Shown piece after piece: positions 1-53,971 of a stretch of DNA of 53,971 nt. Numbering within the stretch: position 1 is the stretch's first letter; every line of letters begins with the position of its first letter. The translations under genes were made by a program, and so were the position numbers. Origin of the DNA: Candidatus Chloroploca mongolica (GTDB lineage: Bacteria; Chloroflexota; Chloroflexia; Chloroflexales; Chloroflexaceae). The stretch covers positions 84,248 to 138,218 of the forward strand of contig NZ_SIJK02000011.1 of assembly GCF_004762035.2 (NCBI RefSeq). Reading direction: 5' to 3'. The notes under the pieces were generated by a model. The model was not told where the DNA came from. It worked only from the letters and a program-made list of their open reading frames with translations, and searched no databases.

Positions 1-23
1 GGGGCGCGTGCCCTTCCGTGTTG

Positions 24-44
24 GGGCACGGCGGCGCCGTGCCC
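24..44. terminator. GC-rich hairpin downstream of the glycoside hydrolase
   Basis: Perfect 9-bp inverted repeat (GGGCACGGC, 3-nt loop, GCCGTGCCC) about 22 bases past the minus-strand stop of the glycoside hydrolase. It belongs to the family of hairpins seen at 3755-3818, so it may be a dispersed palindrome that also ends transcription. No T-run follows it, so terminator function is inference. Confidence 0.4.
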
Positions 45-65
45 GTACGGCGGCGCCCGTGCCCC

Positions 66-2045
66 TTATGGCATCCGATCGTACCGAATAAATTGTTCCC
101 GCCCGAGCAAGCCAAATTGCATTTCGTACGGTGTTCCTGCATTGGCCGGGTGGTGTTCGATACGGGCGCGCTCGAAGTATTGAACTCGGTAGGTTCCCCC
201 GGTCGCGCCGGTCGCAAAGAAGGCGTCGGTCAGCGGTAGCCCCGCCAGATCAAGCCCGCCTGCCTGTTGCCACGCTTCGAGGAACGGCGGGCAGAGCTGT
301 TTGCCCGTTTCGGGAAACCATTGGCAGCCCGGGTCGGGGTTCTCAGTGATTGGTAGGCTGCGCCAGTCGAGACCCTGGCGTTGCAGCGCGGTGTCGCCGA
401 GGCGCGCCAGTTGCACTTCGTAGGCGCTGCCCCGTAGCTCGGGGAAGTATTCGAAGCGCGCCCGCTCGAAATACTGAACGGTCCGCGGTCGTCCGGTGCC
501 TGGCTCTGGTTCGATCACTTCTTCGGTCAGCGGGTAGCCGAAACTCGCCAACCCGCCCCGCCGCTCCCAGAAGGTGCGGAAGGCTCCCCCAAGGCTGTGT
601 CCTGTTGCCTCGAAGATGGCAGGATGCCGCGGTGGCTGGTCGTACTCGACATAAAGGGGCGCGCCCAGAGCGTCAGGATGCAGGGTGAGCCTCCCCGCAC
701 TGCTGGTGAGAATGTGTTGCACCTGGCCGTTCCAACTTCGTACCAGGGCCTGCCGACATTCACACGCGACCTCGAGCGCCGGGATGCTATTGCCGGTTCG
801 CCAGATCACATCCACCCGTCGCCCGTTGCCGCCGTAGCGGTGCCAGTAAATCCCCTCGTCGCCATGCCGGATCACCTCCCGCAGACTCAGCCCGCCCAGC
901 ATTTCGGTCATCGTGCGGTATGCGACAAAGGCTGGTTTACGTAGATCAGCTCGATTCGGATCGAGTGGATAGCTGCGTCGCAACAGGCCGTAGTGAAATT
1001 CTACTTCGTTTTCGTTGTAAACTGGCTGATCATACGGTGCCTCAGGCCATGTGTCGTTGCGGAAATCGTACCAGAAGACCTTTTCAATGCTTGGATGGGC
1101 AATGGCATGCAGGTACGAGCGTACTAAAAAAAACGCCTGCGTATCCTCATCAACACCTTGCCAACTGCGCGTCGTTGACCAACCCCATTCGGTTAGCCAA
1201 ACCGGCTTGGCCCCGTAGGTGCGCAGAATGTCGTCGAGCCGCTGCATCTCCTGGCCGAAAGTCAGCGATTGATCGCGCCGCCATGCGTCGCCCTCTGGCG
1301 CATCGGGTCGATACGGGTGGATCGCGATAATGTCGACATGCTTCCACCCACCAAGCTGACCTACGCGGTCGAGATAGTCAAAATAGTCGTAGTAATGCTC
1401 AGAGGGCGGCACACTCCAGATGCTCGACAGGCCGCCCATCACGATCTTTGCGCGTGGATCCGCTGCTAGCGCCGCCGCTCGCCCGACCTCCAGAATGCGC
1501 ACAAAATCGGCGACCGTATAAAGCCCGCTCTCGTAGCCGGAGGCGGCGAGATTCGGTTCGTTCCAGAGTTCCCAGTAGGTGATCTGGTTGCGTTCCCGGC
1601 CATAACGGGCGACGGTCTGGTAGACATAATCGCCCCAGTCGCTGATCCACTCCTCGGGGGTGGGATTCTTCCCTTTGAACCAGGCGGGATTGTAGGTGAG
1701 CAACCCGAGAATGTTGATGCCGGCCCGTCGCTGCGCGCTGATGGCCAGATCGTAATTGTACATCCCCTGTTCATTGCCGTCCCAGCGATAGGGGCCGCCA
1801 GGCTCTTTCTGCACCTCGTGCCAGAAGATCTCCTCGCGTTGCCACTGGATCCCTGCCTCGCGCATAAGCGCAACGGCAGCAGGGATCTCATCGCTACGCA
1901 CGCGATTGCCAAGTGCTGCGACGACGCCAAAGGGCGTGCTCTTATCTTGCCAGGGCAAGCCCTGGGCGGTGGTAGGTCGAGGGAGGGAAAGCAGTGGTGC
2001 AATGAGGATCAGAACGAGGAGGAGCAGGAGATAGAATTTACGCAT
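66..2045 (-). CDS. Secreted clan-A glycoside hydrolase with two C-terminal surface modules
   Basis: A 659-residue exported protein. Residues 1-28 form a signal peptide (Arg-Lys, long Leu-rich core, ending near TTAQG). Residues ~35-390 read as a (beta/alpha)8 retaining glycosidase of clan A: the likely acid/base Glu163 sits in WELWNEPN and the likely nucleophile Glu286 in VWLTEWGWS. The fold resembles GH39/GH5-like enzymes, but the substrate cannot be told. Residues ~485-659 hold two copies of a module with the pattern FW..RGGL.SFGYPLTEE...VQYFERAR.E..PE, which also occurs twice in the sortase-like protein at 4911-6041. It is probably a cell-envelope or glycan-binding repeat. The gene lies just downstream of crtI on the same strand, separated by a hairpin. 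A role in remodelling the organism's own glycan is inference. Confidence 0.85.
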   Translation of the reverse strand: MRKFYLLLLLVLILIAPLLSLPRPTTAQGLPWQDKSTPFGVVAALGNRVRSDEIPAAVALMREAGIQWQREEIFWHEVQKEPGGPYRWDGNEQGMYNYDLAISAQRRAGINILGLLTYNPAWFKGKNPTPEEWISDWGDYVYQTVARYGRERNQITYWELWNEPNLAASGYESGLYTVADFVRILEVGRAAALAADPRAKIVMGGLSSIWSVPPSEHYYDYFDYLDRVGQLGGWKHVDIIAIHPYRPDAPEGDAWRRDQSLTFGQEMQRLDDILRTYGAKPVWLTEWGWSTTRSWQGVDEDTQAFFLVRSYLHAIAHPSIEKVFWYDFRNDTWPEAPYDQPVYNENEVEFHYGLLRRSYPLDPNRADLRKPAFVAYRTMTEMLGGLSLREVIRHGDEGIYWHRYGGNGRRVDVIWRTGNSIPALEVACECRQALVRSWNGQVQHILTSSAGRLTLHPDALGAPLYVEYDQPPRHPAIFEATGHSLGGAFRTFWERRGGLASFGYPLTEEVIEPEPGTGRPRTVQYFERARFEYFPELRGSAYEVQLARLGDTALQRQGLDWRSLPITENPDPGCQWFPETGKQLCPPFLEAWQQAGGLDLAGLPLTDAFFATGATGGTYRVQYFERARIEHHPANAGTPYEMQFGLLGREQFIRYDRMP

Positions 2046-2066
2046 ACATTACTTTACACTCTCAGA

Positions 2067-2107
2067 GATGGATGTGCATGCCAACGCAGTTGGCACGCAC
2101 ATCCATC
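2067..2107 (-). terminator. Hairpin between crtI and the glycoside hydrolase
   Basis: An 18-bp inverted repeat with one mismatch (left arm 2067-2084, right arm 2090-2107, 5-nt loop). It starts 8 bases after the minus-strand stop of crtI and lies upstream of the hydrolase start. Strong stem without a clear T-run. It probably separates the two transcripts or attenuates read-through. Confidence 0.5.
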
Positions 2108-2114
2108 CCTCAAT

Positions 2115-3623
2115 TTACGCTTCGCCGATCAAGCGTTCCGCAATGATCGCCGACGAAAGCACCCCGGGCAGGCCGGCCCCGGGATGGGTGCCGGCACCAA
2201 CAAAGTAGAGGTTCGGGATGTCCTCCGAGCGGTTGTGCGGGCGGAACCAGGCCGACTGGGTGAGCAGCGGCTGCATCGAGAAGCCTGAGCCAAGGTGGGT
2301 GTTGAGTGCGTCGCGATAATAACGCGGGTCAACCATATGCTCGACGACGATATGCTTGCTGAGTTCGGGCATATAGTTCTCTTCGAGGAAATTGATGATC
2401 GCGTTCCGGTAGCCTTTGGCCGCCTTCGACCAATCGGTGCGTGCCCCGAGGTGCGGCACCGGCGACAGCACATAGACCGCCTCGCCGCCTGCCGGGGCCA
2501 TGCTCGGGTCGGCGTGCGAAGAGCGGTGGAGATAGAGCGAGAAGTCGCGGCTGAGGTGCCTGCGGTTGAAGATATCGTTGAGCAGGCCCTTGTAGCGCTT
2601 GCCAAAGATAATGTTATGTTGCACCAGACCGTGATCGTCGTAACGACGATTCAGCCCCAGATAGATCACCACCAGCGACATACTATACTTCTTGCTGAGC
2701 AAGCGGCGATCCGTGTTGAACTTCCGGTGCTCGGGGGCGATCAGCTTCTGATAGGTGTACGGCACATCGGCATTCGAGACCACTGTATCGGCCTTGAAGA
2801 TCCGCCCATCCACCAGCCGCACCCCAACAGTGCGCCCATTCTCTACCATGATCTCGCTTGCCTCGGCATTGAGTTCGAGCTTGCCCCCGATCTCCTTGAA
2901 CAACTTTGCCATCGCCGCGACAATCGTTCCGGTGCCGCCCATCGCATGGTGAACCCCCCACTCGCGTTCGAGATAGTGAACCATCGCATAGATCGACGAT
3001 GAATCGAACGGATTGCCCCCGATAAAGAGCGGGTGGAACGAGAAACAGCGGCGGAGGAAGTCGTGCTTGATAAAGCGCGAGACATAGCGATAGGTACTGA
3101 GGTACGACTGCATCCGAATAAGATCGGGCGCCACGCGCACCATATCGGTAAAGTGGAGGAAGGGCTGATCGGCGAGTTCGACAAAACCCTTCTGGAAGAT
3201 CGCCCGGGTCGAAGCCATAAACTTCTTGTAGCCCTCGACATCACCAGGGTTCCAGCGCTTGATCTCCTCCAGGATTGCCGCCGGATCATCGCCATACTCA
3301 AAATGGCGACCCTTGGCATCAAAGAGGCGATAGTAGGGCTTGCAGGGCTCGAGTTCGAAATAATCCTCGCGACGCTTGCCCGCCGCCTGCCAGATATCAT
3401 CGAACATAAACGGGGCCGTAATTACCGTTGGCCCGCTGTCAAAGGTAAAGCCCTGGGTCTTGTAAACATAGGCCCGTCCGCCGGGCTTATCACGCTTTTC
3501 AAGAAGGGTTACCTGATGGCCTTTAGCGGCAAGCCTGATTGCTGCGCTCAAACCGCCAAAACCACTACCAATCACCACAATCTGTTGTTGCATAGGGACG
3601 TATCCATCCAAACTAGGGTTCAC
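2115..3623 (-). CDS. crtI: Phytoene desaturase (CrtI family)
   Basis: FAD-dependent amine-oxidase-superfamily carotenoid desaturase, which introduces double bonds into phytoene on the way to neurosporene or lycopene at the membrane. The N-terminus has the Rossmann FAD motif [13 protein letters not shown] followed by [12 protein letters not shown] and the CrtI signature [17 protein letters not shown]. The C-terminal FAD-binding signature is [23 protein letters not shown]. Full length for the family (~490-500 residues). The frame opens at a GTG at 3623, but the ATG at 3593 ([11 protein letters not shown]) puts the FAD motif at the usual distance from the N-terminus and is the more likely start. 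Neither start has a strong Shine-Dalgarno. No other carotenoid gene is adjacent. The product fits a pigmented, possibly phototrophic, Chloroflexota. Confidence 0.93.
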
Positions 3624-3754
3624 CCCGGCTCAGTGCGCATTGCACCGCAAGATGAGGCTGCCAGAAGGGGTGCCAAGATCCATGATAGCCTGAGGTCGTT
3701 GCTGGTATAGATGAGAGAGTTGTACCTATAGTGAAGGGTTTGTTACTGTTGGTC

Positions 3755-3818
3755 GGGGCACGGCGGTGCCGTGCCCCAACTTCCATCAAGCCGTCGGGGC
3801 ACGGCAGCGCCGTGCCCC
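3755..3818. repeat. Pair of 23-bp GC-rich hairpins
   Basis: Two near-identical palindromes, GGGGCACGGC-3nt-GCCGTGCCCC, at 3755-3777 and 3796-3818, each followed by CAAC. They lie directly downstream of the response-regulator stop (minus strand), so they may act as its terminator. The same palindrome family occurs at 24-44. They look like dispersed REP-type elements. Confidence 0.6.
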
Positions 3819-3824
3819 AACCCA

Positions 3825-4619
3825 TCAGAAGGAATCTGGGCCATCAGAGGTCAGCATATAGCCCGCACCACGAACGGAGATGAGCAGACAGGGGAGTTGC
3901 GGATCGGGTTCGACCTTACGCCGGACGCGATAGACCAGCGCTTTGACGAGTTGACGCGCCTCGTCGGTGGTACAGCCATGGTAAGCCAGGACTTCGCGAG
4001 CGATCTTCTCAACCGGTACTACGCAGTTGCTGTGGCGAGCAAGGTAGAGTATCAGATCGAATTCACCATGCGAAAGACGTATAGGATGCTGATCCACTGC
4101 AACGCGGCGACGCATAGGATCAATTTCGAGGCGACCAACACGTAAACGCTGTTCAGGGGGCGTAGCTGCATAGGATGTGTCAGCAGGATCGGCCAGATGC
4201 AATAACTGAGTACCAAGGTGACGCAGGGCCTTTAGGTGATCGAGCCGTAGGCGGCGCTTCCCCATAACCACTTTCACCTGCGCAACCAGGTCATTCATGC
4301 TGGCTGGTTTGCGCAGATAGCCAGCCGCTCCCAGGTTGATGGCAGCGATCGCCGACTCAAGGCTGGCTGCCCCGGTCAACACGATCACTTCGAGATCCGG
4401 ATCCAAGGCTTTTGCCTCACGCAGAAGGGTTAAACCGTCCATTTGGAGCAACAGAAGATCGGTGATCATCAGGGGGAAGCGCTCGTGATGCAGTAACCCG
4501 AGCGCTGCTTCCGCACTCTCAACCGTCGTAACCAGAAAGCCAGCCGTGCGCAACTGTGCATCCAGCATCATGCGCGTGACTGGCTCATCCTCTACCACTA
4601 GTAGCCTGTGATCTTCCAT
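3825..4619 (-). CDS. OmpR/PhoB-type response regulator
   Basis: Two-domain DNA-binding response regulator of 264 residues. The receiver domain (1-~120) has the acidic pair Glu10/Asp11, phospho-acceptor Asp54 (LMITDLL), Thr82 and Lys104 (LRKPAS), so phosphorylation chemistry looks intact. After a linker of ~40 residues the winged-helix output domain (~165-260) has the family pattern: LSHGEFDLILYLARH, the recognition-helix region LVKALVYRVRRKVEPDP, and the wing ISVRGAGYML. The start is well supported: AAGGAGTG lies 7 bases upstream of ATG at 4619. No histidine kinase is next to it, so it is an orphan here. Its upstream region carries four AGTACT boxes that could be its own operator (inference). 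Confidence 0.93.
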   Translation of the reverse strand: MEDHRLLVVEDEPVTRMMLDAQLRTAGFLVTTVESAEAALGLLHHERFPLMITDLLLLQMDGLTLLREAKALDPDLEVIVLTGAASLESAIAAINLGAAGYLRKPASMNDLVAQVKVVMGKRRLRLDHLKALRHLGTQLLHLADPADTSYAATPPEQRLRVGRLEIDPMRRRVAVDQHPIRLSHGEFDLILYLARHSNCVVPVEKIAREVLAYHGCTTDEARQLVKALVYRVRRKVEPDPQLPCLLISVRGAGYMLTSDGPDSF

Positions 4620-4836
4620 ACACCCACTCCTTGTTCTTGTACGTATGACTTACATGCTGATACTCCTCTGTATGCTTCCCCCTCGTTGTGAGCCTTGAAA
4701 GATCCTGATGCACGCATAACAACACGCTGCCGCGATGCATGTTTGTGCCTTCACTCGTGCGCCAGGCTTACCATATAATTCGACATTGATATAGTCGTAA
4801 AGATACCCACTCATGTTAAAAAAGGTTAGTGAAAAA

Positions 4837-4891
4837 AGTACTATTTCGAATTAGCCCTTTAGTACTAAGCTAGTACTGTTACCAAAGTACT
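4837..4891. promoter_or_regulatory. Cluster of four AGTACT boxes
   Basis: AGTACT occurs at 4837, 4861, 4872 and 4886 within an AT-rich stretch upstream of the response-regulator gene and just past the end of the sortase-like gene. Four copies of a palindromic hexamer in 55 bases is far above chance, and the local composition suits a promoter. An autoregulatory operator is one reading. No clear -35/-10 pair was assigned. Confidence 0.35.
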
Positions 4892-4910
4892 AGCTTTGTT
4901 GGTACGCTTG

Positions 4911-6041
4911 TTACCTTCCCGTCACAGGCTTGGCGATGGTGATGAGGCGGTGGGTCATGTCCACCACTTCGTTTTGGACGATCACCTGGTCGCCAATGCA
5001 CGAGACGAGGGTCAGCAGTTCTTGTTGTTGCGGTAGGATGTAGTGTACTTCATCGGGTTTGACCCAGATCTGCTGGCTGACAACGTAGTCGAAGCGCTGG
5101 CCGGTGCTGGTGTGCAGGGTGATGATGTCCCCCGGGACGAGGTCTTTGATGCGGGCGAAGGGGGCCGGAATTGATGGTGCGTCGCGGAAGCGCAGCACAT
5201 GTCCCCAGAGTACGATGTTTTCGCCTTCGCCGGGGGTGGCGCTCAGGTTGTACCAGCCGACGTCGTGCCTGGGCACAATGGGTACGCCCTGGGGATCAAG
5301 GCCAACCGAGACGATGGGGCTATCAATGTTTTGCGCTGGGGCGACGATCCGCTGCGGTACGGCGCGGATGGCCTGCGGTGCAGCTTGTGCCTGCGGTTTT
5401 AGTTCGGCCCCCAGGAGCCCGCCCAGCACCCGAAACGGTGCCGGTTGCTCGGGGTGGATTTCGAGCCGCGCTCGTTCGAACCATTGCACGATGTATTCGC
5501 GTCCGTCGGCCAGGGTCTCCGGGCGGGCTTCCGTAATTGGCAACCCCCAGAGCGCCAGGCTTTCGGCGACGCTGTACCCGGCGCGTCCGTCGTTTTCGAT
5601 GCCGTTCGCTGCCCAGGCGCGCAGGATGTCGCCGCATACGTTGAGCCCTGTGTCGCCAAAGAAGCGGCACCCCGCCGCTGCTTGCCCCGCTGCCGGTAGC
5701 ACCGGGCTGCGCCCGTCACGGGCGAGCCGTTCGATGCCAAGGCGTCCCAGTTGCACGGTGTAGGGCCAGGCAAGCTCGGGGTGCAGTTCGAGCCGGTGCC
5801 GCTCGAACCATTGCACTTGCACGCGCCGCCCCTCGATCACCTCGGTTTGCAATGGCGTCAGCGGGTACCCAAAGACCGCCAGGCCACCATGCTGTTCCCA
5901 GAAGCGCTGAATCGGCCCGGCAATGCAATAGCCCGTCGCAGCGAAACAGCGTTCCCGTTGCTGCGCCTGCGCCGGCATTGCCCCAAACAGCGCGAGCAGT
6001 GTGAACAATGCTATGACGCTTATGTACGTATGTTTCATCAT
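4911..6041 (-). CDS. Secreted protein with two surface modules and a sortase-fold domain
   Basis: A 376-residue exported protein: signal peptide ~1-27 (MMKH, hydrophobic core, PAQA-Q). Residues ~35-215 hold two copies of the module FWEQHGGLAVFGYPLT...VQWFERHRLELHPE..PYTVQLGRLG, also present at the C-terminus of the hydrolase at 66-2045. Residues ~240-376 form a sortase-like beta-barrel with a complete catalytic triad: His281 (NIVLWGHV), Cys348 (LTLVSCIG) and Arg365 (THRLITIA). Known sortases cut a sorting signal and attach proteins to the wall. No sorting-signal substrate was recognised in this window, and this protein lacks the usual membrane anchor apart from its signal peptide. The RBS GAGGGGA just upstream supports the start. 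Activity and target are inferred only from fold and triad. Confidence 0.85.
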   Translation of the reverse strand: MMKHTYISVIALFTLLALFGAMPAQAQQRERCFAATGYCIAGPIQRFWEQHGGLAVFGYPLTPLQTEVIEGRRVQVQWFERHRLELHPELAWPYTVQLGRLGIERLARDGRSPVLPAAGQAAAGCRFFGDTGLNVCGDILRAWAANGIENDGRAGYSVAESLALWGLPITEARPETLADGREYIVQWFERARLEIHPEQPAPFRVLGGLLGAELKPQAQAAPQAIRAVPQRIVAPAQNIDSPIVSVGLDPQGVPIVPRHDVGWYNLSATPGEGENIVLWGHVLRFRDAPSIPAPFARIKDLVPGDIITLHTSTGQRFDYVVSQQIWVKPDEVHYILPQQQELLTLVSCIGDQVIVQNEVVDMTHRLITIAKPVTGR

Positions 6042-6306
6042 AGATCCCCTCGAACTCCCGGATTGCTTAACTTTTACTTAATATATGGAAAAGCTGCGGA
6101 GAAAACGTATGAGTTTGTTCACACTTTGTGAAGCATGGTACGATTTTCTGGTATAATGCTTTGCGTCTATTGTAGCATAGTGAGCTTTTGGCGAGGGGCT
6201 TGGGTGGTCGCAGACCATAAACGAGTTGTTCATGGCGACGATGGGGGTGTATAGGGCGTTCTGATACGCTCACCCTATTTCCTGTTTCCTACTTCCTCCT
6301 TCTTCT
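6042..6306. promoter_or_regulatory. Divergent intergenic region of sortase-like gene and large regulator
   Basis: An AT-rich 265-base gap between genes transcribed away from each other. The plus strand contains an extended -10 element. The minus strand has TATATT-like sequence ~40 bases from the sortase start. It also has a TTTGTTCACACTTTGTGAA stretch (6114-6132) with partial dyad symmetry that could be an operator. No gene was seen here. Confidence 0.4.
6149..6157 (+). promoter_or_regulatory. Extended -10 promoter element (TGgTATAAT)
   Basis: TG-N-TATAAT at 6149-6157, about 150 bases upstream of the large regulator and in AT-rich surroundings. A TTGTGA at 6126 is too far away (20-base spacer) to be a standard -35, but an extended -10 does not need a good one. 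It probably drives the regulator gene. Confidence 0.45.
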
Positions 6307-9300
6307 ATGCATAATACGTTGCGTCTGTGGATGTTTGGACAGTGGCGGGTCGAACTCGATGGTGAGTTGGTTCAGGTGCCGACCCGTATGGCGAAGGTTC
6401 TGCTGGCGCGTCTTGTCTGTGCGTTCCCTTCGCCGATCCCTCTGACGTTGCTTGGTGACGATCTCTTTCCGACGCTGGAACCGACACAGGTTCAGCGTCG
6501 CCTGCGTTCGGCACGGCATTACCTTCGGCAGGCGCTTGGCCCGATCCTGGTCACTTCCGAGTACCACCTTGGCCTTGATCCCCACCTGGTGGTGCTCAGC
6601 GATTACCATGCCTTTTTGCAACATAGTCGCCCCGATGCGACCCAGGCCGAGCTTGAGCACGCTATGACGCTCTATACCGGGCCGTTCCTTGGTTCGCTCG
6701 CTGATGCCTGGGCCGCCCACGAGGCGAGTGTGACGCAAGTCCGTTACCTCGAGGTGCTCCATCGTCTGGTGACGCTCGCTCGTGCCAGTGGTTCGGCGAT
6801 GCTTTTGCTGCGCACCGCTCGCCGCTGGGTGATTGAGGAGCCATGGGAGGAGCAGGCCCACGTCGCGGCGGTGCAGGCGTTGCTTGATCTCGGTGAGCAC
6901 GAGGCTGCCCTGGATCAGGTGAGTCAGGCCCGCTCGATGCTGCGTGCCGAGTGGCAACAGCATACCTGGCCTGCGCTGGATGAATTGGCTCGTTTGCTGG
7001 CGCGGACGCCGCCCCCGGTGGCTTCTGCCCCGATAGCTCCCCTTGCTGAACTGCCGACGTTGCCGCTGGCGTTGCCTGTTGAGGTCGAGAGTGGTCTCGC
7101 GGCGGCGTTGCCTTTGATCGGTCGGGTGCGCGAGCTTGAGGGGTTGGCTGAGGTCTGGCAGCAGGCGCTGGCCCGTCGCCCCGCAGCGGTGTTGATCGAG
7201 GGGGCGAGCGGGCTGGGCAAGACGCGTCTGGTGCAGGAGTTTGCCGCCCAGGTGCGCCTGCGTGCCTCGTGGACCGTCCTTTGGTTGACGCCTCGTACGG
7301 GAGCGCACGATATCTGGGAACTCTTTGAGGATGGGGTGATCGGCGCTGGCCGTACGGCGCGTGTCTATCTGCGGGCCGCCTGCGCGAGCCTTGATGACCA
7401 GCAGTGGCATCTGCTCTGTCGCCAGATGCCCCGTCTGCGTGAGGTGCTGCCCGAGCGCGCACCGCAGCCGCTGCGTCGTGCGCAACGCCTTCGCTTTGAT
7501 CCGCTGCAGGCCCTGGTCGCGTTGCTGGATCACGTGGCTGCGCAGGGTGCCTTGCTGCTCGTGATCGATGATTTTCCTGGCGATCATCAGGCGCTGCGGC
7601 AACTCGTGATCCGCTTGCTCGCCGGCCCACGCGCCCTCTGTGTGGTCTTGACGGCGCCCCCCGGTGAGGCGAGTTTTCCTGTGGCAACGCTGCACCGACC
7701 GATCCTTTTGCCCCTGCGCCTGCTGGCCCTTGAGCCGCTTGACCCCCAGGCGACGCTACACCTGGCCCAGGCTGCCGTAGGTGGTCGCATTGCCCCTGCA
7801 TTGCGCGACCGCTTACTCACGATCAGTGGTGGTCATCCCGGCTTGCTCCTTGGCCTGATCCACGTTCTCTATGAACATCAGGTGCTCTGGTATGACCCAC
7901 CGACGGGATGGGGCCTCATCAGGCCGGATGTTTCCCTCCCCACAACGATGCCCGCGTTGATGCGCTGGCAAGTCGCACGGCTTGCGCCTGCGGCATGGAT
8001 GATGGCGTGTACCTTTGCGCTGCTTGGGCGACCTGCCGATGAGGATCTGATCGAGGCGCTCTGGCCTGAGCCGGGGCAGCGGGTTGCCCTGCTGTCTGAC
8101 CTGCTGATCGCCGGGGTGCTGATCGAACGGGGCCAGTATCTGCGCCTGGCCCACCCTGACCTGGGGGTGTACCTGCTTGAGCGACTTGACCCTGAAGCGC
8201 GGCGTACCTTGCACGCCCAACTCGCCACGGCGCTTGGCCGTGCGCTAGATTGTCCTGTGACGCTGCGGTTCGAACGACTTGCGCATGGGGCCCTGGGCCA
8301 CCTGTGGGATGCCGTGCTCGACGAGGCGCTCGACGCAACGTATGAGGCCCTTGCCGCTGGCACGTTGCCCCTGGCCCAACGCAGCCTTGGCTTTGCTAGC
8401 GCCGCCGTGCAAGCGCTGAACCTCCCCGTCGGCCATGCATTGCGTTGGGAAGCGGCGCGCTTGATGGCGTATATGGCTGACGGCAGCCCCCCATTTGACC
8501 TGCTAGGTGGGCGCCGCAAATCGTCTTTGCTACCCTCTGGATCCTCACGGCGCTCACCTGGCAGGTCTAGCAACCCCTCACCCCCCCTGCCCCCCCTCTC
8601 CCACGAGGGGAGAGGGGGGGAGCCACGCCCCTCCCCCCTGGTGGGGGAGGGGTTGGGGGTGGGGGGCGCTCGGCCTGCCCCCCTGGTGGGGGAGGGGTTG
8701 GGGGTGGGGGGCGCTCGGCCTGCCCCCTCACCCCCCCTGCCCCCCCTCTCCCACGAGGGGAGAGGGGGGGGGGCGCCGCCGCGTGCGGCGGCGGGGCAAC
8801 GCCCCTCCCCCCTGGTGGGGGAGGGGTTGGGGGTGGGGGGGCAAGGATGGCACCAGCCCAAAACGCTATCGTTGAGAGCGGTGGGGGCGGGTGGGGCCAG
8901 GCCTGCCTCGGCACCAGACCTGCTCCTCGAAGAGGCACAGGCTGCTGGGCGGGAGGATTGGCAGATCGAGGCGTTGATCTGCGTCGGGTTGGCCCGCGGG
9001 ACGCTGGTTGATCCTGCGGAGGGCGAGCGGGTGCTCCGTGAGGCGTTGGCCCAGGCGCGCTGCACCGGGTTGACGCGGCTTGAGGCGCAGGCGTCGCTGG
9101 CGCTGGCGGAGGTGCTGGCGATCAGTGAGGCGTATGATGAGGGCGTGCTCTATGCGCAGCGGGCTGTTGAGCTTGCGGCGATGGAGGTTGGATGCGGGGC
9201 CAAGGTGCGTTCCCACAGCGGCAAACATGCCCAATCCACTGTCTTGACCGAAGCACGCTTGAACCTTGTTGCCGCTTTGCTTGCTGCACACCGGCGTGAA

Positions 9301-10473
9301 GCGGCGGCTGCGGTGATGGCGCACCTGGTTGATGATGCTGCGCTGGCGACGATGCCACTGCTGGCGGCGCGGGCGTTGCTGGCGGAGGCATTGGTTTGTC
9401 TGAGTCAGCGTCGCTATGGCGAGGCGCTGGCGCTGTTGCGTGCGGCGCTCTTCCAGGCGCAACTGGCCGACGATCAGCGCGTTGAGTTGGAGGTGCGGGC
9501 GCGACTGGTGCATACGCTTGCCCTGGTTGGGGCGTTTGAAGAGAGCCGTTTGCTTGGTGCGACGACGTTGCCGTTGCTACGCGAGGCCGGCTTGCTTGCC
9601 CCGCTCAAGCTGTTGCTTGCCAGTATGACCCTGACGCTCCTGGCGTTGCACGAGTACGAAGAGGCGCTCGCGCTGGCCCGTGAAGGCACCGAACTGGCTC
9701 GGCGTTTGGCAAGCCAGCCTGCCGTGGCGCTGCATACTGCCCTTGTCGCAGCAGCACAACTGGGGCTGGGCCAGACCCGTGAGGCCTATGCGACGTTGCT
9801 GCAGCTTGAGCCAGCTGGTGTCCCGGCGCTGCCAGTCGAGGGCATAGTGCTGGCTGCCGAAGTCTATGCCGCAGCATGTGATCCTGACCGTGCCCTTGCG
9901 CATGCCCGTGCTGCGGCCATCCTGCCTGAGCCAGGCCTGCCGCACTGGTCCCCGGCAATGACCCGCTGGCGGATCGCCGGGGTACTGGCGGCATGCGAGC
10001 AACCCATCGAGGCGGCAACAGCACGGATCGACGCCCTTGACACATTGCTCGCTGAATTGGGGTATAATAAAGAGCCTGAGGTACGTCGTACATTGCTTGC
10101 CTTGCAACCATTTGACCTGGAGCTAGCTTGCCAGCCGGTTCTACAGCGCCCGCGTTGTCTCGCCTGGCTCCCCTTGCGACATGCACCAACCGGACGACCC
10201 CTGCAACCCGATGAGTTGCACCCGGTCGTCTGGACAATTGAGGCCCCGGATGATCCTGTTGACCGCATTGCCCGCCGCCATATCTGCCTGCTCCGCCTCT
10301 CTGGTGAGGCCATCGCTCAAGGATGTTTTGCGACCCTTGAGGAGCTTGCGCGTGTCCTGGAGGTCAATGTGCGCACGATCAAACGTGACCTCGCCATGTT
10401 GCGTGAACAGGGCATTGTGGTTGTGACGCGGGGCGGTGACCTCAAAGCGAACGCACGGGTCAGCGGACGGTAG
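6307..10473 (+). CDS. Large BTAD-AAA-TPR transcriptional regulator
   Basis: A 1388-residue signal-integrating regulator. Residues 1-~235 match the SARP-like N-terminus: LRLWMFGQWRVELDG, then a winged-helix region and a BTAD helical domain. Residues ~270-640 form an AAA/NACHT-like ATPase with Walker A at 299-306 (GASGLGKT) and a Walker B-like LLLVIDDF near 418. The rest is helical TPR-like sequence. The C-terminus (~1335-1375) is a DeoR-like helix-turn-helix (TLEELARVLEVNVRTIKRDL). So it may carry a DNA-binding unit at both ends. Residues ~735-870 are low-complexity Pro/Gly/Arg sequence encoded by intergenic palindromic repeats that stay in frame (8570-8850). The gene directly precedes the glycan locus and may control it (inference). 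It starts at ATG 6307 without a clear Shine-Dalgarno. Confidence 0.88.
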   Translation: MHNTLRLWMFGQWRVELDGELVQVPTRMAKVLLARLVCAFPSPIPLTLLGDDLFPTLEPTQVQRRLRSARHYLRQALGPILVTSEYHLGLDPHLVVLSDYHAFLQHSRPDATQAELEHAMTLYTGPFLGSLADAWAAHEASVTQVRYLEVLHRLVTLARASGSAMLLLRTARRWVIEEPWEEQAHVAAVQALLDLGEHEAALDQVSQARSMLRAEWQQHTWPALDELARLLARTPPPVASAPIAPLAELPTLPLALPVEVESGLAAALPLIGRVRELEGLAEVWQQALARRPAAVLIEGASGLGKTRLVQEFAAQVRLRASWTVLWLTPRTGAHDIWELFEDGVIGAGRTARVYLRAACASLDDQQWHLLCRQMPRLREVLPERAPQPLRRAQRLRFDPLQALVALLDHVAAQGALLLVIDDFPGDHQALRQLVIRLLAGPRALCVVLTAPPGEASFPVATLHRPILLPLRLLALEPLDPQATLHLAQAAVGGRIAPALRDRLLTISGGHPGLLLGLIHVLYEHQVLWYDPPTGWGLIRPDVSLPTTMPALMRWQVARLAPAAWMMACTFALLGRPADEDLIEALWPEPGQRVALLSDLLIAGVLIERGQYLRLAHPDLGVYLLERLDPEARRTLHAQLATALGRALDCPVTLRFERLAHGALGHLWDAVLDEALDATYEALAAGTLPLAQRSLGFASAAVQALNLPVGHALRWEAARLMAYMADGSPPFDLLGGRRKSSLLPSGSSRRSPGRSSNPSPPLPPLSHEGRGGEPRPSPLVGEGLGVGGARPAPLVGEGLGVGGARPAPSPPLPPLSHEGRGGGAPPRAAAGQRPSPLVGEGLGVGGQGWHQPKTLSLRAVGAGGARPASAPDLLLEEAQAAGREDWQIEALICVGLARGTLVDPAEGERVLREALAQARCTGLTRLEAQASLALAEVLAISEAYDEGVLYAQRAVELAAMEVGCGAKVRSHSGKHAQSTVLTEARLNLVAALLAAHRREAAAAVMAHLVDDAALATMPLLAARALLAEALVCLSQRRYGEALALLRAALFQAQLADDQRVELEVRARLVHTLALVGAFEESRLLGATTLPLLREAGLLAPLKLLLASMTLTLLALHEYEEALALAREGTELARRLASQPAVALHTALVAAAQLGLGQTREAYATLLQLEPAGVPALPVEGIVLAAEVYAAACDPDRALAHARAAAILPEPGLPHWSPAMTRWRIAGVLAACEQPIEAATARIDALDTLLAELGYNKEPEVRRTLLALQPFDLELACQPVLQRPRCLAWLPLRHAPTGRPLQPDELHPVVWTIEAPDDPVDRIARRHICLLRLSGEAIAQGCFATLEELARVLEVNVRTIKRDLAMLREQGIVVVTRGGDLKANARVSGR
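8570..8850 (+). repeat. In-frame block of palindromic repeats inside the regulator gene
   Basis: Two kinds of short unit alternate: CCCCTCTCCCACGAGGGG (translated PLSHEGRGG) and CCCCTGGTGGGGGAGGGG (translated SPLVGEGLGVGG). The first occurs twice and the second three times. Such units are normally intergenic REP-like palindromes. Here the total length keeps the frame open, and clear TPR-like protein resumes on both sides. The insert lies between helical repeats, so the protein may tolerate it as a linker. Confidence 0.8.
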
Positions 10474-10608
10474 CTGTTCAGACGGTGGCTATGTCCCCAC
10501 GGTTGTCAGGGGATTGCCAGGTAACGTGACGGTCTCTTGCTAGGATAGCGCTTGTCTCGGCATCGCAGGGCGATGTCGAAATGGCGGAGCGTGCCCAGTA
10601 TATGGATC

Positions 10609-10755
10609 GGGTCGCGCGGCGCGTGCGCGGCAACGTACCTATGCATAGGGCCACTCGTCGCACGCGCCGCAAGGTACCTACGCATAGGGTCGCGCGGCGC
10701 GCGCGCCGCAAGGTACCTATGCATAGGGTTGCGGCGCGCTTGCGCGCCGCAACCC
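10609..10755. repeat. 39-bp tandem repeat ending in a perfect hairpin
   Basis: Three units of exactly 39 bases start at 10609, 10648 and 10687. Each contains a GC-rich palindromic half (GCGCGGCGCGCGCGCCGC-like) and the palindrome CCTATGCATAGG or a one-base variant. A truncated fourth unit (10726) closes as a perfect 14-bp stem with a TT loop (10726-10755). The array lies between the large regulator and the small ORF preceding the NusG-like gene. It would fold into serial hairpins in a leader transcript. The 10474-10608 stretch before it shows nothing recognisable. Confidence 0.75.
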
Positions 10756-10785
10756 TATAAACCAAAACCACGCAAGGGATAACTC

Positions 10786-11022
10786 ATGGCACAGTTGCGC
10801 TGGCTGTTGCTCATGCAGAGGTCGGAAGATGAGGAGACCGGGGGGCCACAGTTTGTATTGTGGCTGGTTGATCCCGAAGGGAAAGCCCCCCCAGTCCGGT
10901 GTACGACGGTGGACGATTTGATGGCGACGCTGATCCAGTCGTGGAATCAGCGGGTCAACCACGCGCTACCCGAAGACGGTCATCCGAACGATGACACCGA
11001 GTTGGCGTGTGGCGGGGTGTAG
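10786..11022 (+). CDS. Small uncharacterised protein upstream of the NusG-like factor
   Basis: A 78-residue protein of unknown function, mixed hydrophobic/acidic (AQLRWLLLMQRSEDEE... near the N-terminus, acidic DGHPNDDTEL near the end). There is no signal peptide or known motif. AAGGGA lies 8 bases upstream of ATG 10786, a good ribosome-binding site. Its stop is only 14 bases before the NusG-like start, and that gap is the Shine-Dalgarno of the next gene, so the two are likely translated from one message. It might be a leader or partner of the antiterminator (inference). Confidence 0.6.
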   Translation: MAQLRWLLLMQRSEDEETGGPQFVLWLVDPEGKAPPVRCTTVDDLMATLIQSWNQRVNHALPEDGHPNDDTELACGGV

Positions 11023-11036
11023 GTGGCAAGAGGTCT

Positions 11037-11540
11037 ATGGCAGCACACTGGTATGCATTGCAGACAAAGGCCCGGAAAGAGGCGCTGATCACCGAGCAGC
11101 TTGAGCAGCGGGGCGTGCCGGTCTTTTACCCGCACCTGGTGGTAAAGCCGGTGAATCCGCGTTCGCGCACGATCCGCCCCTTCTTTCCCTCGTATGTCTT
11201 TGTCAAGGCTGATCTTGGCAAGTTTGGCCCTTCGGCCTTTCGCTATCTGCCCTTTGCCGTTGGCCTCGTCAGCTTTGGCGGCGAGCCGGCGGTCGTTGAT
11301 GATGCGTTGCTCCAACTGATTGATCAACGCCTCACTGAAATCAACGCCGCCGGCGGCGAGACCTTTTTTCAGCTGCGCCCCGGCGATCGCGTTGTCATTG
11401 AACACGGCCCGTTTGCTCAGTACGAGGCGATCTTTGACGCCCGTCTCCGCGATAGCGACCGCGTCCGCGTCTTAATTGATCTGCTTGGCGATCGCCAGAT
11501 CCGCGTTGAGCTCAAAGTGAATCAGATCAGGCTGTTGTAG
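11037..11540 (+). CDS. NusG/RfaH-like transcription antiterminator
   Basis: A specialised NusG paralogue of 167 residues. The N-terminal NGN domain reads HWYALQTKARKEALITEQLEQRGVPVFYP...RPFFPSYVFVKAD, matching RfaH/UpxY/LoaP-type factors that ride with RNA polymerase through long polysaccharide operons. The C-terminal KOW domain is recognisable at ~110-167 (LRPGDRVVIEHGPFAQYEAIFDARLRD). ATG 11037 is chosen over an upstream in-frame ATG at 11007 because AGGTGGCAAGAGG precedes it at proper distance. Its position as the first recognisable gene of a ~37-kb glycan locus strongly suggests operon-specific antitermination. Its recruitment site is unknown; the 39-bp array upstream is a candidate structural element, but nothing proves it. 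Confidence 0.92.
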   Translation: MAAHWYALQTKARKEALITEQLEQRGVPVFYPHLVVKPVNPRSRTIRPFFPSYVFVKADLGKFGPSAFRYLPFAVGLVSFGGEPAVVDDALLQLIDQRLTEINAAGGETFFQLRPGDRVVIEHGPFAQYEAIFDARLRDSDRVRVLIDLLGDRQIRVELKVNQIRLL

Positions 11541-11552
11541 GATTTTCATTGT

Positions 11553-12848
11553 ATGACTTCACAACCCGTGCTTCTTCAAGCCTTTCTCGAACGTGTTCAC
11601 CGTCGCGACGTCAGCGTCGCCATTATCGGCCTCGGATATGTTGGTTTGCCCCTCGCCGTGGTGTTTGCCGAAGCGGGCTTGACCGTCGTCGGGATCGATC
11701 TTGATCCGCGCAAGGTAGAGTTGTTGAATGCTGGTGAGTCCTATATTGAGGATGTGCCTACATCAAGATTGGCCCCGCTGGTGCAGGCTGGCCGCCTGCG
11801 GGCGACTACCGATGTGGCAGTGCTGGCCGAGTGCGATGCGGTGAGCATCTGTGTGCCGACGCCGCTGCGCAAGACGGGTGATCCCGATATTTCGTATATT
11901 GTTGATGCGACCGAGCAGATTGCCCGCTATCTGCACCGCGGGATGCTGGTGGTGCTTGAGAGTACGACCTACCCTGGGACAACAAGTGAGGTGATTCTGC
12001 CCCGTTTGAGTGACCATCAGGATGGCCTGCGCGTCGGCGAGGATTTCTTCCTCTGCTTTTCGCCCGAGCGCGTCGATCCGGGTCGTACCGACTGGACAAC
12101 CAGGAATACGCCGAAGGTGATGGGCGGCCAGACGCCCGCCTGTCTTGAGGCAGGCCAGGCGCTCTATGGCGTTGCGATTGAGACGGTGGTGCTGGTCTCG
12201 TCGCCCGCCGCCGCCGAGATGACCAAGTTGCTCGAAAATACCTTCCGCTCGGTCAATATCGGTCTGGTCAACGAAGTGCTCTTGATGTGCGAAAAGCTTG
12301 GCCTTGATGCGTGGGAAGTGATCGAAGCCGCGGCAAGCAAGCCCTTCGGCTTTATGAAATTCACCCCCGGCCCTGGCCTCGGGGGGCACTGCATTCCCAT
12401 TGACCCCCTCTACCTTTCGTGGAAGCTGCGTACGCTTGATTACACTGCACGCTTTATTGAATTGGCAAGCGAAATCAATACCGGCATGCCGCGCTATTGG
12501 GTGCAAAAAGTGCAGGACGCGCTCAACGATGTCGGCAAAGCGCTCAAGGGGAGCAAGGTGCTGGTGGTTGGCATTGCCTACAAAAAAGATGTCAGCGACA
12601 TGCGCGAATCGCCCGCGCTCGACATCATCCACCTGCTGCAAGACAAAGGGGCCAGCGTCACCTACCACGACCCCTATGTGCCCGACGTTGACCACGACGG
12701 CATTACGATGACCAGCGTGCCCAACCTGCACGCAGCCCTCGCCGACGCCGACTGCGCCATCATCGTCACCGACCACAGCACCTACGACTGGCCAACGATC
12801 CACGCCACCGCCCGTGTCATCGTTGACACCCGCCGGACGCTGCGGTAA
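11553..12848 (+). CDS. Nucleotide-sugar dehydrogenase (UDP-GlcNAc 6-dehydrogenase, WbpA-like)
   Basis: A 431-residue UDP-glucose/GDP-mannose dehydrogenase family enzyme, oxidising C6 of a UDP-sugar to the uronic acid with two NAD+. The Rossmann motif IIGLGYVGLPLA lies at 24-35 and GIDLDPRKV follows it. The central-domain helix EMTKLLENTFR contains Lys225, and the catalytic thiol is Cys280 in PGPGLGGHCIPIDPLYLSWK. That last motif and SPERVDPG are typical of WbpA/WecC-type enzymes acting on N-acetylated sugars rather than UDP-glucose. It follows the NusG-like gene by 12 bases. Together with WecB (41127) it suggests a HexNAc uronic acid in the glycan. A hairpin repeat follows the stop. Confidence 0.92.
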   Translation: MTSQPVLLQAFLERVHRRDVSVAIIGLGYVGLPLAVVFAEAGLTVVGIDLDPRKVELLNAGESYIEDVPTSRLAPLVQAGRLRATTDVAVLAECDAVSICVPTPLRKTGDPDISYIVDATEQIARYLHRGMLVVLESTTYPGTTSEVILPRLSDHQDGLRVGEDFFLCFSPERVDPGRTDWTTRNTPKVMGGQTPACLEAGQALYGVAIETVVLVSSPAAAEMTKLLENTFRSVNIGLVNEVLLMCEKLGLDAWEVIEAAASKPFGFMKFTPGPGLGGHCIPIDPLYLSWKLRTLDYTARFIELASEINTGMPRYWVQKVQDALNDVGKALKGSKVLVVGIAYKKDVSDMRESPALDIIHLLQDKGASVTYHDPYVPDVDHDGITMTSVPNLHAALADADCAIIVTDHSTYDWPTIHATARVIVDTRRTLR

Positions 12849-12859
12849 GGCATGGTAGC

Positions 12860-12902
12860 GCGGGCTTCCAGCCCGCGTGGGGTTTGCGGGCTGGAAGCCC
12901 GC
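12860..12902. terminator. Strong 17-bp hairpin after the dehydrogenase gene
   Basis: Perfect 17-bp inverted repeat (arms 12860-12876 and 12886-12902, 9-nt loop) beginning 12 bases after the dehydrogenase stop. The arms read GCGGGCTTCCAGCCCGC, a widespread dispersed-palindrome type. It may end or attenuate transcription, or be a repeat only. It has no T-run. Confidence 0.45.
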
Positions 12903-12904
12903 AC

Positions 12905-13133
12905 CACTATGTCCCGCCCGTTTCGGGAGCAACAGCGGGCGTCCCGCCCTCGCTCCCAGGACTCGCAACCGTGTCATGCTGCGTATCACATGGCCCACGG
13001 GCCAGTGGTGTGGAGCGAAACCAGTGCCGGTGCGTAGCCTGCCCTGTCACCCCGAACGGAGTGAGGGGTCTTCCATGCGGATCCGTTCGGAATGACCGTG
13101 GAGCCGTTGCGCTCCGAGCATGAGGTTTTGTTG
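12905..13133. repeat. Repeat-derived spacer between dehydrogenase and epimerase
   Basis: No gene seen. The stretch 12911-12965 resembles the GGGACGCCCTCG units at 14336-14460. The stretch 13046-13104 is a diverged single copy of the CCCCGAACGGAGTGAGG...GATCCGTTCGGAATGAC family that is abundant at 48.3-48.9 kb and 53.6-54 kb. The spacer therefore consists of unrelated dispersed repeats placed next to one another. Confidence 0.6.
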
Positions 13134-13223
13134 CTTAGACAAGGTTTCAGGAAGAGCTTTTGAGCATAACAGTGGTAGTGCCGACTTTAGTCGGCTGAGG
13201 CCGACTAAAGTCGGCACTACCAC
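13134..13223 (-). repeat. 90-bp hairpin element, copy 1 (inverted)
   Basis: The hairpin half is a perfect 24-bp inverted repeat with a 4-nt loop (13172-13223, GTGGTAGTGCCGAC...GTCGGCACTACCAC). The tail half (13134-13171) carries CTTAGACAAGGTTTCAG...AGCTTTTGAGCAT. The same hairpin-plus-tail unit occurs in opposite orientation at 41025-41115 and 42252-42341. This copy ends 65 bases upstream of the epimerase start. Confidence 0.85.
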
Positions 13224-13288
13224 ATGCGCCTCTGCTCCTTTGCGTCAAATCATCAGCCATTGCTATAGCACAGCCCTCAACACATAAT

Positions 13289-14251
13289 ATGCATACATAT
13301 TTGATCACCGGCGGGGCCGGCTTCATTGGCTCACATCTGGCTGAGTATTTGCTGGCGCAGGGGCAGCGCGTGCTGGCAATTGATAATCTCTCGACGGGGG
13401 CGATGGCGAATATTGCGCATCTGTTGCCCAACGAGCATTTTCGTTTCGCCAGGGCTGATGTCAATGATCTGGTCGTGCTCGATCGACTGGCGTCAGAGGC
13501 ACAGGTGATTATTCACCTGGCCGCCGCCGTCGGGGTACAACTGGTCGTTGAGCGCCCGGTGCATACGATTGAGACCAATGTGCGTGGTACCGAGACGGTG
13601 CTGCGGGCGGCGCTCAGGTATGGCTCGCGGGTGCTGGTGGCGAGCACGTCGGAGGTCTATGGCAAGGCGACGCGGGTGCCTTTTGCCGAGGAAGACGATA
13701 TTCTGCTGGGGGCAACAAGCAAGAGCCGCTGGAGCTATGCGGCCAGCAAGATGCTCGATGAGTTCCTGGCCCTCGCCTATCACCGTGAGTTCGGGTTGGA
13801 CGCGCTGGTGATGCGCTTCTTCAATACGATTGGCCCCCGCCAGAGTGGCCGGTATGGCATGGTCGTGCCCCGTTTTGTCCGCCAGGCGCTCTCGAACGAG
13901 CCATTGACCATCTATGGCGACGGGCAGCAGGCGCGCTGCTTTTGCGATGTGCGCGACATTGTGCGTGCCGTTGTTGCGCTGGCCGATCACCACCTGGTTG
14001 GCCCCGAGCGCGTCTTTAACCTGGGCAATACCCGCGAAATCACGATCACAGCCCTCGCCGAACTTGTCAAAACCCTGACCGGCAGCAGCGCCGAGCTTGC
14101 CTATGTCCCCTACGCCGAAGCCTACGCCCCCGGCTTTGAAGACATGCACCGGCGCGTCCCTGATATCACCCGGATTCAACACCTGATCGGCTGGACACCC
14201 ACCATCACCCTCGAAAAGACGATCGATGACATCGCAGCGGCGCTGCGATAA
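13289..14251 (+). CDS. NAD-dependent nucleotide-sugar epimerase/dehydratase (SDR)
   Basis: A 320-residue extended short-chain dehydrogenase. The NAD(P)-binding GGAGFIG lies at 8-14 with IDNLSTG at the cofactor-selective position. Catalytic Ser/Thr are in STSEVYG (119-125), and Tyr150/Lys154 in WSYAASK. MRFFNTIGPRQSGRYGMVVPRF and GDGQQARCFCDVRDI are typical of the GalE / UDP-glucuronate decarboxylase group. A 4-epimerase or a decarboxylase cannot be told apart by eye. If it were a UDP-glucuronate decarboxylase, the upstream dehydrogenase could supply its substrate, although that enzyme looks HexNAc-specific. It is flanked on both sides by palindromic repeats. Confidence 0.88.
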   Translation: MHTYLITGGAGFIGSHLAEYLLAQGQRVLAIDNLSTGAMANIAHLLPNEHFRFARADVNDLVVLDRLASEAQVIIHLAAAVGVQLVVERPVHTIETNVRGTETVLRAALRYGSRVLVASTSEVYGKATRVPFAEEDDILLGATSKSRWSYAASKMLDEFLALAYHREFGLDALVMRFFNTIGPRQSGRYGMVVPRFVRQALSNEPLTIYGDGQQARCFCDVRDIVRAVVALADHHLVGPERVFNLGNTREITITALAELVKTLTGSSAELAYVPYAEAYAPGFEDMHRRVPDITRIQHLIGWTPTITLEKTIDDIAAALR

Positions 14252-14252
14252 A

Positions 14253-14325
14253 AAACCTGGCAGGTGTGCGCCGGGACATAGTTCTGTTACCCCCAGTATC
14301 TCTGCGGCGCACACCTGCCAGGTTT
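14253..14325. terminator. Long hairpin immediately after the epimerase
   Basis: Perfect 21-bp inverted repeat with arms at 14253-14273 and 14305-14325 (AACCTGGCAGGTGTGCGCCG type) and a 31-base loop, starting 2 bases after the epimerase stop. The left arm is preceded by five A and the right arm ends in TTT. It could be a terminator or a small MITE-like palindrome. Confidence 0.5.
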
Positions 14326-14335
14326 GATGGCGCAG

Positions 14336-14460
14336 GCAAGCCTGGGAGCGAGGGCGGGACGCCCTCGAAGGTATTCCGAGGGCGGGACAGGCAAGCCTGG
14401 GAGCGAGGGCGTCCCGCCCTCGAAGGTATTCCGAGGGCGGGACGCCCTCGCTCTCAGGAG
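14336..14460. repeat. GGGCGGGACGCCCTCG palindrome array
   Basis: Three near copies of a unit containing GAGCGAGGGCG..ACGCCCTCG and AAGGTATTCCGAGGGCGGGA. They form overlapping inverted repeats. Non-coding, related to sequence at 12911-12965. Confidence 0.65.
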
Positions 14461-14502
14461 AGTTGCCCGTCCAGGGCGATTGCACCATACGAAACCGGAT
14501 AC

Positions 14503-14753
14503 AACGGGGCACCCGCAAGGGGCGCCCATACCGGGGCGGGGGCGGGCCCGGTGTACCCGTACCGGGGTGGGGCACCCGTACCGGGGTGGGGCACCCGCAA
14601 GGGGTACCCGTACCGGGGCGGGGGCGGGCCCGGTGTACCCGTACCGGGGTGGGGCACCCGCAAGGGGCGCCCGTACCGGGGCGGGGGCGGGCCCGGTGTA
14701 GGGGCACCCCTTGCGGGTGCCCTTGCGGGTGCCCTTGCGGGTGCCCTGGTTGC
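14503..14753. repeat. GC-rich CCGTACCGGGG / CACCCGCAAGGGG repeat array
   Basis: A dense array in which GGGCGGGGGCGGGCCCGGTGTA occurs three times (about 14535, 14619 and 14681), interleaved with CCCGTACCGGGG and GGGGCACCCGCAAGGGG. It ends in a 12-base tandem CTTGCGGGTGCC repeated three times. All reading frames through it are low-complexity Gly/Pro/Arg. I see no gene. Confidence 0.8.
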
Positions 14754-14767
14754 CCGTCCCGCAATAG

Positions 14768-14795
14768 TTGCTAAAACGCAATTATCAGGTACAAT
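14768..14795 (+). promoter_or_regulatory. Candidate promoter of the tyrosine-kinase gene
   Basis: TTGCTA at 14768-14773 and TACAAT at 14790-14795, separated by 16 bases, in the only AT-rich part of a GC-rich repeat region. It lies about 120 bases upstream of the Wzc-like start. This suggests a second transcription start inside the glycan locus. Confidence 0.45.
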
Positions 14796-14915
14796 GAAGA
14801 GCCTACCTGACATTCCGTGCATTCTGTCACATTCATTGCATTTCAACTAACCAGAGGCTGGAGGTCGTGCGCAGGTGGTGATGAGCCTGCTCTTCCATAG
14901 TTAAGGTGTTTCTGC

Positions 14916-16775
14916 ATGGAAAACGACTCGGTCGAGATCGACCTGCTCCGTTATTTCTTTATCCTCCGTCGCTGGGCCTGGTTGCTGATCCTTGGCGCGC
15001 TGCTTGCTGGTGGTGCTGCCTTTCTGATTAGTCGCCAGATTACGCCGATCTACCAGACGTCAACTACGCTGCTGATCAACCAGGCGTCGAGTGGCGGCAG
15101 TTCTTCCGCTGAGTATCAATCGATCCTGACCAGTGAGCGGCTTGCGCAGACGTATGCCACCGTGATGGTGAGTCGACCGATTCTCGAGCAGGCCATTGAC
15201 TCGCTCGGGTTGTCAATGTCGCCTGGTCAACTCGCGGGGCGTGTGACGGCAACCCCCGTCCGTAATACGCAGTTGTTGCGTTTGACCGTGACCGGCGAAG
15301 ATCCGGCCCAGATTGCGGCGCTTGCTAACGAGATTGTGACAATCTTTGTGCGGCAGAATGCCGCGTTGCAGAGTAGCCGCTTTGATGCGACCCGCCAGAG
15401 CCTTGAGACAGAGTTGGCAAAGATCCAGGGGGAGATTGACGCAACGCAGGCGTTGCTTGACCAGGCGACCGGTGCGGCGAATGCCGGTGAACGGGCACGC
15501 CTCCAGGAGTTGCTGGCGCTCTATCGTACGAGCTATGCGTCGCTGTTGCGCAGCATCGAAGAGATCCGGCTGACCGAGGTGCGCCAGAGCGATAGCGTGA
15601 TCATGATCGAACCTGCCCTTGCGCCAGTCAACCCGATCAGCCCCCGCGTGATGCAGAATGCCCTCATTGCCGCAGTGGTTGGCCTGATGCTGATGTTTGG
15701 TCTGGTCTTGCTGCTTGAATTCTTCAATGACCGCGTTGGTTCGAGCGATAAAGCCGGCGAGATGCTTGGCACGACAGTGCTGGCAACGGTCGGTGACATT
15801 GAGGGCGAGCGGGCACCCGAGAAGTTGGTGACGCTGACAACGCCCTATGCCAATATCTCTGAGGCTTATCAGATGCTGCGGGTGCGGCTTGATGTGGCCG
15901 CCTACGGGCAGGGCCTGCGCACCGTGCTGGTGACCAGTAGCAACCAGAGCGAGGGCAAGAGTACGACGGCGGCCAACCTTGCCGTCGTGCTGGCGCGCTC
16001 GGGCAAGCGCGTGATCCTGGTTGATGCCGACCTGCGCCGTCCGACGATGCACACCTATTTCAGCCACCACAACCTGCGTGGCGTAACGACGGCCATGGTA
16101 CGTGACCCTGGCTCGAGCATTGATTTTCACTTTCAGTCAACCAAACTCGAAAACCTGCTGCTGCTCCCCAGTGGCCCGCTGCCCTCTGACCCGATGGCAA
16201 TGTTGAGCTCGCAGCGTTTTGCCGACCTTGTCGAGACGCTGAAAGAGATGGCTGACATCGTGATCTTTGACAGCCCACCAATCTTGCAGGTCGCCGACTC
16301 GACCGTGCTGCTCAACTTCTGTGATGCGGTCGTGCTAGTCGCCATGGCAGGCAAAACCCGCACCAGCGCGCTGCGCCAGGCCAAAGCCCTGCTTGACCAG
16401 TCGGGCGCAAAACTCGCCGGACTTGTGCTCAACCGGGTCTCGAAGCGTAGTTATGGCTATGGGTACGGGTACGGCTATGGGTACGGCTACGGCTACGGCT
16501 ATGCCCCCGACGATCCCAACAAGACCAAACAATCGTGGCTCAAAACCCAATGGCAGCGCCTGACTGGTGGCAAACGCAAGCACAAGCACGCAAGCAGCGA
16601 AGCCACACCGACAAGCACCACTGACAGCACAGCCACACCACCACAAGAACCAGCGACAACCCCGGTTGCCATCAATGGCTCCTATGCTGCTACCGACCTC
16701 GACGACGCAGCCGAGCCAGCGATTGTCGCCGCTGGCAGCGGCAGTCCTGAACGAAGCAAACGCCGACGCAGGTAA
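14916..16775 (+). CDS. Wzc-like chain-length regulator / BY-kinase with (Tyr-Gly)n tail
   Basis: A 619-residue polysaccharide co-polymerase fused to a bacterial tyrosine autokinase, at the inner membrane. A Wzz domain occupies ~8-270, with membrane segments near 18-37 and 246-268 around an extracellular coiled region. The kinase domain has Walker A near 340-349 (SNQSEGKSTTAAN), Walker A' VILVDADLRRP and Walker B DIVIFDSPP. Residues 513-529 are an uninterrupted (Tyr-Gly)8-Tyr run, the expected place for the autophosphorylated Tyr cluster. The following ~90 residues are Thr/Ser/Lys-rich and disordered-looking. Such kinases cycle phosphorylation to control chain length and export. The start at ATG 14916 is preceded by only a weak Shine-Dalgarno (TTAAGGTG, 14900-14907). 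Confidence 0.93.
   Translation: MENDSVEIDLLRYFFILRRWAWLLILGALLAGGAAFLISRQITPIYQTSTTLLINQASSGGSSSAEYQSILTSERLAQTYATVMVSRPILEQAIDSLGLSMSPGQLAGRVTATPVRNTQLLRLTVTGEDPAQIAALANEIVTIFVRQNAALQSSRFDATRQSLETELAKIQGEIDATQALLDQATGAANAGERARLQELLALYRTSYASLLRSIEEIRLTEVRQSDSVIMIEPALAPVNPISPRVMQNALIAAVVGLMLMFGLVLLLEFFNDRVGSSDKAGEMLGTTVLATVGDIEGERAPEKLVTLTTPYANISEAYQMLRVRLDVAAYGQGLRTVLVTSSNQSEGKSTTAANLAVVLARSGKRVILVDADLRRPTMHTYFSHHNLRGVTTAMVRDPGSSIDFHFQSTKLENLLLLPSGPLPSDPMAMLSSQRFADLVETLKEMADIVIFDSPPILQVADSTVLLNFCDAVVLVAMAGKTRTSALRQAKALLDQSGAKLAGLVLNRVSKRSYGYGYGYGYGYGYGYGYAPDDPNKTKQSWLKTQWQRLTGGKRKHKHASSEATPTSTTDSTATPPQEPATTPVAINGSYAATDLDDAAEPAIVAAGSGSPERSKRRRR
16452..16502 (+). repeat. In-frame hexanucleotide repeat encoding (Tyr-Gly)8-Tyr
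   Basis: Seventeen codons alternate TAT/TAC with GGC/GGG, giving nine tyrosines in a row of Tyr-Gly pairs. The six-base period can expand or contract without breaking the frame, so tail length and the number of phospho-acceptor tyrosines could vary between strains. Confidence 0.9.
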
Positions 16776-16797
16776 AGAAACGAACCTGACAATACGG

Positions 16798-16970
16798 TGG
16801 GTTATTTGACGCAAAGGCGCAGAGGCGCAAAGGTTTGATGGTAGAGTATGCGCGCCTTGGTGGCAAAACGGGTCAACCCTGCACATACAGTGGGTGATGT
16901 GACGCAAAGGCGCAGAGGCGCAAAGGTTTGATGGATCAGTATGCGCAGTTTTTTTGAGTGAAAGCAGAAA
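16798..16970. repeat. Family-B repeat pair after the kinase gene
   Basis: Two copies of ACGCAAAGGCGCAGAGGCGC-AAAGGTTTGATGG, at about 16810 and 16901, each preceded by a TGGGTKATKTGACG context. No gene was seen between the kinase stop and the next repeat. Family B recurs in the 48-54 kb region. Confidence 0.7.
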
Positions 16971-17280
16971 CATGCCGCCCGCCATGGCTATCGCCACGAG
17001 GCATGCGCCACCACCTAAACAACCTAGCACCGCGCCAACCTTGGGGTTTCGAAAGGGGCAACGCCCCTTCGCGGGGGTCCAGGGGGCAGCGCCCCCTGGG
17101 CGGGGTGCGGGGCGCAGCGCCCGCAAGCAGTCTGTTGTCGCAACAAACCCCTGCGGAGCATCAAGGCGGGGCGCAGCGCCCGCAAGCAGTCTGTTGTCGC
17201 AACAAACCCCTGCGGAGCATCAAGGCGGGGCGCAGCGCCCGCAAGCCGTCTGTTAGTCGCAACAAACCCCCGCAGAGCTG
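16971..17280 (+). repeat. Family-A composite repeat, copy 1, with 59-bp tandem tail
   Basis: Core read in order: GCCATGGCTATCGCCACGAGG, ATGCGCCA, CGCGCCAACCTTGGGGTTTC, GAAAGGGGCAACGCCCCTTC and GGGGTCCAGGGGGCAGCGCC. The tail unit GGCGCAGCGCCCGCAAGC... CTGCGGAGCA is repeated three times at exact 59-base spacing (17111, 17170, 17229). Copy 1 of seven, all in the same orientation between 16.9 and 22.4 kb. Confidence 0.85.
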
Positions 17281-17297
17281 AGATACATAGCAGCACT

Positions 17298-17567
17298 ATG
17301 AATGAGCCGCAGCCTCCGTTGATTATCTTTAGCCGCCATGCCCAAACACAGATGCAAGAACGAGGCGCGGACGAAGCCGAAGTCATTGCAGCAATTCGTA
17401 GTGGTACAATAGAACCAGCGCGCAATAACCGCATGTTGTATCGGAAGAACTTCCAATTTGATGGCCTCTGGCGTGGACGTAGTTACCGCATAAAGCAGGT
17501 AGCGCCAGTTGTTGTTGCAGAAGCAGATCGACTGGTCGTTGTCACGGTCTACGTATTTTACTATTGA
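17298..17567 (+). CDS. DUF4258 family small protein (toxin-like)
   Basis: An 89-residue protein beginning ...IIFSRHAQTQMQERGADEAEVIAAI, with later RMLYRKNF and YRIKQVAPVVV. This is the pattern of DUF4258 proteins, compact RelE/BrnT-like folds often coded next to a small DUF2283 partner. Its biochemical activity is not established. The partner gene starts 22 bases downstream. The pair is enclosed by family-A repeats on both sides, so it looks like a separate cargo within the glycan locus. A type II toxin-antitoxin role is inference from size and pairing only. Confidence 0.7.
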   Translation: MNEPQPPLIIFSRHAQTQMQERGADEAEVIAAIRSGTIEPARNNRMLYRKNFQFDGLWRGRSYRIKQVAPVVVAEADRLVVVTVYVFYY

Positions 17568-17588
17568 GGTTAAAATGGAGAGCCGACA

Positions 17589-17801
17589 ATGAAGATCAGC
17601 TATGATCCAGATGTGGACGCGCTGTATATCCGACTAGTTGAGGGCCAGATCGAGTGTCAGGTCATTCAACTGAACGATCGCATTGCCATCAACGTTGGTC
17701 CGGATGAACAGATTGTGGGCATTGAGGTACTCGACGCCAGCGACCTCTTACCGGCTGCGGGTGAACCCAGAGTGAAGCTTGAGAATCTGGTGGCGGCATA
17801 A
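17589..17801 (+). CDS. DUF2283 family small protein
   Basis: A 70-residue protein with the DUF2283 hallmark MKISYDPDVDALYIRL, then EGQIECQVIQLNDRIAINV and VGIEVLDAS. GGAG lies 8 bases upstream of ATG 17589. It is paired with the DUF4258 gene 22 bases upstream, a frequent combination. It probably acts as partner or antitoxin (inference). It ends within 20 bases of the next family-A repeat. Confidence 0.78.
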   Translation: MKISYDPDVDALYIRLVEGQIECQVIQLNDRIAINVGPDEQIVGIEVLDASDLLPAAGEPRVKLENLVAA

Positions 17802-17815
17802 TGGATTGGCGTCGT

Positions 17816-17900
17816 TCATAACTATCGCCACGAGGCATGCGCCACCACCTAACCAACCTAGCACCGCGCCAACCTTGGGGTTTCGAAAGGGGCGAAGCCG
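17816..17900 (+). repeat. Family-A repeat, copy 2 (short)
   Basis: Contains ACTATCGCCACGAGGCATGC through GGTTTCGAAAGGGGC and stops before the long GC-rich tail. It follows the DUF2283 stop by 14 bases. Confidence 0.8.
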
Positions 17901-17937
17901 GGGGGGAAGGCAAAAGGTAAAAGGCAAAACATGTCGC

Positions 17938-18165
17938 CCGCCATGGCTATCGCCACGAGGCATGCGCCAACACGCATACGGACTGGCAGCGCGCCAACCT
18001 TGGGGTTTCGAAAGGGGCAACGCCCCTTCGCGGGGGTCCAGGGGGCAGCGCCCCCTGGGCGGGGTGCGGGGCGCAGCGCCCGCAAGCCGTCTGTTTGCAA
18101 GACCCCCTGCGGAGCATAGTCCCCCTGGGCGGGGCGCGGGGCGCAGCGCCCGCAAGCAGAAAGAA
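17938..18165 (+). repeat. Family-A repeat, copy 3
   Basis: Complete core plus two GGCGCAGCGCCCGCAAGC tails. It ends 7 bases before the nucleotidyltransferase start, so the repeat supplies that gene's whole upstream region. Confidence 0.85.
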
Positions 18166-18171
18166 CCCAAC

Positions 18172-18558
18172 ATGCCAACAGCCCTTGAACTTACCCGTGA
18201 CGAGTGGCAGCAATACCTGCATCCAGCACCAACGGCAGCCATGCCGCACGTGCCAGATTCAGCCGAGTTGCGCCTCCGCGAGCGCCTGCTGGCTGATGTG
18301 CGCCAGGCAGCCGCAGCGTTGAAGGGCCGCTTTGCCGTCAGCAGGGTACTGCTCTTTGGCTCCCTGGTTGACGGGGTTTGGTTCACGAGCGACTCTGATG
18401 TCGATCTCGCGGTCGAAGGGCTTGCTCCGAGCGACTACTGGGCGGCCTGGCGTACCGTAGAGGAGTTTATTACCGATCGCGAAGTAGATCTCATTGATTT
18501 AGATTTGGTTAGTGGCACCCTCCAGCAGACGATTACCCGCTACGGGCTTGAGTTATGA
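18172..18558 (+). CDS. MNT-type nucleotidyltransferase domain protein
   Basis: A 128-residue minimal nucleotidyltransferase. The active-site signature is VLLFGSLVDG followed by SDSDVDLAVEG, giving the GS...DxD catalytic pair. ATG 18172 is used because everything upstream in frame is translated repeat. Such proteins usually pair with a HEPN-domain partner and act as AMP- or nucleotide-transferring antitoxins. Here the overlapping downstream ORF (ATGA junction at 18555) is only 29 residues, so the usual partner appears lost or replaced. The next 75-residue gene may be its present partner. The module is bracketed by family-A repeats. Confidence 0.82.
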   Translation: MPTALELTRDEWQQYLHPAPTAAMPHVPDSAELRLRERLLADVRQAAAALKGRFAVSRVLLFGSLVDGVWFTSDSDVDLAVEGLAPSDYWAAWRTVEEFITDREVDLIDLDLVSGTLQQTITRYGLEL

Positions 18559-18644
18559 GCATCGCCTATAGCCAGCTTGCCGAGCGCATTGCGATGTTGC
18601 CTCAGAACGCACTGGCTAAGATGGAGGGTTGGTATGAAGACTGA
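18555..18644 (+). pseudogene. 29-residue ORF overlapping the nucleotidyltransferase (partner remnant?)
   Basis: Begins at an ATGA overlap with the nucleotidyltransferase stop and encodes MSIAYSQLAERIAM...EGWYED before a TGA. The coupling geometry is that of an MNT-HEPN pair, but no HEPN motif is present. It is either a truncated partner or a tiny leader whose 3-prime end carries the Shine-Dalgarno (GGAGGG, 18624-18629) of the next gene. Confidence 0.35.
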
Positions 18645-18861
18645 GGCTGAACTGCGCATGGCAGGCATGCAGGCACTGATCAATGCGCTGGGCCTGGTGG
18701 AGGCGGAACGCTTTGTAATGGCTGTCTCGCGTGAACCCTTTGATTACACAGCCTGGCGTCGGGATCATTTGCCCCGGCTCCCGCTCGAGGAATTGGCAAA
18801 GTTGGCGAATCTTGAGGCGGAAAAACTCCATCGTCTTGCACAAGAGACAAACAGCGAGTAG
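18634..18861 (+). CDS. Small conserved-looking protein of unknown function
   Basis: A 75-residue protein, MKTEAELRMAGMQALINALG followed by LVEAERFVMAVSREPFDYTAWR and an Arg/Leu-rich helical end. The sequence looks like small proteins I associate with cyanobacteria and Chloroflexota, but no function is known to me. GGAGGG precedes ATG 18634 by 4 bases, better than the upstream GTG/ATG options in frame. It follows the nucleotidyltransferase and may be its antitoxin-like partner (inference). Confidence 0.6.
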   Translation: MKTEAELRMAGMQALINALGLVEAERFVMAVSREPFDYTAWRRDHLPRLPLEELAKLANLEAEKLHRLAQETNSE

Positions 18862-18862
18862 A

Positions 18863-18905
18863 AAGCGGTAAAGCGGTAAAGCGGTAAAGCGGTAAAGCGC
18901 AAAAC
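18863..18905 (+). repeat. GCGGTAAA octamer tandem repeat
   Basis: Tandem copies of AAAGCGGT. The same octamer array precedes family-A copies at 19507-19545 and 21846-21900, so it seems to be part of the composite repeat's left end. Confidence 0.8.
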
Positions 18906-18921
18906 GCTAAAATCTAAAACT

Positions 18922-19160
18922 GCCATGGCTCTCGCCACGAGGCATGCGCTACCACCTACACAAGCGAGCACCGCGCCAACCTTGGGGTTTCGAAAGGGGC
19001 GAGGCCCCTTCGCGGGGGTCCAGGGGGCAGCGCCCCCTCGGGCGGGGAGCGGGGCGCAGCGCCCGCAAGCAGTCGAGTTTCACCCACAAACCCCTGCGGA
19101 GCAGCGCCCCCTGGGCGGGGAGCGGGCCACAGCGCCCGCAAGCAGTCTGTTCGCCGCAAG
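18922..19160 (+). repeat. Family-A repeat, copy 4
   Basis: Core CTCGCCACGAGGCATGCG through the GGCGCAGCGCCCGCAAGCAG tail, with a second, shorter tail ending about 19145. It fills the gap between the 75-residue gene and the HicB-like gene. No other gene is visible there. Confidence 0.85.
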
Positions 19161-19212
19161 GCTACGTACACGCAGGACAAGCATTGATGCCCAGAAAAAT
19201 TCGTGAAGCGTG

Positions 19213-19434
19213 ATGAATCCTGAGAGTCGCTACAGCATCGTGATCGAGTGGTCTGACGAAGACGAGGCCTATGTTGTCACACTGCCGGAGTTTCCGGGGT
19301 CACATACCCACGGTGCAACCTATGGAGAGGCGCTTGCGAATGGACAGGCAGTGCTGGTTCTGCTTGTGGAAGCAATGCAGCGGGAAGGTCACCCCCTGCC
19401 CAGGCCTGCACGTTATCAACCCGCGCCGACGTAG
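19213..19434 (+). CDS. HicB-like antitoxin-family protein (solitary)
   Basis: About 73 residues with the HicB/UPF0150 partial RNase-H fold pattern: YSIVIEWSDEDEAYVVTLPEFPGSHTHGATYGEALANGQAVL. ATG 19213 or GTG 19210 can start it. No HicA toxin gene lies beside it; the flanks are repeats. It may be an orphan regulator or an antitoxin that has lost its toxin. The sequence ends soon after the fold, without a DNA-binding tail. Confidence 0.75.
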   Translation: MNPESRYSIVIEWSDEDEAYVVTLPEFPGSHTHGATYGEALANGQAVLVLLVEAMQREGHPLPRPARYQPAPT

Positions 19435-19506
19435 CGCAACGTACTCTCTGGTCAGCGATCTTCGCTCTGGTCTACTCAGGGGCGAAAGTGGCAAGGCCCG
19501 GGGGAA

Positions 19507-19790
19507 AGCAGAAAGCGGTAAAGCGGTAAAGCGGTAAAGCGCTAAAATCTAAAATTGCCATAGCTATCGCCACGAGGCATGCGCCAACACCTAAAAAAGC
19601 GAGCACCGCGCCTACCTTGGGGTTTCGAAAGGGGCAACGCCCCTTCGCGGGGGTCCAGGGGGCAGCGCCCCCTGGGCGGGGTGCGGGGCGCAGCGCCCGC
19701 AAGCCGTCTGTTTGCAAGACCCCCTGCGGAGCATAGTCCCCCTGGGCGGGGCGCGGGGCGCAGCGCCCGCAAGCAGTCCATTGGCCCCGC
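19507..19790 (+). repeat. Family-A repeat, copy 5, with octamer leader
   Basis: GCGGTAAA array (19507-19545), then CTATCGCCACGAGGCATGCG (core, about 19563) to the doubled GGCGCAGCGCCCGCAAGC tail (19790). It ends 22 bases before gmd. Copy 5 is nearly identical to copy 3 in its tail, including the TGTTTGCAAGACCCCCTGCG segment. Confidence 0.85.
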
Positions 19791-19811
19791 CAAAATCCTG
19801 CAAAGCACACC

Positions 19812-21845
<2,034 letters not shown>

Positions 21846-21847
<2 letters not shown>

Positions 21848-21995
21848 CGGTAAAGCGCAAAGCGGTAAAGCGCAAAGCGGTAAAGCGGTAAAGCGGTAAA
21901 ATCTAAAACTGCCATGGCTCTCGCCACGAGGCATGCGCCAACACCTACACACGCCAGCACCGCGCCAACCTTGGGGTTTCGAAAGGGGCAACGCC
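21846..21995 (+). repeat. Octamer array plus family-A repeat, copy 6 (short)
   Basis: Begins right at the fcl stop with GCGGTAAA/GCGCAAA units to ~21900, then the family-A core to CGAAAGGGGCAACGCCCGGG. Truncated before the GC-rich tail. Confidence 0.85.
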
Positions 21996-22004
21996 CGGGG
22001 GAAA

Positions 22005-22345
22005 GCAGAAAGCAGAAAGCAGAAAGCAGAAACACGCCGCCCGCCATGGCTCTCGCCACGAGGCATGCGCCAACATCTAAACAAGCCAGCACCGCGCCAA
22101 ACTTGGGGTTTCGAAAGGGGCGAGGCCCCTTCGCGGGGGTCCAGGGGGCAGCGCCCCCTGGGCGGGGTGCGGGGCGCAGCGCCCGCAAGCAGTCTGTTGA
22201 TCACAAGACTCCCTGCGGAGCAACAACCCCCTGGGCGGGGTGCGGGGCGCAGCGCCCGCAAGCAGTCTGTTAATCGCAACAACCCCCTGCGGAGCATAGT
22301 CCCCCTGAGCGGGGAGCGGGGCGCAGCCCCACAGAAGCATAGCAC
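22005..22345 (+). repeat. Family-A repeat, copy 7 (long)
   Basis: AGCAGAAA units (22004-22032), then the core, then GC-rich tails repeated to ~22345 (GGCGCAGCGCCCGCAAGCAG twice, then a diverged GGGGCGCAGCCCC pair). It ends about 34 bases before the Wzm start. No gene in 21848-22378. Confidence 0.85.
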
Positions 22346-22378
22346 GGGGCGCAGCCCCAAAAAAACGAAAAAAAACCC

Positions 22379-23227
22379 TTGCACAACACACCAACAAAAC
22401 AAACCGAACACCTCCTCATCCTAGAACCAGGTCGAGCCGACAAAAACTACTGGCGCGATCTCTGGCGCTACCGCGAACTTTTCCTCATCCTCGCCTGGCG
22501 CGACGTCTCGGTACGCTATAAACAGACGATTATTGGTCTCGCCTGGGCCGTTATTCGTCCGTTTCTGACGATGATTGTCTTCACCATTATTTTTGGCCGT
22601 GTCGCCGGCTTGCCCAGTGATGGCAATGCCCCGTATGCCTTGATGGTTTTTGCCGCGATGTTACCCTGGACGCTCTTCTCTTCGGCGTTGAGCGAAGCCT
22701 CGAATAGCCTGATCGGCAATGCGAATTTAATTAGCAAGGTCTATTTCCCGCGCCTGATCATTCCAACGGCTACTGTGGTGACAGCCTTTATTGACTTTCT
22801 GATCAGCTTTGTTATACTCGTGGGTATGATGATCTGGTATCAGTATGCTCCGAGTTGGTCGATCGTGCTGTTGCCAGGTTTTATGCTGCTGGCGTTGCTG
22901 GCTAGTCTGGGGCCGGGTCTCTGGATTACAGCGCTCAATGTCAAGTATCGCGATTTTCGTTATATCATCCCCTTTGTCGTTCAGTTTGGGCTCTATGTGT
23001 CGCCAGTCGGTTTTAGCAGCAATGTGATCCCCGAGCAATGGCGGCTTGTCTATAGCCTGAACCCGATGGTTGGGGTCATTGACGGTTTTCGCTGGGCTAT
23101 TCTGGGGGCCGATAGCCCTCCCTACTGGCCTGGTTTTGCGCTCAGTCTTCTGGTCGTCGCCTTCTTCTTGTGGCTCGGCATTAGCCAGTTTCGCAAGATG
23201 GAGAAGAGCTTTGCGGATATGATTTAA
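22379..23227 (+). CDS. wzm: ABC-2 type polysaccharide export permease (Wzm-like)
   Basis: Membrane subunit of a polysaccharide/lipid-linked glycan exporter, 282 residues with about six membrane segments. The pre-TM helix reads DLWRYRELFLILAWRDVSVRYKQT, typical of Wzm/KpsM-type permeases, followed by GLAWAVIRPFLTMIVFTIIFGRVAGLPSDG. NPMVGVIDGFRWAI and the C-terminal YRDFRYIIPFVVQFGLYVSPVGF segment also match. The start is a TTG at 22379, placed by the usual ~30-residue distance to the RDVSVRYKQT motif; there is no better start. The ATPase gene begins 2 bases after the stop. It moves glycan across the cytoplasmic membrane. Confidence 0.93.
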   Translation: MHNTPTKQTEHLLILEPGRADKNYWRDLWRYRELFLILAWRDVSVRYKQTIIGLAWAVIRPFLTMIVFTIIFGRVAGLPSDGNAPYALMVFAAMLPWTLFSSALSEASNSLIGNANLISKVYFPRLIIPTATVVTAFIDFLISFVILVGMMIWYQYAPSWSIVLLPGFMLLALLASLGPGLWITALNVKYRDFRYIIPFVVQFGLYVSPVGFSSNVIPEQWRLVYSLNPMVGVIDGFRWAILGADSPPYWPGFALSLLVVAFFLWLGISQFRKMEKSFADMI

Positions 23228-23229
23228 CT

Positions 23230-24513
23230 ATGTCTGACATTGTGATCAAAGCCGAACAACTCGGCAAAAAATACATCATTGGTCATCAGCGAGAAAACGG
23301 ACGGTATACGGCGCTACGCGATGTGCTGATGCAGAATGCTCGTTCTGTCTGGAACAAGACCCGTGACCTGGTGCAAGGCAAGCCGATTGTGCAGGGTGAT
23401 ACGCTGGAGGAGGTCTGGGCGCTCAAGGATGTCAACTTCGAGATCCGGCGCGGCGAGGCCGTGGGCATCATTGGGCGCAACGGGGCGGGCAAGAGTACGC
23501 TGCTCAAGGTGCTGAGCCGCATCACCGAACCGAGCGCCGGACGGGTGTCGATCAGAGGGCGGGTGGCGAGCCTGCTCGAAGTGGGCACCGGCTTCCACCC
23601 CGAACTGACCGGACGCGAGAACATCTACCTCAACGGCGCCATTCTGGGCATGACCAGGCTCGAGATCAAGCGCAAGTTCGACGAGATCGTGGCCTTCGCC
23701 GAGGTAGAGAAGTTCCTGGACACGCCGGTGAAACGCTATTCCAGCGGCATGTACGTACGCCTGGCCTTTGCCGTCGCCGCACACCTGGAACCGGAGATTC
23801 TGGTAGTAGATGAAGTGCTTGCCGTAGGGGATTCGGCATTTCAGAAGAAATGTCTAGGCAAAATGGGGGATGTAGCACATGAAGGGCGGACTGTATTGTT
23901 TGTAAGTCACAATATGGTAGCAATCGAACAACTCTGCCAGAAGGCTATGGTTCTTCAGCAAGGTAAGGTTGCTGACTATGGAAGTGTTGAACAAGCACTA
24001 GGAATGTACCTGACTAGCGTAAGTGATCTCCAGAAGGTGAGTATTGCTGATAGAACAGACAGAAGAGGTAATCAGTTTCTTCGATTCACCAGGGTGGCTC
24101 TTTGCGATGCTGGTGGTAGCGAATTGGAACAAGTGCTTTCTGGGCAAGATGTTTATGTTCGCTTTTACTATGCGGCTTCAGAACAATTATGCGATGCGAG
24201 AGTACATGTGTCGTTGGCAATTGTTGATCGCGGTCGGATACTAATCAACCTGAATTCCTACAACAGTGGCTCTGCTGTTCTTGATGTGTACGAAAGAGGT
24301 TTTTTTGAATGTGTTTGGAAGAACTTCAATCTTACAGCAGGCTCATATGATTGCATTGCGTTCTGCTCTGTCAACGACGAGGTAGCCGACTGGGTCGATT
24401 CAGCATTTACAATCTTGGTGGAAAATGGCGATTTTTTTGGCCAGGGCGACTCCACACTTCATGGGATTGTTTTAGTGCCACATCGCTGGTATAGTCACCC
24501 CGATTTGTCGTGA
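23230..24513 (+). CDS. wzt: ABC transporter ATPase with C-terminal glycan-binding domain (Wzt-like)
   Basis: Nucleotide-binding subunit of the Wzm/Wzt exporter, 427 residues. Walker A GRNGAGKST is at 82-90, signature RYSSGMYVRLAFA near 169-181, Walker B LVVDE at 191-195, and the switch His in FVSHNM. Residues ~255-427 form an extra beta-rich domain, as in Wzt proteins that recognise the modified end of the exported chain. Base composition changes sharply near nt 23790-23830: upstream is GC-rich, downstream AT-rich with different codon use. The ATPase core therefore appears native and the recognition domain exchanged together with the downstream glycan genes. Confidence 0.93.
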   Translation: MSDIVIKAEQLGKKYIIGHQRENGRYTALRDVLMQNARSVWNKTRDLVQGKPIVQGDTLEEVWALKDVNFEIRRGEAVGIIGRNGAGKSTLLKVLSRITEPSAGRVSIRGRVASLLEVGTGFHPELTGRENIYLNGAILGMTRLEIKRKFDEIVAFAEVEKFLDTPVKRYSSGMYVRLAFAVAAHLEPEILVVDEVLAVGDSAFQKKCLGKMGDVAHEGRTVLFVSHNMVAIEQLCQKAMVLQQGKVADYGSVEQALGMYLTSVSDLQKVSIADRTDRRGNQFLRFTRVALCDAGGSELEQVLSGQDVYVRFYYAASEQLCDARVHVSLAIVDRGRILINLNSYNSGSAVLDVYERGFFECVWKNFNLTAGSYDCIAFCSVNDEVADWVDSAFTILVENGDFFGQGDSTLHGIVLVPHRWYSHPDLS

Positions 24514-25220
24514 GGAGAAACATAACTTTCAGAAATAGAGTTCTCTCCATGGTTTACAGATATTTACCATATCGAATCAAGGTTGCACGGTCTATGCTTT
24601 CAATCCTTGATGGGAAGTATGGTCATTGGCACAGTGTCAAGACCAGAGAATCTATCGGAATAGATGGAGAACCGACTCCATGGTATACCTATCCAGCAAT
24701 TGAATACCTCGACCAGCTTGACTTTACGGAGAAAACGGTATTTGAGTGGGGCGCAGGAAACTCCTCTCGGTACTGGGCTCGTTCTGCGAAGTCTGTCGTC
24801 AGCGTAGAAGACGATCCGATCTGGTATCGAAAGATTCAACAATACAGATCTGATAATCTAGATATTCATCTGATTCAAGACAAGCAGCGCTACATAGATG
24901 CTATACGCCAAAATGACCAGAAGTATGATGTTATTATTGTTGATGGTTCGTATCGTCACCAATGTGCCCTAATTGCTCCATTGTTTCTCAGGGAAGGCGG
25001 GGTTATTGTGCTAGATAACTCCGATTGGTATCCTGATTCGGCGAAATTCTTGCGGGACGCTGGTCTGTTGCAGGTCGATTTCAGTGGGTTTGTACCAGTC
25101 GCACTGCTAACTTCGACTACATCGCTATTCTTTCGCCGGGACTTTAGTGTTTCTAGCAAGAGTAATCAGCAACCCCGCCCCAGTTTGGGATCTGTACCTG
25201 CACCGCAGAATATCTCTTAA
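24510..25220 (+). CDS. Class I SAM-dependent methyltransferase
   Basis: About 236 residues. The AdoMet-binding motif I is TVFEWGAGNSSRYWARSA, followed by VVSVEDDPIWYRKI (acidic residue binding the ribose), YDVIIVDGSYRHQ and GGVIVLDNSDWYP. The substrate is unknown; position in the glycan locus suggests a sugar. The frame opens with a GTG overlapping the wzt stop; ATG 24549 is the alternative. It is in the AT-rich variable block. The Gln/Pro-rich C-terminal 20 residues look unrelated to the domain. Confidence 0.82.
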   Translation: MRRNITFRNRVLSMVYRYLPYRIKVARSMLSILDGKYGHWHSVKTRESIGIDGEPTPWYTYPAIEYLDQLDFTEKTVFEWGAGNSSRYWARSAKSVVSVEDDPIWYRKIQQYRSDNLDIHLIQDKQRYIDAIRQNDQKYDVIIVDGSYRHQCALIAPLFLREGGVIVLDNSDWYPDSAKFLRDAGLLQVDFSGFVPVALLTSTTSLFFRRDFSVSSKSNQQPRPSLGSVPAPQNIS

Positions 25221-25259
25221 GGCGATGAGTCTCTGTGTGAAAACCTAGAGGTCTACAAA

Positions 25260-26147
25260 TTGTCAACCTTTCTATCACGTATACGTCAAAAGCTAAAAAC
25301 GCTCTCAAGTCGTCGGGCAATTGCAAAGTATATTGATGGCGGCAGAATTCCATGGTCGACAGGTTATAAGGAATATCGTGCTCAATATATCAGTTCTGTT
25401 CTTGCCGACAATGATATTCTTGACGGATTTCGCCGAGAGAAGCCATTACCGATCGGCTACGGTATTGGCTTGGACGAGCGGTGTGTCGAATATCCTTGGA
25501 TGATTACCCGTTTGTCTCCTGAGCCAATACGTTGCCTTGATGCTGGATCTACTCTCAATCATGTACATATCCTTGAGCAATCCATATTTACAAACAAGCA
25601 GTTATATATATTGACACTTGCGCCGGAAGCTCAATGCTTTTGGCAAAGGGGTATTTCATATTTATATGAAGACCTTCGAAGTATCTCAATCCGTGATCAG
25701 TACTTTGATACGATTATTTCTATATCTACCCTTGAGCATGTTGGCTTTGATAACTCTTTGTTTACATCTGGTAAGACAGAACGACGTCCTGTTAGTCAAG
25801 CTGATTATAGGCTTGCAATGCAAGAACTATGGCGTATTCTGAAACCCGGCGGTCAATTACTAATTACCGTCCCGTTTGGAGTGTATGAGGATTTCGGGAC
25901 ATTCCAACAGTTCGACCTCGCTCTGCTACAGTCGCTTGAGTCGTCAGTGCAATCAATCAATACGAATCGTACATTTTACCGCTATACACATCAGGGTTGG
26001 GAGCTATCCGATGCTGACCAATGCGCTTCAAGTGAGTACTTTCCGTGGTGCATGTTACCCCTCGATCAACGCCGAAATCAGAAACCATCAAGTCCTGATG
26101 GAGCGGCAGCCGCCAGAGCTGTCGCATGCTTGGCCCTGATGAAGTAG
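25260..26147 (+). CDS. Class I SAM-dependent methyltransferase (type 11-like)
   Basis: 295 residues, TTG start at 25260 preceded by AGAGGT at suitable distance. Motif I is degenerate but recognisable (IRCLDAGSTLNHVHIL). Then FDTIISISTLEHVGFDN and the conserved post-motif ELWRILKPGGQLLITVPFG. The N-terminal ~95 residues have no assignment. It may methylate a sugar or a lipid-linked glycan end. AT-rich like the previous gene. Confidence 0.8.
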   Translation: MSTFLSRIRQKLKTLSSRRAIAKYIDGGRIPWSTGYKEYRAQYISSVLADNDILDGFRREKPLPIGYGIGLDERCVEYPWMITRLSPEPIRCLDAGSTLNHVHILEQSIFTNKQLYILTLAPEAQCFWQRGISYLYEDLRSISIRDQYFDTIISISTLEHVGFDNSLFTSGKTERRPVSQADYRLAMQELWRILKPGGQLLITVPFGVYEDFGTFQQFDLALLQSLESSVQSINTNRTFYRYTHQGWELSDADQCASSEYFPWCMLPLDQRRNQKPSSPDGAAAARAVACLALMK

Positions 26148-26305
26148 GATATTAGCGCGTGAAAATGATGAATTTAATGAACCGGGTGCTTTGTAGCTCC
26201 CGTGCTCGGCTCCTTACACTCTAACAGCGATATAGCCGGATACGACGCATTGCATCCAGCCCGTATCGTCGTCTACTCCTGGATGAGCCGCTCGAACTCG
26301 AGTTC

Positions 26306-27067
26306 GTGCGTCATCGTCCACCGTCACTCCAAACATTATCCGAGGATGATAGGTGGCAGCATTTGCGGATTGGCGACTTGGCGTTCTTTTGGCCTCAGGG
26401 CAACAAGACGAGTCCGCTCACCTGGATTTATCAAGAGGTATTTGCCCCGGCGCATTGGAATGCTCATACTTTTGAATATGGTGAAGTTGCTATTCAAATG
26501 GGAGACTGGGTCATTGATGCAGGCGCTTGTGAAGGTTTTTTTACCTATTACGCACTGAAGCGTGGTGCAAATGTCTTGGTGATAGAACCGGTTCCTGTGC
26601 TGGTAGAAGCGCTGTCGCACACATTTGAGGCAGAGATCAAGGCTGGGCGAGTTCAAATCTTATGGGGCGCATTAGGCGACAAGCCGGGTGAGTTTGGACT
26701 GAGAATAGCTCAGGATGAGCTTTACTTATCAGGTCTTGAAGCAGACGGAGATATAATTGTTCCTGTCTACACATTGGATGGCTTGCTTGAGCAGGAAGTG
26801 GTGCCATCGATTGACTTCGTGAAGATGGACATTGAAGGACACGAGGTGGCTGCCGTTCAGGGTGGGATCAGCCTTCTGCGTACTTCTAGCCCGCAACTAT
26901 CGATTGCAGTTTATCACCAAGAAGAAAACGCCCGTATCATTCGGCAATACTTGCAAGAGATCAACCCGATGTATAATGTGCATTGGCGAGGCATCTGGGC
27001 GCGATCCCAGGATCTTCCAAGACCATATATGCTGTATGCATCTCAAAAACGACGAGATCAATCCTGA
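26306..27067 (+). CDS. FkbM-family methyltransferase (N-terminus interrupted by an in-frame stop)
   Basis: 253 residues from a GTG at 26306. FkbM O-methyltransferase features: DWVIDAGACEGFFTYYALKRG (motif I), VIEPVPVLVEAL, and the family hallmark VDFVKMDIEGHE-like sequence (IDFVKMDIEGHEVAAVQGG). The same frame is open further upstream to 26225 and reads as ordinary protein (RIRRIASSPYRRLLLDEPLE). Before TAA at 26222-26224 it reads MNLMNRVLCSSRARLLTL from ATG 26168. The intact gene therefore probably started at 26165-26168 and now has a nonsense codon near residue 19, unless a downstream start is used. GC content is higher than in the preceding genes. Confidence 0.8.
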   Translation: MRHRPPSLQTLSEDDRWQHLRIGDLAFFWPQGNKTSPLTWIYQEVFAPAHWNAHTFEYGEVAIQMGDWVIDAGACEGFFTYYALKRGANVLVIEPVPVLVEALSHTFEAEIKAGRVQILWGALGDKPGEFGLRIAQDELYLSGLEADGDIIVPVYTLDGLLEQEVVPSIDFVKMDIEGHEVAAVQGGISLLRTSSPQLSIAVYHQEENARIIRQYLQEINPMYNVHWRGIWARSQDLPRPYMLYASQKRRDQS

Positions 27068-28255
27068 ATGTCTGGTGAACTTGGTCGGGTAATATTCATC
27101 ACTCAGTTCTCCCCATCACCCATCGGTCACGGCGGGCAACACCGCACGTATCAGATCATTCACGATCTGCATACAACCTTGGGCACTGATTGCGTGCAGG
27201 TGCTCAGTTTGCCGCACTGGAGTGCATCACGGCCAATTCCCCCAACTCCTCCATTGCTCAGGCGAATTCTTCGTAGCCTCAAGTACCGCCTGGGCTATTA
27301 TGCCGAGAATCCGTTGCGCTTGTGGTTCAAGACCGGATATTTTTCAAATGGCTGGATGCACCCGGATTTTCTGCGCCTCTACCAGCAGACCCTGCGGGAA
27401 CACGATAAACCTTTGGCTGTCTTGATTGAACATACCGGGTTTGCCAGCATCCTAGAAATCAATGCCGAACGAGGCATTCCCACCATAGCCTGCATTCAGA
27501 ATCTCGAGTCTCTTGATTATGGCCGCGCTGTTGACGGTGCTCGAAAAGAAACGGCAGCACGTGTGGGCGACCTTGCCGTTGAATTGAACGTCCTTTCCAG
27601 GTGTCACGAGCGTCTATTTATCTCCAAAGTCGAAGCGGGGATGGTTGGTGGTCTGGGATTACATTCCGCTTATTACCCCTATGTTCCGGTCGGTGAAATC
27701 CGGAGCAACTTGCAGCGTGTGCGAGAAGCGCGTGGTGCAACAGCGCAGGAGGCGGGGTTGTTCCTGATGCTTGGGAGCGCCGGGCATCATACAACGGCCG
27801 AAGCTTTCGCCTGGCTTGTGGAGCAGGCGCAGCGGCACGGTCTGCCTGCTGGCGTGCGGATTATCGTGGGCGGTTCTGGCACAGACAAACTGCTACCTGC
27901 CGGGGCAACCGTCCCTCGCCTGGAATGCCGCGGACGTCTACCCCAAGATGAGTTAGATCAACTGCTGGTCAAATGTCAGGGGGTGTTGGTTCCGCAGTTC
28001 CGTGGATTTGGTGCATTGACACGCCTGTCGGAGATGGCATGCGGCGGCGTTCCCGTGCTGGTTTCGCGCCATCCTACCCTGGCTTTAGACGTGCCACCCG
28101 GTGTGCAAATGGTTGAGGATAACTGGGAAGCCTGGAGTACTGCCATGAGCGAATTCGTGTGTGATGGTCATTCAATTGCACCGCAGTGGGATGCGTATCT
28201 CGCTTGGGAACAAACACAACCGAATCCTATAACAAACTTACTTGGTGGAATATGA
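27068..28255 (+). CDS. Glycosyltransferase, GT-B fold (GT1/GT4-like)
   Basis: 395 residues. The N-terminus IFITQFSPSPIGHGGQHRTYQII carries the usual Gly-rich loop of GT-B enzymes. The C-terminal half has GRLPQDELDQLLVKCQGVLVPQFRGFG and the donor-site segment LTRLSEMACGGVPVLVS, where a Glu precedes MACG as in GT4 members. No acceptor or donor sugar can be assigned. The ATG start follows the upstream stop directly. Confidence 0.82.
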   Translation: MSGELGRVIFITQFSPSPIGHGGQHRTYQIIHDLHTTLGTDCVQVLSLPHWSASRPIPPTPPLLRRILRSLKYRLGYYAENPLRLWFKTGYFSNGWMHPDFLRLYQQTLREHDKPLAVLIEHTGFASILEINAERGIPTIACIQNLESLDYGRAVDGARKETAARVGDLAVELNVLSRCHERLFISKVEAGMVGGLGLHSAYYPYVPVGEIRSNLQRVREARGATAQEAGLFLMLGSAGHHTTAEAFAWLVEQAQRHGLPAGVRIIVGGSGTDKLLPAGATVPRLECRGRLPQDELDQLLVKCQGVLVPQFRGFGALTRLSEMACGGVPVLVSRHPTLALDVPPGVQMVEDNWEAWSTAMSEFVCDGHSIAPQWDAYLAWEQTQPNPITNLLGGI

Positions 28256-28256
28256 T

Positions 28257-29029
28257 ATGAACTTGATCCATTTTGTGCGCAGGCAAGTTAAACGTAGTCT
28301 CGCCGCACTCGGTTACGAAGTCCGACGTAGCGTGCCGTCAGGTTCCATGCAGCGCCCCGTCGGGGACATGCAAATGCTGCTGGAAGACTTGTATCAGCGC
28401 AACTTTGCCCCGACCGCTATCCTCGATGTCGGTGCAAATCGAGCCTCGTGGAGCCGTATAGCCAAAGCTGTTTTTTCCAACGCCAACCTGTTCATGATCG
28501 AGCCGCAGGTTGAAATGGAGCCACATCTGCAAAGATTCTGTGCTGAACATCCTGGTTCAAAGTACTTTCTGGCTGGCGCTGGGGTGGTCAGTGGCAAGAT
28601 GTCCTTGACCATCTCGGATGATCTGGCTGGATCGTCTTTTTTGCCGTCAGCGTCGTCAGTAGAACTGCCAACAACCGGACGTCAGCGCACAGTGCCAATT
28701 GTGACTGTCGACGAGCTTATTTCCAGCAACCAGATGCCTGTCCCGCAACTTGCAAAACTTGACGTGCAAGGATTTGAGCTGGAGGCGCTGCGGGGGGGGC
28801 GCGATTATTCGGTCAGACGGAAGCATTTGTGTTGGAAACCAGCCTCTATCGTTTCTTCCCGAACATGCCGCTGTTGCATGAAGTAGTGGCATTCATGGCC
28901 GAGCGAGGCTATGTCATCTACGATCTTCCCGGCTACCTTCGCCGCCCAGCTGGATGGTGCCCTGGGCAAGTTGATGTCTGTTTTGTACGCAGCGATGGCA
29001 TGTTGCGACGGTCAGATGAATGGGAGTAA
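28257..29029 (+). pseudogene. FkbM-family methyltransferase split by a frameshift in a G8 tract
   Basis: The first part from ATG 28257 (GGTGG upstream) encodes motif I AILDVGANRASWSRIAKAV, LFMIEPQVEME and the FkbM motif AKLDVQGFELEALRGG. At a run of eight G (28792-28799) the frame is lost and this part ends at 28886. One base-frame over, the sequence continues RLFGQTEAFVLETSLYRFFPN... to the stop at 29029, a normal FkbM end. A ninth G (or a loss of two) would restore one ~257-residue protein. It is either a phase-variable gene caught in the OFF state, a recent mutation, or a sequencing error. Confidence 0.85.
28792..28799 (+). other. G8 homopolymer at the frameshift site
   Basis: Run of eight G flanked by C on both sides, exactly where the two halves of the methyltransferase frame separate. 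Nine or six G would join them. Confidence 0.85.
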
Positions 29030-29032
29030 TTG

Positions 29033-29941
29033 ATGAGCGCTCAACAGAGGCCGCAACTGGCAGACCTACCACCCCCACCACCCCACAGAACTGGCTGGCC
29101 GTGGATCGAAGCAAGCACCCCCCTGCCCAACACGATGGCAAACGGCGCACCTTGGCCGCGCATCAGCATCGTGACGCCATCGTACAATCAGGGCCAATTT
29201 ATCGAAGAGACGATCCGCTCGGTGCTGCTGCAGGGCTATCCCAACCTGGAGTACATTGTCATGGATGGGGGTAGTACTGATCAGAGTGTAGAGATTATTC
29301 GGAAGTACGAGCCGTGGATCGACTATGTGCGGATTGGCCCTGATGGAGGGCAATCGGCGGCTATCGCCGAGGGATTTCGTCAGGCCACGGGTGAAATCCT
29401 GGCCTGGATCAATTCGGATGATTATTACTTGCCGGGTGCATTCTCGCGTGTGGCACAATTCTTTGGTCTTCATCCTACTGTGATCTTTGCCGTAGGGGAT
29501 GTTGACTCAGTGACTGCCGACGGTGGTCTTATTCGACGTAATTATGCTGGACGTCCCAACGCTTTTCTGACTGCTAATCTCGGTAAACATAGTTGGCCAC
29601 AACAAGGAGGTTTCTGGCAGAGACTCGCCTATAAACAAATTGGAGGTGTTGACCCTACACTCAAATTCTGTATGGATCGCGATTTGTTCATCCGTTTGAC
29701 CAGGTATGGCCCCTCTCGACGAATTTCTGGTCCTCCACTAGCCTGTTTTCGCAATCATGAAACAGCTAAGAGTTCTACAATTCTGAATGTTGCACAATTT
29801 GAAAGCGAGCTTTTGACGAAGCGTCATGGCAACTCCAAGCTCAAGCGATTCACATGGGTGCTGGAAATGTTGTGGTGGCTATGGTCACGACCTAGATATA
29901 TTCGGGCCGGAGTTCATCGTCGTCTGCATTGGGAAATCTAG
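29033..29941 (+). CDS. Family 2 glycosyltransferase
   Basis: About 302 residues of GT-A fold. The N-terminal ~40 residues are Pro-rich. Then ISIVTPSYNQGQFIEETIRSVLLQ, the nucleotide-binding DGGSTDQS, GPDGGQSAAIAEGF and the metal-binding WINSDDYYLPGAF. QQGGFWQRLAYKQIGGVDPTLKFCMDRDLFIRL is the acceptor-side signature. Composition shifts from GC-rich to AT-rich around 29480, inside the gene. Start ATG 29033 is preferred over TTG 29030. Confidence 0.88.
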   Translation: MSAQQRPQLADLPPPPPHRTGWPWIEASTPLPNTMANGAPWPRISIVTPSYNQGQFIEETIRSVLLQGYPNLEYIVMDGGSTDQSVEIIRKYEPWIDYVRIGPDGGQSAAIAEGFRQATGEILAWINSDDYYLPGAFSRVAQFFGLHPTVIFAVGDVDSVTADGGLIRRNYAGRPNAFLTANLGKHSWPQQGGFWQRLAYKQIGGVDPTLKFCMDRDLFIRLTRYGPSRRISGPPLACFRNHETAKSSTILNVAQFESELLTKRHGNSKLKRFTWVLEMLWWLWSRPRYIRAGVHRRLHWEI

Positions 29942-30011
29942 TGAATATTTCTCTGAGTACATGTCTCAGGCTAATCTAGAAAACGGTCAATTGTAAAAAG
30001 AGAGTATTCAA

Positions 30012-31073
30012 ATGAAAATCTTCTCAGACCGCACTTATCTAGTTGGCAGTCGGCGCCACGTGACCATGCTCTACCCTTTTTGGGGTAAGAACGATGAAGA
30101 TCCACAGTTACCTACATCTGGGCGCTATGATTATTACACGGCGCATGGTCATGAACTATTTGAGTTAACCTCTCTGACCGATGCTGATGTTGCTGTTCTG
30201 CCTGTGCCTTGGGAAGATATATGTGACAATCAAGAGTATCGGAGACTTGCCAGCAATTTCGTTGAGTTGGCGACTGCTGCCGGTAAGCAAACATTGATAT
30301 TCTTCTGGCACGACTCTTCAGAGCCTGTGCATGTGCAAAACAGCATCATCTTTCGCACTTCACTGTATGCGTCGAAACGGCTGCCGAATGAGTATCCAAT
30401 GCCTGCTTGGAGTGAAGACTTCATGGAGCGATATCTGGGTGGCCAGTTGATTGAACGTTCTAAGCGCCCCATACCTGTTGTAGGTTTCTGTGGTGCGGCT
30501 GAGCCGATCCGCTCGTCTGCAGTGAACAGGCTGAAGTACGTGACAAAACGTCTCCTGAATACTCTTGCCGAAAAATCATATGATACGAGTCGCGCCTTGC
30601 GCGCGCAGGCAATGCATAATCTTCAGCGCCATCCAGGCATTGAAACGAATTTTGTAGTACGCGACAAATTCATGGCAGGCCTTGTACCGGATAACGCCAG
30701 AGAAGTTCGGTATTCTGCGCTGCACGCAAGTCGTCGAGAGTATGTCACCAACATTGTTGATAGTGACTACGTTCTCTGTGTTCGTGGCGTTGGGAATTAT
30801 TCCTATCGGCTTTACGAGACTCTTTCCTGCGGCCGAATTCCGGTCTTGGTCAATACTGATTGTAGTTTGCCATTCGATCACATCGTCAACTACAAGGACT
30901 ATTTTGTCTGGGTGGAGGAACAGGATCTTCGCCAGATTGGTGAGAGAGTTCAAGCCTTTCACGAGAGACTGAGCCAATCTGACTTTGTTGAGTTACAACG
31001 TGCTTGTAGAAGGTTATGGGAGACTCACCTTTCTCCATATGGATTCTTCTCCAGGCTTGAGACTGTCTTATAG
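30012..31073 (+). CDS. Exostosin-like glycosyltransferase (GT47-type)
   Basis: 353 residues. The C-terminal half contains the exostosin-family donor-site pattern DYVLCVRGVGNYSYRLYETLSCGRIPVLVNTD, followed by the Pro-Phe-Asp segment SLPFDHIVNYKDYFVWV. The N-terminus (LYPFWGKNDEDPQLPTSG) also fits. In eukaryotes these add GlcA, GlcNAc or Gal; bacterial members are scarcely studied, so the sugar is unknown. Cytosolic or membrane-peripheral, without TM segments. AT-rich block. Confidence 0.82.
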   Translation: MKIFSDRTYLVGSRRHVTMLYPFWGKNDEDPQLPTSGRYDYYTAHGHELFELTSLTDADVAVLPVPWEDICDNQEYRRLASNFVELATAAGKQTLIFFWHDSSEPVHVQNSIIFRTSLYASKRLPNEYPMPAWSEDFMERYLGGQLIERSKRPIPVVGFCGAAEPIRSSAVNRLKYVTKRLLNTLAEKSYDTSRALRAQAMHNLQRHPGIETNFVVRDKFMAGLVPDNAREVRYSALHASRREYVTNIVDSDYVLCVRGVGNYSYRLYETLSCGRIPVLVNTDCSLPFDHIVNYKDYFVWVEEQDLRQIGERVQAFHERLSQSDFVELQRACRRLWETHLSPYGFFSRLETVL

Positions 31074-31082
31074 GACTGCCAG

Positions 31083-31967
31083 ATGAATTTTTCTTCAGTA
31101 TCGAGAGTTTTTTCGCGGATTTCCCTAGCTGTATTAAGAACTGGTCTTCGATTGCCAGTGACGTTTCGCCATGTTGCGAAAAAACTGATATTCAAATCTG
31201 GAATAGGTGCGTACATAGATGAATCAATCGGTTGGCCACTTTCATATCCACTACATGGATGTCGAATGCTCGGAGCCGGTGGACGAGCATATGCCACAGG
31301 TGGTTACGAAGCAAGTGCTGTTCAAGTCATCATGGACGTTGTGAATCCTGGATGCGTATGTCTTGATGTCGGCGCTCATCAGGGCTACTTTACTTTGCTG
31401 CTTAGCCGATTGGTTGGACAGCAGGGCCATGTCTATGCATTTGAAGCGCATCCGCAAAATGCGCTGCTTCTACAACGCAATATCCAACTGAATAGTTTTC
31501 AACAACGTGTTACAGTGAAACAGATTGCAGTTACAGACGGTGGTGAGCTGACAATTGCGTTATATGCAGGAAGGGGAGATAGCTCGACAGAATGGAATAT
31601 TGTGGGACACGATGTAACTGGTCAACCGACTCTGGAAGAATTGCAGGTGCCTGCTGCATCGCTAGATGGATATATTCAAGCCGGTCAACCTGTTGACTTT
31701 GTCAAGATGGATATTGAAGGAGCAGAGGGGCTTGCGTTGGCAGGTATGCGCAATCTATTGCGCAATCAACGTCCTACTTTGCTTGTGGAATTTCACAATT
31801 CAGAGACATGGGCGGCGCGTGCTGAACTGCTCTCAGCAAGCTATGATTTGTGGTCGCTGGAGGGAACTCAGCGGATCAAGATAGCTCCTGGCGACGAGAA
31901 GAGAGCCTATCACTGCCTGGCTGTGCCGAAGGAACGATTAGGCATTGCAAGAAGCCACCAGCATTAA
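31083..31967 (+). CDS. FkbM-family methyltransferase
   Basis: 294 residues. Motif I is CVCLDVGAHQGYFTLLLSRLVG, then VYAFEAHPQNALLLQRNIQLN and the FkbM motif VDFVKMDIEGAEGLALAGM, ending with PTLLVEFHN. The N-terminal ~80 residues may bind the glycan acceptor. It starts 9 bases after the exostosin-like gene. One of four FkbM-type genes in the block, so the glycan is probably multiply O-methylated (inference). Confidence 0.87.
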   Translation: MNFSSVSRVFSRISLAVLRTGLRLPVTFRHVAKKLIFKSGIGAYIDESIGWPLSYPLHGCRMLGAGGRAYATGGYEASAVQVIMDVVNPGCVCLDVGAHQGYFTLLLSRLVGQQGHVYAFEAHPQNALLLQRNIQLNSFQQRVTVKQIAVTDGGELTIALYAGRGDSSTEWNIVGHDVTGQPTLEELQVPAASLDGYIQAGQPVDFVKMDIEGAEGLALAGMRNLLRNQRPTLLVEFHNSETWAARAELLSASYDLWSLEGTQRIKIAPGDEKRAYHCLAVPKERLGIARSHQH

Positions 31968-31984
31968 TCTTGGAGGGTAAACAG

Positions 31985-32683
31985 TTGCGCAGGTGGAAAC
32001 AATGGTTTATCTATAAGCTGAAGGCATTTCAGTTACGGCTACTGATGAGTCGTTTATCCGTATTTCAGGTTAGGACAAGTTTTCATGGCACAGAATACGG
32101 TGGATGGACAATCTGTCCAGACGGTCTTACAGCATCTAGTCTGATTTATTCTTTTGGCGTTGGTGAAGATACATCTTTCGACCTGGAACTGATTGCGCAA
32201 TATGGCGTTGAGGTGCATGCCTTTGACCCTACTCCGAAATCGATTGCTTGGGTGCAGTCAAATTCATGGCCCGACCGTTTTCATTTTCATCCTATCGGTA
32301 TAGGCTCCAGTGATAGAATGGCTTTTTTCTTTCCCCCTGACGATCCCTCTCATGTTTCGCATTCGATACTTCCTCGTAGAAATGCAGCGAGTGCCCCTAC
32401 TCAGGTGCAATTGTTTCGGCTCAAAACAATCGCTGACATGCTTGGTCATCAGCAGATAGATCTGTTGAAAATGGATATTGAGGGAGCTGAATATGAGGTA
32501 ATCACTGATCTGCTCGATACGCACAATATCATAATTCGCCAGATATTGATCGAATTTCACCCTTTTTTTGAGGGTCTAACTTACAATGCCACGGCGAATT
32601 CAATCCGTCAACTCGAAAAAAGAGGGTATCGTTTGTTTAATATTTCCAATAGGGGAACTGAGTTTAGTTTCATCTACCTATGA
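31985..32683 (+). CDS. FkbM-family methyltransferase
   Basis: 232 residues from TTG 31985, chosen because TGGAGGGT (31970-31977) lies 7 bases upstream and nothing protein-like precedes it in frame. LIYSFGVGEDTSFDLELIAQYG is a divergent motif I, followed by VHAFDPTPKSIAWV, the FkbM motif IDLLKMDIEGAEYEVITDL and ILIEFHPF. It overlaps the next gene by 4 bases (ATGA). Confidence 0.83.
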   Translation: MRRWKQWFIYKLKAFQLRLLMSRLSVFQVRTSFHGTEYGGWTICPDGLTASSLIYSFGVGEDTSFDLELIAQYGVEVHAFDPTPKSIAWVQSNSWPDRFHFHPIGIGSSDRMAFFFPPDDPSHVSHSILPRRNAASAPTQVQLFRLKTIADMLGHQQIDLLKMDIEGAEYEVITDLLDTHNIIIRQILIEFHPFFEGLTYNATANSIRQLEKRGYRLFNISNRGTEFSFIYL

Positions 32684-33771
32684 TGGCCGTAAATTCACCC
32701 AAAATCACCTTCGGCATGATCGTGCTCAATGGCGAACCCTTTATTCGCTATAATCTACGCGCGCTCTATCCGTTTGCCCATCAGATCATCGTGGTCGAAG
32801 GCGCCGCACCGGCCGCTGCCAGCATTGCCACTCCCGATGGACACTCGGTGGATGGCACGATGCAGACGTTGCTGGACTTCAAAGCGCATGAGGATCCAGA
32901 AAACAAACTGATCGTTGTGACAGCCGAAGACGAGGGCCATCCCAACGGCTTCTGGCCGGGCGAGAAGCATGAACAGAGCCAGGCTTATGCAAAGCGGGCT
33001 ACCGGCAATTGGTTGTGGCAGGTGGATGTGGATGAGTTCTATCAGCCGCTGGATATGACCTGGATTATCGGCGAATTGTCAGGTAACCCGTCGATCTATG
33101 CAGTCTCCTTCAAGCAGATCCAATTCTGGGGAGGCCTAGACTATTATGCAGACGGATGGTATCTGCGCCACTATGGTGGCGAAGTGTTTCACCGTCTCTT
33201 TCGGTGGGACCCCGGTTATGTCTACGCAACGCATCGTCCGCCAACAGTCGTGAATGAAGATGGCGTAGACCTCCGGGAACTGGGCCACCTGCGGGCGCGA
33301 GATTTGGCGCGACGGAAGATATTTCTTTATCACTACTCGCTGGTTTTTCCACATCAAGTGAGTGGGAAAAGCGCCTACTATTCACAAGTAAGTTGGGGGC
33401 CATTTGACAGGATGAATGACTGGGCAACTGAGAATTATACCCAGTTGAAGCATCCTTATCGGGTGCATAATGTCTACCGATATCCAAGCTGGCTCGAACG
33501 GTATGCAGGCCCGCATCCGCCTCAGGTCATCGCAATGTGGCAAGACACCAGGAGCTCACAAGAACATAGCAATCTTGCAATCAGGCAAAACGATGACATC
33601 GAGAGATTACTGAATTCTGTTGGATATCGAGTGGGAAGGCAGTGCGTCAAATGGGCTGGTTTTGTGATCTGCAACGTTGAGGCAGCCGCAAGAGCGGTGT
33701 TTCGCCTGCTTCCAACCTCAGTGCAAGCTGCTCTCAAGCCGATCATTCTACGGCAAAGGGCTAGAGTGTGA
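32680..33771 (+). CDS. Glycosyltransferase family 2-like protein
   Basis: 363 residues. ITFGMIVLNGEPFIRYNLRAL is the N-terminal GT-A strand and loop. IIVVEGA takes the place of the DGGS segment. GNWLWQVDVDEFYQPLDM carries the metal-binding DxD. The middle has RLFRWDPGYVYATHRPPTV, typical of a small group of GT2-like proteins with unknown acceptors. Starts ATG 32680 or 32683, coupled to the upstream methyltransferase; it overlaps the next gene by 4 bases (GTGA). Confidence 0.78.
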   Translation: MMAVNSPKITFGMIVLNGEPFIRYNLRALYPFAHQIIVVEGAAPAAASIATPDGHSVDGTMQTLLDFKAHEDPENKLIVVTAEDEGHPNGFWPGEKHEQSQAYAKRATGNWLWQVDVDEFYQPLDMTWIIGELSGNPSIYAVSFKQIQFWGGLDYYADGWYLRHYGGEVFHRLFRWDPGYVYATHRPPTVVNEDGVDLRELGHLRARDLARRKIFLYHYSLVFPHQVSGKSAYYSQVSWGPFDRMNDWATENYTQLKHPYRVHNVYRYPSWLERYAGPHPPQVIAMWQDTRSSQEHSNLAIRQNDDIERLLNSVGYRVGRQCVKWAGFVICNVEAAARAVFRLLPTSVQAALKPIILRQRARV

Positions 33772-35093
33772 AGATCCTGCTGTTTAGCACTTACGATCGC
33801 GCTGGTGGAGCCGAAAAAGTGGCCTTTGACCTGTGCCGATCCTACTGTCAACGCGGACATGATGCGCGTCTTCTTGTGCGCTACAAACGCACGCAAGAGC
33901 CGTTTGTATTCGAGGTTGATCCTTACCGTGATACGACTCCCTGGGCAGGGATGTGTCGGCATTTGGAAAAGTCGGTGCGCAGACAATCCGCTTTCCGCGG
34001 CCAGTATCGCCTGATCGATATGCTGCGCCGCCTTGCCCTGCCGCAGCGATTGTGGGATCGTTGGCGTGGCACCGAAGATTTCAACTATCCGTTTACCTGG
34101 CATCTGTTGGATGCAGACAATGATTGGCAGCCTGATGTCATTCATGCCCATAATTTGCACGGCGACTATTTCGACCTGGGTGCCCTATCAATGTTGAGCC
34201 AGCGTCTGCCGGTTGTCTGGACATTGCACGACACCTGGGCAATCACCGGGCACTGTGGTTATTTCATCGACTGTGAGCGTTGGCGCACTGGCTGCGGTGC
34301 GTGCCCCGACCTGGGCCGACCACCAGCCATCCAACGCGACCGGACAGCCGCCAACTGGCAACAGAAACAGACTATCTATCGCAACAGCCGGTTGGCCATA
34401 TCGACGCCGAGCCGCTGGCTGATGAACTATGTGGAACAGTCTATGCTGCTGCCGTGGCAGGCGCGTGTCATCCCGAACGGCGTGGATCTGTCCATCTATC
34501 ATCCTGGCGACCGCGCCCAGGCACGGGCTGAATGTGGCATTGCCGCAGATGCATTTGTCGTCGTGTTCAGCGCGTTTAGTGGAGCTAATACCAACCCCTA
34601 CAAGGACTTCACCACGGTTCGCACAGCTGTGCAATTGCTTAGGGGCAGTGATGTCTCTTCTCGGTTGCAGTTGATATGCATCGGCGGCCAGACACAGAAC
34701 ACAGATGATCCAGGAGTTGTCTACACAGGCTATCTCACCGATCCCAACGCTGTGGCGCGCTACTATCGCTGCGCCGACGTACTCTTGCACGCTGCCAACG
34801 CCGAAAACTTCCCACTCGTAGTGCTTGAAGCAATGGCTTGCGGTGCCACCGTGGTTGCAACTAGCGTGGGAGGGATTCCCGAGCAGATTATCGAAGGCGA
34901 GACCGGGTTTTTAATTGCTAGGGGTGATAGTGTCATGCTTGCGAAGCATGTGCATTGGCTCATGGCCCATCCAGATAGATGTAAACACATGGGTACAATG
35001 GCTGCCGTCTATGCTGAGCATTCGTTTAGCCTGAAAGCTCAGGCTGAGTCTTTTGTCAATTGGTTTGCAAGTTTTATGTACAGTAATTGTTGA
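33768..35093 (+). CDS. Family 4 glycosyltransferase
   Basis: 441 residues, GTG start overlapping the previous stop. GT-B fold: KILLFSTYDRAGGAEKVAFDLCR with the Gly-Gly-Ala loop, DVIHAHNLHGDYFDL, LHDTWAITGHCGYF (seen in colanic-acid-type GT4 enzymes), VIPNGVDLSIYHP, and the catalytic EX7E-like segment AENFPLVVLEAMACGATVVATSVGGIPE. A Cys-rich insert (IDCERWRTGCGACPDL) is also typical of this subgroup. Donor probably a nucleotide sugar made by the cluster. Confidence 0.9.
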   Translation: MKILLFSTYDRAGGAEKVAFDLCRSYCQRGHDARLLVRYKRTQEPFVFEVDPYRDTTPWAGMCRHLEKSVRRQSAFRGQYRLIDMLRRLALPQRLWDRWRGTEDFNYPFTWHLLDADNDWQPDVIHAHNLHGDYFDLGALSMLSQRLPVVWTLHDTWAITGHCGYFIDCERWRTGCGACPDLGRPPAIQRDRTAANWQQKQTIYRNSRLAISTPSRWLMNYVEQSMLLPWQARVIPNGVDLSIYHPGDRAQARAECGIAADAFVVVFSAFSGANTNPYKDFTTVRTAVQLLRGSDVSSRLQLICIGGQTQNTDDPGVVYTGYLTDPNAVARYYRCADVLLHAANAENFPLVVLEAMACGATVVATSVGGIPEQIIEGETGFLIARGDSVMLAKHVHWLMAHPDRCKHMGTMAAVYAEHSFSLKAQAESFVNWFASFMYSNC

Positions 35094-35116
35094 TCATTCT
35101 GAAAAAAGAGGTTTGC

Positions 35117-36253
35117 ATGTCGATTAGAACCGAAAATTTCAGTCAACTACACGAGCGTAGCTATTATATATCGCTGCGTGATGTGTTTTATCATGCGTTT
35201 TTATTCTATTCTGGTTTTATTTTGTTTGTCCTGCCTACAGGTACTGGGATTCGACATGCATTATTTATGATTCCTTTCTTTGCTGGTTTTTTAGGTTTAT
35301 TATTACTAAAACATAAAATATCCCTTTTTGATTTCTTACTTTCGGGGATTTTGTTAATCAGTAGCTTCTTGACAGGGCATTACGATACTATTACTGATGC
35401 GATTGTCTTTTCGATGCTTTTACTGTTTGTTTCATTGGCTTACCAAAGAAGAGAGCTCTCGATACATTTTAACTATGGCCTGATTTTATTGTTCTGCTGG
35501 CTTTTTTTCTTTTCATTAGTTTATCAACTGATTCAGAACTTTGGAACGTTTGGCTACTGGGAATATACATCCAAACTTTATGTTGGTGATACAAATTTTT
35601 CGGGTTTATATATGTTGCTGTTTCTTTTTTTTAGTGTTAGATGTAAATTCTGGCCTGGGATTGTATTGTCATTGATTTCGGTATTGTTATTTTTAAGCAG
35701 GACTTATTTTTTAGCTCTTACTGTTTTTTTTCTTTTGATGTACTTTAGAGACTTTCTAGCCCCTCTTGTTAGAAGACTAAACTTTTTTGTGATAATCATG
35801 ACTCTTAATATATTACTGTTAGTCTACGCTTTTTTTGTTGTAACTCAGATGGGTGTTTCTGATTTTAGTGTTAGGGGTTTTGAACGCTTATTTTCTTTTA
35901 ATGATCGATCAGCCCTTGTTCGGCTTGAATTTAACTACATTCTTTTTTACCGCTTTATCAATGATCCAATTTTTTTGTTTGTTGGGGAAGGACAGCGATT
36001 TGGTGAGATCGCACGTGGTTTGCTTGGGAACGTACCTCATAATACTCTGTTTAATTCAGTTGGCACTAATGGGTTATTTTTTTCGGTGATGTATCTTTGG
36101 GTTCTGTCTGTTATTTTCAAGAAGATTGACTGGGTGAGTAATTTTGCTTATATCATCCCGGTGATTTTTTACTCCTTATTTTTGCATGGCATTTTTAATC
36201 AAGGATTTGCAATCTTTCTGGTTCTCATATTGATGATACCCTCTAAAAAATAA
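35117..36253 (+). CDS. wzy: Wzy-like O-antigen polymerase/ligase family membrane protein
   Basis: About 378 residues, roughly ten hydrophobic segments and a large loop (VTQMGVSDFSVRGFERLFSFNDRSALVRLEF...GEGQRF...NVPHNTLFNSVG) as in Wzy/WaaL-type proteins. The PHNTLFNSVGTNGLF part resembles the conserved PH-N motif of O-antigen polymerases. Start ATG 35117, with AGAGG upstream, rather than the upstream in-frame TTG at 35087. The gene is the most AT-rich in the window, markedly unlike its neighbours, which suggests recent transfer. A polymerase is unexpected beside an ABC exporter. Confidence 0.75.
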   Translation: MSIRTENFSQLHERSYYISLRDVFYHAFLFYSGFILFVLPTGTGIRHALFMIPFFAGFLGLLLLKHKISLFDFLLSGILLISSFLTGHYDTITDAIVFSMLLLFVSLAYQRRELSIHFNYGLILLFCWLFFFSLVYQLIQNFGTFGYWEYTSKLYVGDTNFSGLYMLLFLFFSVRCKFWPGIVLSLISVLLFLSRTYFLALTVFFLLMYFRDFLAPLVRRLNFFVIIMTLNILLLVYAFFVVTQMGVSDFSVRGFERLFSFNDRSALVRLEFNYILFYRFINDPIFLFVGEGQRFGEIARGLLGNVPHNTLFNSVGTNGLFFSVMYLWVLSVIFKKIDWVSNFAYIIPVIFYSLFLHGIFNQGFAIFLVLILMIPSKK

Positions 36254-36280
36254 ACCGGTGATCTTGAATGGGGATTTATA

Positions 36281-37099
36281 ATGATTTATCGACCGTTATT
36301 TAGTATCGTTACGGTTGTACTTAATTCTGTTGACGCTGCTCTTTTCACCGCGCAGAGTGTGCTGTCTCAGCATTATCTCGATTACGAGTACATTATCAAG
36401 GATGGTGGCTCACAAGATGGCACTGTTGAGCAACTCCGTAACAGAGGTTTGATTGTCTATGTGAAACCGGATCGCGGCATCTATGATGCGATGAATCAGG
36501 CCCTTGCATATTGCCAGGGAGAGTATGTCTACTTCCTGAATGCAGGTGATACATTCTATGACGACGGTGTGCTAGGTCGGGTGGCAGCACATATAGATAT
36601 GAACGCAGCTGTTGTTTATGGAGATGTCATGCAACATCCCTACTCGCTAAGTACAAACTACCCAACCCGACTGAGTAGGTATTATTTGTTTCGGAAGAAC
36701 CTGTGCCATCAAGCGTGGATGGTGCGGCGTGATGTCTATCGACGGTTAGGTGGCTTTCGCGCCGATTCGCCTGTCAAGCCGGAGCAACAGGCAATCGTCT
36801 CTGATCAGGAGTTTCTTTGGCGTGCATTGCTGCAACAGAGATTACCGGCGCAGAAGATTCCTGTATTGCTGGCTAACTTCGAGTATGGCGGCTACTCAAC
36901 GCGCCAGGACATGCGCACCCGCAGTATGGATGAAAGGTGGGCGTTGCTCAGAATGTATTTCTCACGACAGGAATTGTTTTTGTATGGGCTGCGCTCTCTC
37001 TATTTCCTGAATCCGATCAAAGTGAAGGTTTGGAACATGATTCATCAACCTGATTCTGCAAACGGATCACGCTCAAATGCGGCAACAAAGATTTCGTGA
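36281..37099 (+). CDS. Family 2 glycosyltransferase (WcaA-like)
   Basis: 272 residues. GT-A fold: FSIVTVVLNSVDAALFTAQSVLSQ, YEYIIKDGGSQDGTVEQL, PDRGIYDAMNQALAYCQGEYVYFLNAGDTFYDD with the metal-binding acidic pair. CHQAWMVRRDVYRRLGGFR and SDQEFLWRALL follow. DRGIYDAMNKGI-like sequence places it in the colanic-acid WcaE/WcaA group. RBS ATGGGGA precedes ATG. Composition returns toward GC-rich. Confidence 0.9.
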   Translation: MIYRPLFSIVTVVLNSVDAALFTAQSVLSQHYLDYEYIIKDGGSQDGTVEQLRNRGLIVYVKPDRGIYDAMNQALAYCQGEYVYFLNAGDTFYDDGVLGRVAAHIDMNAAVVYGDVMQHPYSLSTNYPTRLSRYYLFRKNLCHQAWMVRRDVYRRLGGFRADSPVKPEQQAIVSDQEFLWRALLQQRLPAQKIPVLLANFEYGGYSTRQDMRTRSMDERWALLRMYFSRQELFLYGLRSLYFLNPIKVKVWNMIHQPDSANGSRSNAATKIS

Positions 37100-38375
37100 T
37101 GGATCTTCACAACAGAGCATTTGGCCACAAGGAGCTAGCAACTTGTCTACCTCACAGCTAAGTACAAGAAAGGCTATAGTGCTTTCGCCTGCATGGCCTG
37201 CTGAGACCAATGGGTCTGGCATAGCAATCCGCAGCGCGTTGCAGATGTTTGCTGAGCAGTTTAGAGAAGTCTGTTTTATCGGCCTTGTGGAGACGCCTTT
37301 TGACAAAAAGCAACGTGAGGAATGGCAGAAGCACTGTCCGACCAATGGAATGGTCAGATTTCACCATGTCAAAATCACGCGGTATGCACCATTAGTGCGT
37401 TTTCTCCTCAGCTACCGTAATGCACTACCTGCTGTGACACATCAGTTTCATGCCGAAGATGTCAAGCAGAAAGTGTTTACAATACTTAAGGATGAGATCA
37501 ATCCAGCTCATCCGCCAGTTTTCATCATAGAAGATATCCCGATTGGCTCATATTGGTTTGACCTGAAGCAGCGCTTTCGTGACATTCCAGTTATTGTCAG
37601 GAGCGAAAATGTAGCAGGCAGAGTCTTTGAGACGATTGCCAGAAAGTCAAACCCGTTGGAGCGATTGCTCTGGGAACATGAGATCCGTCGTCTATTGCGA
37701 CTTGAGGAGATGCTGCTAAGAAGTGCTGACCGATTCTGGGCGATTTCTGACGCTGATTTCAACACGTATGAACAACTCTATCAAAAATCTCCAGCAGGTG
37801 TCTTCGGCGTTTGTCTGGATGCAGATCAGTATCAGGCGTCATTTGGCGATATCAGCGTGGTGATACACCTTGGCGGGGCGGATCTGCGCAAGGGCCGAGG
37901 ATTAGCTGGATTCATTGAGCGGGGTTGGACAACTGTCCGCAAGCACAGGCCAGACGCTACATTGTTGTTGGCGGGCAAGAATTCCCAGAAATACGCGGCA
38001 GCGCCACAGGGTGTCTGGGGATTGGGGTTTATTGATGACGTTCAAGGCTTTTTGGGGCGTGGATCAATCTTCATCAACCCGCAGGAAAGCGGTTCAGGCA
38101 TCAAGTTGAAAAGCCTGGTAGCGTTACTCGCAGGCAAGACGCTGATTTCTACGGAGATTGGCATCGAAGGTGTCGCAGGCACCAACGGTGTGCACTTCTT
38201 GAGCGCTTCCTCGCACCAAGAGATGGGCGAAGTGATAGTAACCATGATGTCCGATCCTGGCGCGGCCGCCAAGATTGGAAGGAACGCTAGAGAGATGGCA
38301 GCAGAAGCATATAGCCAGAATCGACTCCGCCAAGACACAGCACAGTTGTTTGCTGACATTAAACAGTTAGCATGA
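37077..38375 (+). CDS. Glycosyltransferase, GT-B fold (GT4-like)
   Basis: 432 residues starting at ATG 37077 inside the end of the previous gene (23-base overlap). KAIVLSPAWPAETNGSGIAIRSAL is the N-terminal loop. RSENVAGRVFE, VIHLGGADLRKGRGLAGFIERGW, WGLGFIDDVQGFLGRGSIFINPQESGSGIKLKSLVALLAGKTLISTEIGIEGV are typical of the Glyco_trans_1_4 group, with GSGIKLK in the donor site. Sugar unknown. It closes the variable block; a non-coding remnant follows. Confidence 0.83.
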   Translation: MRQQRFRDGSSQQSIWPQGASNLSTSQLSTRKAIVLSPAWPAETNGSGIAIRSALQMFAEQFREVCFIGLVETPFDKKQREEWQKHCPTNGMVRFHHVKITRYAPLVRFLLSYRNALPAVTHQFHAEDVKQKVFTILKDEINPAHPPVFIIEDIPIGSYWFDLKQRFRDIPVIVRSENVAGRVFETIARKSNPLERLLWEHEIRRLLRLEEMLLRSADRFWAISDADFNTYEQLYQKSPAGVFGVCLDADQYQASFGDISVVIHLGGADLRKGRGLAGFIERGWTTVRKHRPDATLLLAGKNSQKYAAAPQGVWGLGFIDDVQGFLGRGSIFINPQESGSGIKLKSLVALLAGKTLISTEIGIEGVAGTNGVHFLSASSHQEMGEVIVTMMSDPGAAAKIGRNAREMAAEAYSQNRLRQDTAQLFADIKQLA

Positions 38376-38502
38376 AAGTGAGTCGGGTTGTGCGGGCAAG
38401 AGAGTGCATGTCTCAAACGACATCCAATCATTTTCTGTTGTCATAACCCAGAGAGATGTTCAGTCACTGATACTTCAAAGTAAAAAGCGGAATGATGCGA
38501 TC

Positions 38503-38737
38503 ATGAAAAAAAGTAATTATCACAGGCAGCAGCGGGCTGATTGGCTCCGAAGCTGTGCAATATTACGACAACCAGGGCTACCGCGTCATCGGCGTTGACA
38601 ACAACATGCGGCGCGAGTTTTTCGGGCCGAAGGGCGACAACACCTGGAATCTGGTGCGTTTGCAGCAGGCAGTTCACAACTTCCAGTATGTCGATTTGGA
38701 TATTCGTGACCGCGTAGGCTCCCAATCTCTTTCGTGA
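38503..38737 (+). pseudogene. Remnant of an NAD-dependent sugar epimerase
   Basis: From ATG 38503 a seven-A run (38506-38512) shifts the frame. One base over, the sequence reads [20 protein letters not shown], then [20 protein letters not shown] and VDLDIRDR before it degenerates and stops at 38737. This is the N-terminal third of an SDR epimerase of the CDP-paratose 2-epimerase type. Both the early frameshift and the missing C-terminus mark it as dead. The rest of 38376-38885 has no recognisable gene, although 38718-38835 contains a short protein-like frame. Confidence 0.75.
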
Positions 38738-38885
38738 ACTTCTTCCCAACGTTGTACCACACGAAGCCCCACCTGTCACGCGGCGATGCGCAACTCTTTC
38801 TTTCACGGATCGGGAAAATGAGAACCTAGCGAAAAGCTAGCAAACGGTGAGTTAATATTGAAAATCATTCTGGATTGATGACTAC

Positions 38886-41024
38886 ATGCAGCAAATCATT
38901 CAAAACCTCAAGACCGGCGAAACAGAACTACTCAACACCCCCATCCCAACCTGCGCGACTGGTCAACTTCTCATCGCCACCCGCCGCAGTCTCATCTCCG
39001 CCGGTACCGAACGCATGCTGGTCGAGTTCGGCCAGGGCAATCTGATCGCCAAGGCGCGCTCGCAGCCCGATAAGGTGCGCCAGGTGCTTGATAAGATCAA
39101 GACTGACGGGTTGCTGCCTACTTTGGAGGCTGTCTTTGCTCGCCTCGATCAGCCGCTGCCGCTGGGCTACTGCAATGCAGGCGTGGTGTTGGAGGTGGGC
39201 CAGGGCGTGACCGGCTTTGCGGTCGGCGACCGCGTGGTCTCCAATGGACCCCACGCCGAGGTCGTAGCTGTGCCGCAGAACCTCTGCGCCCGCATTCCTG
39301 ATGGTGTGAGCGATGACGCCGCAGCGTTCACGGTGTTGGCTGCTGTGGGCTTGCAGGGCATTCGCCTGGTCAACCCCACCCTGGGCGAGCGCGTGGTCGT
39401 CGTGGGCCTGGGCTTGTTGGGCTTGATGACAGTGCAGATGCTGCGCGCCAATGGCTGTCAGGTGTTGGGCATTGATCTTGATGGTCAGAAGTGCGCTGTG
39501 GCACGACAGCTTGGCGCTGAGGCCGTTGATCTGAGCAGCGGTGCTGATCCGGTGGCATCAGGCATGGCTTTTTCCGAGGGGCGCGGTGTTGATGCTGTCT
39601 TGATCACCGCCTCGACGAAAAGCAGTGAACCTGTTCACCAGGCCGCGCAGATGAGCCGCAAGCGTGGGCGCATTGTGCTGGTTGGTGTGACTGGGTTGGA
39701 ACTCTCGCGGGCTGATTTTTATGAGAAAGAGTTGACGTTTCAGGTCTCTTGTTCGTATGGGCCAGGACGCTACGACGAACTCTACGAGCAAAAGGGTCAA
39801 GATTACCCCTTCGGCTTTGTGCGCTGGACCGAACAGCGCAACTTCGAGGCTGTGCTCGATCTGATGGCGAGTGGGCGCATGGATGCAACTTCCCTTATCT
39901 CGCGCCGTGTCCCGCTGGTTCAGGCTCCTGCCGTCTATCAGGAACTTGTCACGGATCGTTCGTTGCTTGGGGTCTTGCTAACCTATCCCGATGTGCAACC
40001 TAGTCTGGAACAAGTCGTTCAGGTGCAACCTCGCATTGCGAAAGCACCTGCGGCCACATCTACCCCCCAGCCTCAAGTTGCTGTAGGCGTCATTGGAGCC
40101 GGCAATTTTGCCTCGCTCGTCTTGATCCCGGCACTTGTCAAGACTGGTGCTCGTCTTGAGGCGATTGCAACCACGACTGGTCGTGAGGCGGCGATTGCGG
40201 CACGTAAATTTGGCTTTGCCCAGGCTGTCTCTGATTACCGCAAGATCCTCGAGCATCCAGCGATCAATACGGTCTTCATTCTGACTCGCCATAATACGCA
40301 TGCCCGCTTGATCGTTGAGGCCCTGGCGGCAGGCAAACATGTCTTTGTCGAAAAACCTCTGGCGCTTACCCAGGATGAGCTCGATCAGATCAATGCTGCG
40401 CGGCAACAAGCACCCAATCTTCAGCTACTGGTCGGTTTTAACCGTCGGTTTGCTCCGCTTGCAGTAGAGATGCGCAAGCTCCTTGGTGCTCGTACCGAGC
40501 CACTCACCATGATTTATACCGTCAATGCAGGCGCAATCCCGGCGCAACACTGGACGCAAGATCCTCTGGTGGGGGGTGGGCGCATTATTGGTGAAGGCTG
40601 TCATTTCATCGATCTACTCCGTTTTCTTGCGGGCCATCCCATTGTCAACGTCAGTGCGCACGCCATCGGTGTCGCGCCTGGCCTGGCGGTGCGTGAAGAC
40701 AAGATGACTATCACCCTCACCTTTGCCGACGGTTCCCTGGGCACCGTGCATTACTTTGCCAATGGCAGCAAGCAGTTTCCCAAAGAGCGGCTAGAGGTCT
40801 TCAGTGCTGGGCGCATCCTGGCCCTCGACAATTTCCAGCGGCTGCACAGCTATGGCTGGGCAGGCTTCAAGGGCCAGCGGCTGTGGCGGCAGGATAAAGG
40901 ACATGGCGCCGAAGTGGCTGCATTTGTTGAACGAGTTGCACAAGGTGGCTCGTGGCTCATCCCCTGGGAAGAACTGGCAGATGTCACACAAGCGACGTTT
41001 GACGCCGTGGAACAGGTAAGCTGA
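38886..41024 (+). CDS. Bi-domain oxidoreductase: zinc-type alcohol dehydrogenase fused to Gfo/Idh/MocA domain
   Basis: 712 residues. Residues ~1-365 match the medium-chain dehydrogenase/reductase fold (PLGYCNAGVVLEVGQGVTGFAVGDRVV, ERVVVVGLGLLGLMTVQML, GVDAVLITASTKS). After a Pro/Ala linker, residues ~395-712 match a Gfo/Idh/MocA oxidoreductase: AVGVIGAGNFASLVLIPAL Rossmann, HVFVEKPLALTQDEL with the catalytic Lys-Pro, and GGGRIIGEGCHFIDLLRFLAG. The fusion is familiar from glycan clusters carrying heparinase and WecB-like genes, yet its reaction is not established. It may act on a nucleotide sugar or nascent chain by oxidation and reduction. It begins the GC-rich conserved end of the locus. Confidence 0.9.
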   Translation: MQQIIQNLKTGETELLNTPIPTCATGQLLIATRRSLISAGTERMLVEFGQGNLIAKARSQPDKVRQVLDKIKTDGLLPTLEAVFARLDQPLPLGYCNAGVVLEVGQGVTGFAVGDRVVSNGPHAEVVAVPQNLCARIPDGVSDDAAAFTVLAAVGLQGIRLVNPTLGERVVVVGLGLLGLMTVQMLRANGCQVLGIDLDGQKCAVARQLGAEAVDLSSGADPVASGMAFSEGRGVDAVLITASTKSSEPVHQAAQMSRKRGRIVLVGVTGLELSRADFYEKELTFQVSCSYGPGRYDELYEQKGQDYPFGFVRWTEQRNFEAVLDLMASGRMDATSLISRRVPLVQAPAVYQELVTDRSLLGVLLTYPDVQPSLEQVVQVQPRIAKAPAATSTPQPQVAVGVIGAGNFASLVLIPALVKTGARLEAIATTTGREAAIAARKFGFAQAVSDYRKILEHPAINTVFILTRHNTHARLIVEALAAGKHVFVEKPLALTQDELDQINAARQQAPNLQLLVGFNRRFAPLAVEMRKLLGARTEPLTMIYTVNAGAIPAQHWTQDPLVGGGRIIGEGCHFIDLLRFLAGHPIVNVSAHAIGVAPGLAVREDKMTITLTFADGSLGTVHYFANGSKQFPKERLEVFSAGRILALDNFQRLHSYGWAGFKGQRLWRQDKGHGAEVAAFVERVAQGGSWLIPWEELADVTQATFDAVEQVS

Positions 41025-41115
41025 GTAGAGTGTGCCAACCTCAGTCGGCCTAAGCCGACTGAAGTTGGCACTACAAGTGTCACACTCAAAGGCTCTTTCT
41101 GAAACCATACCTAAG
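41025..41115 (+). repeat. 90-bp hairpin element, copy 2
   Basis: Diverged hairpin (CCAACCTCAGTCGGCCTAAG...) followed by the tail TCACACTCAAAGGCTCTTTC...CTAAG. The end CTAAGGA lies 9-10 bases before the GTG of wecB, so it supplies that gene's Shine-Dalgarno. Confidence 0.8.
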
Positions 41116-41126
41116 GACAAAACCCT

Positions 41127-42233
41127 GTGAAGATCCTGCATGTTGTCGGCGCTCGTCCCAACTTTATGAAAGTCGCACCAGTGTTACATGCACTGAGTCA
41201 GTATGATACCGTCAGGCAGATCATTGTTCACACTGGACAGCATTACGACGTCAACATGTCTGACATCTTTTTCCAGCAACTTGGCATTCCTGCGCCAGAC
41301 GTGAACCTGGAGATAGGTTCGGCGAGTCATGCTCAGCAGACCGCCCAGATCATGGCCCGCTTCGAGCCGGTCGTGCTTGAGCAAAAGCCTGACATGGTGC
41401 TCGTCTACGGTGACGTAAACTCCACGGTTGCGGCGACCCTCGTCTGTGCCAAATTGCTCATACCGGTAGCTCACGTTGAGGCTGGCCTGCGTTCAGGAGA
41501 TCGCACGATGCCAGAAGAGATCAATCGGTTGGTGACCGATCAGCTTGCCGATCTTCTGTTTACGCCGTCGGGCGATGGCGATCAGAATCTATTGCGTGAG
41601 GGCATTGCTGCCGAGAAGATTCACTGTGTTGGCAATGTCATGATCGATACGCTGGTACGGTTGCAGCCAGCCGTGGCCGACTCTGCGGTGCTTGACGAGT
41701 TACACCTGGTGCCCGGCGGTTATGCTGTTTTGACCCTGCACCGTCCTTCCAATGTGGACGACGATCGTGTGCTTGGTGCGCTGCTCGGGGCCATTCTTGC
41801 GTTGGCAGAACGTCTCCCCATCGTTTTTCCTGTCCATCCCCGCACCCGTCACCGTCTTGAGCGCCTTGGCCTGGGGTTACCTCCCGAGGGCTTGCGCCTG
41901 ATCGATCCGCTGGGCTACCTTGATTTTCAGCGTCTGACGAGCCAGGCGCGGATCGTGCTGACCGACTCGGGTGGCATCCAGGAGGAGACAAGTTACCTGG
42001 GCATTCCTTGCTTGACGCTGCGAACCAATACCGAACGCCCGGTCACCGTAGCGATGGGCACCAACATGCTCGTTGGCAACGATCTCGATCGCTTGCGCAC
42101 CCGCTTCCATGCCATTCTTGATGGCGACGACAGTTGGGATCAGCGTCCTCCTGGTGGAATCCCGCTCTGGGATGGGCACGCTGCCGAACGTATCGCTAAC
42201 ATCCTGTGTAAGACAAAGTTCGTAGGCACTTGA
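41127..42233 (+). CDS. wecB: UDP-N-acetylglucosamine 2-epimerase (non-hydrolysing)
   Basis: 368 residues, GTG start with AAGGA upstream. Interconverts UDP-GlcNAc and UDP-ManNAc, or a diacetamido-uronic analogue as WbpI does. Signatures: KILHVVGARPNFMKVAPVL, VHTGQHYDVNMSDIFF, VYGDVNSTVAATLVC, HVEAGLRSGDRTMPEEINR (catalytic region), HRPSNVDDDR, and RIVLTDSGGIQEETSYLGIPCLTLRTNTERPVT. Family length is normal. With the WbpA-like dehydrogenase at 11553 it implies a ManNAc-type or ManNAc(3NAc)A residue. Hairpin elements flank it on both sides. Confidence 0.96.
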   Translation: MKILHVVGARPNFMKVAPVLHALSQYDTVRQIIVHTGQHYDVNMSDIFFQQLGIPAPDVNLEIGSASHAQQTAQIMARFEPVVLEQKPDMVLVYGDVNSTVAATLVCAKLLIPVAHVEAGLRSGDRTMPEEINRLVTDQLADLLFTPSGDGDQNLLREGIAAEKIHCVGNVMIDTLVRLQPAVADSAVLDELHLVPGGYAVLTLHRPSNVDDDRVLGALLGAILALAERLPIVFPVHPRTRHRLERLGLGLPPEGLRLIDPLGYLDFQRLTSQARIVLTDSGGIQEETSYLGIPCLTLRTNTERPVTVAMGTNMLVGNDLDRLRTRFHAILDGDDSWDQRPPGGIPLWDGHAAERIANILCKTKFVGT

Positions 42234-42251
42234 CCGTTTGCGCCCTACGTC

Positions 42252-42341
42252 GTGGTAGTGCCGACTTTAGTCGGCCTCAGCCGACTGAAGTCGGCACTAC
42301 CACGGTCATGCTCAAAAGCTCTTTCTGAAACCTTGTCTAAG
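42252..42341 (+). repeat. 90-bp hairpin element, copy 3
   Basis: Hairpin GTGGTAGTGCCGACTTTAGT... with near-perfect arms, then the tail TCATGCTCAAAAGCTCTTTC...CTTGTCTAAG, ending 10 bases before the next ATG with CTAAGGCC as the only Shine-Dalgarno-like sequence. Confidence 0.85.
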
Positions 42342-42351
42342 GCCTAACGCG

Positions 42352-45300
42352 ATGCATACACTCCTCAAAGCCAGGCAGATCGTCTTGCTGCTACGGCATC
42401 TCGGGTTTGCCTGGCTTTTCTTTCGTCTTCAATATGCCCTACGCCAACGTAGTGGTTGGTTTGCCCGGCGCTGGCCTGTGACAACATGGGACCAGCGCCC
42501 TTTTGCGACGTTTCTGATCAATGACGATCTCGCTGATCCGTTCATCTACAAGCAATACCGTGCAAGCCAGGCTCCACAATTCTTCTTCGATCCTGCCCAG
42601 CGCCTGGCCTACCAGGCCTTGCTAGGCCAGTGGGATGATCATGGAGAAGAGACGCCACAGTACCTTGTCAAACAGTTGCGCCAGGGACAAGGGCACTTTT
42701 TTGAGCACCACTGGTGGCAGACAGGCTTTCCCCCAAACTGGCATCGCAATGCGTTGACTGGTGAAGCGACGCCACCGGATACGCACTGGTCAAAGCTCGG
42801 TGACTTTGGGCATGGTGATATCAAAGTTATCTGGGAACCAGGCCGCTTTGGATGGGCGTATGCGCTGGTGCGGGCCTACTGGCGTACTGGCGATGAAAGC
42901 TATGCCGAGACCTTCTGGCAACTGCTAGAGCATTGGTGCAATCATAATCAACCCTATCAAGGTGTCCATTGGCGTTGCGGTCAAGAGACAACTTTTCGCG
43001 TCATGGCCTGGTGTTTTGCGCTCTATGGATTTGCGTTCGCTTCATCCTCGACCCCAGCAAGAATCCAGCAACTGGCTCAGATGATCGCACTCTCGGCTGA
43101 ACGCATTGCCTCTAATCTGAGCTATGCCCTGAGCCAGCGCAACAATCATGGTGTCAGTGAAGGCGTCGGGTTGTGGACGATTGGCTTGCTCTTCCCCGAG
43201 TTTCGCGAAGCGGCAACATGGCGCGAGCGTGGCCGCCAGGTGCTCGAAGAGTTGGCTGAGCAATTGATTGCCGATGATGGCGCATTCAGCCAGCATTCAA
43301 TGAATTATCACCGGGTCATGTTGCACGACTATCTGTGGGCCGTGCGGTTGGGTGAATGCAATCACCAGCGATTCAGCCCCACATTGCACGAGCGTGTGCG
43401 CACGTCAGCACGATTTCTCCACGCATTTCTCCAACCTGCAACTGGCAGCGTGCCCCGTTATGGGGCCAATGATGGCGCGCTTGTCTTGCCTCTGACAAAC
43501 TGCGATCACCGCGATTTTCGCCCGCTCATCCAGTCGGCGCTGTATCTGCTTGAAGGTGTGCGAACCCTGGCTCCCGGTGCCTGGGACGAAGAACTTCTCT
43601 GGTTGAGTGGGCCTGCTGCGCTCGAAGCTCCCAAAGAATGTGCCAAGCCACCGTCGCTTCAAGCAGACGCAAGTGGTTATTATCTCATCCGCGATGCAGC
43701 GAGTTCCATCTTTATCCGCTGTGGCTCATTCAGGCAACGGCCTGGACATGCCGATCTCCTGCACCTTGATCTCTGGTATCAAGGCCAGAATATCGCGCTT
43801 GACCCTGGCACATATAGCTATAATGCGCCGCCTCCGTGGGACGATCCCTTGTCGCGCACCCTCCACCACAATAGCGTAACTGTTGATGGCCTTGATCAAA
43901 TGGATCGCGTCAGCCGTTTTTTGTGGTTACCCTGGATCAGCGGTAACGTGCGTCAACAGCGATCATCCAGGCAGAGCGAGCTGACCTACTGGGAGGGTGA
44001 GCATAGTGGCTATCAGCGTTTGGCAAGCCCTGTATCTCATCGCCGAGCTATTGTTGGGCTTGGATCAGGAACCTGGCTGGTTCTTGACGATCTCACTGGT
44101 GCAGCTCGTCATACCTATCGGTTACACTGGCTTTTTGATGATCTCCCTTATCTGAGCGATCTCAACGCGGGTCGCCTGGAACTCTCAACTTCGAACGGCA
44201 GTTATATCGTGCAATGGGGTGCGTTTGGGGCCGAGGTAGCGAGTAGTCTGGTGCGGGCAGGGATTGATGATGCACGCGGCTGGCAGGCACCATATTACCT
44301 TGAACGAACGCCGGCCGTCTCACTGGCCGCCGTCACAGATGGAAGTAGGGTTCGTTACTGGACACTATTTTCTGCTTTACCCTTGACCATTCGTACGAAC
44401 TCACACGGTTTGCATCTGAGTGGACCCTCACTTGAAGCGGATTGCATCTTGAGCGAAGATCGTACAAGGACTATTGTCGATCGAATTGTATTGCGAAGAC
44501 CTGTACAGGATACACTACTACCTATGTCTATCAAAGTTCTGTTGCTTCACCAGGCATTTGCCACACCAGCGCAGGCAGGCGGTACGCGCCATTATGAATT
44601 CGCACAGCATCTATTGGCGCAGCAACATGCATGTACGGTTGTGACAAGCAATCTTAGCTATCGCACTGGTGCGCAACTGAGTGCGTATTCGGGGTTGGTC
44701 ACTGAAGAAGAGGTTGAAGGCCTTCGCATCTTACGGGCCTATACCCTCCCCGTCCTTCATCGTAGCTTTGTATGGCGTGTTGTGGCTTTTTTCAGTTTCA
44801 TGTTTACATCCGTCATCGCAAGTTTGCGTGCTGACAAGGTCGATCTTGTTATTGGCACAACGCCCCCAATCTTCCAGTCTGTCTCAGCATGGTTAGTTGC
44901 GGTAATGCGTCGTCGCCCCTTTCTCCTTGAAGTACGTGATCTATGGCCAGAGTTTGCCATTGATATAGGCGTACTCAAAAACCCTGTGCTAATCAAGCTG
45001 TCGCGATTACTTGAACGGTTTCTTTATCGTGTTGCGGATCATATTTTAGTGAATTCCCCCGCCTACCGTGATTATCTGATCGCCAGGGGTATATCATCAG
45101 ATAAAGTCACCCTCATCGCTAACGGGGTAGCACCTGATATGTTTGATCCCGATCGGCGAGGCGAGGCGTTCCGTGCCCAGTGGGGTTTAGATGGGAAATT
45201 TGTTGCAATGTATACCGGGGCGCTCGGTCTAGCCAATGATATCCCTACCATTGTAGCTGCAGCTGAATTATTACAGAGGCATCAATCCATCCAAATTGTG

Positions 45301-45762
45301 CTGGTTGGTGATGGCAAAGAACGCACTGCACTAGAAGCGCAGGTTTTGCAACGAGGGCTCACCAATGTACTCTTTGTTGGGGCACAACCGAAAGCAGCGA
45401 TGAAGGATGTGATCGCAGCAGCCGATGTATGCATTGCTACCTTGCAAAACATCCCAATGTTTACCACCACATACCCAAACAAAGTGTTTGATTATATGGC
45501 CGCAGGGCGTCCCACGATTCTTGCCATTGATGGCGTCATTCGTCAGGTCATTGATGCCGCCCAAGGGGGAGTGTTTGTTCCACCGGGCGACCCTGCATCG
45601 CTTGCGGTGGCTGTGCTTGCATTGTCAACCAATCCAGAAACTGGTGCTATCATGGGGCATAATGCCCGTCGTTATGTTACGCAACATTTCAACCGGGCTG
45701 ATCAGGCAAAAGAGTTCGAACGTCTTTTGATCTCACTGTCCAATCGGCAGAATATAGACTAA
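42352..45762 (+). CDS. Fusion of heparinase II/III-like protein and family 4 glycosyltransferase
   Basis: 1136 residues. Residues 1-~720: heparinase II/III-like. An alpha/alpha toroid includes FRVMAWCFALYGFAFA and LSQRNNHGVSEGVGLWTIG. The C-terminal beta-sheet part has GHADLLHLDLWYQGQNIALDPGTYSY and LHHNSVTVDGLDQMDR, carrying the His/Tyr residues expected for a lyase. From Met725 a complete GT-B enzyme starts (SIKVLLLHQAFATPAQAGGTRHYEF) of the WbuB/WcaI type: FLLEVRDLWPEFAIDIG, LIANGVAPDMFDP, FTTTYPNKVFDYMAAGRPTILAIDG. No stop or ribosome-binding site separates them. Usually they are two genes. A chain-trimming or editing enzyme joined to an elongating one is an attractive but unproven idea. 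Confidence 0.9.
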   Translation: MHTLLKARQIVLLLRHLGFAWLFFRLQYALRQRSGWFARRWPVTTWDQRPFATFLINDDLADPFIYKQYRASQAPQFFFDPAQRLAYQALLGQWDDHGEETPQYLVKQLRQGQGHFFEHHWWQTGFPPNWHRNALTGEATPPDTHWSKLGDFGHGDIKVIWEPGRFGWAYALVRAYWRTGDESYAETFWQLLEHWCNHNQPYQGVHWRCGQETTFRVMAWCFALYGFAFASSSTPARIQQLAQMIALSAERIASNLSYALSQRNNHGVSEGVGLWTIGLLFPEFREAATWRERGRQVLEELAEQLIADDGAFSQHSMNYHRVMLHDYLWAVRLGECNHQRFSPTLHERVRTSARFLHAFLQPATGSVPRYGANDGALVLPLTNCDHRDFRPLIQSALYLLEGVRTLAPGAWDEELLWLSGPAALEAPKECAKPPSLQADASGYYLIRDAASSIFIRCGSFRQRPGHADLLHLDLWYQGQNIALDPGTYSYNAPPPWDDPLSRTLHHNSVTVDGLDQMDRVSRFLWLPWISGNVRQQRSSRQSELTYWEGEHSGYQRLASPVSHRRAIVGLGSGTWLVLDDLTGAARHTYRLHWLFDDLPYLSDLNAGRLELSTSNGSYIVQWGAFGAEVASSLVRAGIDDARGWQAPYYLERTPAVSLAAVTDGSRVRYWTLFSALPLTIRTNSHGLHLSGPSLEADCILSEDRTRTIVDRIVLRRPVQDTLLPMSIKVLLLHQAFATPAQAGGTRHYEFAQHLLAQQHACTVVTSNLSYRTGAQLSAYSGLVTEEEVEGLRILRAYTLPVLHRSFVWRVVAFFSFMFTSVIASLRADKVDLVIGTTPPIFQSVSAWLVAVMRRRPFLLEVRDLWPEFAIDIGVLKNPVLIKLSRLLERFLYRVADHILVNSPAYRDYLIARGISSDKVTLIANGVAPDMFDPDRRGEAFRAQWGLDGKFVAMYTGALGLANDIPTIVAAAELLQRHQSIQIVLVGDGKERTALEAQVLQRGLTNVLFVGAQPKAAMKDVIAAADVCIATLQNIPMFTTTYPNKVFDYMAAGRPTILAIDGVIRQVIDAAQGGVFVPPGDPASLAVAVLALSTNPETGAIMGHNARRYVTQHFNRADQAKEFERLLISLSNRQNID

Positions 45763-45770
45763 ATCCCTGG

Positions 45771-46442
45771 ATGAATTCGTTAAATTCCTTTTACCGCCAC
45801 ACAGGCAAACGCATCTTCGACCTTCTGGTCGCCATCCCGGTGCTGCTTGTTTTCAGCCCGCTGCTCGCGGTGCTGGCTCTACTCGTGCGCGTCAAACTGG
45901 GCACCCCCGTCTTCTTCCGCCAGCAGCGCCCTGGTCGGCACGGCAAGCCGTTCACCATGGTCAAGTTTCGCACGATGACCGATGCGCGTGATGCCAAAGG
46001 CAACCTATTGCCTGACGCGGAACGGTTGACGCGGTTTGGCAAGTTTTTGCGCAGCAGTAGCCTCGATGAACTGCCAGAGTTGTGGAATGTGCTCAAGGGT
46101 GAGATGAGTCTAGTGGGACCACGTCCGTTGCGCATAGAATACCTTCCTCTTTACTCAACTCATCAAGCTCGACGTCATGAGGTTCGCCCGGGTATTACTG
46201 GATGGGCACAGGTGAATGGTCGCAATGCACTTTCTTGGGAAGAACGATTTGATCTAGATGTGTGGTATGTAAATCAGGCATCGTTTTATCTTGATCTCAA
46301 AATTATCGTTATGACGATTGTTGCGATTCTCAGACGTGATGGGATTAGTGCGTCTGGACATGCTACTATGTATCGATTTACTGGTTCCAAAGATACAAAA
46401 GAAGCATCACCGGAACAACTGCAAAAAGGCGATACTGCGTGA
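45771..46442 (+). CDS. pglC: Polyprenyl-phosphate sugar-phosphate transferase (PglC-like initiating enzyme)
   Basis: 223 residues, small monotopic phosphoglycosyl transferase that loads a sugar phosphate on undecaprenyl phosphate. N-terminal re-entrant hydrophobic helix (KRIFDLLVAIPVLLVFSPLLAVLALLV), RQQRPGRHGKPFTMVKFRTM, catalytic Asp-Glu in SSLDELPELWNVLKGEMSLVGPRP, RPGITGWAQVNGRN. The lack of a large N-terminal TM domain makes it PglC-like rather than WcaJ/WbaP-like. It overlaps the acetyltransferase gene by 4 bases and heads a PglC-PglD-PglE order. Confidence 0.94.
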   Translation: MNSLNSFYRHTGKRIFDLLVAIPVLLVFSPLLAVLALLVRVKLGTPVFFRQQRPGRHGKPFTMVKFRTMTDARDAKGNLLPDAERLTRFGKFLRSSSLDELPELWNVLKGEMSLVGPRPLRIEYLPLYSTHQARRHEVRPGITGWAQVNGRNALSWEERFDLDVWYVNQASFYLDLKIIVMTIVAILRRDGISASGHATMYRFTGSKDTKEASPEQLQKGDTA

Positions 46443-47071
46443 AATTGCTCTTGGTTGGTGCTGGTACATATGGTCAGGTATATCTTAGCTATTTGCGAGA
46501 GCAAGCATTATTTGAGGTTGTTGGTTTTTTGGACGACAATCCTATGCTTAATGGTAAGCTTATTGAGGGTGTACCTGTTGTAGGCAATACTGACGATCTT
46601 TTGCACTATCGGTGTCAGGGCATTGAAGGCATTATTGCTCCTATTGGTAATAATAAAGCAAGAGTTCGTATACTTGAAAAGGCTCAAGAATCAGGCCTAT
46701 TAACCCCGAATTTTATTCATCCTACAGCTATTATTGCGAAAGAGGTTGTCATTGGTCAAGGGGTGTATATTCTTCCCGGCTCTATCATTATGCCATATGT
46801 CCGGATTCACGACTATGTTATGATCAGTATGAGTACTAATGTCGCTCATCATGTTGAATTGTGTTCTGGCTGTTTTTTGTCCACTGGTGTAAATGTGGGA
46901 GCTGGAATTACTATTAATAAAAATGTGTTTGTAGGGATGGGGGCAAACATTATGACAGGGGTCAAGTCTATTGGCGCTGATGCAATTATTGGCGCTGGTG
47001 CAGTTGTTATCCGAGATGTTCCCGAGTCTGTAAAAGTTGCAGGTGTACCTGCTAAACCTCTTGACTCTTAG
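46439..47071 (+). CDS. pglD: PglD-like sugar O/N-acyltransferase
   Basis: 210 residues, GTG start in a GTGA overlap. An N-terminal Rossmann-like substrate domain (KLLLVGAGTYGQVYLSYLRE...VVGFLDDNP) is followed by a left-handed beta-helix of hexapeptide repeats (IHPTAIIAKEVVIGQG, NVGAGITINKNVFVGMGANI). It ends VIRDVPESVKVAGVPAKPL, typical of NeuD/PglD. In PglD the catalytic His is in the helix; HHVELCSG is the likely site here. It acetylates the 4-amino group of UDP-4-amino sugars. AT-rich compared with pglE, suggesting independent ancestry. Confidence 0.92.
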   Translation: MKLLLVGAGTYGQVYLSYLREQALFEVVGFLDDNPMLNGKLIEGVPVVGNTDDLLHYRCQGIEGIIAPIGNNKARVRILEKAQESGLLTPNFIHPTAIIAKEVVIGQGVYILPGSIIMPYVRIHDYVMISMSTNVAHHVELCSGCFLSTGVNVGAGITINKNVFVGMGANIMTGVKSIGADAIIGAGAVVIRDVPESVKVAGVPAKPLDS

Positions 47072-47095
47072 TTGCACTAACCCCACTAGGACGCT

Positions 47096-48217
<1,122 letters not shown>

Positions 48218-48218
48218 C

Positions 48219-48929
48219 GCAAAGGCGCAGAGGCGCAGAGATTCAAGACGAGATTTTGCGGGGAATGGTTGTCGCGACTTCGCCTGCTGGCTCAGGATGC
48301 ACAAAAGGCAATTTTCCGTGCGGCGCATCGAAGACCCCTCGCTGCGCTCGGGGTGCCAAGGCGGGCGCAGCGGGGTGCCAACGCCATCCCTGTCATTCCG
48401 AACGGAGTGAGGAATCTTCATTGCGGCGCATCGAAGACCCCTCGCTGCGCTCGGGGTGACAGGGAGAGCGTAGCGGGGTGACACGGCGGGCGCAGCGGGT
48501 GACATTGCTGGCGCAGCGGGCTACCAACGCCATCCATGTCATTCCGAACGCAGTGAGGAATCTTCATTGCGGCGCATGGAAGACCCCTCGCTCCGCTCGG
48601 GGTGACATGGCTGGTGCGGCGGGGTGCCAACGCCATCCATGTCATTCCGAACGCAGTGAGGAATCTTCATTGCGGCGCATCGAAGACCCCTCGCTCCGCT
48701 CGGGGTGACAGTGCTGGCGCAGCGGGGTGACACCGCGGGTGCGGCGGGTGACATGGCGGGCGCGGCGGGGTGCCAGGGAGAGCGCGATGGGGTGCCAACG
48801 CCATCCATGTCATTCCGAACGGAGTGAGGAATCTTCGCTGCGGCGCATGGAAGACCCCTCGCTGCGCTCGGGGTGACATGGCTGGCGCGGTGGGGTGCCA
48901 GGGAGAGCGCGGCGGGGTGACGGAGGATG
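48219..48929 (+). repeat. SERSEES-type repeat cluster after pglE
   Basis: First a family-B unit (48220-48240), then a unique-looking 70 bases. Then come four copies of GTCATTCCGAACG.AGTGAGGA...ATGGAAGACCCCTCGCT.CG (at 48391, 48538, 48641 and 48808) plus a half copy at 48325. Between them are GGTGCCAACGCCATCC and GGCGGGGTGACA spacers. Palindromic and non-coding despite long open frames. 48213-48450 is repeated almost exactly at 53515-53740. Confidence 0.8.
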
Positions 48930-49049
48930 CCTTGGGCTTTATCTACGCAACAACGTGCTGATGATGCATTGCAATCCGCTCGGCGTTTCGTTCCGTTGAC
49001 GCGCGATGTGCAAGCCCTGGTTTCCAACAAAGAACTGGATTCCTCTTGA
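48930..49049 (+). pseudogene. C-terminal fragment of a HEPN-like protein, copy 1
   Basis: A frame read as PWALSTQQRADDALQSARRF...VQALVSNKELDSS ends at TGA 49047-49049. It is closely parallel to the fragment at 49791-49919. The A-D-D-A-L..A-R-R pattern resembles the last helix of HEPN domains, but the catalytic R-x4-H is absent. No start or N-terminal part. Confidence 0.5.
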
Positions 49050-49140
49050 ACCTCCGCGCCTCCGCGCCTCCGTGCCTCTGCGTTACAACCTCCGGAACGC
49101 CGTGTTGCCAGGGCACATCCCTCGGCGACACGGCGTTTTT
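49050..49140. repeat. Family-B repeat with CCGGAACGCCGTG end
   Basis: CCTCCGCGCCTCCGCGCCTC-type units, then GCGTTACAACCTCCGGAACGCC and a CACGGCGTTTTTGG palindrome half. The same order recurs at 53130-53225. Confidence 0.7.
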
Positions 49141-49187
49141 GGCGTGGGTGGCGGGGTGGGGGCCATCCGAAGGACTGACCGTTGGCG

Positions 49188-49196
49188 TGGTATACT
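49188..49196 (+). promoter_or_regulatory. Extended -10 element (TGgTATACT)
   Basis: TG-N-TATACT 41 bases before the nucleotidyltransferase start. Near-identical elements stand before hicB and the next nucleotidyltransferase. Confidence 0.5.
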
Positions 49197-49237
49197 ATTG
49201 CCAGATGATCGGGAATGAGGCTGCCCAAGGAGTGGTC

Positions 49238-49744
49238 GTGTCTACGCAAGCGGTGACGTCTGAACGCGAGCTGCTGACGCCGTATCGCACGTTGACCCAA
49301 ACGCTGGTCACCCATTTTGGTGAACGGCTCAAAATGATTGTGCTCTTCGGCTCACGTAGTCGTGGCGAGGCTCGTAGCGATAGTGACCACGATCTCTTCC
49401 TGGTGATTGAAGGCTTGCCCAGCGAACCGCTGGCACGGCAGCGAACGATGATGGCCCCGCTCTTACCCTCCCTGCATCTCATGCCCGAACGCCTGGCAAT
49501 GATCGCCCGCACTCCCGAAGAAGTGCAGAGTCACCTGACCTCACTGGTGGTTGATGTGTGTGTGGATGGTCAAAGCCTCTATGGCGAAGCCTGCTTTGCC
49601 GAACTTCGCACCCGTGTCCTCCAGGCCGTGCAGGAGATAGGCTTGGCACGACAACGTGTCGCCGGAACATGGATGTGGCGCTTCCCGACCTTCTCTAACC
49701 AGGAATGGGCGGTTACCTGGGGAGATAACCATTTTAGGCTCTGA
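49238..49744 (+). CDS. Nucleotidyltransferase-domain protein
   Basis: 168 residues from GTG 49238, with AAGGAG 5 bases upstream; ATG 49205 is an in-frame alternative. Active-site signature MIVLFGSRSRGEARSDSDHDLFLVIEG (GS...D-H-D rather than D-x-D with hydrophobic residue, still acidic at both ends). After a helical middle part, RQRVAGTWMWRFPTF closes it. Two fragments of a HEPN-like partner lie on both sides as direct repeats. No complete partner exists, so the toxin-antitoxin pair seems decayed or rearranged. Confidence 0.8.
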   Translation: MSTQAVTSERELLTPYRTLTQTLVTHFGERLKMIVLFGSRSRGEARSDSDHDLFLVIEGLPSEPLARQRTMMAPLLPSLHLMPERLAMIARTPEEVQSHLTSLVVDVCVDGQSLYGEACFAELRTRVLQAVQEIGLARQRVAGTWMWRFPTFSNQEWAVTWGDNHFRL

Positions 49745-49790
49745 GACGCACTGCCTAACCGATTATGGTGATGAGACCAATTACACCTTG

Positions 49791-49919
49791 CCTTGGGATT
49801 TATTTACGCAACAAAGTGCTGATGATGCATTGCGATCCGCTCGGCGTTTAGTTCAGTTGACGCGAGATTTGCAGGCCATGGTTTCCAACAAACAACCGGA
49901 AGATCGTGGCTCCTCTTGA
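49791..49919 (+). pseudogene. C-terminal fragment of a HEPN-like protein, copy 2
   Basis: Frame PWDLFTQQSADDALRSARRL...LQAMVSNKQPEDRGSS, open upstream to 49656 but overlapping the nucleotidyltransferase there. TDYGDETNYT just before it also looks native. It resembles the final helix of HEPN partners. Parallel to 48930-49049. Confidence 0.5.
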
Positions 49920-50049
49920 ATCTCTGCGCCTCCGCGTCTCCGTGCCTCTGCGTTAAACCCTCCGGAACACCTGTCATTTTGACGCCAAGGCGCGAAGGCG
50001 CGAAGGTCGAAAAAAGATCTTTGCGGCTCGGCGTCTTGGCGTCAAAACA
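49920..50049. repeat. Family-B repeats
   Basis: CTCTGCGCCTCCGCGTCTCC, CTCCGGAACACC, then TTTTGACGCCAAGGCGCGAA and its inverted CTTGGCGTCAAAACA. The end joins directly to an aminotransferase fragment at GCGTAGCG. Confidence 0.75.
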
Positions 50050-50085
50050 GCGTAGCGTTGGAAGCCGAGCACATCGAAGCGCGCC
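50050..50085 (+). pseudogene. 36-bp fragment of the pglE-like aminotransferase
   Basis: GCGTAGCGTTGGAAGCCGAG and the following ACATCGAAGCGCGCC correspond to nt 48015-48050 of pglE (VALEAENIEAR). The junction on the left is the same as at 53319. Confidence 0.65.
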
Positions 50086-50205
50086 ATGCTCTGGATGAGC
50101 GCCGTGCCCGGCCGTGCGATCGCCGCAAGCATCGTCCCGCTGCTGAGCGCCGCCCTGCTGTGGCGGGGCGGCGGGCGTGTCGAACACCGCGCTACTGTGC
50201 CTTGA
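50086..50205 (+). pseudogene. C-terminal fragment of a WecA/MraY-like transferase, copy 1
   Basis: 39 residues, MLWMSAVPGRAIAASIVPLL ending HRATVP. It matches the end of the longer fragment at 50908-51207 (ALLWIRGVPGSAIAAIIVPLL). The two are direct repeats around hicBA. Confidence 0.6.
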
Positions 50206-50266
50206 TTGCACTCGGCGGTGCATAACACAAGAAAGTTTCCGCATCCGTTTTGTTCGTGCCCCACTG

Positions 50267-50275
50267 TGGTATACT
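50267..50275 (+). promoter_or_regulatory. Extended -10 element (TGgTATACT) upstream of hicB
   Basis: TG-N-TATACT in the AT-rich 50210-50330 segment, about 145 bases before hicB. A weak TTTTGT is 16 bases upstream. Confidence 0.45.
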
Positions 50276-50419
50276 TCATCGGACATACATGCCATGTCAA
50301 CTGATTGACGGTGGATCAAAGATGACATGCCTCTGGGATGTGGTGTAGGCTACCTACTGTTCGGATCTCGTGCGAAAAATGGCCATAGTACGTCACTACC
50401 GACGTCAGGGAAACGCGTC

Positions 50420-50650
50420 ATGGAGAGAATTGCAAATCTGCACATCGAAAGGCTTGCAGAAGGAGTCTATCTGGCGACATCTGAGGATATTCCTGGGTTA
50501 GTGGCTCAAGGTCGCACCATCACCGAGACGCTGGAAATTGCACGTGATGTCGCAAGAAAACTGATCGAAGCGCAACGTGAGCGACAAGCCAAAATCGAAC
50601 TGGCTGCCGCCATGGATGCTTTCGATTACCCGCTGATCGTGGCCGACTGA
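50420..50650 (+). CDS. hicB: HicB-family antitoxin
   Basis: 76 residues from ATG 50420 (AGGGA upstream); longer in-frame starts lack protein-like sequence. HicB pattern: IANLHIERLAEGVYLATSEDIPGLVAQGRTITETLEIARDVARKLIE, a partial RNase-H fold, ending in a helix. It neutralises the HicA toxin by direct binding. The 1-base TGATG overlap with hicA gives strict coupling. Antitoxin-first order. Confidence 0.9.
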   Translation: MERIANLHIERLAEGVYLATSEDIPGLVAQGRTITETLEIARDVARKLIEAQRERQAKIELAAAMDAFDYPLIVAD

Positions 50651-50874
50651 TGGGACGACTGGCTGGTTTCCGCTATCGAGAGATCGTCAAGCGACTCAAG
50701 CAGTTGGGCTTTGAGTTTGATCGCCAGGCAGCTGGAAGCCATGAAATCTGGTACAACGCTGCACAGAATCGCTACACCACCATTCCCAACCATCCCGGTG
50801 ATATGCCTGAGGGAACGTTGCGCGCAATTCTCAAACAGGCTGACATCACGCCGGAACAGTTTCTCAATCTCTGA
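50650..50874 (+). CDS. hicA: HicA-family mRNA interferase toxin
   Basis: 74 residues, dsRBD-like fold: FRYREIVKRLKQLGFEFDRQAAGSHEIWYN with the catalytic His31 in GSHEIW, then TIPNHPGDMPEGTLRAILKQADITPEQFL. Complete and likely active. A translation-independent mRNA-cutting toxin in the known family. The pair lies between two fragments of a WecA/MraY-like gene. Confidence 0.92.
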   Translation: MGRLAGFRYREIVKRLKQLGFEFDRQAAGSHEIWYNAAQNRYTTIPNHPGDMPEGTLRAILKQADITPEQFLNL

Positions 50875-50907
50875 CAAAGCGCCGCTGCATCCTGGGGCTC
50901 TGGCCCT

Positions 50908-51207
50908 TTGTCTTCGGCACGACCGACCTTCACCATCCTACGCCGTCTCCAGCGCCGCGAAAACATCTTCGCCGCGCACCGTACGCACGTCTACCAACGC
51001 CTCGTCATCGCCGGATGGAGTCACCGCAGCGTCACTCTGCTCTACCTTGGGTGGGCCGTGCTCGGCGTGATCATCGCCCTGCTCTGGATCAGAGGCGTAC
51101 CTGGCAGTGCGATCGCAGCAATCATTGTCCCGCTGCTGAGCGCCGCGCTGCTCTGGAGCACCGTCGTCGTCACCGAACGCACCGTTGGTCAGCGCAACGC
51201 AGTGTAG
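50908..51207 (+). pseudogene. C-terminal fragment of a WecA/MraY-like polyprenyl-phosphate transferase, copy 2
   Basis: 99 residues open. FTILRRLQRRENIFAAHRTHVYQRLVIAGWSHRSVTLLYLGWAVL is the C-terminal cytoplasmic signature of glycosyltransferase family 4 membrane enzymes (conserved HR-H-YQRL). One or two TM segments follow. All of the N-terminal membrane domain, including the DDxxD and catalytic loops, is missing. It is a remnant of an initiating enzyme for another glycan cluster. Confidence 0.72.
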
Positions 51208-51490
51208 CGCGGGCGGACATTTTGACGCCAAGGCGCAACGGCGCAGAGGTAGAAAAAGAAACTCTGTGTCTCCGTGTCTCTGTGGTACACCCCAAAACGC
51301 CGTGGTACCAGGGCCTCGCCTGGGTGCCACGGCGTTTGTGGTGTGGCGGGGTGGGGGGAACGGCTGCTTTTGACGCAAAGGCGCGAAGGCGCAAAGGTAG
51401 AAAAGAAACTCTGCGCCTCTGCGCCTCTGCGTCTCTGCGCCTCCGCGTCTCTGCGTTAAAACCTCCGGAACGCCGTGGTACCTGCAAAAC
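51208..51490. repeat. Family-B repeats, two copies
   Basis: TTTTGACGCCAAGGCGCAAC...CTCTGTGTCTCCGTGTCTCT and CCAAAACGCCGTGGTACC, then TTTTGACGCAAAGGCGCGAA...CTCTGCGCCTCTGCGTCTCT and CTCCGGAACGCCGTGGTACC. No gene. Confidence 0.8.
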
Positions 51491-51512
51491 AACCCCAGGA
51501 CGATGGCCGCTA

Positions 51513-51521
51513 TGCTATACT
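51513..51521 (+). promoter_or_regulatory. Extended -10 element (TGcTATACT)
   Basis: TG-N-TATACT 51 bases upstream of the nucleotidyltransferase start, directly after the family-B repeat. Confidence 0.5.
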
Positions 51522-51572
51522 ACCTGACCAGAAACCCTGGGAGACCGTCGGCGCATGCGGAGGCAAAAAGAG

Positions 51573-51884
51573 ATGCCCGTGACCTCAAAACAGGAAATCC
51601 TGACCCTGCTTGCCGCGCACGAAGCCCCTATTCGGCGCTATGGTGTGACCCGCTACGGACTCTTTGGCTCGTTTGTCCGGAATGAAGCGCATGCCGAGAG
51701 CGATATTGATGTGCTTGTGGAGTTTGACCCAGCTCAGAAAACATTTGATAATTTTATCCAACTCGCCTGGTATCTCGAAGACCTTTTTGGACGACCGGTT
51801 GACCTGATTACCGCTGACTCATTAAGTCCCTATCTCGGGCCGCGTATTCTCCAAGAGGTCGAATATGTCTCGCGTCGTACGTGA
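51573..51884 (+). CDS. mntA: MntA-like minimal nucleotidyltransferase antitoxin
   Basis: 103 residues from ATG 51573, CGGAGG about 10 bases upstream. VTRYGLFGSFVRNEAHAESDIDVLVEF gives GSF and D-x-D catalytic residues. EDLFGRPVDLITADSLSPYLGPRILQEVEYV is the family's usual end. In characterised MntA/HepT pairs it AMPylates the HEPN toxin. It overlaps the HepT-like frame by 20 bases. Confidence 0.9.
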   Translation: MPVTSKQEILTLLAAHEAPIRRYGVTRYGLFGSFVRNEAHAESDIDVLVEFDPAQKTFDNFIQLAWYLEDLFGRPVDLITADSLSPYLGPRILQEVEYVSRRT

Positions 51885-51999
51885 TCGCCTCATTCATGCT
51901 TATTTTGGAATTGATTATGATATCGTGTACGATGTCATAATCAATAAGATACCCGTACTTCACCAACATATCCTCTTTATTCTGGAGGAAGAGGAGTAA
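51865..51999 (+). pseudogene. Truncated HepT (DUF86 HEPN) of 44 residues
   Basis: MSRVVRDRLIHAYFGIDYDIVYDVI...ILFILEEEE. It joins a plausible HepT start (MSR) directly to the C-terminal catalytic segment R-D-R-L-I-H-A-Y (the R-x4-H motif plus Tyr), followed by the usual YFG(I)DYDIVYD and acidic end. About 60-70 residues of the normal N-terminal helical part are missing. In frame and with a stop, so a mini-protein could be made. It is most likely a deletion derivative of the toxin. Confidence 0.72.
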
Positions 52000-52031
52000 G
52001 CGAGCAGCGATTCAGGGTGGTCATTGTTATT

Positions 52032-52175
52032 CAGCCCATCTTTGAACGCTCCGAACGCAGCGGAGGCAGCGTCGCCGAAGCCTTCTTCCGCGACGGCCTG
52101 TGCCTCCCCTCAGGCTCAAACCTCAGCGAGGAAGATCTCGAACGCGTCATCGCCGTCGTGCGGCGCGCATTTTGA
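52032..52175 (+). pseudogene. 3-prime fragment of a pglE-like aminotransferase
   Basis: Corresponds to pglE from QPIFERYERSGGSVAEAFF to the end; here QPIFERSERSGGSVAEAFF...RVIAVVRRAF and stop at 52173-52175. The following bases are the family-B unit seen after pglE itself. Confidence 0.85.
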
Positions 52176-52300
52176 CGCAAAGGCGCAGAGGCGCAAAGGT
52201 TCAAGAGGAAACTCTGCGCCTCCGCGCCTCTGCGCCTCTGCGTTACAACCTCCGGAACGCCGGTCATGTTGACGCAACGGCGCCAAGGTTCAAAACGCAT
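52176..52300. repeat. Family-B repeat
   Basis: GCAAAGGCGCAGAGGCGCAA...CTCTGCGCCTCTGCGTTACA and CTCCGGAACGCC, then TTGACGCAACGGCGCCAAGG. From 52301 to the next gene there is no further recognisable feature except a strong AAGGAGG. Confidence 0.75.
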
Positions 52301-52376
52301 CCCTGGTATGGTTCACCAAGATATGATATCCTGGAAGGCATAGATGGTATGAAGCCGTGACCCAAGGAGGGCGTCT

Positions 52377-52700
52377 ATGACCTCCGGCCAACAGACCTTA
52401 CGTAAGATCCAATCGTTGGAACAACTCTATCGTCGTGGATACCACAGTGACATGATTGATACCACGATTGAGCAACTTATCGCTCGAGAACAGACACAAG
52501 CCAAACAAGCCTTCGCACGACTGACAGCGACTCTTCATGAATTTGAGGAGCGGTATCAGTTCTCTTCTGAGGATTTCTATCGCCAGTTTCAAGCAGGGGA
52601 ACTGGGTGATGAAGCCGATTTCTTTGAATGGAGTGCGTTCTACCAGATGTGGTTAGCGACCCAGGAGCAGATCAACCTCCTGAACGCAGCGGGTGGCTAG
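52377..52700 (+). CDS. TumA-like antitoxin candidate
   Basis: 107 residues, helical and charged (LRKIQSLEQLYRRGYHSDMIDTTIEQLIAREQTQAKQAFARL...). AAGGAGG at 52363-52369 supports the start. No family was recognised from its sequence alone. Its assignment rests on size, antitoxin-first order and the directly adjoining TumE-like gene (stop TAG followed at once by GTG). Confidence 0.62.
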   Translation: MTSGQQTLRKIQSLEQLYRRGYHSDMIDTTIEQLIAREQTQAKQAFARLTATLHEFEERYQFSSEDFYRQFQAGELGDEADFFEWSAFYQMWLATQEQINLLNAAGG

Positions 52701-53087
52701 GTGGACACACAAGACTACCTGGCTGACTTGAAAGCCACGCTTGCGAGCAGTGCCCTCGTTATGCACATTGATATCATACAGGAATATGCCACCCCCACCC
52801 AGGGCTTCTTCCGAGCAAGACTGACGCTCTGCAACCATGACTTTCTCGAAGTTGCCGAATTCTTCCAGAGTAGGCAAGCACGGATCCAAACGACGGAATA
52901 CCGATATCAGTGGATGGATGCTGAACGCCGCCTGCTGAGAAAACGCTGGGATAATGCCCCGCATTATCCCAACTTGCCCAATTTTCCCGATCATGTGCAT
53001 ATTGGCGAAACTGGCAGCATTGAACCGGGTCAGGTACTGAGCATTCTGGAACTGATTGACCTGATTCAACAGGAACTTGACGCATAA
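52701..53087 (+). CDS. TumE-like toxin (DUF6516 family)
   Basis: 128 residues, GTG start abutting the previous stop. ARLTLCNHDFLEVAEFFQ, YRYQWMDAERRLLRKRWDNAPHYPNLPNFPDHVH and a C-terminal helix match the TumE family, in which the RWDNAPH...FP.H.H region is most conserved. TumE is reported as a toxin of a two-gene system; its target is not evident from sequence. Complete length. It is followed by repeats. Confidence 0.78.
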   Translation: MDTQDYLADLKATLASSALVMHIDIIQEYATPTQGFFRARLTLCNHDFLEVAEFFQSRQARIQTTEYRYQWMDAERRLLRKRWDNAPHYPNLPNFPDHVHIGETGSIEPGQVLSILELIDLIQQELDA

Positions 53088-53091
53088 CCAC

Positions 53092-53318
53092 TTAACGCAG
53101 CGACGCAGAGGCGCAGAGATTCAAGCGGAAACTCTGCGCCTCCGCGCCTCCGCGCCTCTGCGTTACAACCTCCGGAACGCCGTGTTACCAGGGCACATCC
53201 CTGGGCGACACGGCGTTTTTGGTGTGGCGGGGGGAACGGCGGTGATCTTGACGCAAAGGCGCCAAGGCGCGAAGGTCGAAAAAAGATCTTTGCGCCCTTG
53301 CGCCTTTGCGTCAAAACA
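53092..53318. repeat. Family-B repeat cluster
   Basis: AACGCAGCGACGCAGAGGCG, CTCCGCGCCTCCGCGCCTCT, CTCCGGAACGCCGTGTTACC, then TTGACGCAAAGGCGCCAAGG and its inverse GCGCCTTTGCGTCAAAACA. It joins the next aminotransferase fragment at GCGTAGCG, as at 50050. Confidence 0.8.
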
Positions 53319-53521
53319 GCGTAGCGTTGGAAGCCGAGCACATCGAAGCGCGCCCAGGGTGGAAACCAATGCACCTCCAGCCCATCTTTGAACGCTCCGA
53401 ACGCAGTGGGGGCAGCGTCGCCGAAAGCTTCTTCCGCGACGGCCTCTGCCTCCCCTCGGGCTCGAACCTCAGCCTCGAAGACCTCGCACGCGTGGTGGCG
53501 GTGGTGCGGCGCGCATGTTGA
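53319..53521 (+). pseudogene. 3-prime fragment of a pglE-like aminotransferase (largest)
   Basis: 67 residues, VALEAEHIEARPGWKPMHLQ...DGLCLPSGSNLSLEDLARVV and stop 53519-53521. It corresponds to the last ~67 codons of pglE with scattered differences, so it is a diverged paralogue rather than a fresh copy. The right flank to ~53740 is nearly identical to the flank of pglE. Confidence 0.88.
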
Positions 53522-53971
53522 CGCAAAGGCGCAGAGGCGCAAAGATTCAAGACGAGATTTTGCGGGGAATGGCTGTCGCGACTTCGCCTGCTGGCTCAGG
53601 ATGCACAAAAGGCAATTTTCCGTGCGGCGCATCGAAGACCCCTCGCTGCGCTCGGGGTGCCAAGGCGGGCGCAGCGGGGTGCCAACGCCATCCCTGTCAT
53701 TCCGAACGGAGTGAGGAATCTTCCCTGCGGCGCACGGAAGACCCCTCGCTGCGCTCGGGGTGACAGGGCGGGCGCAGCGGGATGCCAACGCCAGCCATGT
53801 CATTCCGAACGGAGTGAGGAATCTTCATTGCGGCGCATCGAAGACCCCTCGCTGCGCTCGGGGTGACAGTGCTGGCGCAGCGGGATGCCAACGCCATCCA
53901 TGTCATTCCGAACGGAGTGAGGAATCTTCATTGCGGCGCATCGAAGACCCCTCGCTGCGCTCGGGGTGACA
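53522..53971 (+). repeat. Duplicated pglE flank and SERSEES repeats to the window end
   Basis: GACGCAAAGGCGCAGAGGCG, then the same ~70-base unique segment found at 48250-48320 (GGGGAATGGCTGTCGCGACT), then GTCATTCCGAACGGAGTGAG-type units at 53696, 53799 and 53902, cut by the window edge. Non-coding. Confidence 0.85.

Follow-up and report, generated by a model that had tools for sequence, protein, structure and literature searches.

A heparinase III-like module and a GT4 glycosyltransferase joined in one open reading frame of Candidatus Chloroploca mongolica

PglA, one of the GT4 glycosyltransferases with a GT-B fold (another is, e.g., MshA), acts after PglC. The catalytic residues of PL12 heparinase III are Asn240, Tyr294, and His424 (PMC12088678, excerpt). 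Those of human dermatan sulfate epimerase 1 (DS-epi1), a eukaryotic secretory enzyme that acts in synthesis, recur in heparinase II, and a lyase may become an epimerase through very small changes in its active site (PMC8006597, excerpt). Enzymes that cut chains during synthesis are already known, e.g., the periplasmic AlgL, which is encoded in a polysaccharide synthesis operon of Pseudomonas and clears periplasmic alginate (PMC8829089, excerpt); PslG, a Pseudomonas glycosyl hydrolase, is also encoded in a polysaccharide synthesis operon (PMC9075953, excerpt). The excerpts of the latter two papers describe no fusion of AlgL or PslG to a glycosyltransferase. Here, we analyzed a window (the whole stretch of 53,971 nucleotides from Candidatus Chloroploca mongolica) in which a heparinase III-like module (HEP, residues 1 to 724) and a glycosyltransferase module (GT4, residues 725 to 1136) share one frame:

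42352..45762, + strand: fused HEP-GT4 open reading frame, single frame of 1136 aa
42352..44523, + strand: HEP module, alpha-toroid with a beta-sandwich and without a visible signal peptide (Pfam, predicted model, structural matches)
44524..45762, + strand: GT4 module, GT-B fold like MshA and PglA (Pfam, VIA)
44524..44526, + strand: in-frame ATG (residue 725) at the HEP/GT4 junction, at the position of the HEP stop codon of locus L039

The frame runs from ATG to stop without an internal stop, as a sequence-only reading of this DNA had claimed, and it was also recovered as a single frame from the whole genome. Both modules are complete, and HEP directly abuts GT4 without a linker. In an alignment with relatives, the C terminus of HEP aligns through to its natural end, upstream of the GT start. 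At L039, a locus with separate genes, the junction is read in the same frame and with as many codons as in the window; its HEP stop aligns with Met725 and its GT4 start with Ile727. The AlphaFold2 model of the fused protein has two well-folded domains (mean pLDDT of 92.5) with a boundary at approximately residues 723 to 727; pLDDT at the junction is 83 for residues 721 to 730 and 77 for residues 731 to 750. The pTM of this model is 0.76, and therefore, no firm interface between HEP and GT4, for which the sequence-only reading had suggested a structure prediction, is predicted.

An assembly error that destroyed a stop is possible, and the fusion being confined to a single genome, with the other 83 two-module loci unfused, speaks for an assembly or sequencing artefact and genes that are separate in the cell. 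However, there is no stop in any of the three frames from 44453 to 44594, and therefore, one indel cannot recreate the short-overlap stop seen in relatives. Furthermore, homopolymer runs of at least 4 bases are absent from 44490 to 44545, and the protein alignment is unbroken on either side of the junction; we consider such an artefact very improbable. A simple missed stop near 44520 (indel error), which the earlier reading had itself named as a point against it, is unlikely and has no support in the sequence, given the same stop-free stretch. Even with a real fused frame, GT4 may also be translated on its own, since the ATG at 44524 was kept in frame at the junction and a separate GT4 could still be produced. 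This ATG lies about where the GT gene naturally begins, an AGGA is located 13 nt upstream, and overlapping genes in relatives suggest coupled translation. However, the AGGA is rather far from the ATG for a ribosome-binding site, and re-initiation would lack a preceding stop, so that we regard an additional free GT4 as rather unlikely. We infer that the fused product is the form made in the cell; its benefit would be that both pathway enzymes are held at a 1:1 ratio.

The fused gene is accompanied in the window by the following genes:

11553..12848, + strand: nucleotide-sugar dehydrogenase (TIGR03026, 446.6 versus 189.8 bits)
22379..24513, + strand: two genes of a Wzm/Wzt-like polysaccharide ABC exporter (PF01061; PF00005 and PF14524)
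38886..41024, + strand: zinc-ADH domain fused to a Gfo/Idh/MocA oxidoreductase (BDOR; Pfam, synteny)
41127..42233, + strand: UDP-GlcNAc 2-epimerase WecB (TIGR00236, 342.8 versus a cutoff of 210 bits)
45771..46442, + strand: PglC/WcaJ-type polyprenyl-phosphate sugar-1-phosphate transferase (PGT), initiating (TIGR03025, 260.2 bits, under the cutoff of 295.6)
46439..47071, + strand: PglD/NeuD-type sugar acetyltransferase (TIGR03570, 189.9 versus a cutoff of 160.8 bits)
47096..48217, + strand: DegT/PglE/LegC-type sugar aminotransferase (PF01041, 353 bits; TIGR04181, 389.4 bits, under the cutoff of 420)

Whether relatives have fused or adjacent genes had been left to be checked by the sequence-only reading. 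In 83 of the 84 loci with both modules they are separate, either adjacent with an intervening stop (69 loci) or further apart or in reversed order (14 loci); the one fused locus is that of the window. The relatives examined carry separate genes, which is one half of what the earlier reading had held to speak against it, and therefore, a function read off the fusion itself is unsupported. Samples from three phyla (400, 392, and 297 genomes), in which scoring covered the top two candidates of each genome and most genomes were judged from the listed matches alone, included no second stop-free full-length match among those listed. The same fusion was not found in more than one lineage, none of eight long or joined frames that were checked being a HEP-GT4 fusion. 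Seven of seven regions fetched for "open frames" of 1061 to 1252 aa or for stop-containing joined matches had separate genes, and a 1208-aa frame proved to be an N-terminal extension of GC-rich, low-complexity sequence at the end of a contig, BDOR being encoded in a different frame. The HEP-GT4 fusion thus looks like an isolated event.

HEP and GT4 occur as separate genes in Chloroflexota, Planctomycetota, Thermodesulfobacteriota, Verrucomicrobiota, and others; a cultured example is Pelolinea submarina (locus L075). They resemble the window in encoding the same two proteins, mostly in the same order and with common neighbors, and differ in having a stop between HEP and GT4; among 68 distinct adjacent pairs, the two genes overlap or are at most 30 nt apart in 47. 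Genes often found with them encode BDOR, WecB, and two unrelated types of initiating polyprenyl-phosphate sugar transferase. Of these further partners, BDOR is the commonest, with an upstream position in 44 of 75 HEP loci. A synteny census of the best 80 of 501 related loci revealed a PglC-type transferase nearby in 29, a WecA-type transferase in 12, and neither type in 39. In the same 80 loci, GT4 had no HEP match in two (L103 and L110), so the partnership is not strict; in G199, G348, and G485, the matches listed for HEP and for GT are on different contigs. Nevertheless, HEP and GT4 are probably functionally linked, because their separate genes neighbor each other in several phyla. We rejected export by an ABC transporter as the general setting: the Wzt of the window had a match within the flanks of just 1 of 78 two-module relatives, and therefore, a full-length cytoplasmic polymer lacks support as a general feature. 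The nucleotide-sugar dehydrogenase of the window likewise had a match in the flanks (~6 kb) of only 1 of 78 two-module loci, a point against the explanation preferred below. Among the papers listed for heparinase-like genes in synthesis clusters, none was on a HEP-GT4-BDOR unit, in a search with most subscription journals outside its range.

The heparinase-like nature of the first module, as read earlier from the sequence, is borne out by Pfam: Hepar_II_III_N (PF16889, residues 158 to 370) scored 77.6 bits versus a gathering threshold of 22, and Hepar_II_III_C (PF07940, residues 433 to 596) scored 105.3 versus 24. The VIA matches shown for the fused model all fell in the GT half, and therefore, HEP was folded (pLDDT of 94.6, pTM of 0.94) and searched separately; an alignment that combined HEP-only with GT-only rows was misaligned, with HEP identities down to ~15 to 28%, and was excluded from folding. 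The best folds were those of PL12 heparinase III, followed by other lyases and DS-epi1. PL12 heparinase III/HepC (4fnv, 4mmh, and 5jmd) shares the fold over most of HEP with VIA Z scores of 24.6 to 27.0, the best match being 4fnv (Z of 27.0, rmsd of 3.7, 576 aligned residues). However, HEP has ~17% identity to PL12 HepC, stays far below the HepC equivalog cutoffs (NF045572 and NF045573, 54.9 versus 600 and 45.2 versus 700 bits), and differs further in having no visible signal peptide and in belonging to a synthesis operon, where it is either joined to GT4 or its neighbor. Neither a signal peptide nor a membrane segment was seen in HEP (peak 19-residue hydropathy of 1.23 in the first 70 residues), and none of 77 HEP rows, some of them 5'-truncated and with script-chosen starts, reached 1.6 at the N terminus. 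This agrees with the earlier claim of a module that lacks a signal peptide and, judged from its sequence, would act inside the cell.

Three sites are of importance for the putative activity of HEP:

43144..43149, + strand: codons of N265 and H266; N265 corresponds to catalytic Asn240 in PL12 heparinase III (profile alignment)
43306..43308, + strand: codon of Y319, which corresponds to catalytic Tyr294 in PL12 heparinase III (profile alignment)
43747..43749, + strand: codon of H466, a possible second catalytic base/acid (placement inferred)

By alignment, most lyase-like active-site residues of HEP are invariant: N265, H266, Y319, D468, D484, Y490, and H506 in 77 of 77 rows, and N265, H266, and Y319 also in 42 of 42 rows of a second set. 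The counterparts of Asn240 and Tyr294 are thus aligned and invariant; His424 itself stands opposite P464 in the 4mmi alignment, two residues from the variable H466, and in the 3afl alignment a lyase His stands opposite H466. Position 466 is His in 28, Gln in 13 (close relatives included), and Asp in 1 of 42 rows, and therefore, standard lyase chemistry may not apply to HEP.

The "chain-cleaving" activity of the sequence-only reading is not established, and HEP may modify rather than cut, because the fold of DS-epi1 fits nearly as well (6hzn, VIA Z of 25.6, rmsd of 3.8, 571 aligned residues, 1.4 Z under the top lyase row), a shared fold showing no function. HEP could then be a biosynthetic uronate C5-epimerase that works on a lipid-linked oligosaccharide right after GT4 and builds without cutting. 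Consistent with this, DS-epi1 shares its catalytic residues with heparinase II and small active-site changes may make a lyase an epimerase (PMC8006597, excerpt), two tyrosines (Y319 and Y490) are invariant, and HEP is located among sugar-building genes. However, PL12 lyases are closest to HEP by sequence and fold, DS-epi1 has 10% identity in the structural alignment, the neutralizer position is Asn as in heparinase III, and a bacterial epimerase of the HEP fold is absent from the structural matches shown and the literature examined; an epimerase is a tentative proposal at most. The earlier proposal, in which a lyase held on the transferase proofreads the glycan or removes stalled chains, would fit a HEP that is intracellular by sequence, retains active-site residues, and goes together with GT4 and, in many cases, with transferases that initiate synthesis on the polyprenyl carrier, with AlgL (PMC8829089, excerpt) and PslG (PMC9075953, excerpt) as precedents for chain-cleaving enzymes in synthesis operons. 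However, the 83 other two-module loci do without tethering, there is no sign of selectivity for faulty chains, and the precedents are other enzyme types (AlgL is periplasmic, and PslG is a glycosyl hydrolase). Proofreading by a tethered lyase is conceivable but rather unlikely.

The second module has GT4-type Pfam domains at residues 745 to 929 and 939 to 1107, and PF13692, PF00534, PF13579, and PF13439 all scored above gathering. The GT4 part of the earlier label "WbuB-like GT4" is thereby supported; WbuB-like applies only loosely, the best NCBIfam match being WcaI, far under its cutoffs (144.7 versus 276 and 56.2 versus 800 bits). The main texts of two papers on wbuB homologues (PMC3283707 and PMC4241560) do not contain the word "heparinase." VIA matched GT4 with 3c4q (Z of 40.1, rmsd of 2.5, 373 aligned residues) and with PglA (8dqd; Z of 36.1, rmsd of 2.8, 354 aligned residues). 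Like PglA in its setting, GT4 adjoins PglC-, PglD-, and PglE-like genes; it differs in its 16% identity and in the fusion to HEP. In a quick-search GT4 tree, used only for placement of the window and for group names, the rows around the window have separate genes and come from mixed phyla, and none of the groups is starred.

Our preferred explanation, to which we give an even chance, is a recent fusion of two co-translated glycan genes, with GT4 acting on the primer and HEP on a uronate of the same lipid-linked glycan. The fusion would be lineage specific and linkerless and would have joined adjacent, translationally coupled genes in a capsule/exopolysaccharide operon. Gene context and the PglA-like fold suggest, as the most likely role of the GT4 half, the addition of an early sugar to a polyprenyl-linked primer supplied by the neighboring PGT, PglD, and PglE enzymes. 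The HEP half would most likely be an active cytoplasmic enzyme with lyase chemistry, its activity, substrate, and compartment all being predicted: Tyr319 and a second residue would take the C5 proton from a uronic acid of the lipid-linked glycan, with Asn265 as the charge neutralizer. A possible source of the uronate is the nucleotide-sugar dehydrogenase, for which the UDP-ManNAc and UDP-Glc dehydrogenase models both stayed under their cutoffs. HEP might clip unwanted or over-long uronate-containing intermediates, an AlgL-like housekeeping in the cytoplasm, and we give such clipping somewhat less than an even chance. Epimerization of the uronate of the lipid-linked glycan or another C5-proton reaction is a less probable outcome, as is any other function. 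It is also imaginable, albeit quite improbable, that BDOR, HEP, and GT4 together make up an as yet undescribed unit that edits glycans during surface-polysaccharide synthesis. BDOR would oxidize and later re-reduce a sugar of the polyprenyl-linked intermediate, HEP would epimerize or eliminate via the acidified C-H, a uronic acid being unnecessary, and GT4 would extend the product, with two of the steps tethered in one chain in the window genome.

Taken together, a predicted intracellular relative of lyases is paired with a glycosyltransferase, and often with an initiating transferase, in several phyla; if it does act inside the cell, editing or remodeling of glycans on the lipid carrier may be possible. 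The natural fusion in Ca. C. mongolica points to the transferase partner of HEP and gives one protein to test.

The heparinase-III-like module (HEP, residues 1 to 724) and the glycosyltransferase module (GT4, residues 725 to 1136) are encoded in a single frame:

42352-45762, forward strand: fused HEP-GT4 frame, 1,136 codons from ATG to stop, with an in-frame ATG at 44524 (residue 725) where the GT4 half begins

Pfam placed Hepar_II_III_N at 158-370 and Hepar_II_III_C at 433-596, followed by four matches to GT4-type domains between 745 and 1107, with every score above gathering; the ORF and these domains bear out the sequence-only reading of a lyase-like module and a GT4 in one stop-free frame. 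The same frame without stops was also found by the genome scan in contig 22 of the source genome. There is no linker, and the HEP C-terminus (...DTLLP) runs directly into MSIKVLLLHQ of the GT. AlphaFold2 modeled the whole chain with a mean pLDDT of 92.5, dipping past the junction (83 at 721-730 and 77 at 731-750), and with a pTM of 0.76, which defines poorly how the two domains sit relative to each other. With HEP modeled alone (pLDDT 94.6, pTM 0.94) and its final strand ending at residue 722, both modules look complete in the models.

To place the fusion among relatives, we used 117 loci, the best 80 of 501 related stretches from a contig scan plus 37 from whole-genome scans. Both modules occur in 84 of them, a sample biased toward loci matching both halves; the modules are fused in 1 (the window), are direct neighbors in the same order but separated by a stop in 69, and are further apart or reversed in 14. 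The relatives among these loci carry separate genes, a point that the sequence-only reading had left to be checked. One contig accounts for two of the adjacent loci (L009 and L042), which leaves 68 distinct pairs, of which 18 overlap, 29 are spaced by 0 to 30 nt, 17 by 31 to 100 nt, and 4 by more than 100 nt. No further stop-free full-length match was listed in the scan of 158 genomes of the class or, with the two best candidates per genome scored, among 400 genomes of the phylum (a set that overlaps the former and includes the own genome), 392 genomes of the phylum of L046, and 297 of that of L044. The HEP-GT4 fusion looks like the event of one lineage. Eight other long or joined frames listed in the scans were fetched and checked, and none was a HEP-GT4 fusion.

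The HEP of the window can be aligned with its relatives as far as their natural C-terminus. In the nearest same-family genome (L009/L042), the HEP stop TAG lies 2 bases before the ATG of the GT, which is in a different frame. In L039, HEP and GT share a frame, and the codon count from a shared Asp to a shared His-Gln equals that of the window; its stop TAA is opposite ATG 725 and its start ATG opposite ATC 727. Judged from this alignment, an L039-like arrangement could be one route by which the fusion arose. The alternative, a missed stop near 44520, does not hold as a single-base error: there is no stop in any frame at 44453-44594 and no run of at least 4 equal bases at the junction, so that correcting one missed base could not bring back a normal end. 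A larger assembly or sequence error at the junction is an unlikely alternative.

What may HEP do? A single-sequence search listed only PL12 heparinase III proteins as its structural relatives, and a profile of 42 rows (the window and 41 of 76 extracted relatives) matched PL12 heparinase III with an E of 1e-36, followed weakly by alginate lyases and exo-heparinase. Foldseek with the fused model likewise put HepC/heparinase III on top (E about 1e-26); PL39, PL15, PL33, and PL17 lyases came next among the HEP-half matches, and human DS-epimerase 1 (DS-epi1) stood at rank 27. PL12 heparinase III is thus nearest by sequence and by Foldseek, although DS-epi1 has a similar fold: in VIA-align (rows differing by at most 1 Z count as tied), HEP alone gave Z 27.0 with 4fnv (rmsd 3.7, 576 aligned), 25.9 with Alg17c (rmsd 4.5, 563 aligned), and 25.6 with DS-epi1 (rmsd 3.8, 571 aligned). 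In the profile alignment, N265 and Y319 lie opposite the catalytic Asn and Tyr of heparinase III at chain positions 216 and 270, which are the published Asn240 and Tyr294 minus a constant 24, as counted on the alignment. In a table of PMC12088678, the base/acid role is given to Tyr294 and His424, and the neutralizer role to Asn240. Invariant in all 77 aligned HEP sequences are N265, H266, Y319, D468, D484, Y490, and H506; E270, R321, and N507 each differ in a single one of the 77. The catalytic His is placed less clearly: the His of heparinase III falls opposite P464 (4mmi alignment), and a lyase His opposite H466 (3afl alignment). At the latter position, the 42 profile rows have His (28), Gln (13; L041, L044, L054, and ten others), or Asp (1); if this His is catalytic, the Gln may mark a split in chemistry within the family. 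Passages of PMC8006597 describe the DS-epi1 active site as conserved in heparinase II and state that small changes could convert a lyase into an epimerase. Given the likeness to heparinase III, the conserved residues, and the closeness of lyases and epimerases, HEP likely acts chemically at a uronate C5, with chain cutting as a candidate activity only.

As had been read from the sequence, HEP shows no signal peptide: an N-terminal 19-residue stretch with a hydropathy of at least 1.6 was found in none of 77 rows, including the window (a script picked the starts, and part of the rows are truncated at the 5' end). Such GT4 enzymes act on the cytoplasmic side, and from both points we infer that HEP works in the cytoplasm or at the membrane surface.

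The window is a polysaccharide locus with a NusG/RfaH-like regulator, a nucleotide-sugar dehydrogenase, Wzz/tyrosine kinase, GDP-mannose dehydratase, a Wzm/Wzt-like exporter, methyltransferases, and transferases, then a bi-domain oxidoreductase (BDOR), the UDP-GlcNAc 2-epimerase WecB, HEP-GT4, a PglC/WcaJ-type polyprenyl-phosphate sugar-1-phosphate transferase (PGT), PglD, and PglE. Individual features are:

11007-11540: RfaH-like NusG paralogue close to the locus head, scoring 80 bits where the RfaH cut-off is 144.5, perhaps an operon antiterminator
26306-32683: FkbM-type methyltransferase genes at 26306, 28242, 31083, and 31850, two of which overlap (31850-31967)
27068-28255, 32680-33771, 35087-36253: long frames with no Pfam match at E 0.001
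38886-41024: BDOR, in which a zinc-alcohol-dehydrogenase domain is joined to a Gfo/Idh/MocA oxidoreductase
42250-42305: near-perfect palindrome between wecB and HEP (hairpin −54.8 kcal/mol, z −11), with copies at about 41032-41094 and 13155-13223; a dispersed, REP-like element with 82 genome matches, many sites being counted on both strands

Among 78 loci with both modules, BDOR is the commonest further partner of the pair (45 loci); PGT is present in 28 and the full set of BDOR, WecB, HEP, GT4, and PGT in 17. Of these, 75 have a HEP frame that could be used: 44 carry BDOR upstream on the same strand (14 directly adjoining, 16 separated by WecB, 14 across a larger gap), 24 lack it, and 7 have too short a flank. 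With respect to initiating enzymes, 29 of 80 loci have a PglC-type PGT nearby, 12 others have the unrelated WecA/MraY type, and 39 have neither in the fetched flanks. The 12 (L095, L097-L099, L101, L105-L107, L111, L112, L116, and L117) are a second cassette type, in which the WecA/MraY-type transferase sits between GT4 and HEP; five also have a PAP2 phosphatase match. That initiating enzymes of two unrelated types neighbor HEP-GT4 suggests that HEP acts on polyprenyl-linked intermediates. The pairing has exceptions: GT4 lacks a HEP match in 2 of 80 loci (L103 and L110) and the listed HEP and GT matches are on separate contigs in three genomes (G199, G348, and G485). The nucleotide-sugar dehydrogenase of the window has a match in the flanks of 1 of 78 loci; as the search covered about 6 kb of flank and this one dehydrogenase type, the count bears little on whether the substrate is a uronate.

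Redox-assisted editing, in which BDOR would oxidize and re-reduce a polyprenyl-linked sugar, HEP would epimerize or eliminate, and GT4 would extend, is improbable in our view. In sum, the partnership of HEP and GT4 genes is widespread, and proofreading by HEP, as proposed from the sequence together with removal of stalled chains, is one of several possible readings of it.
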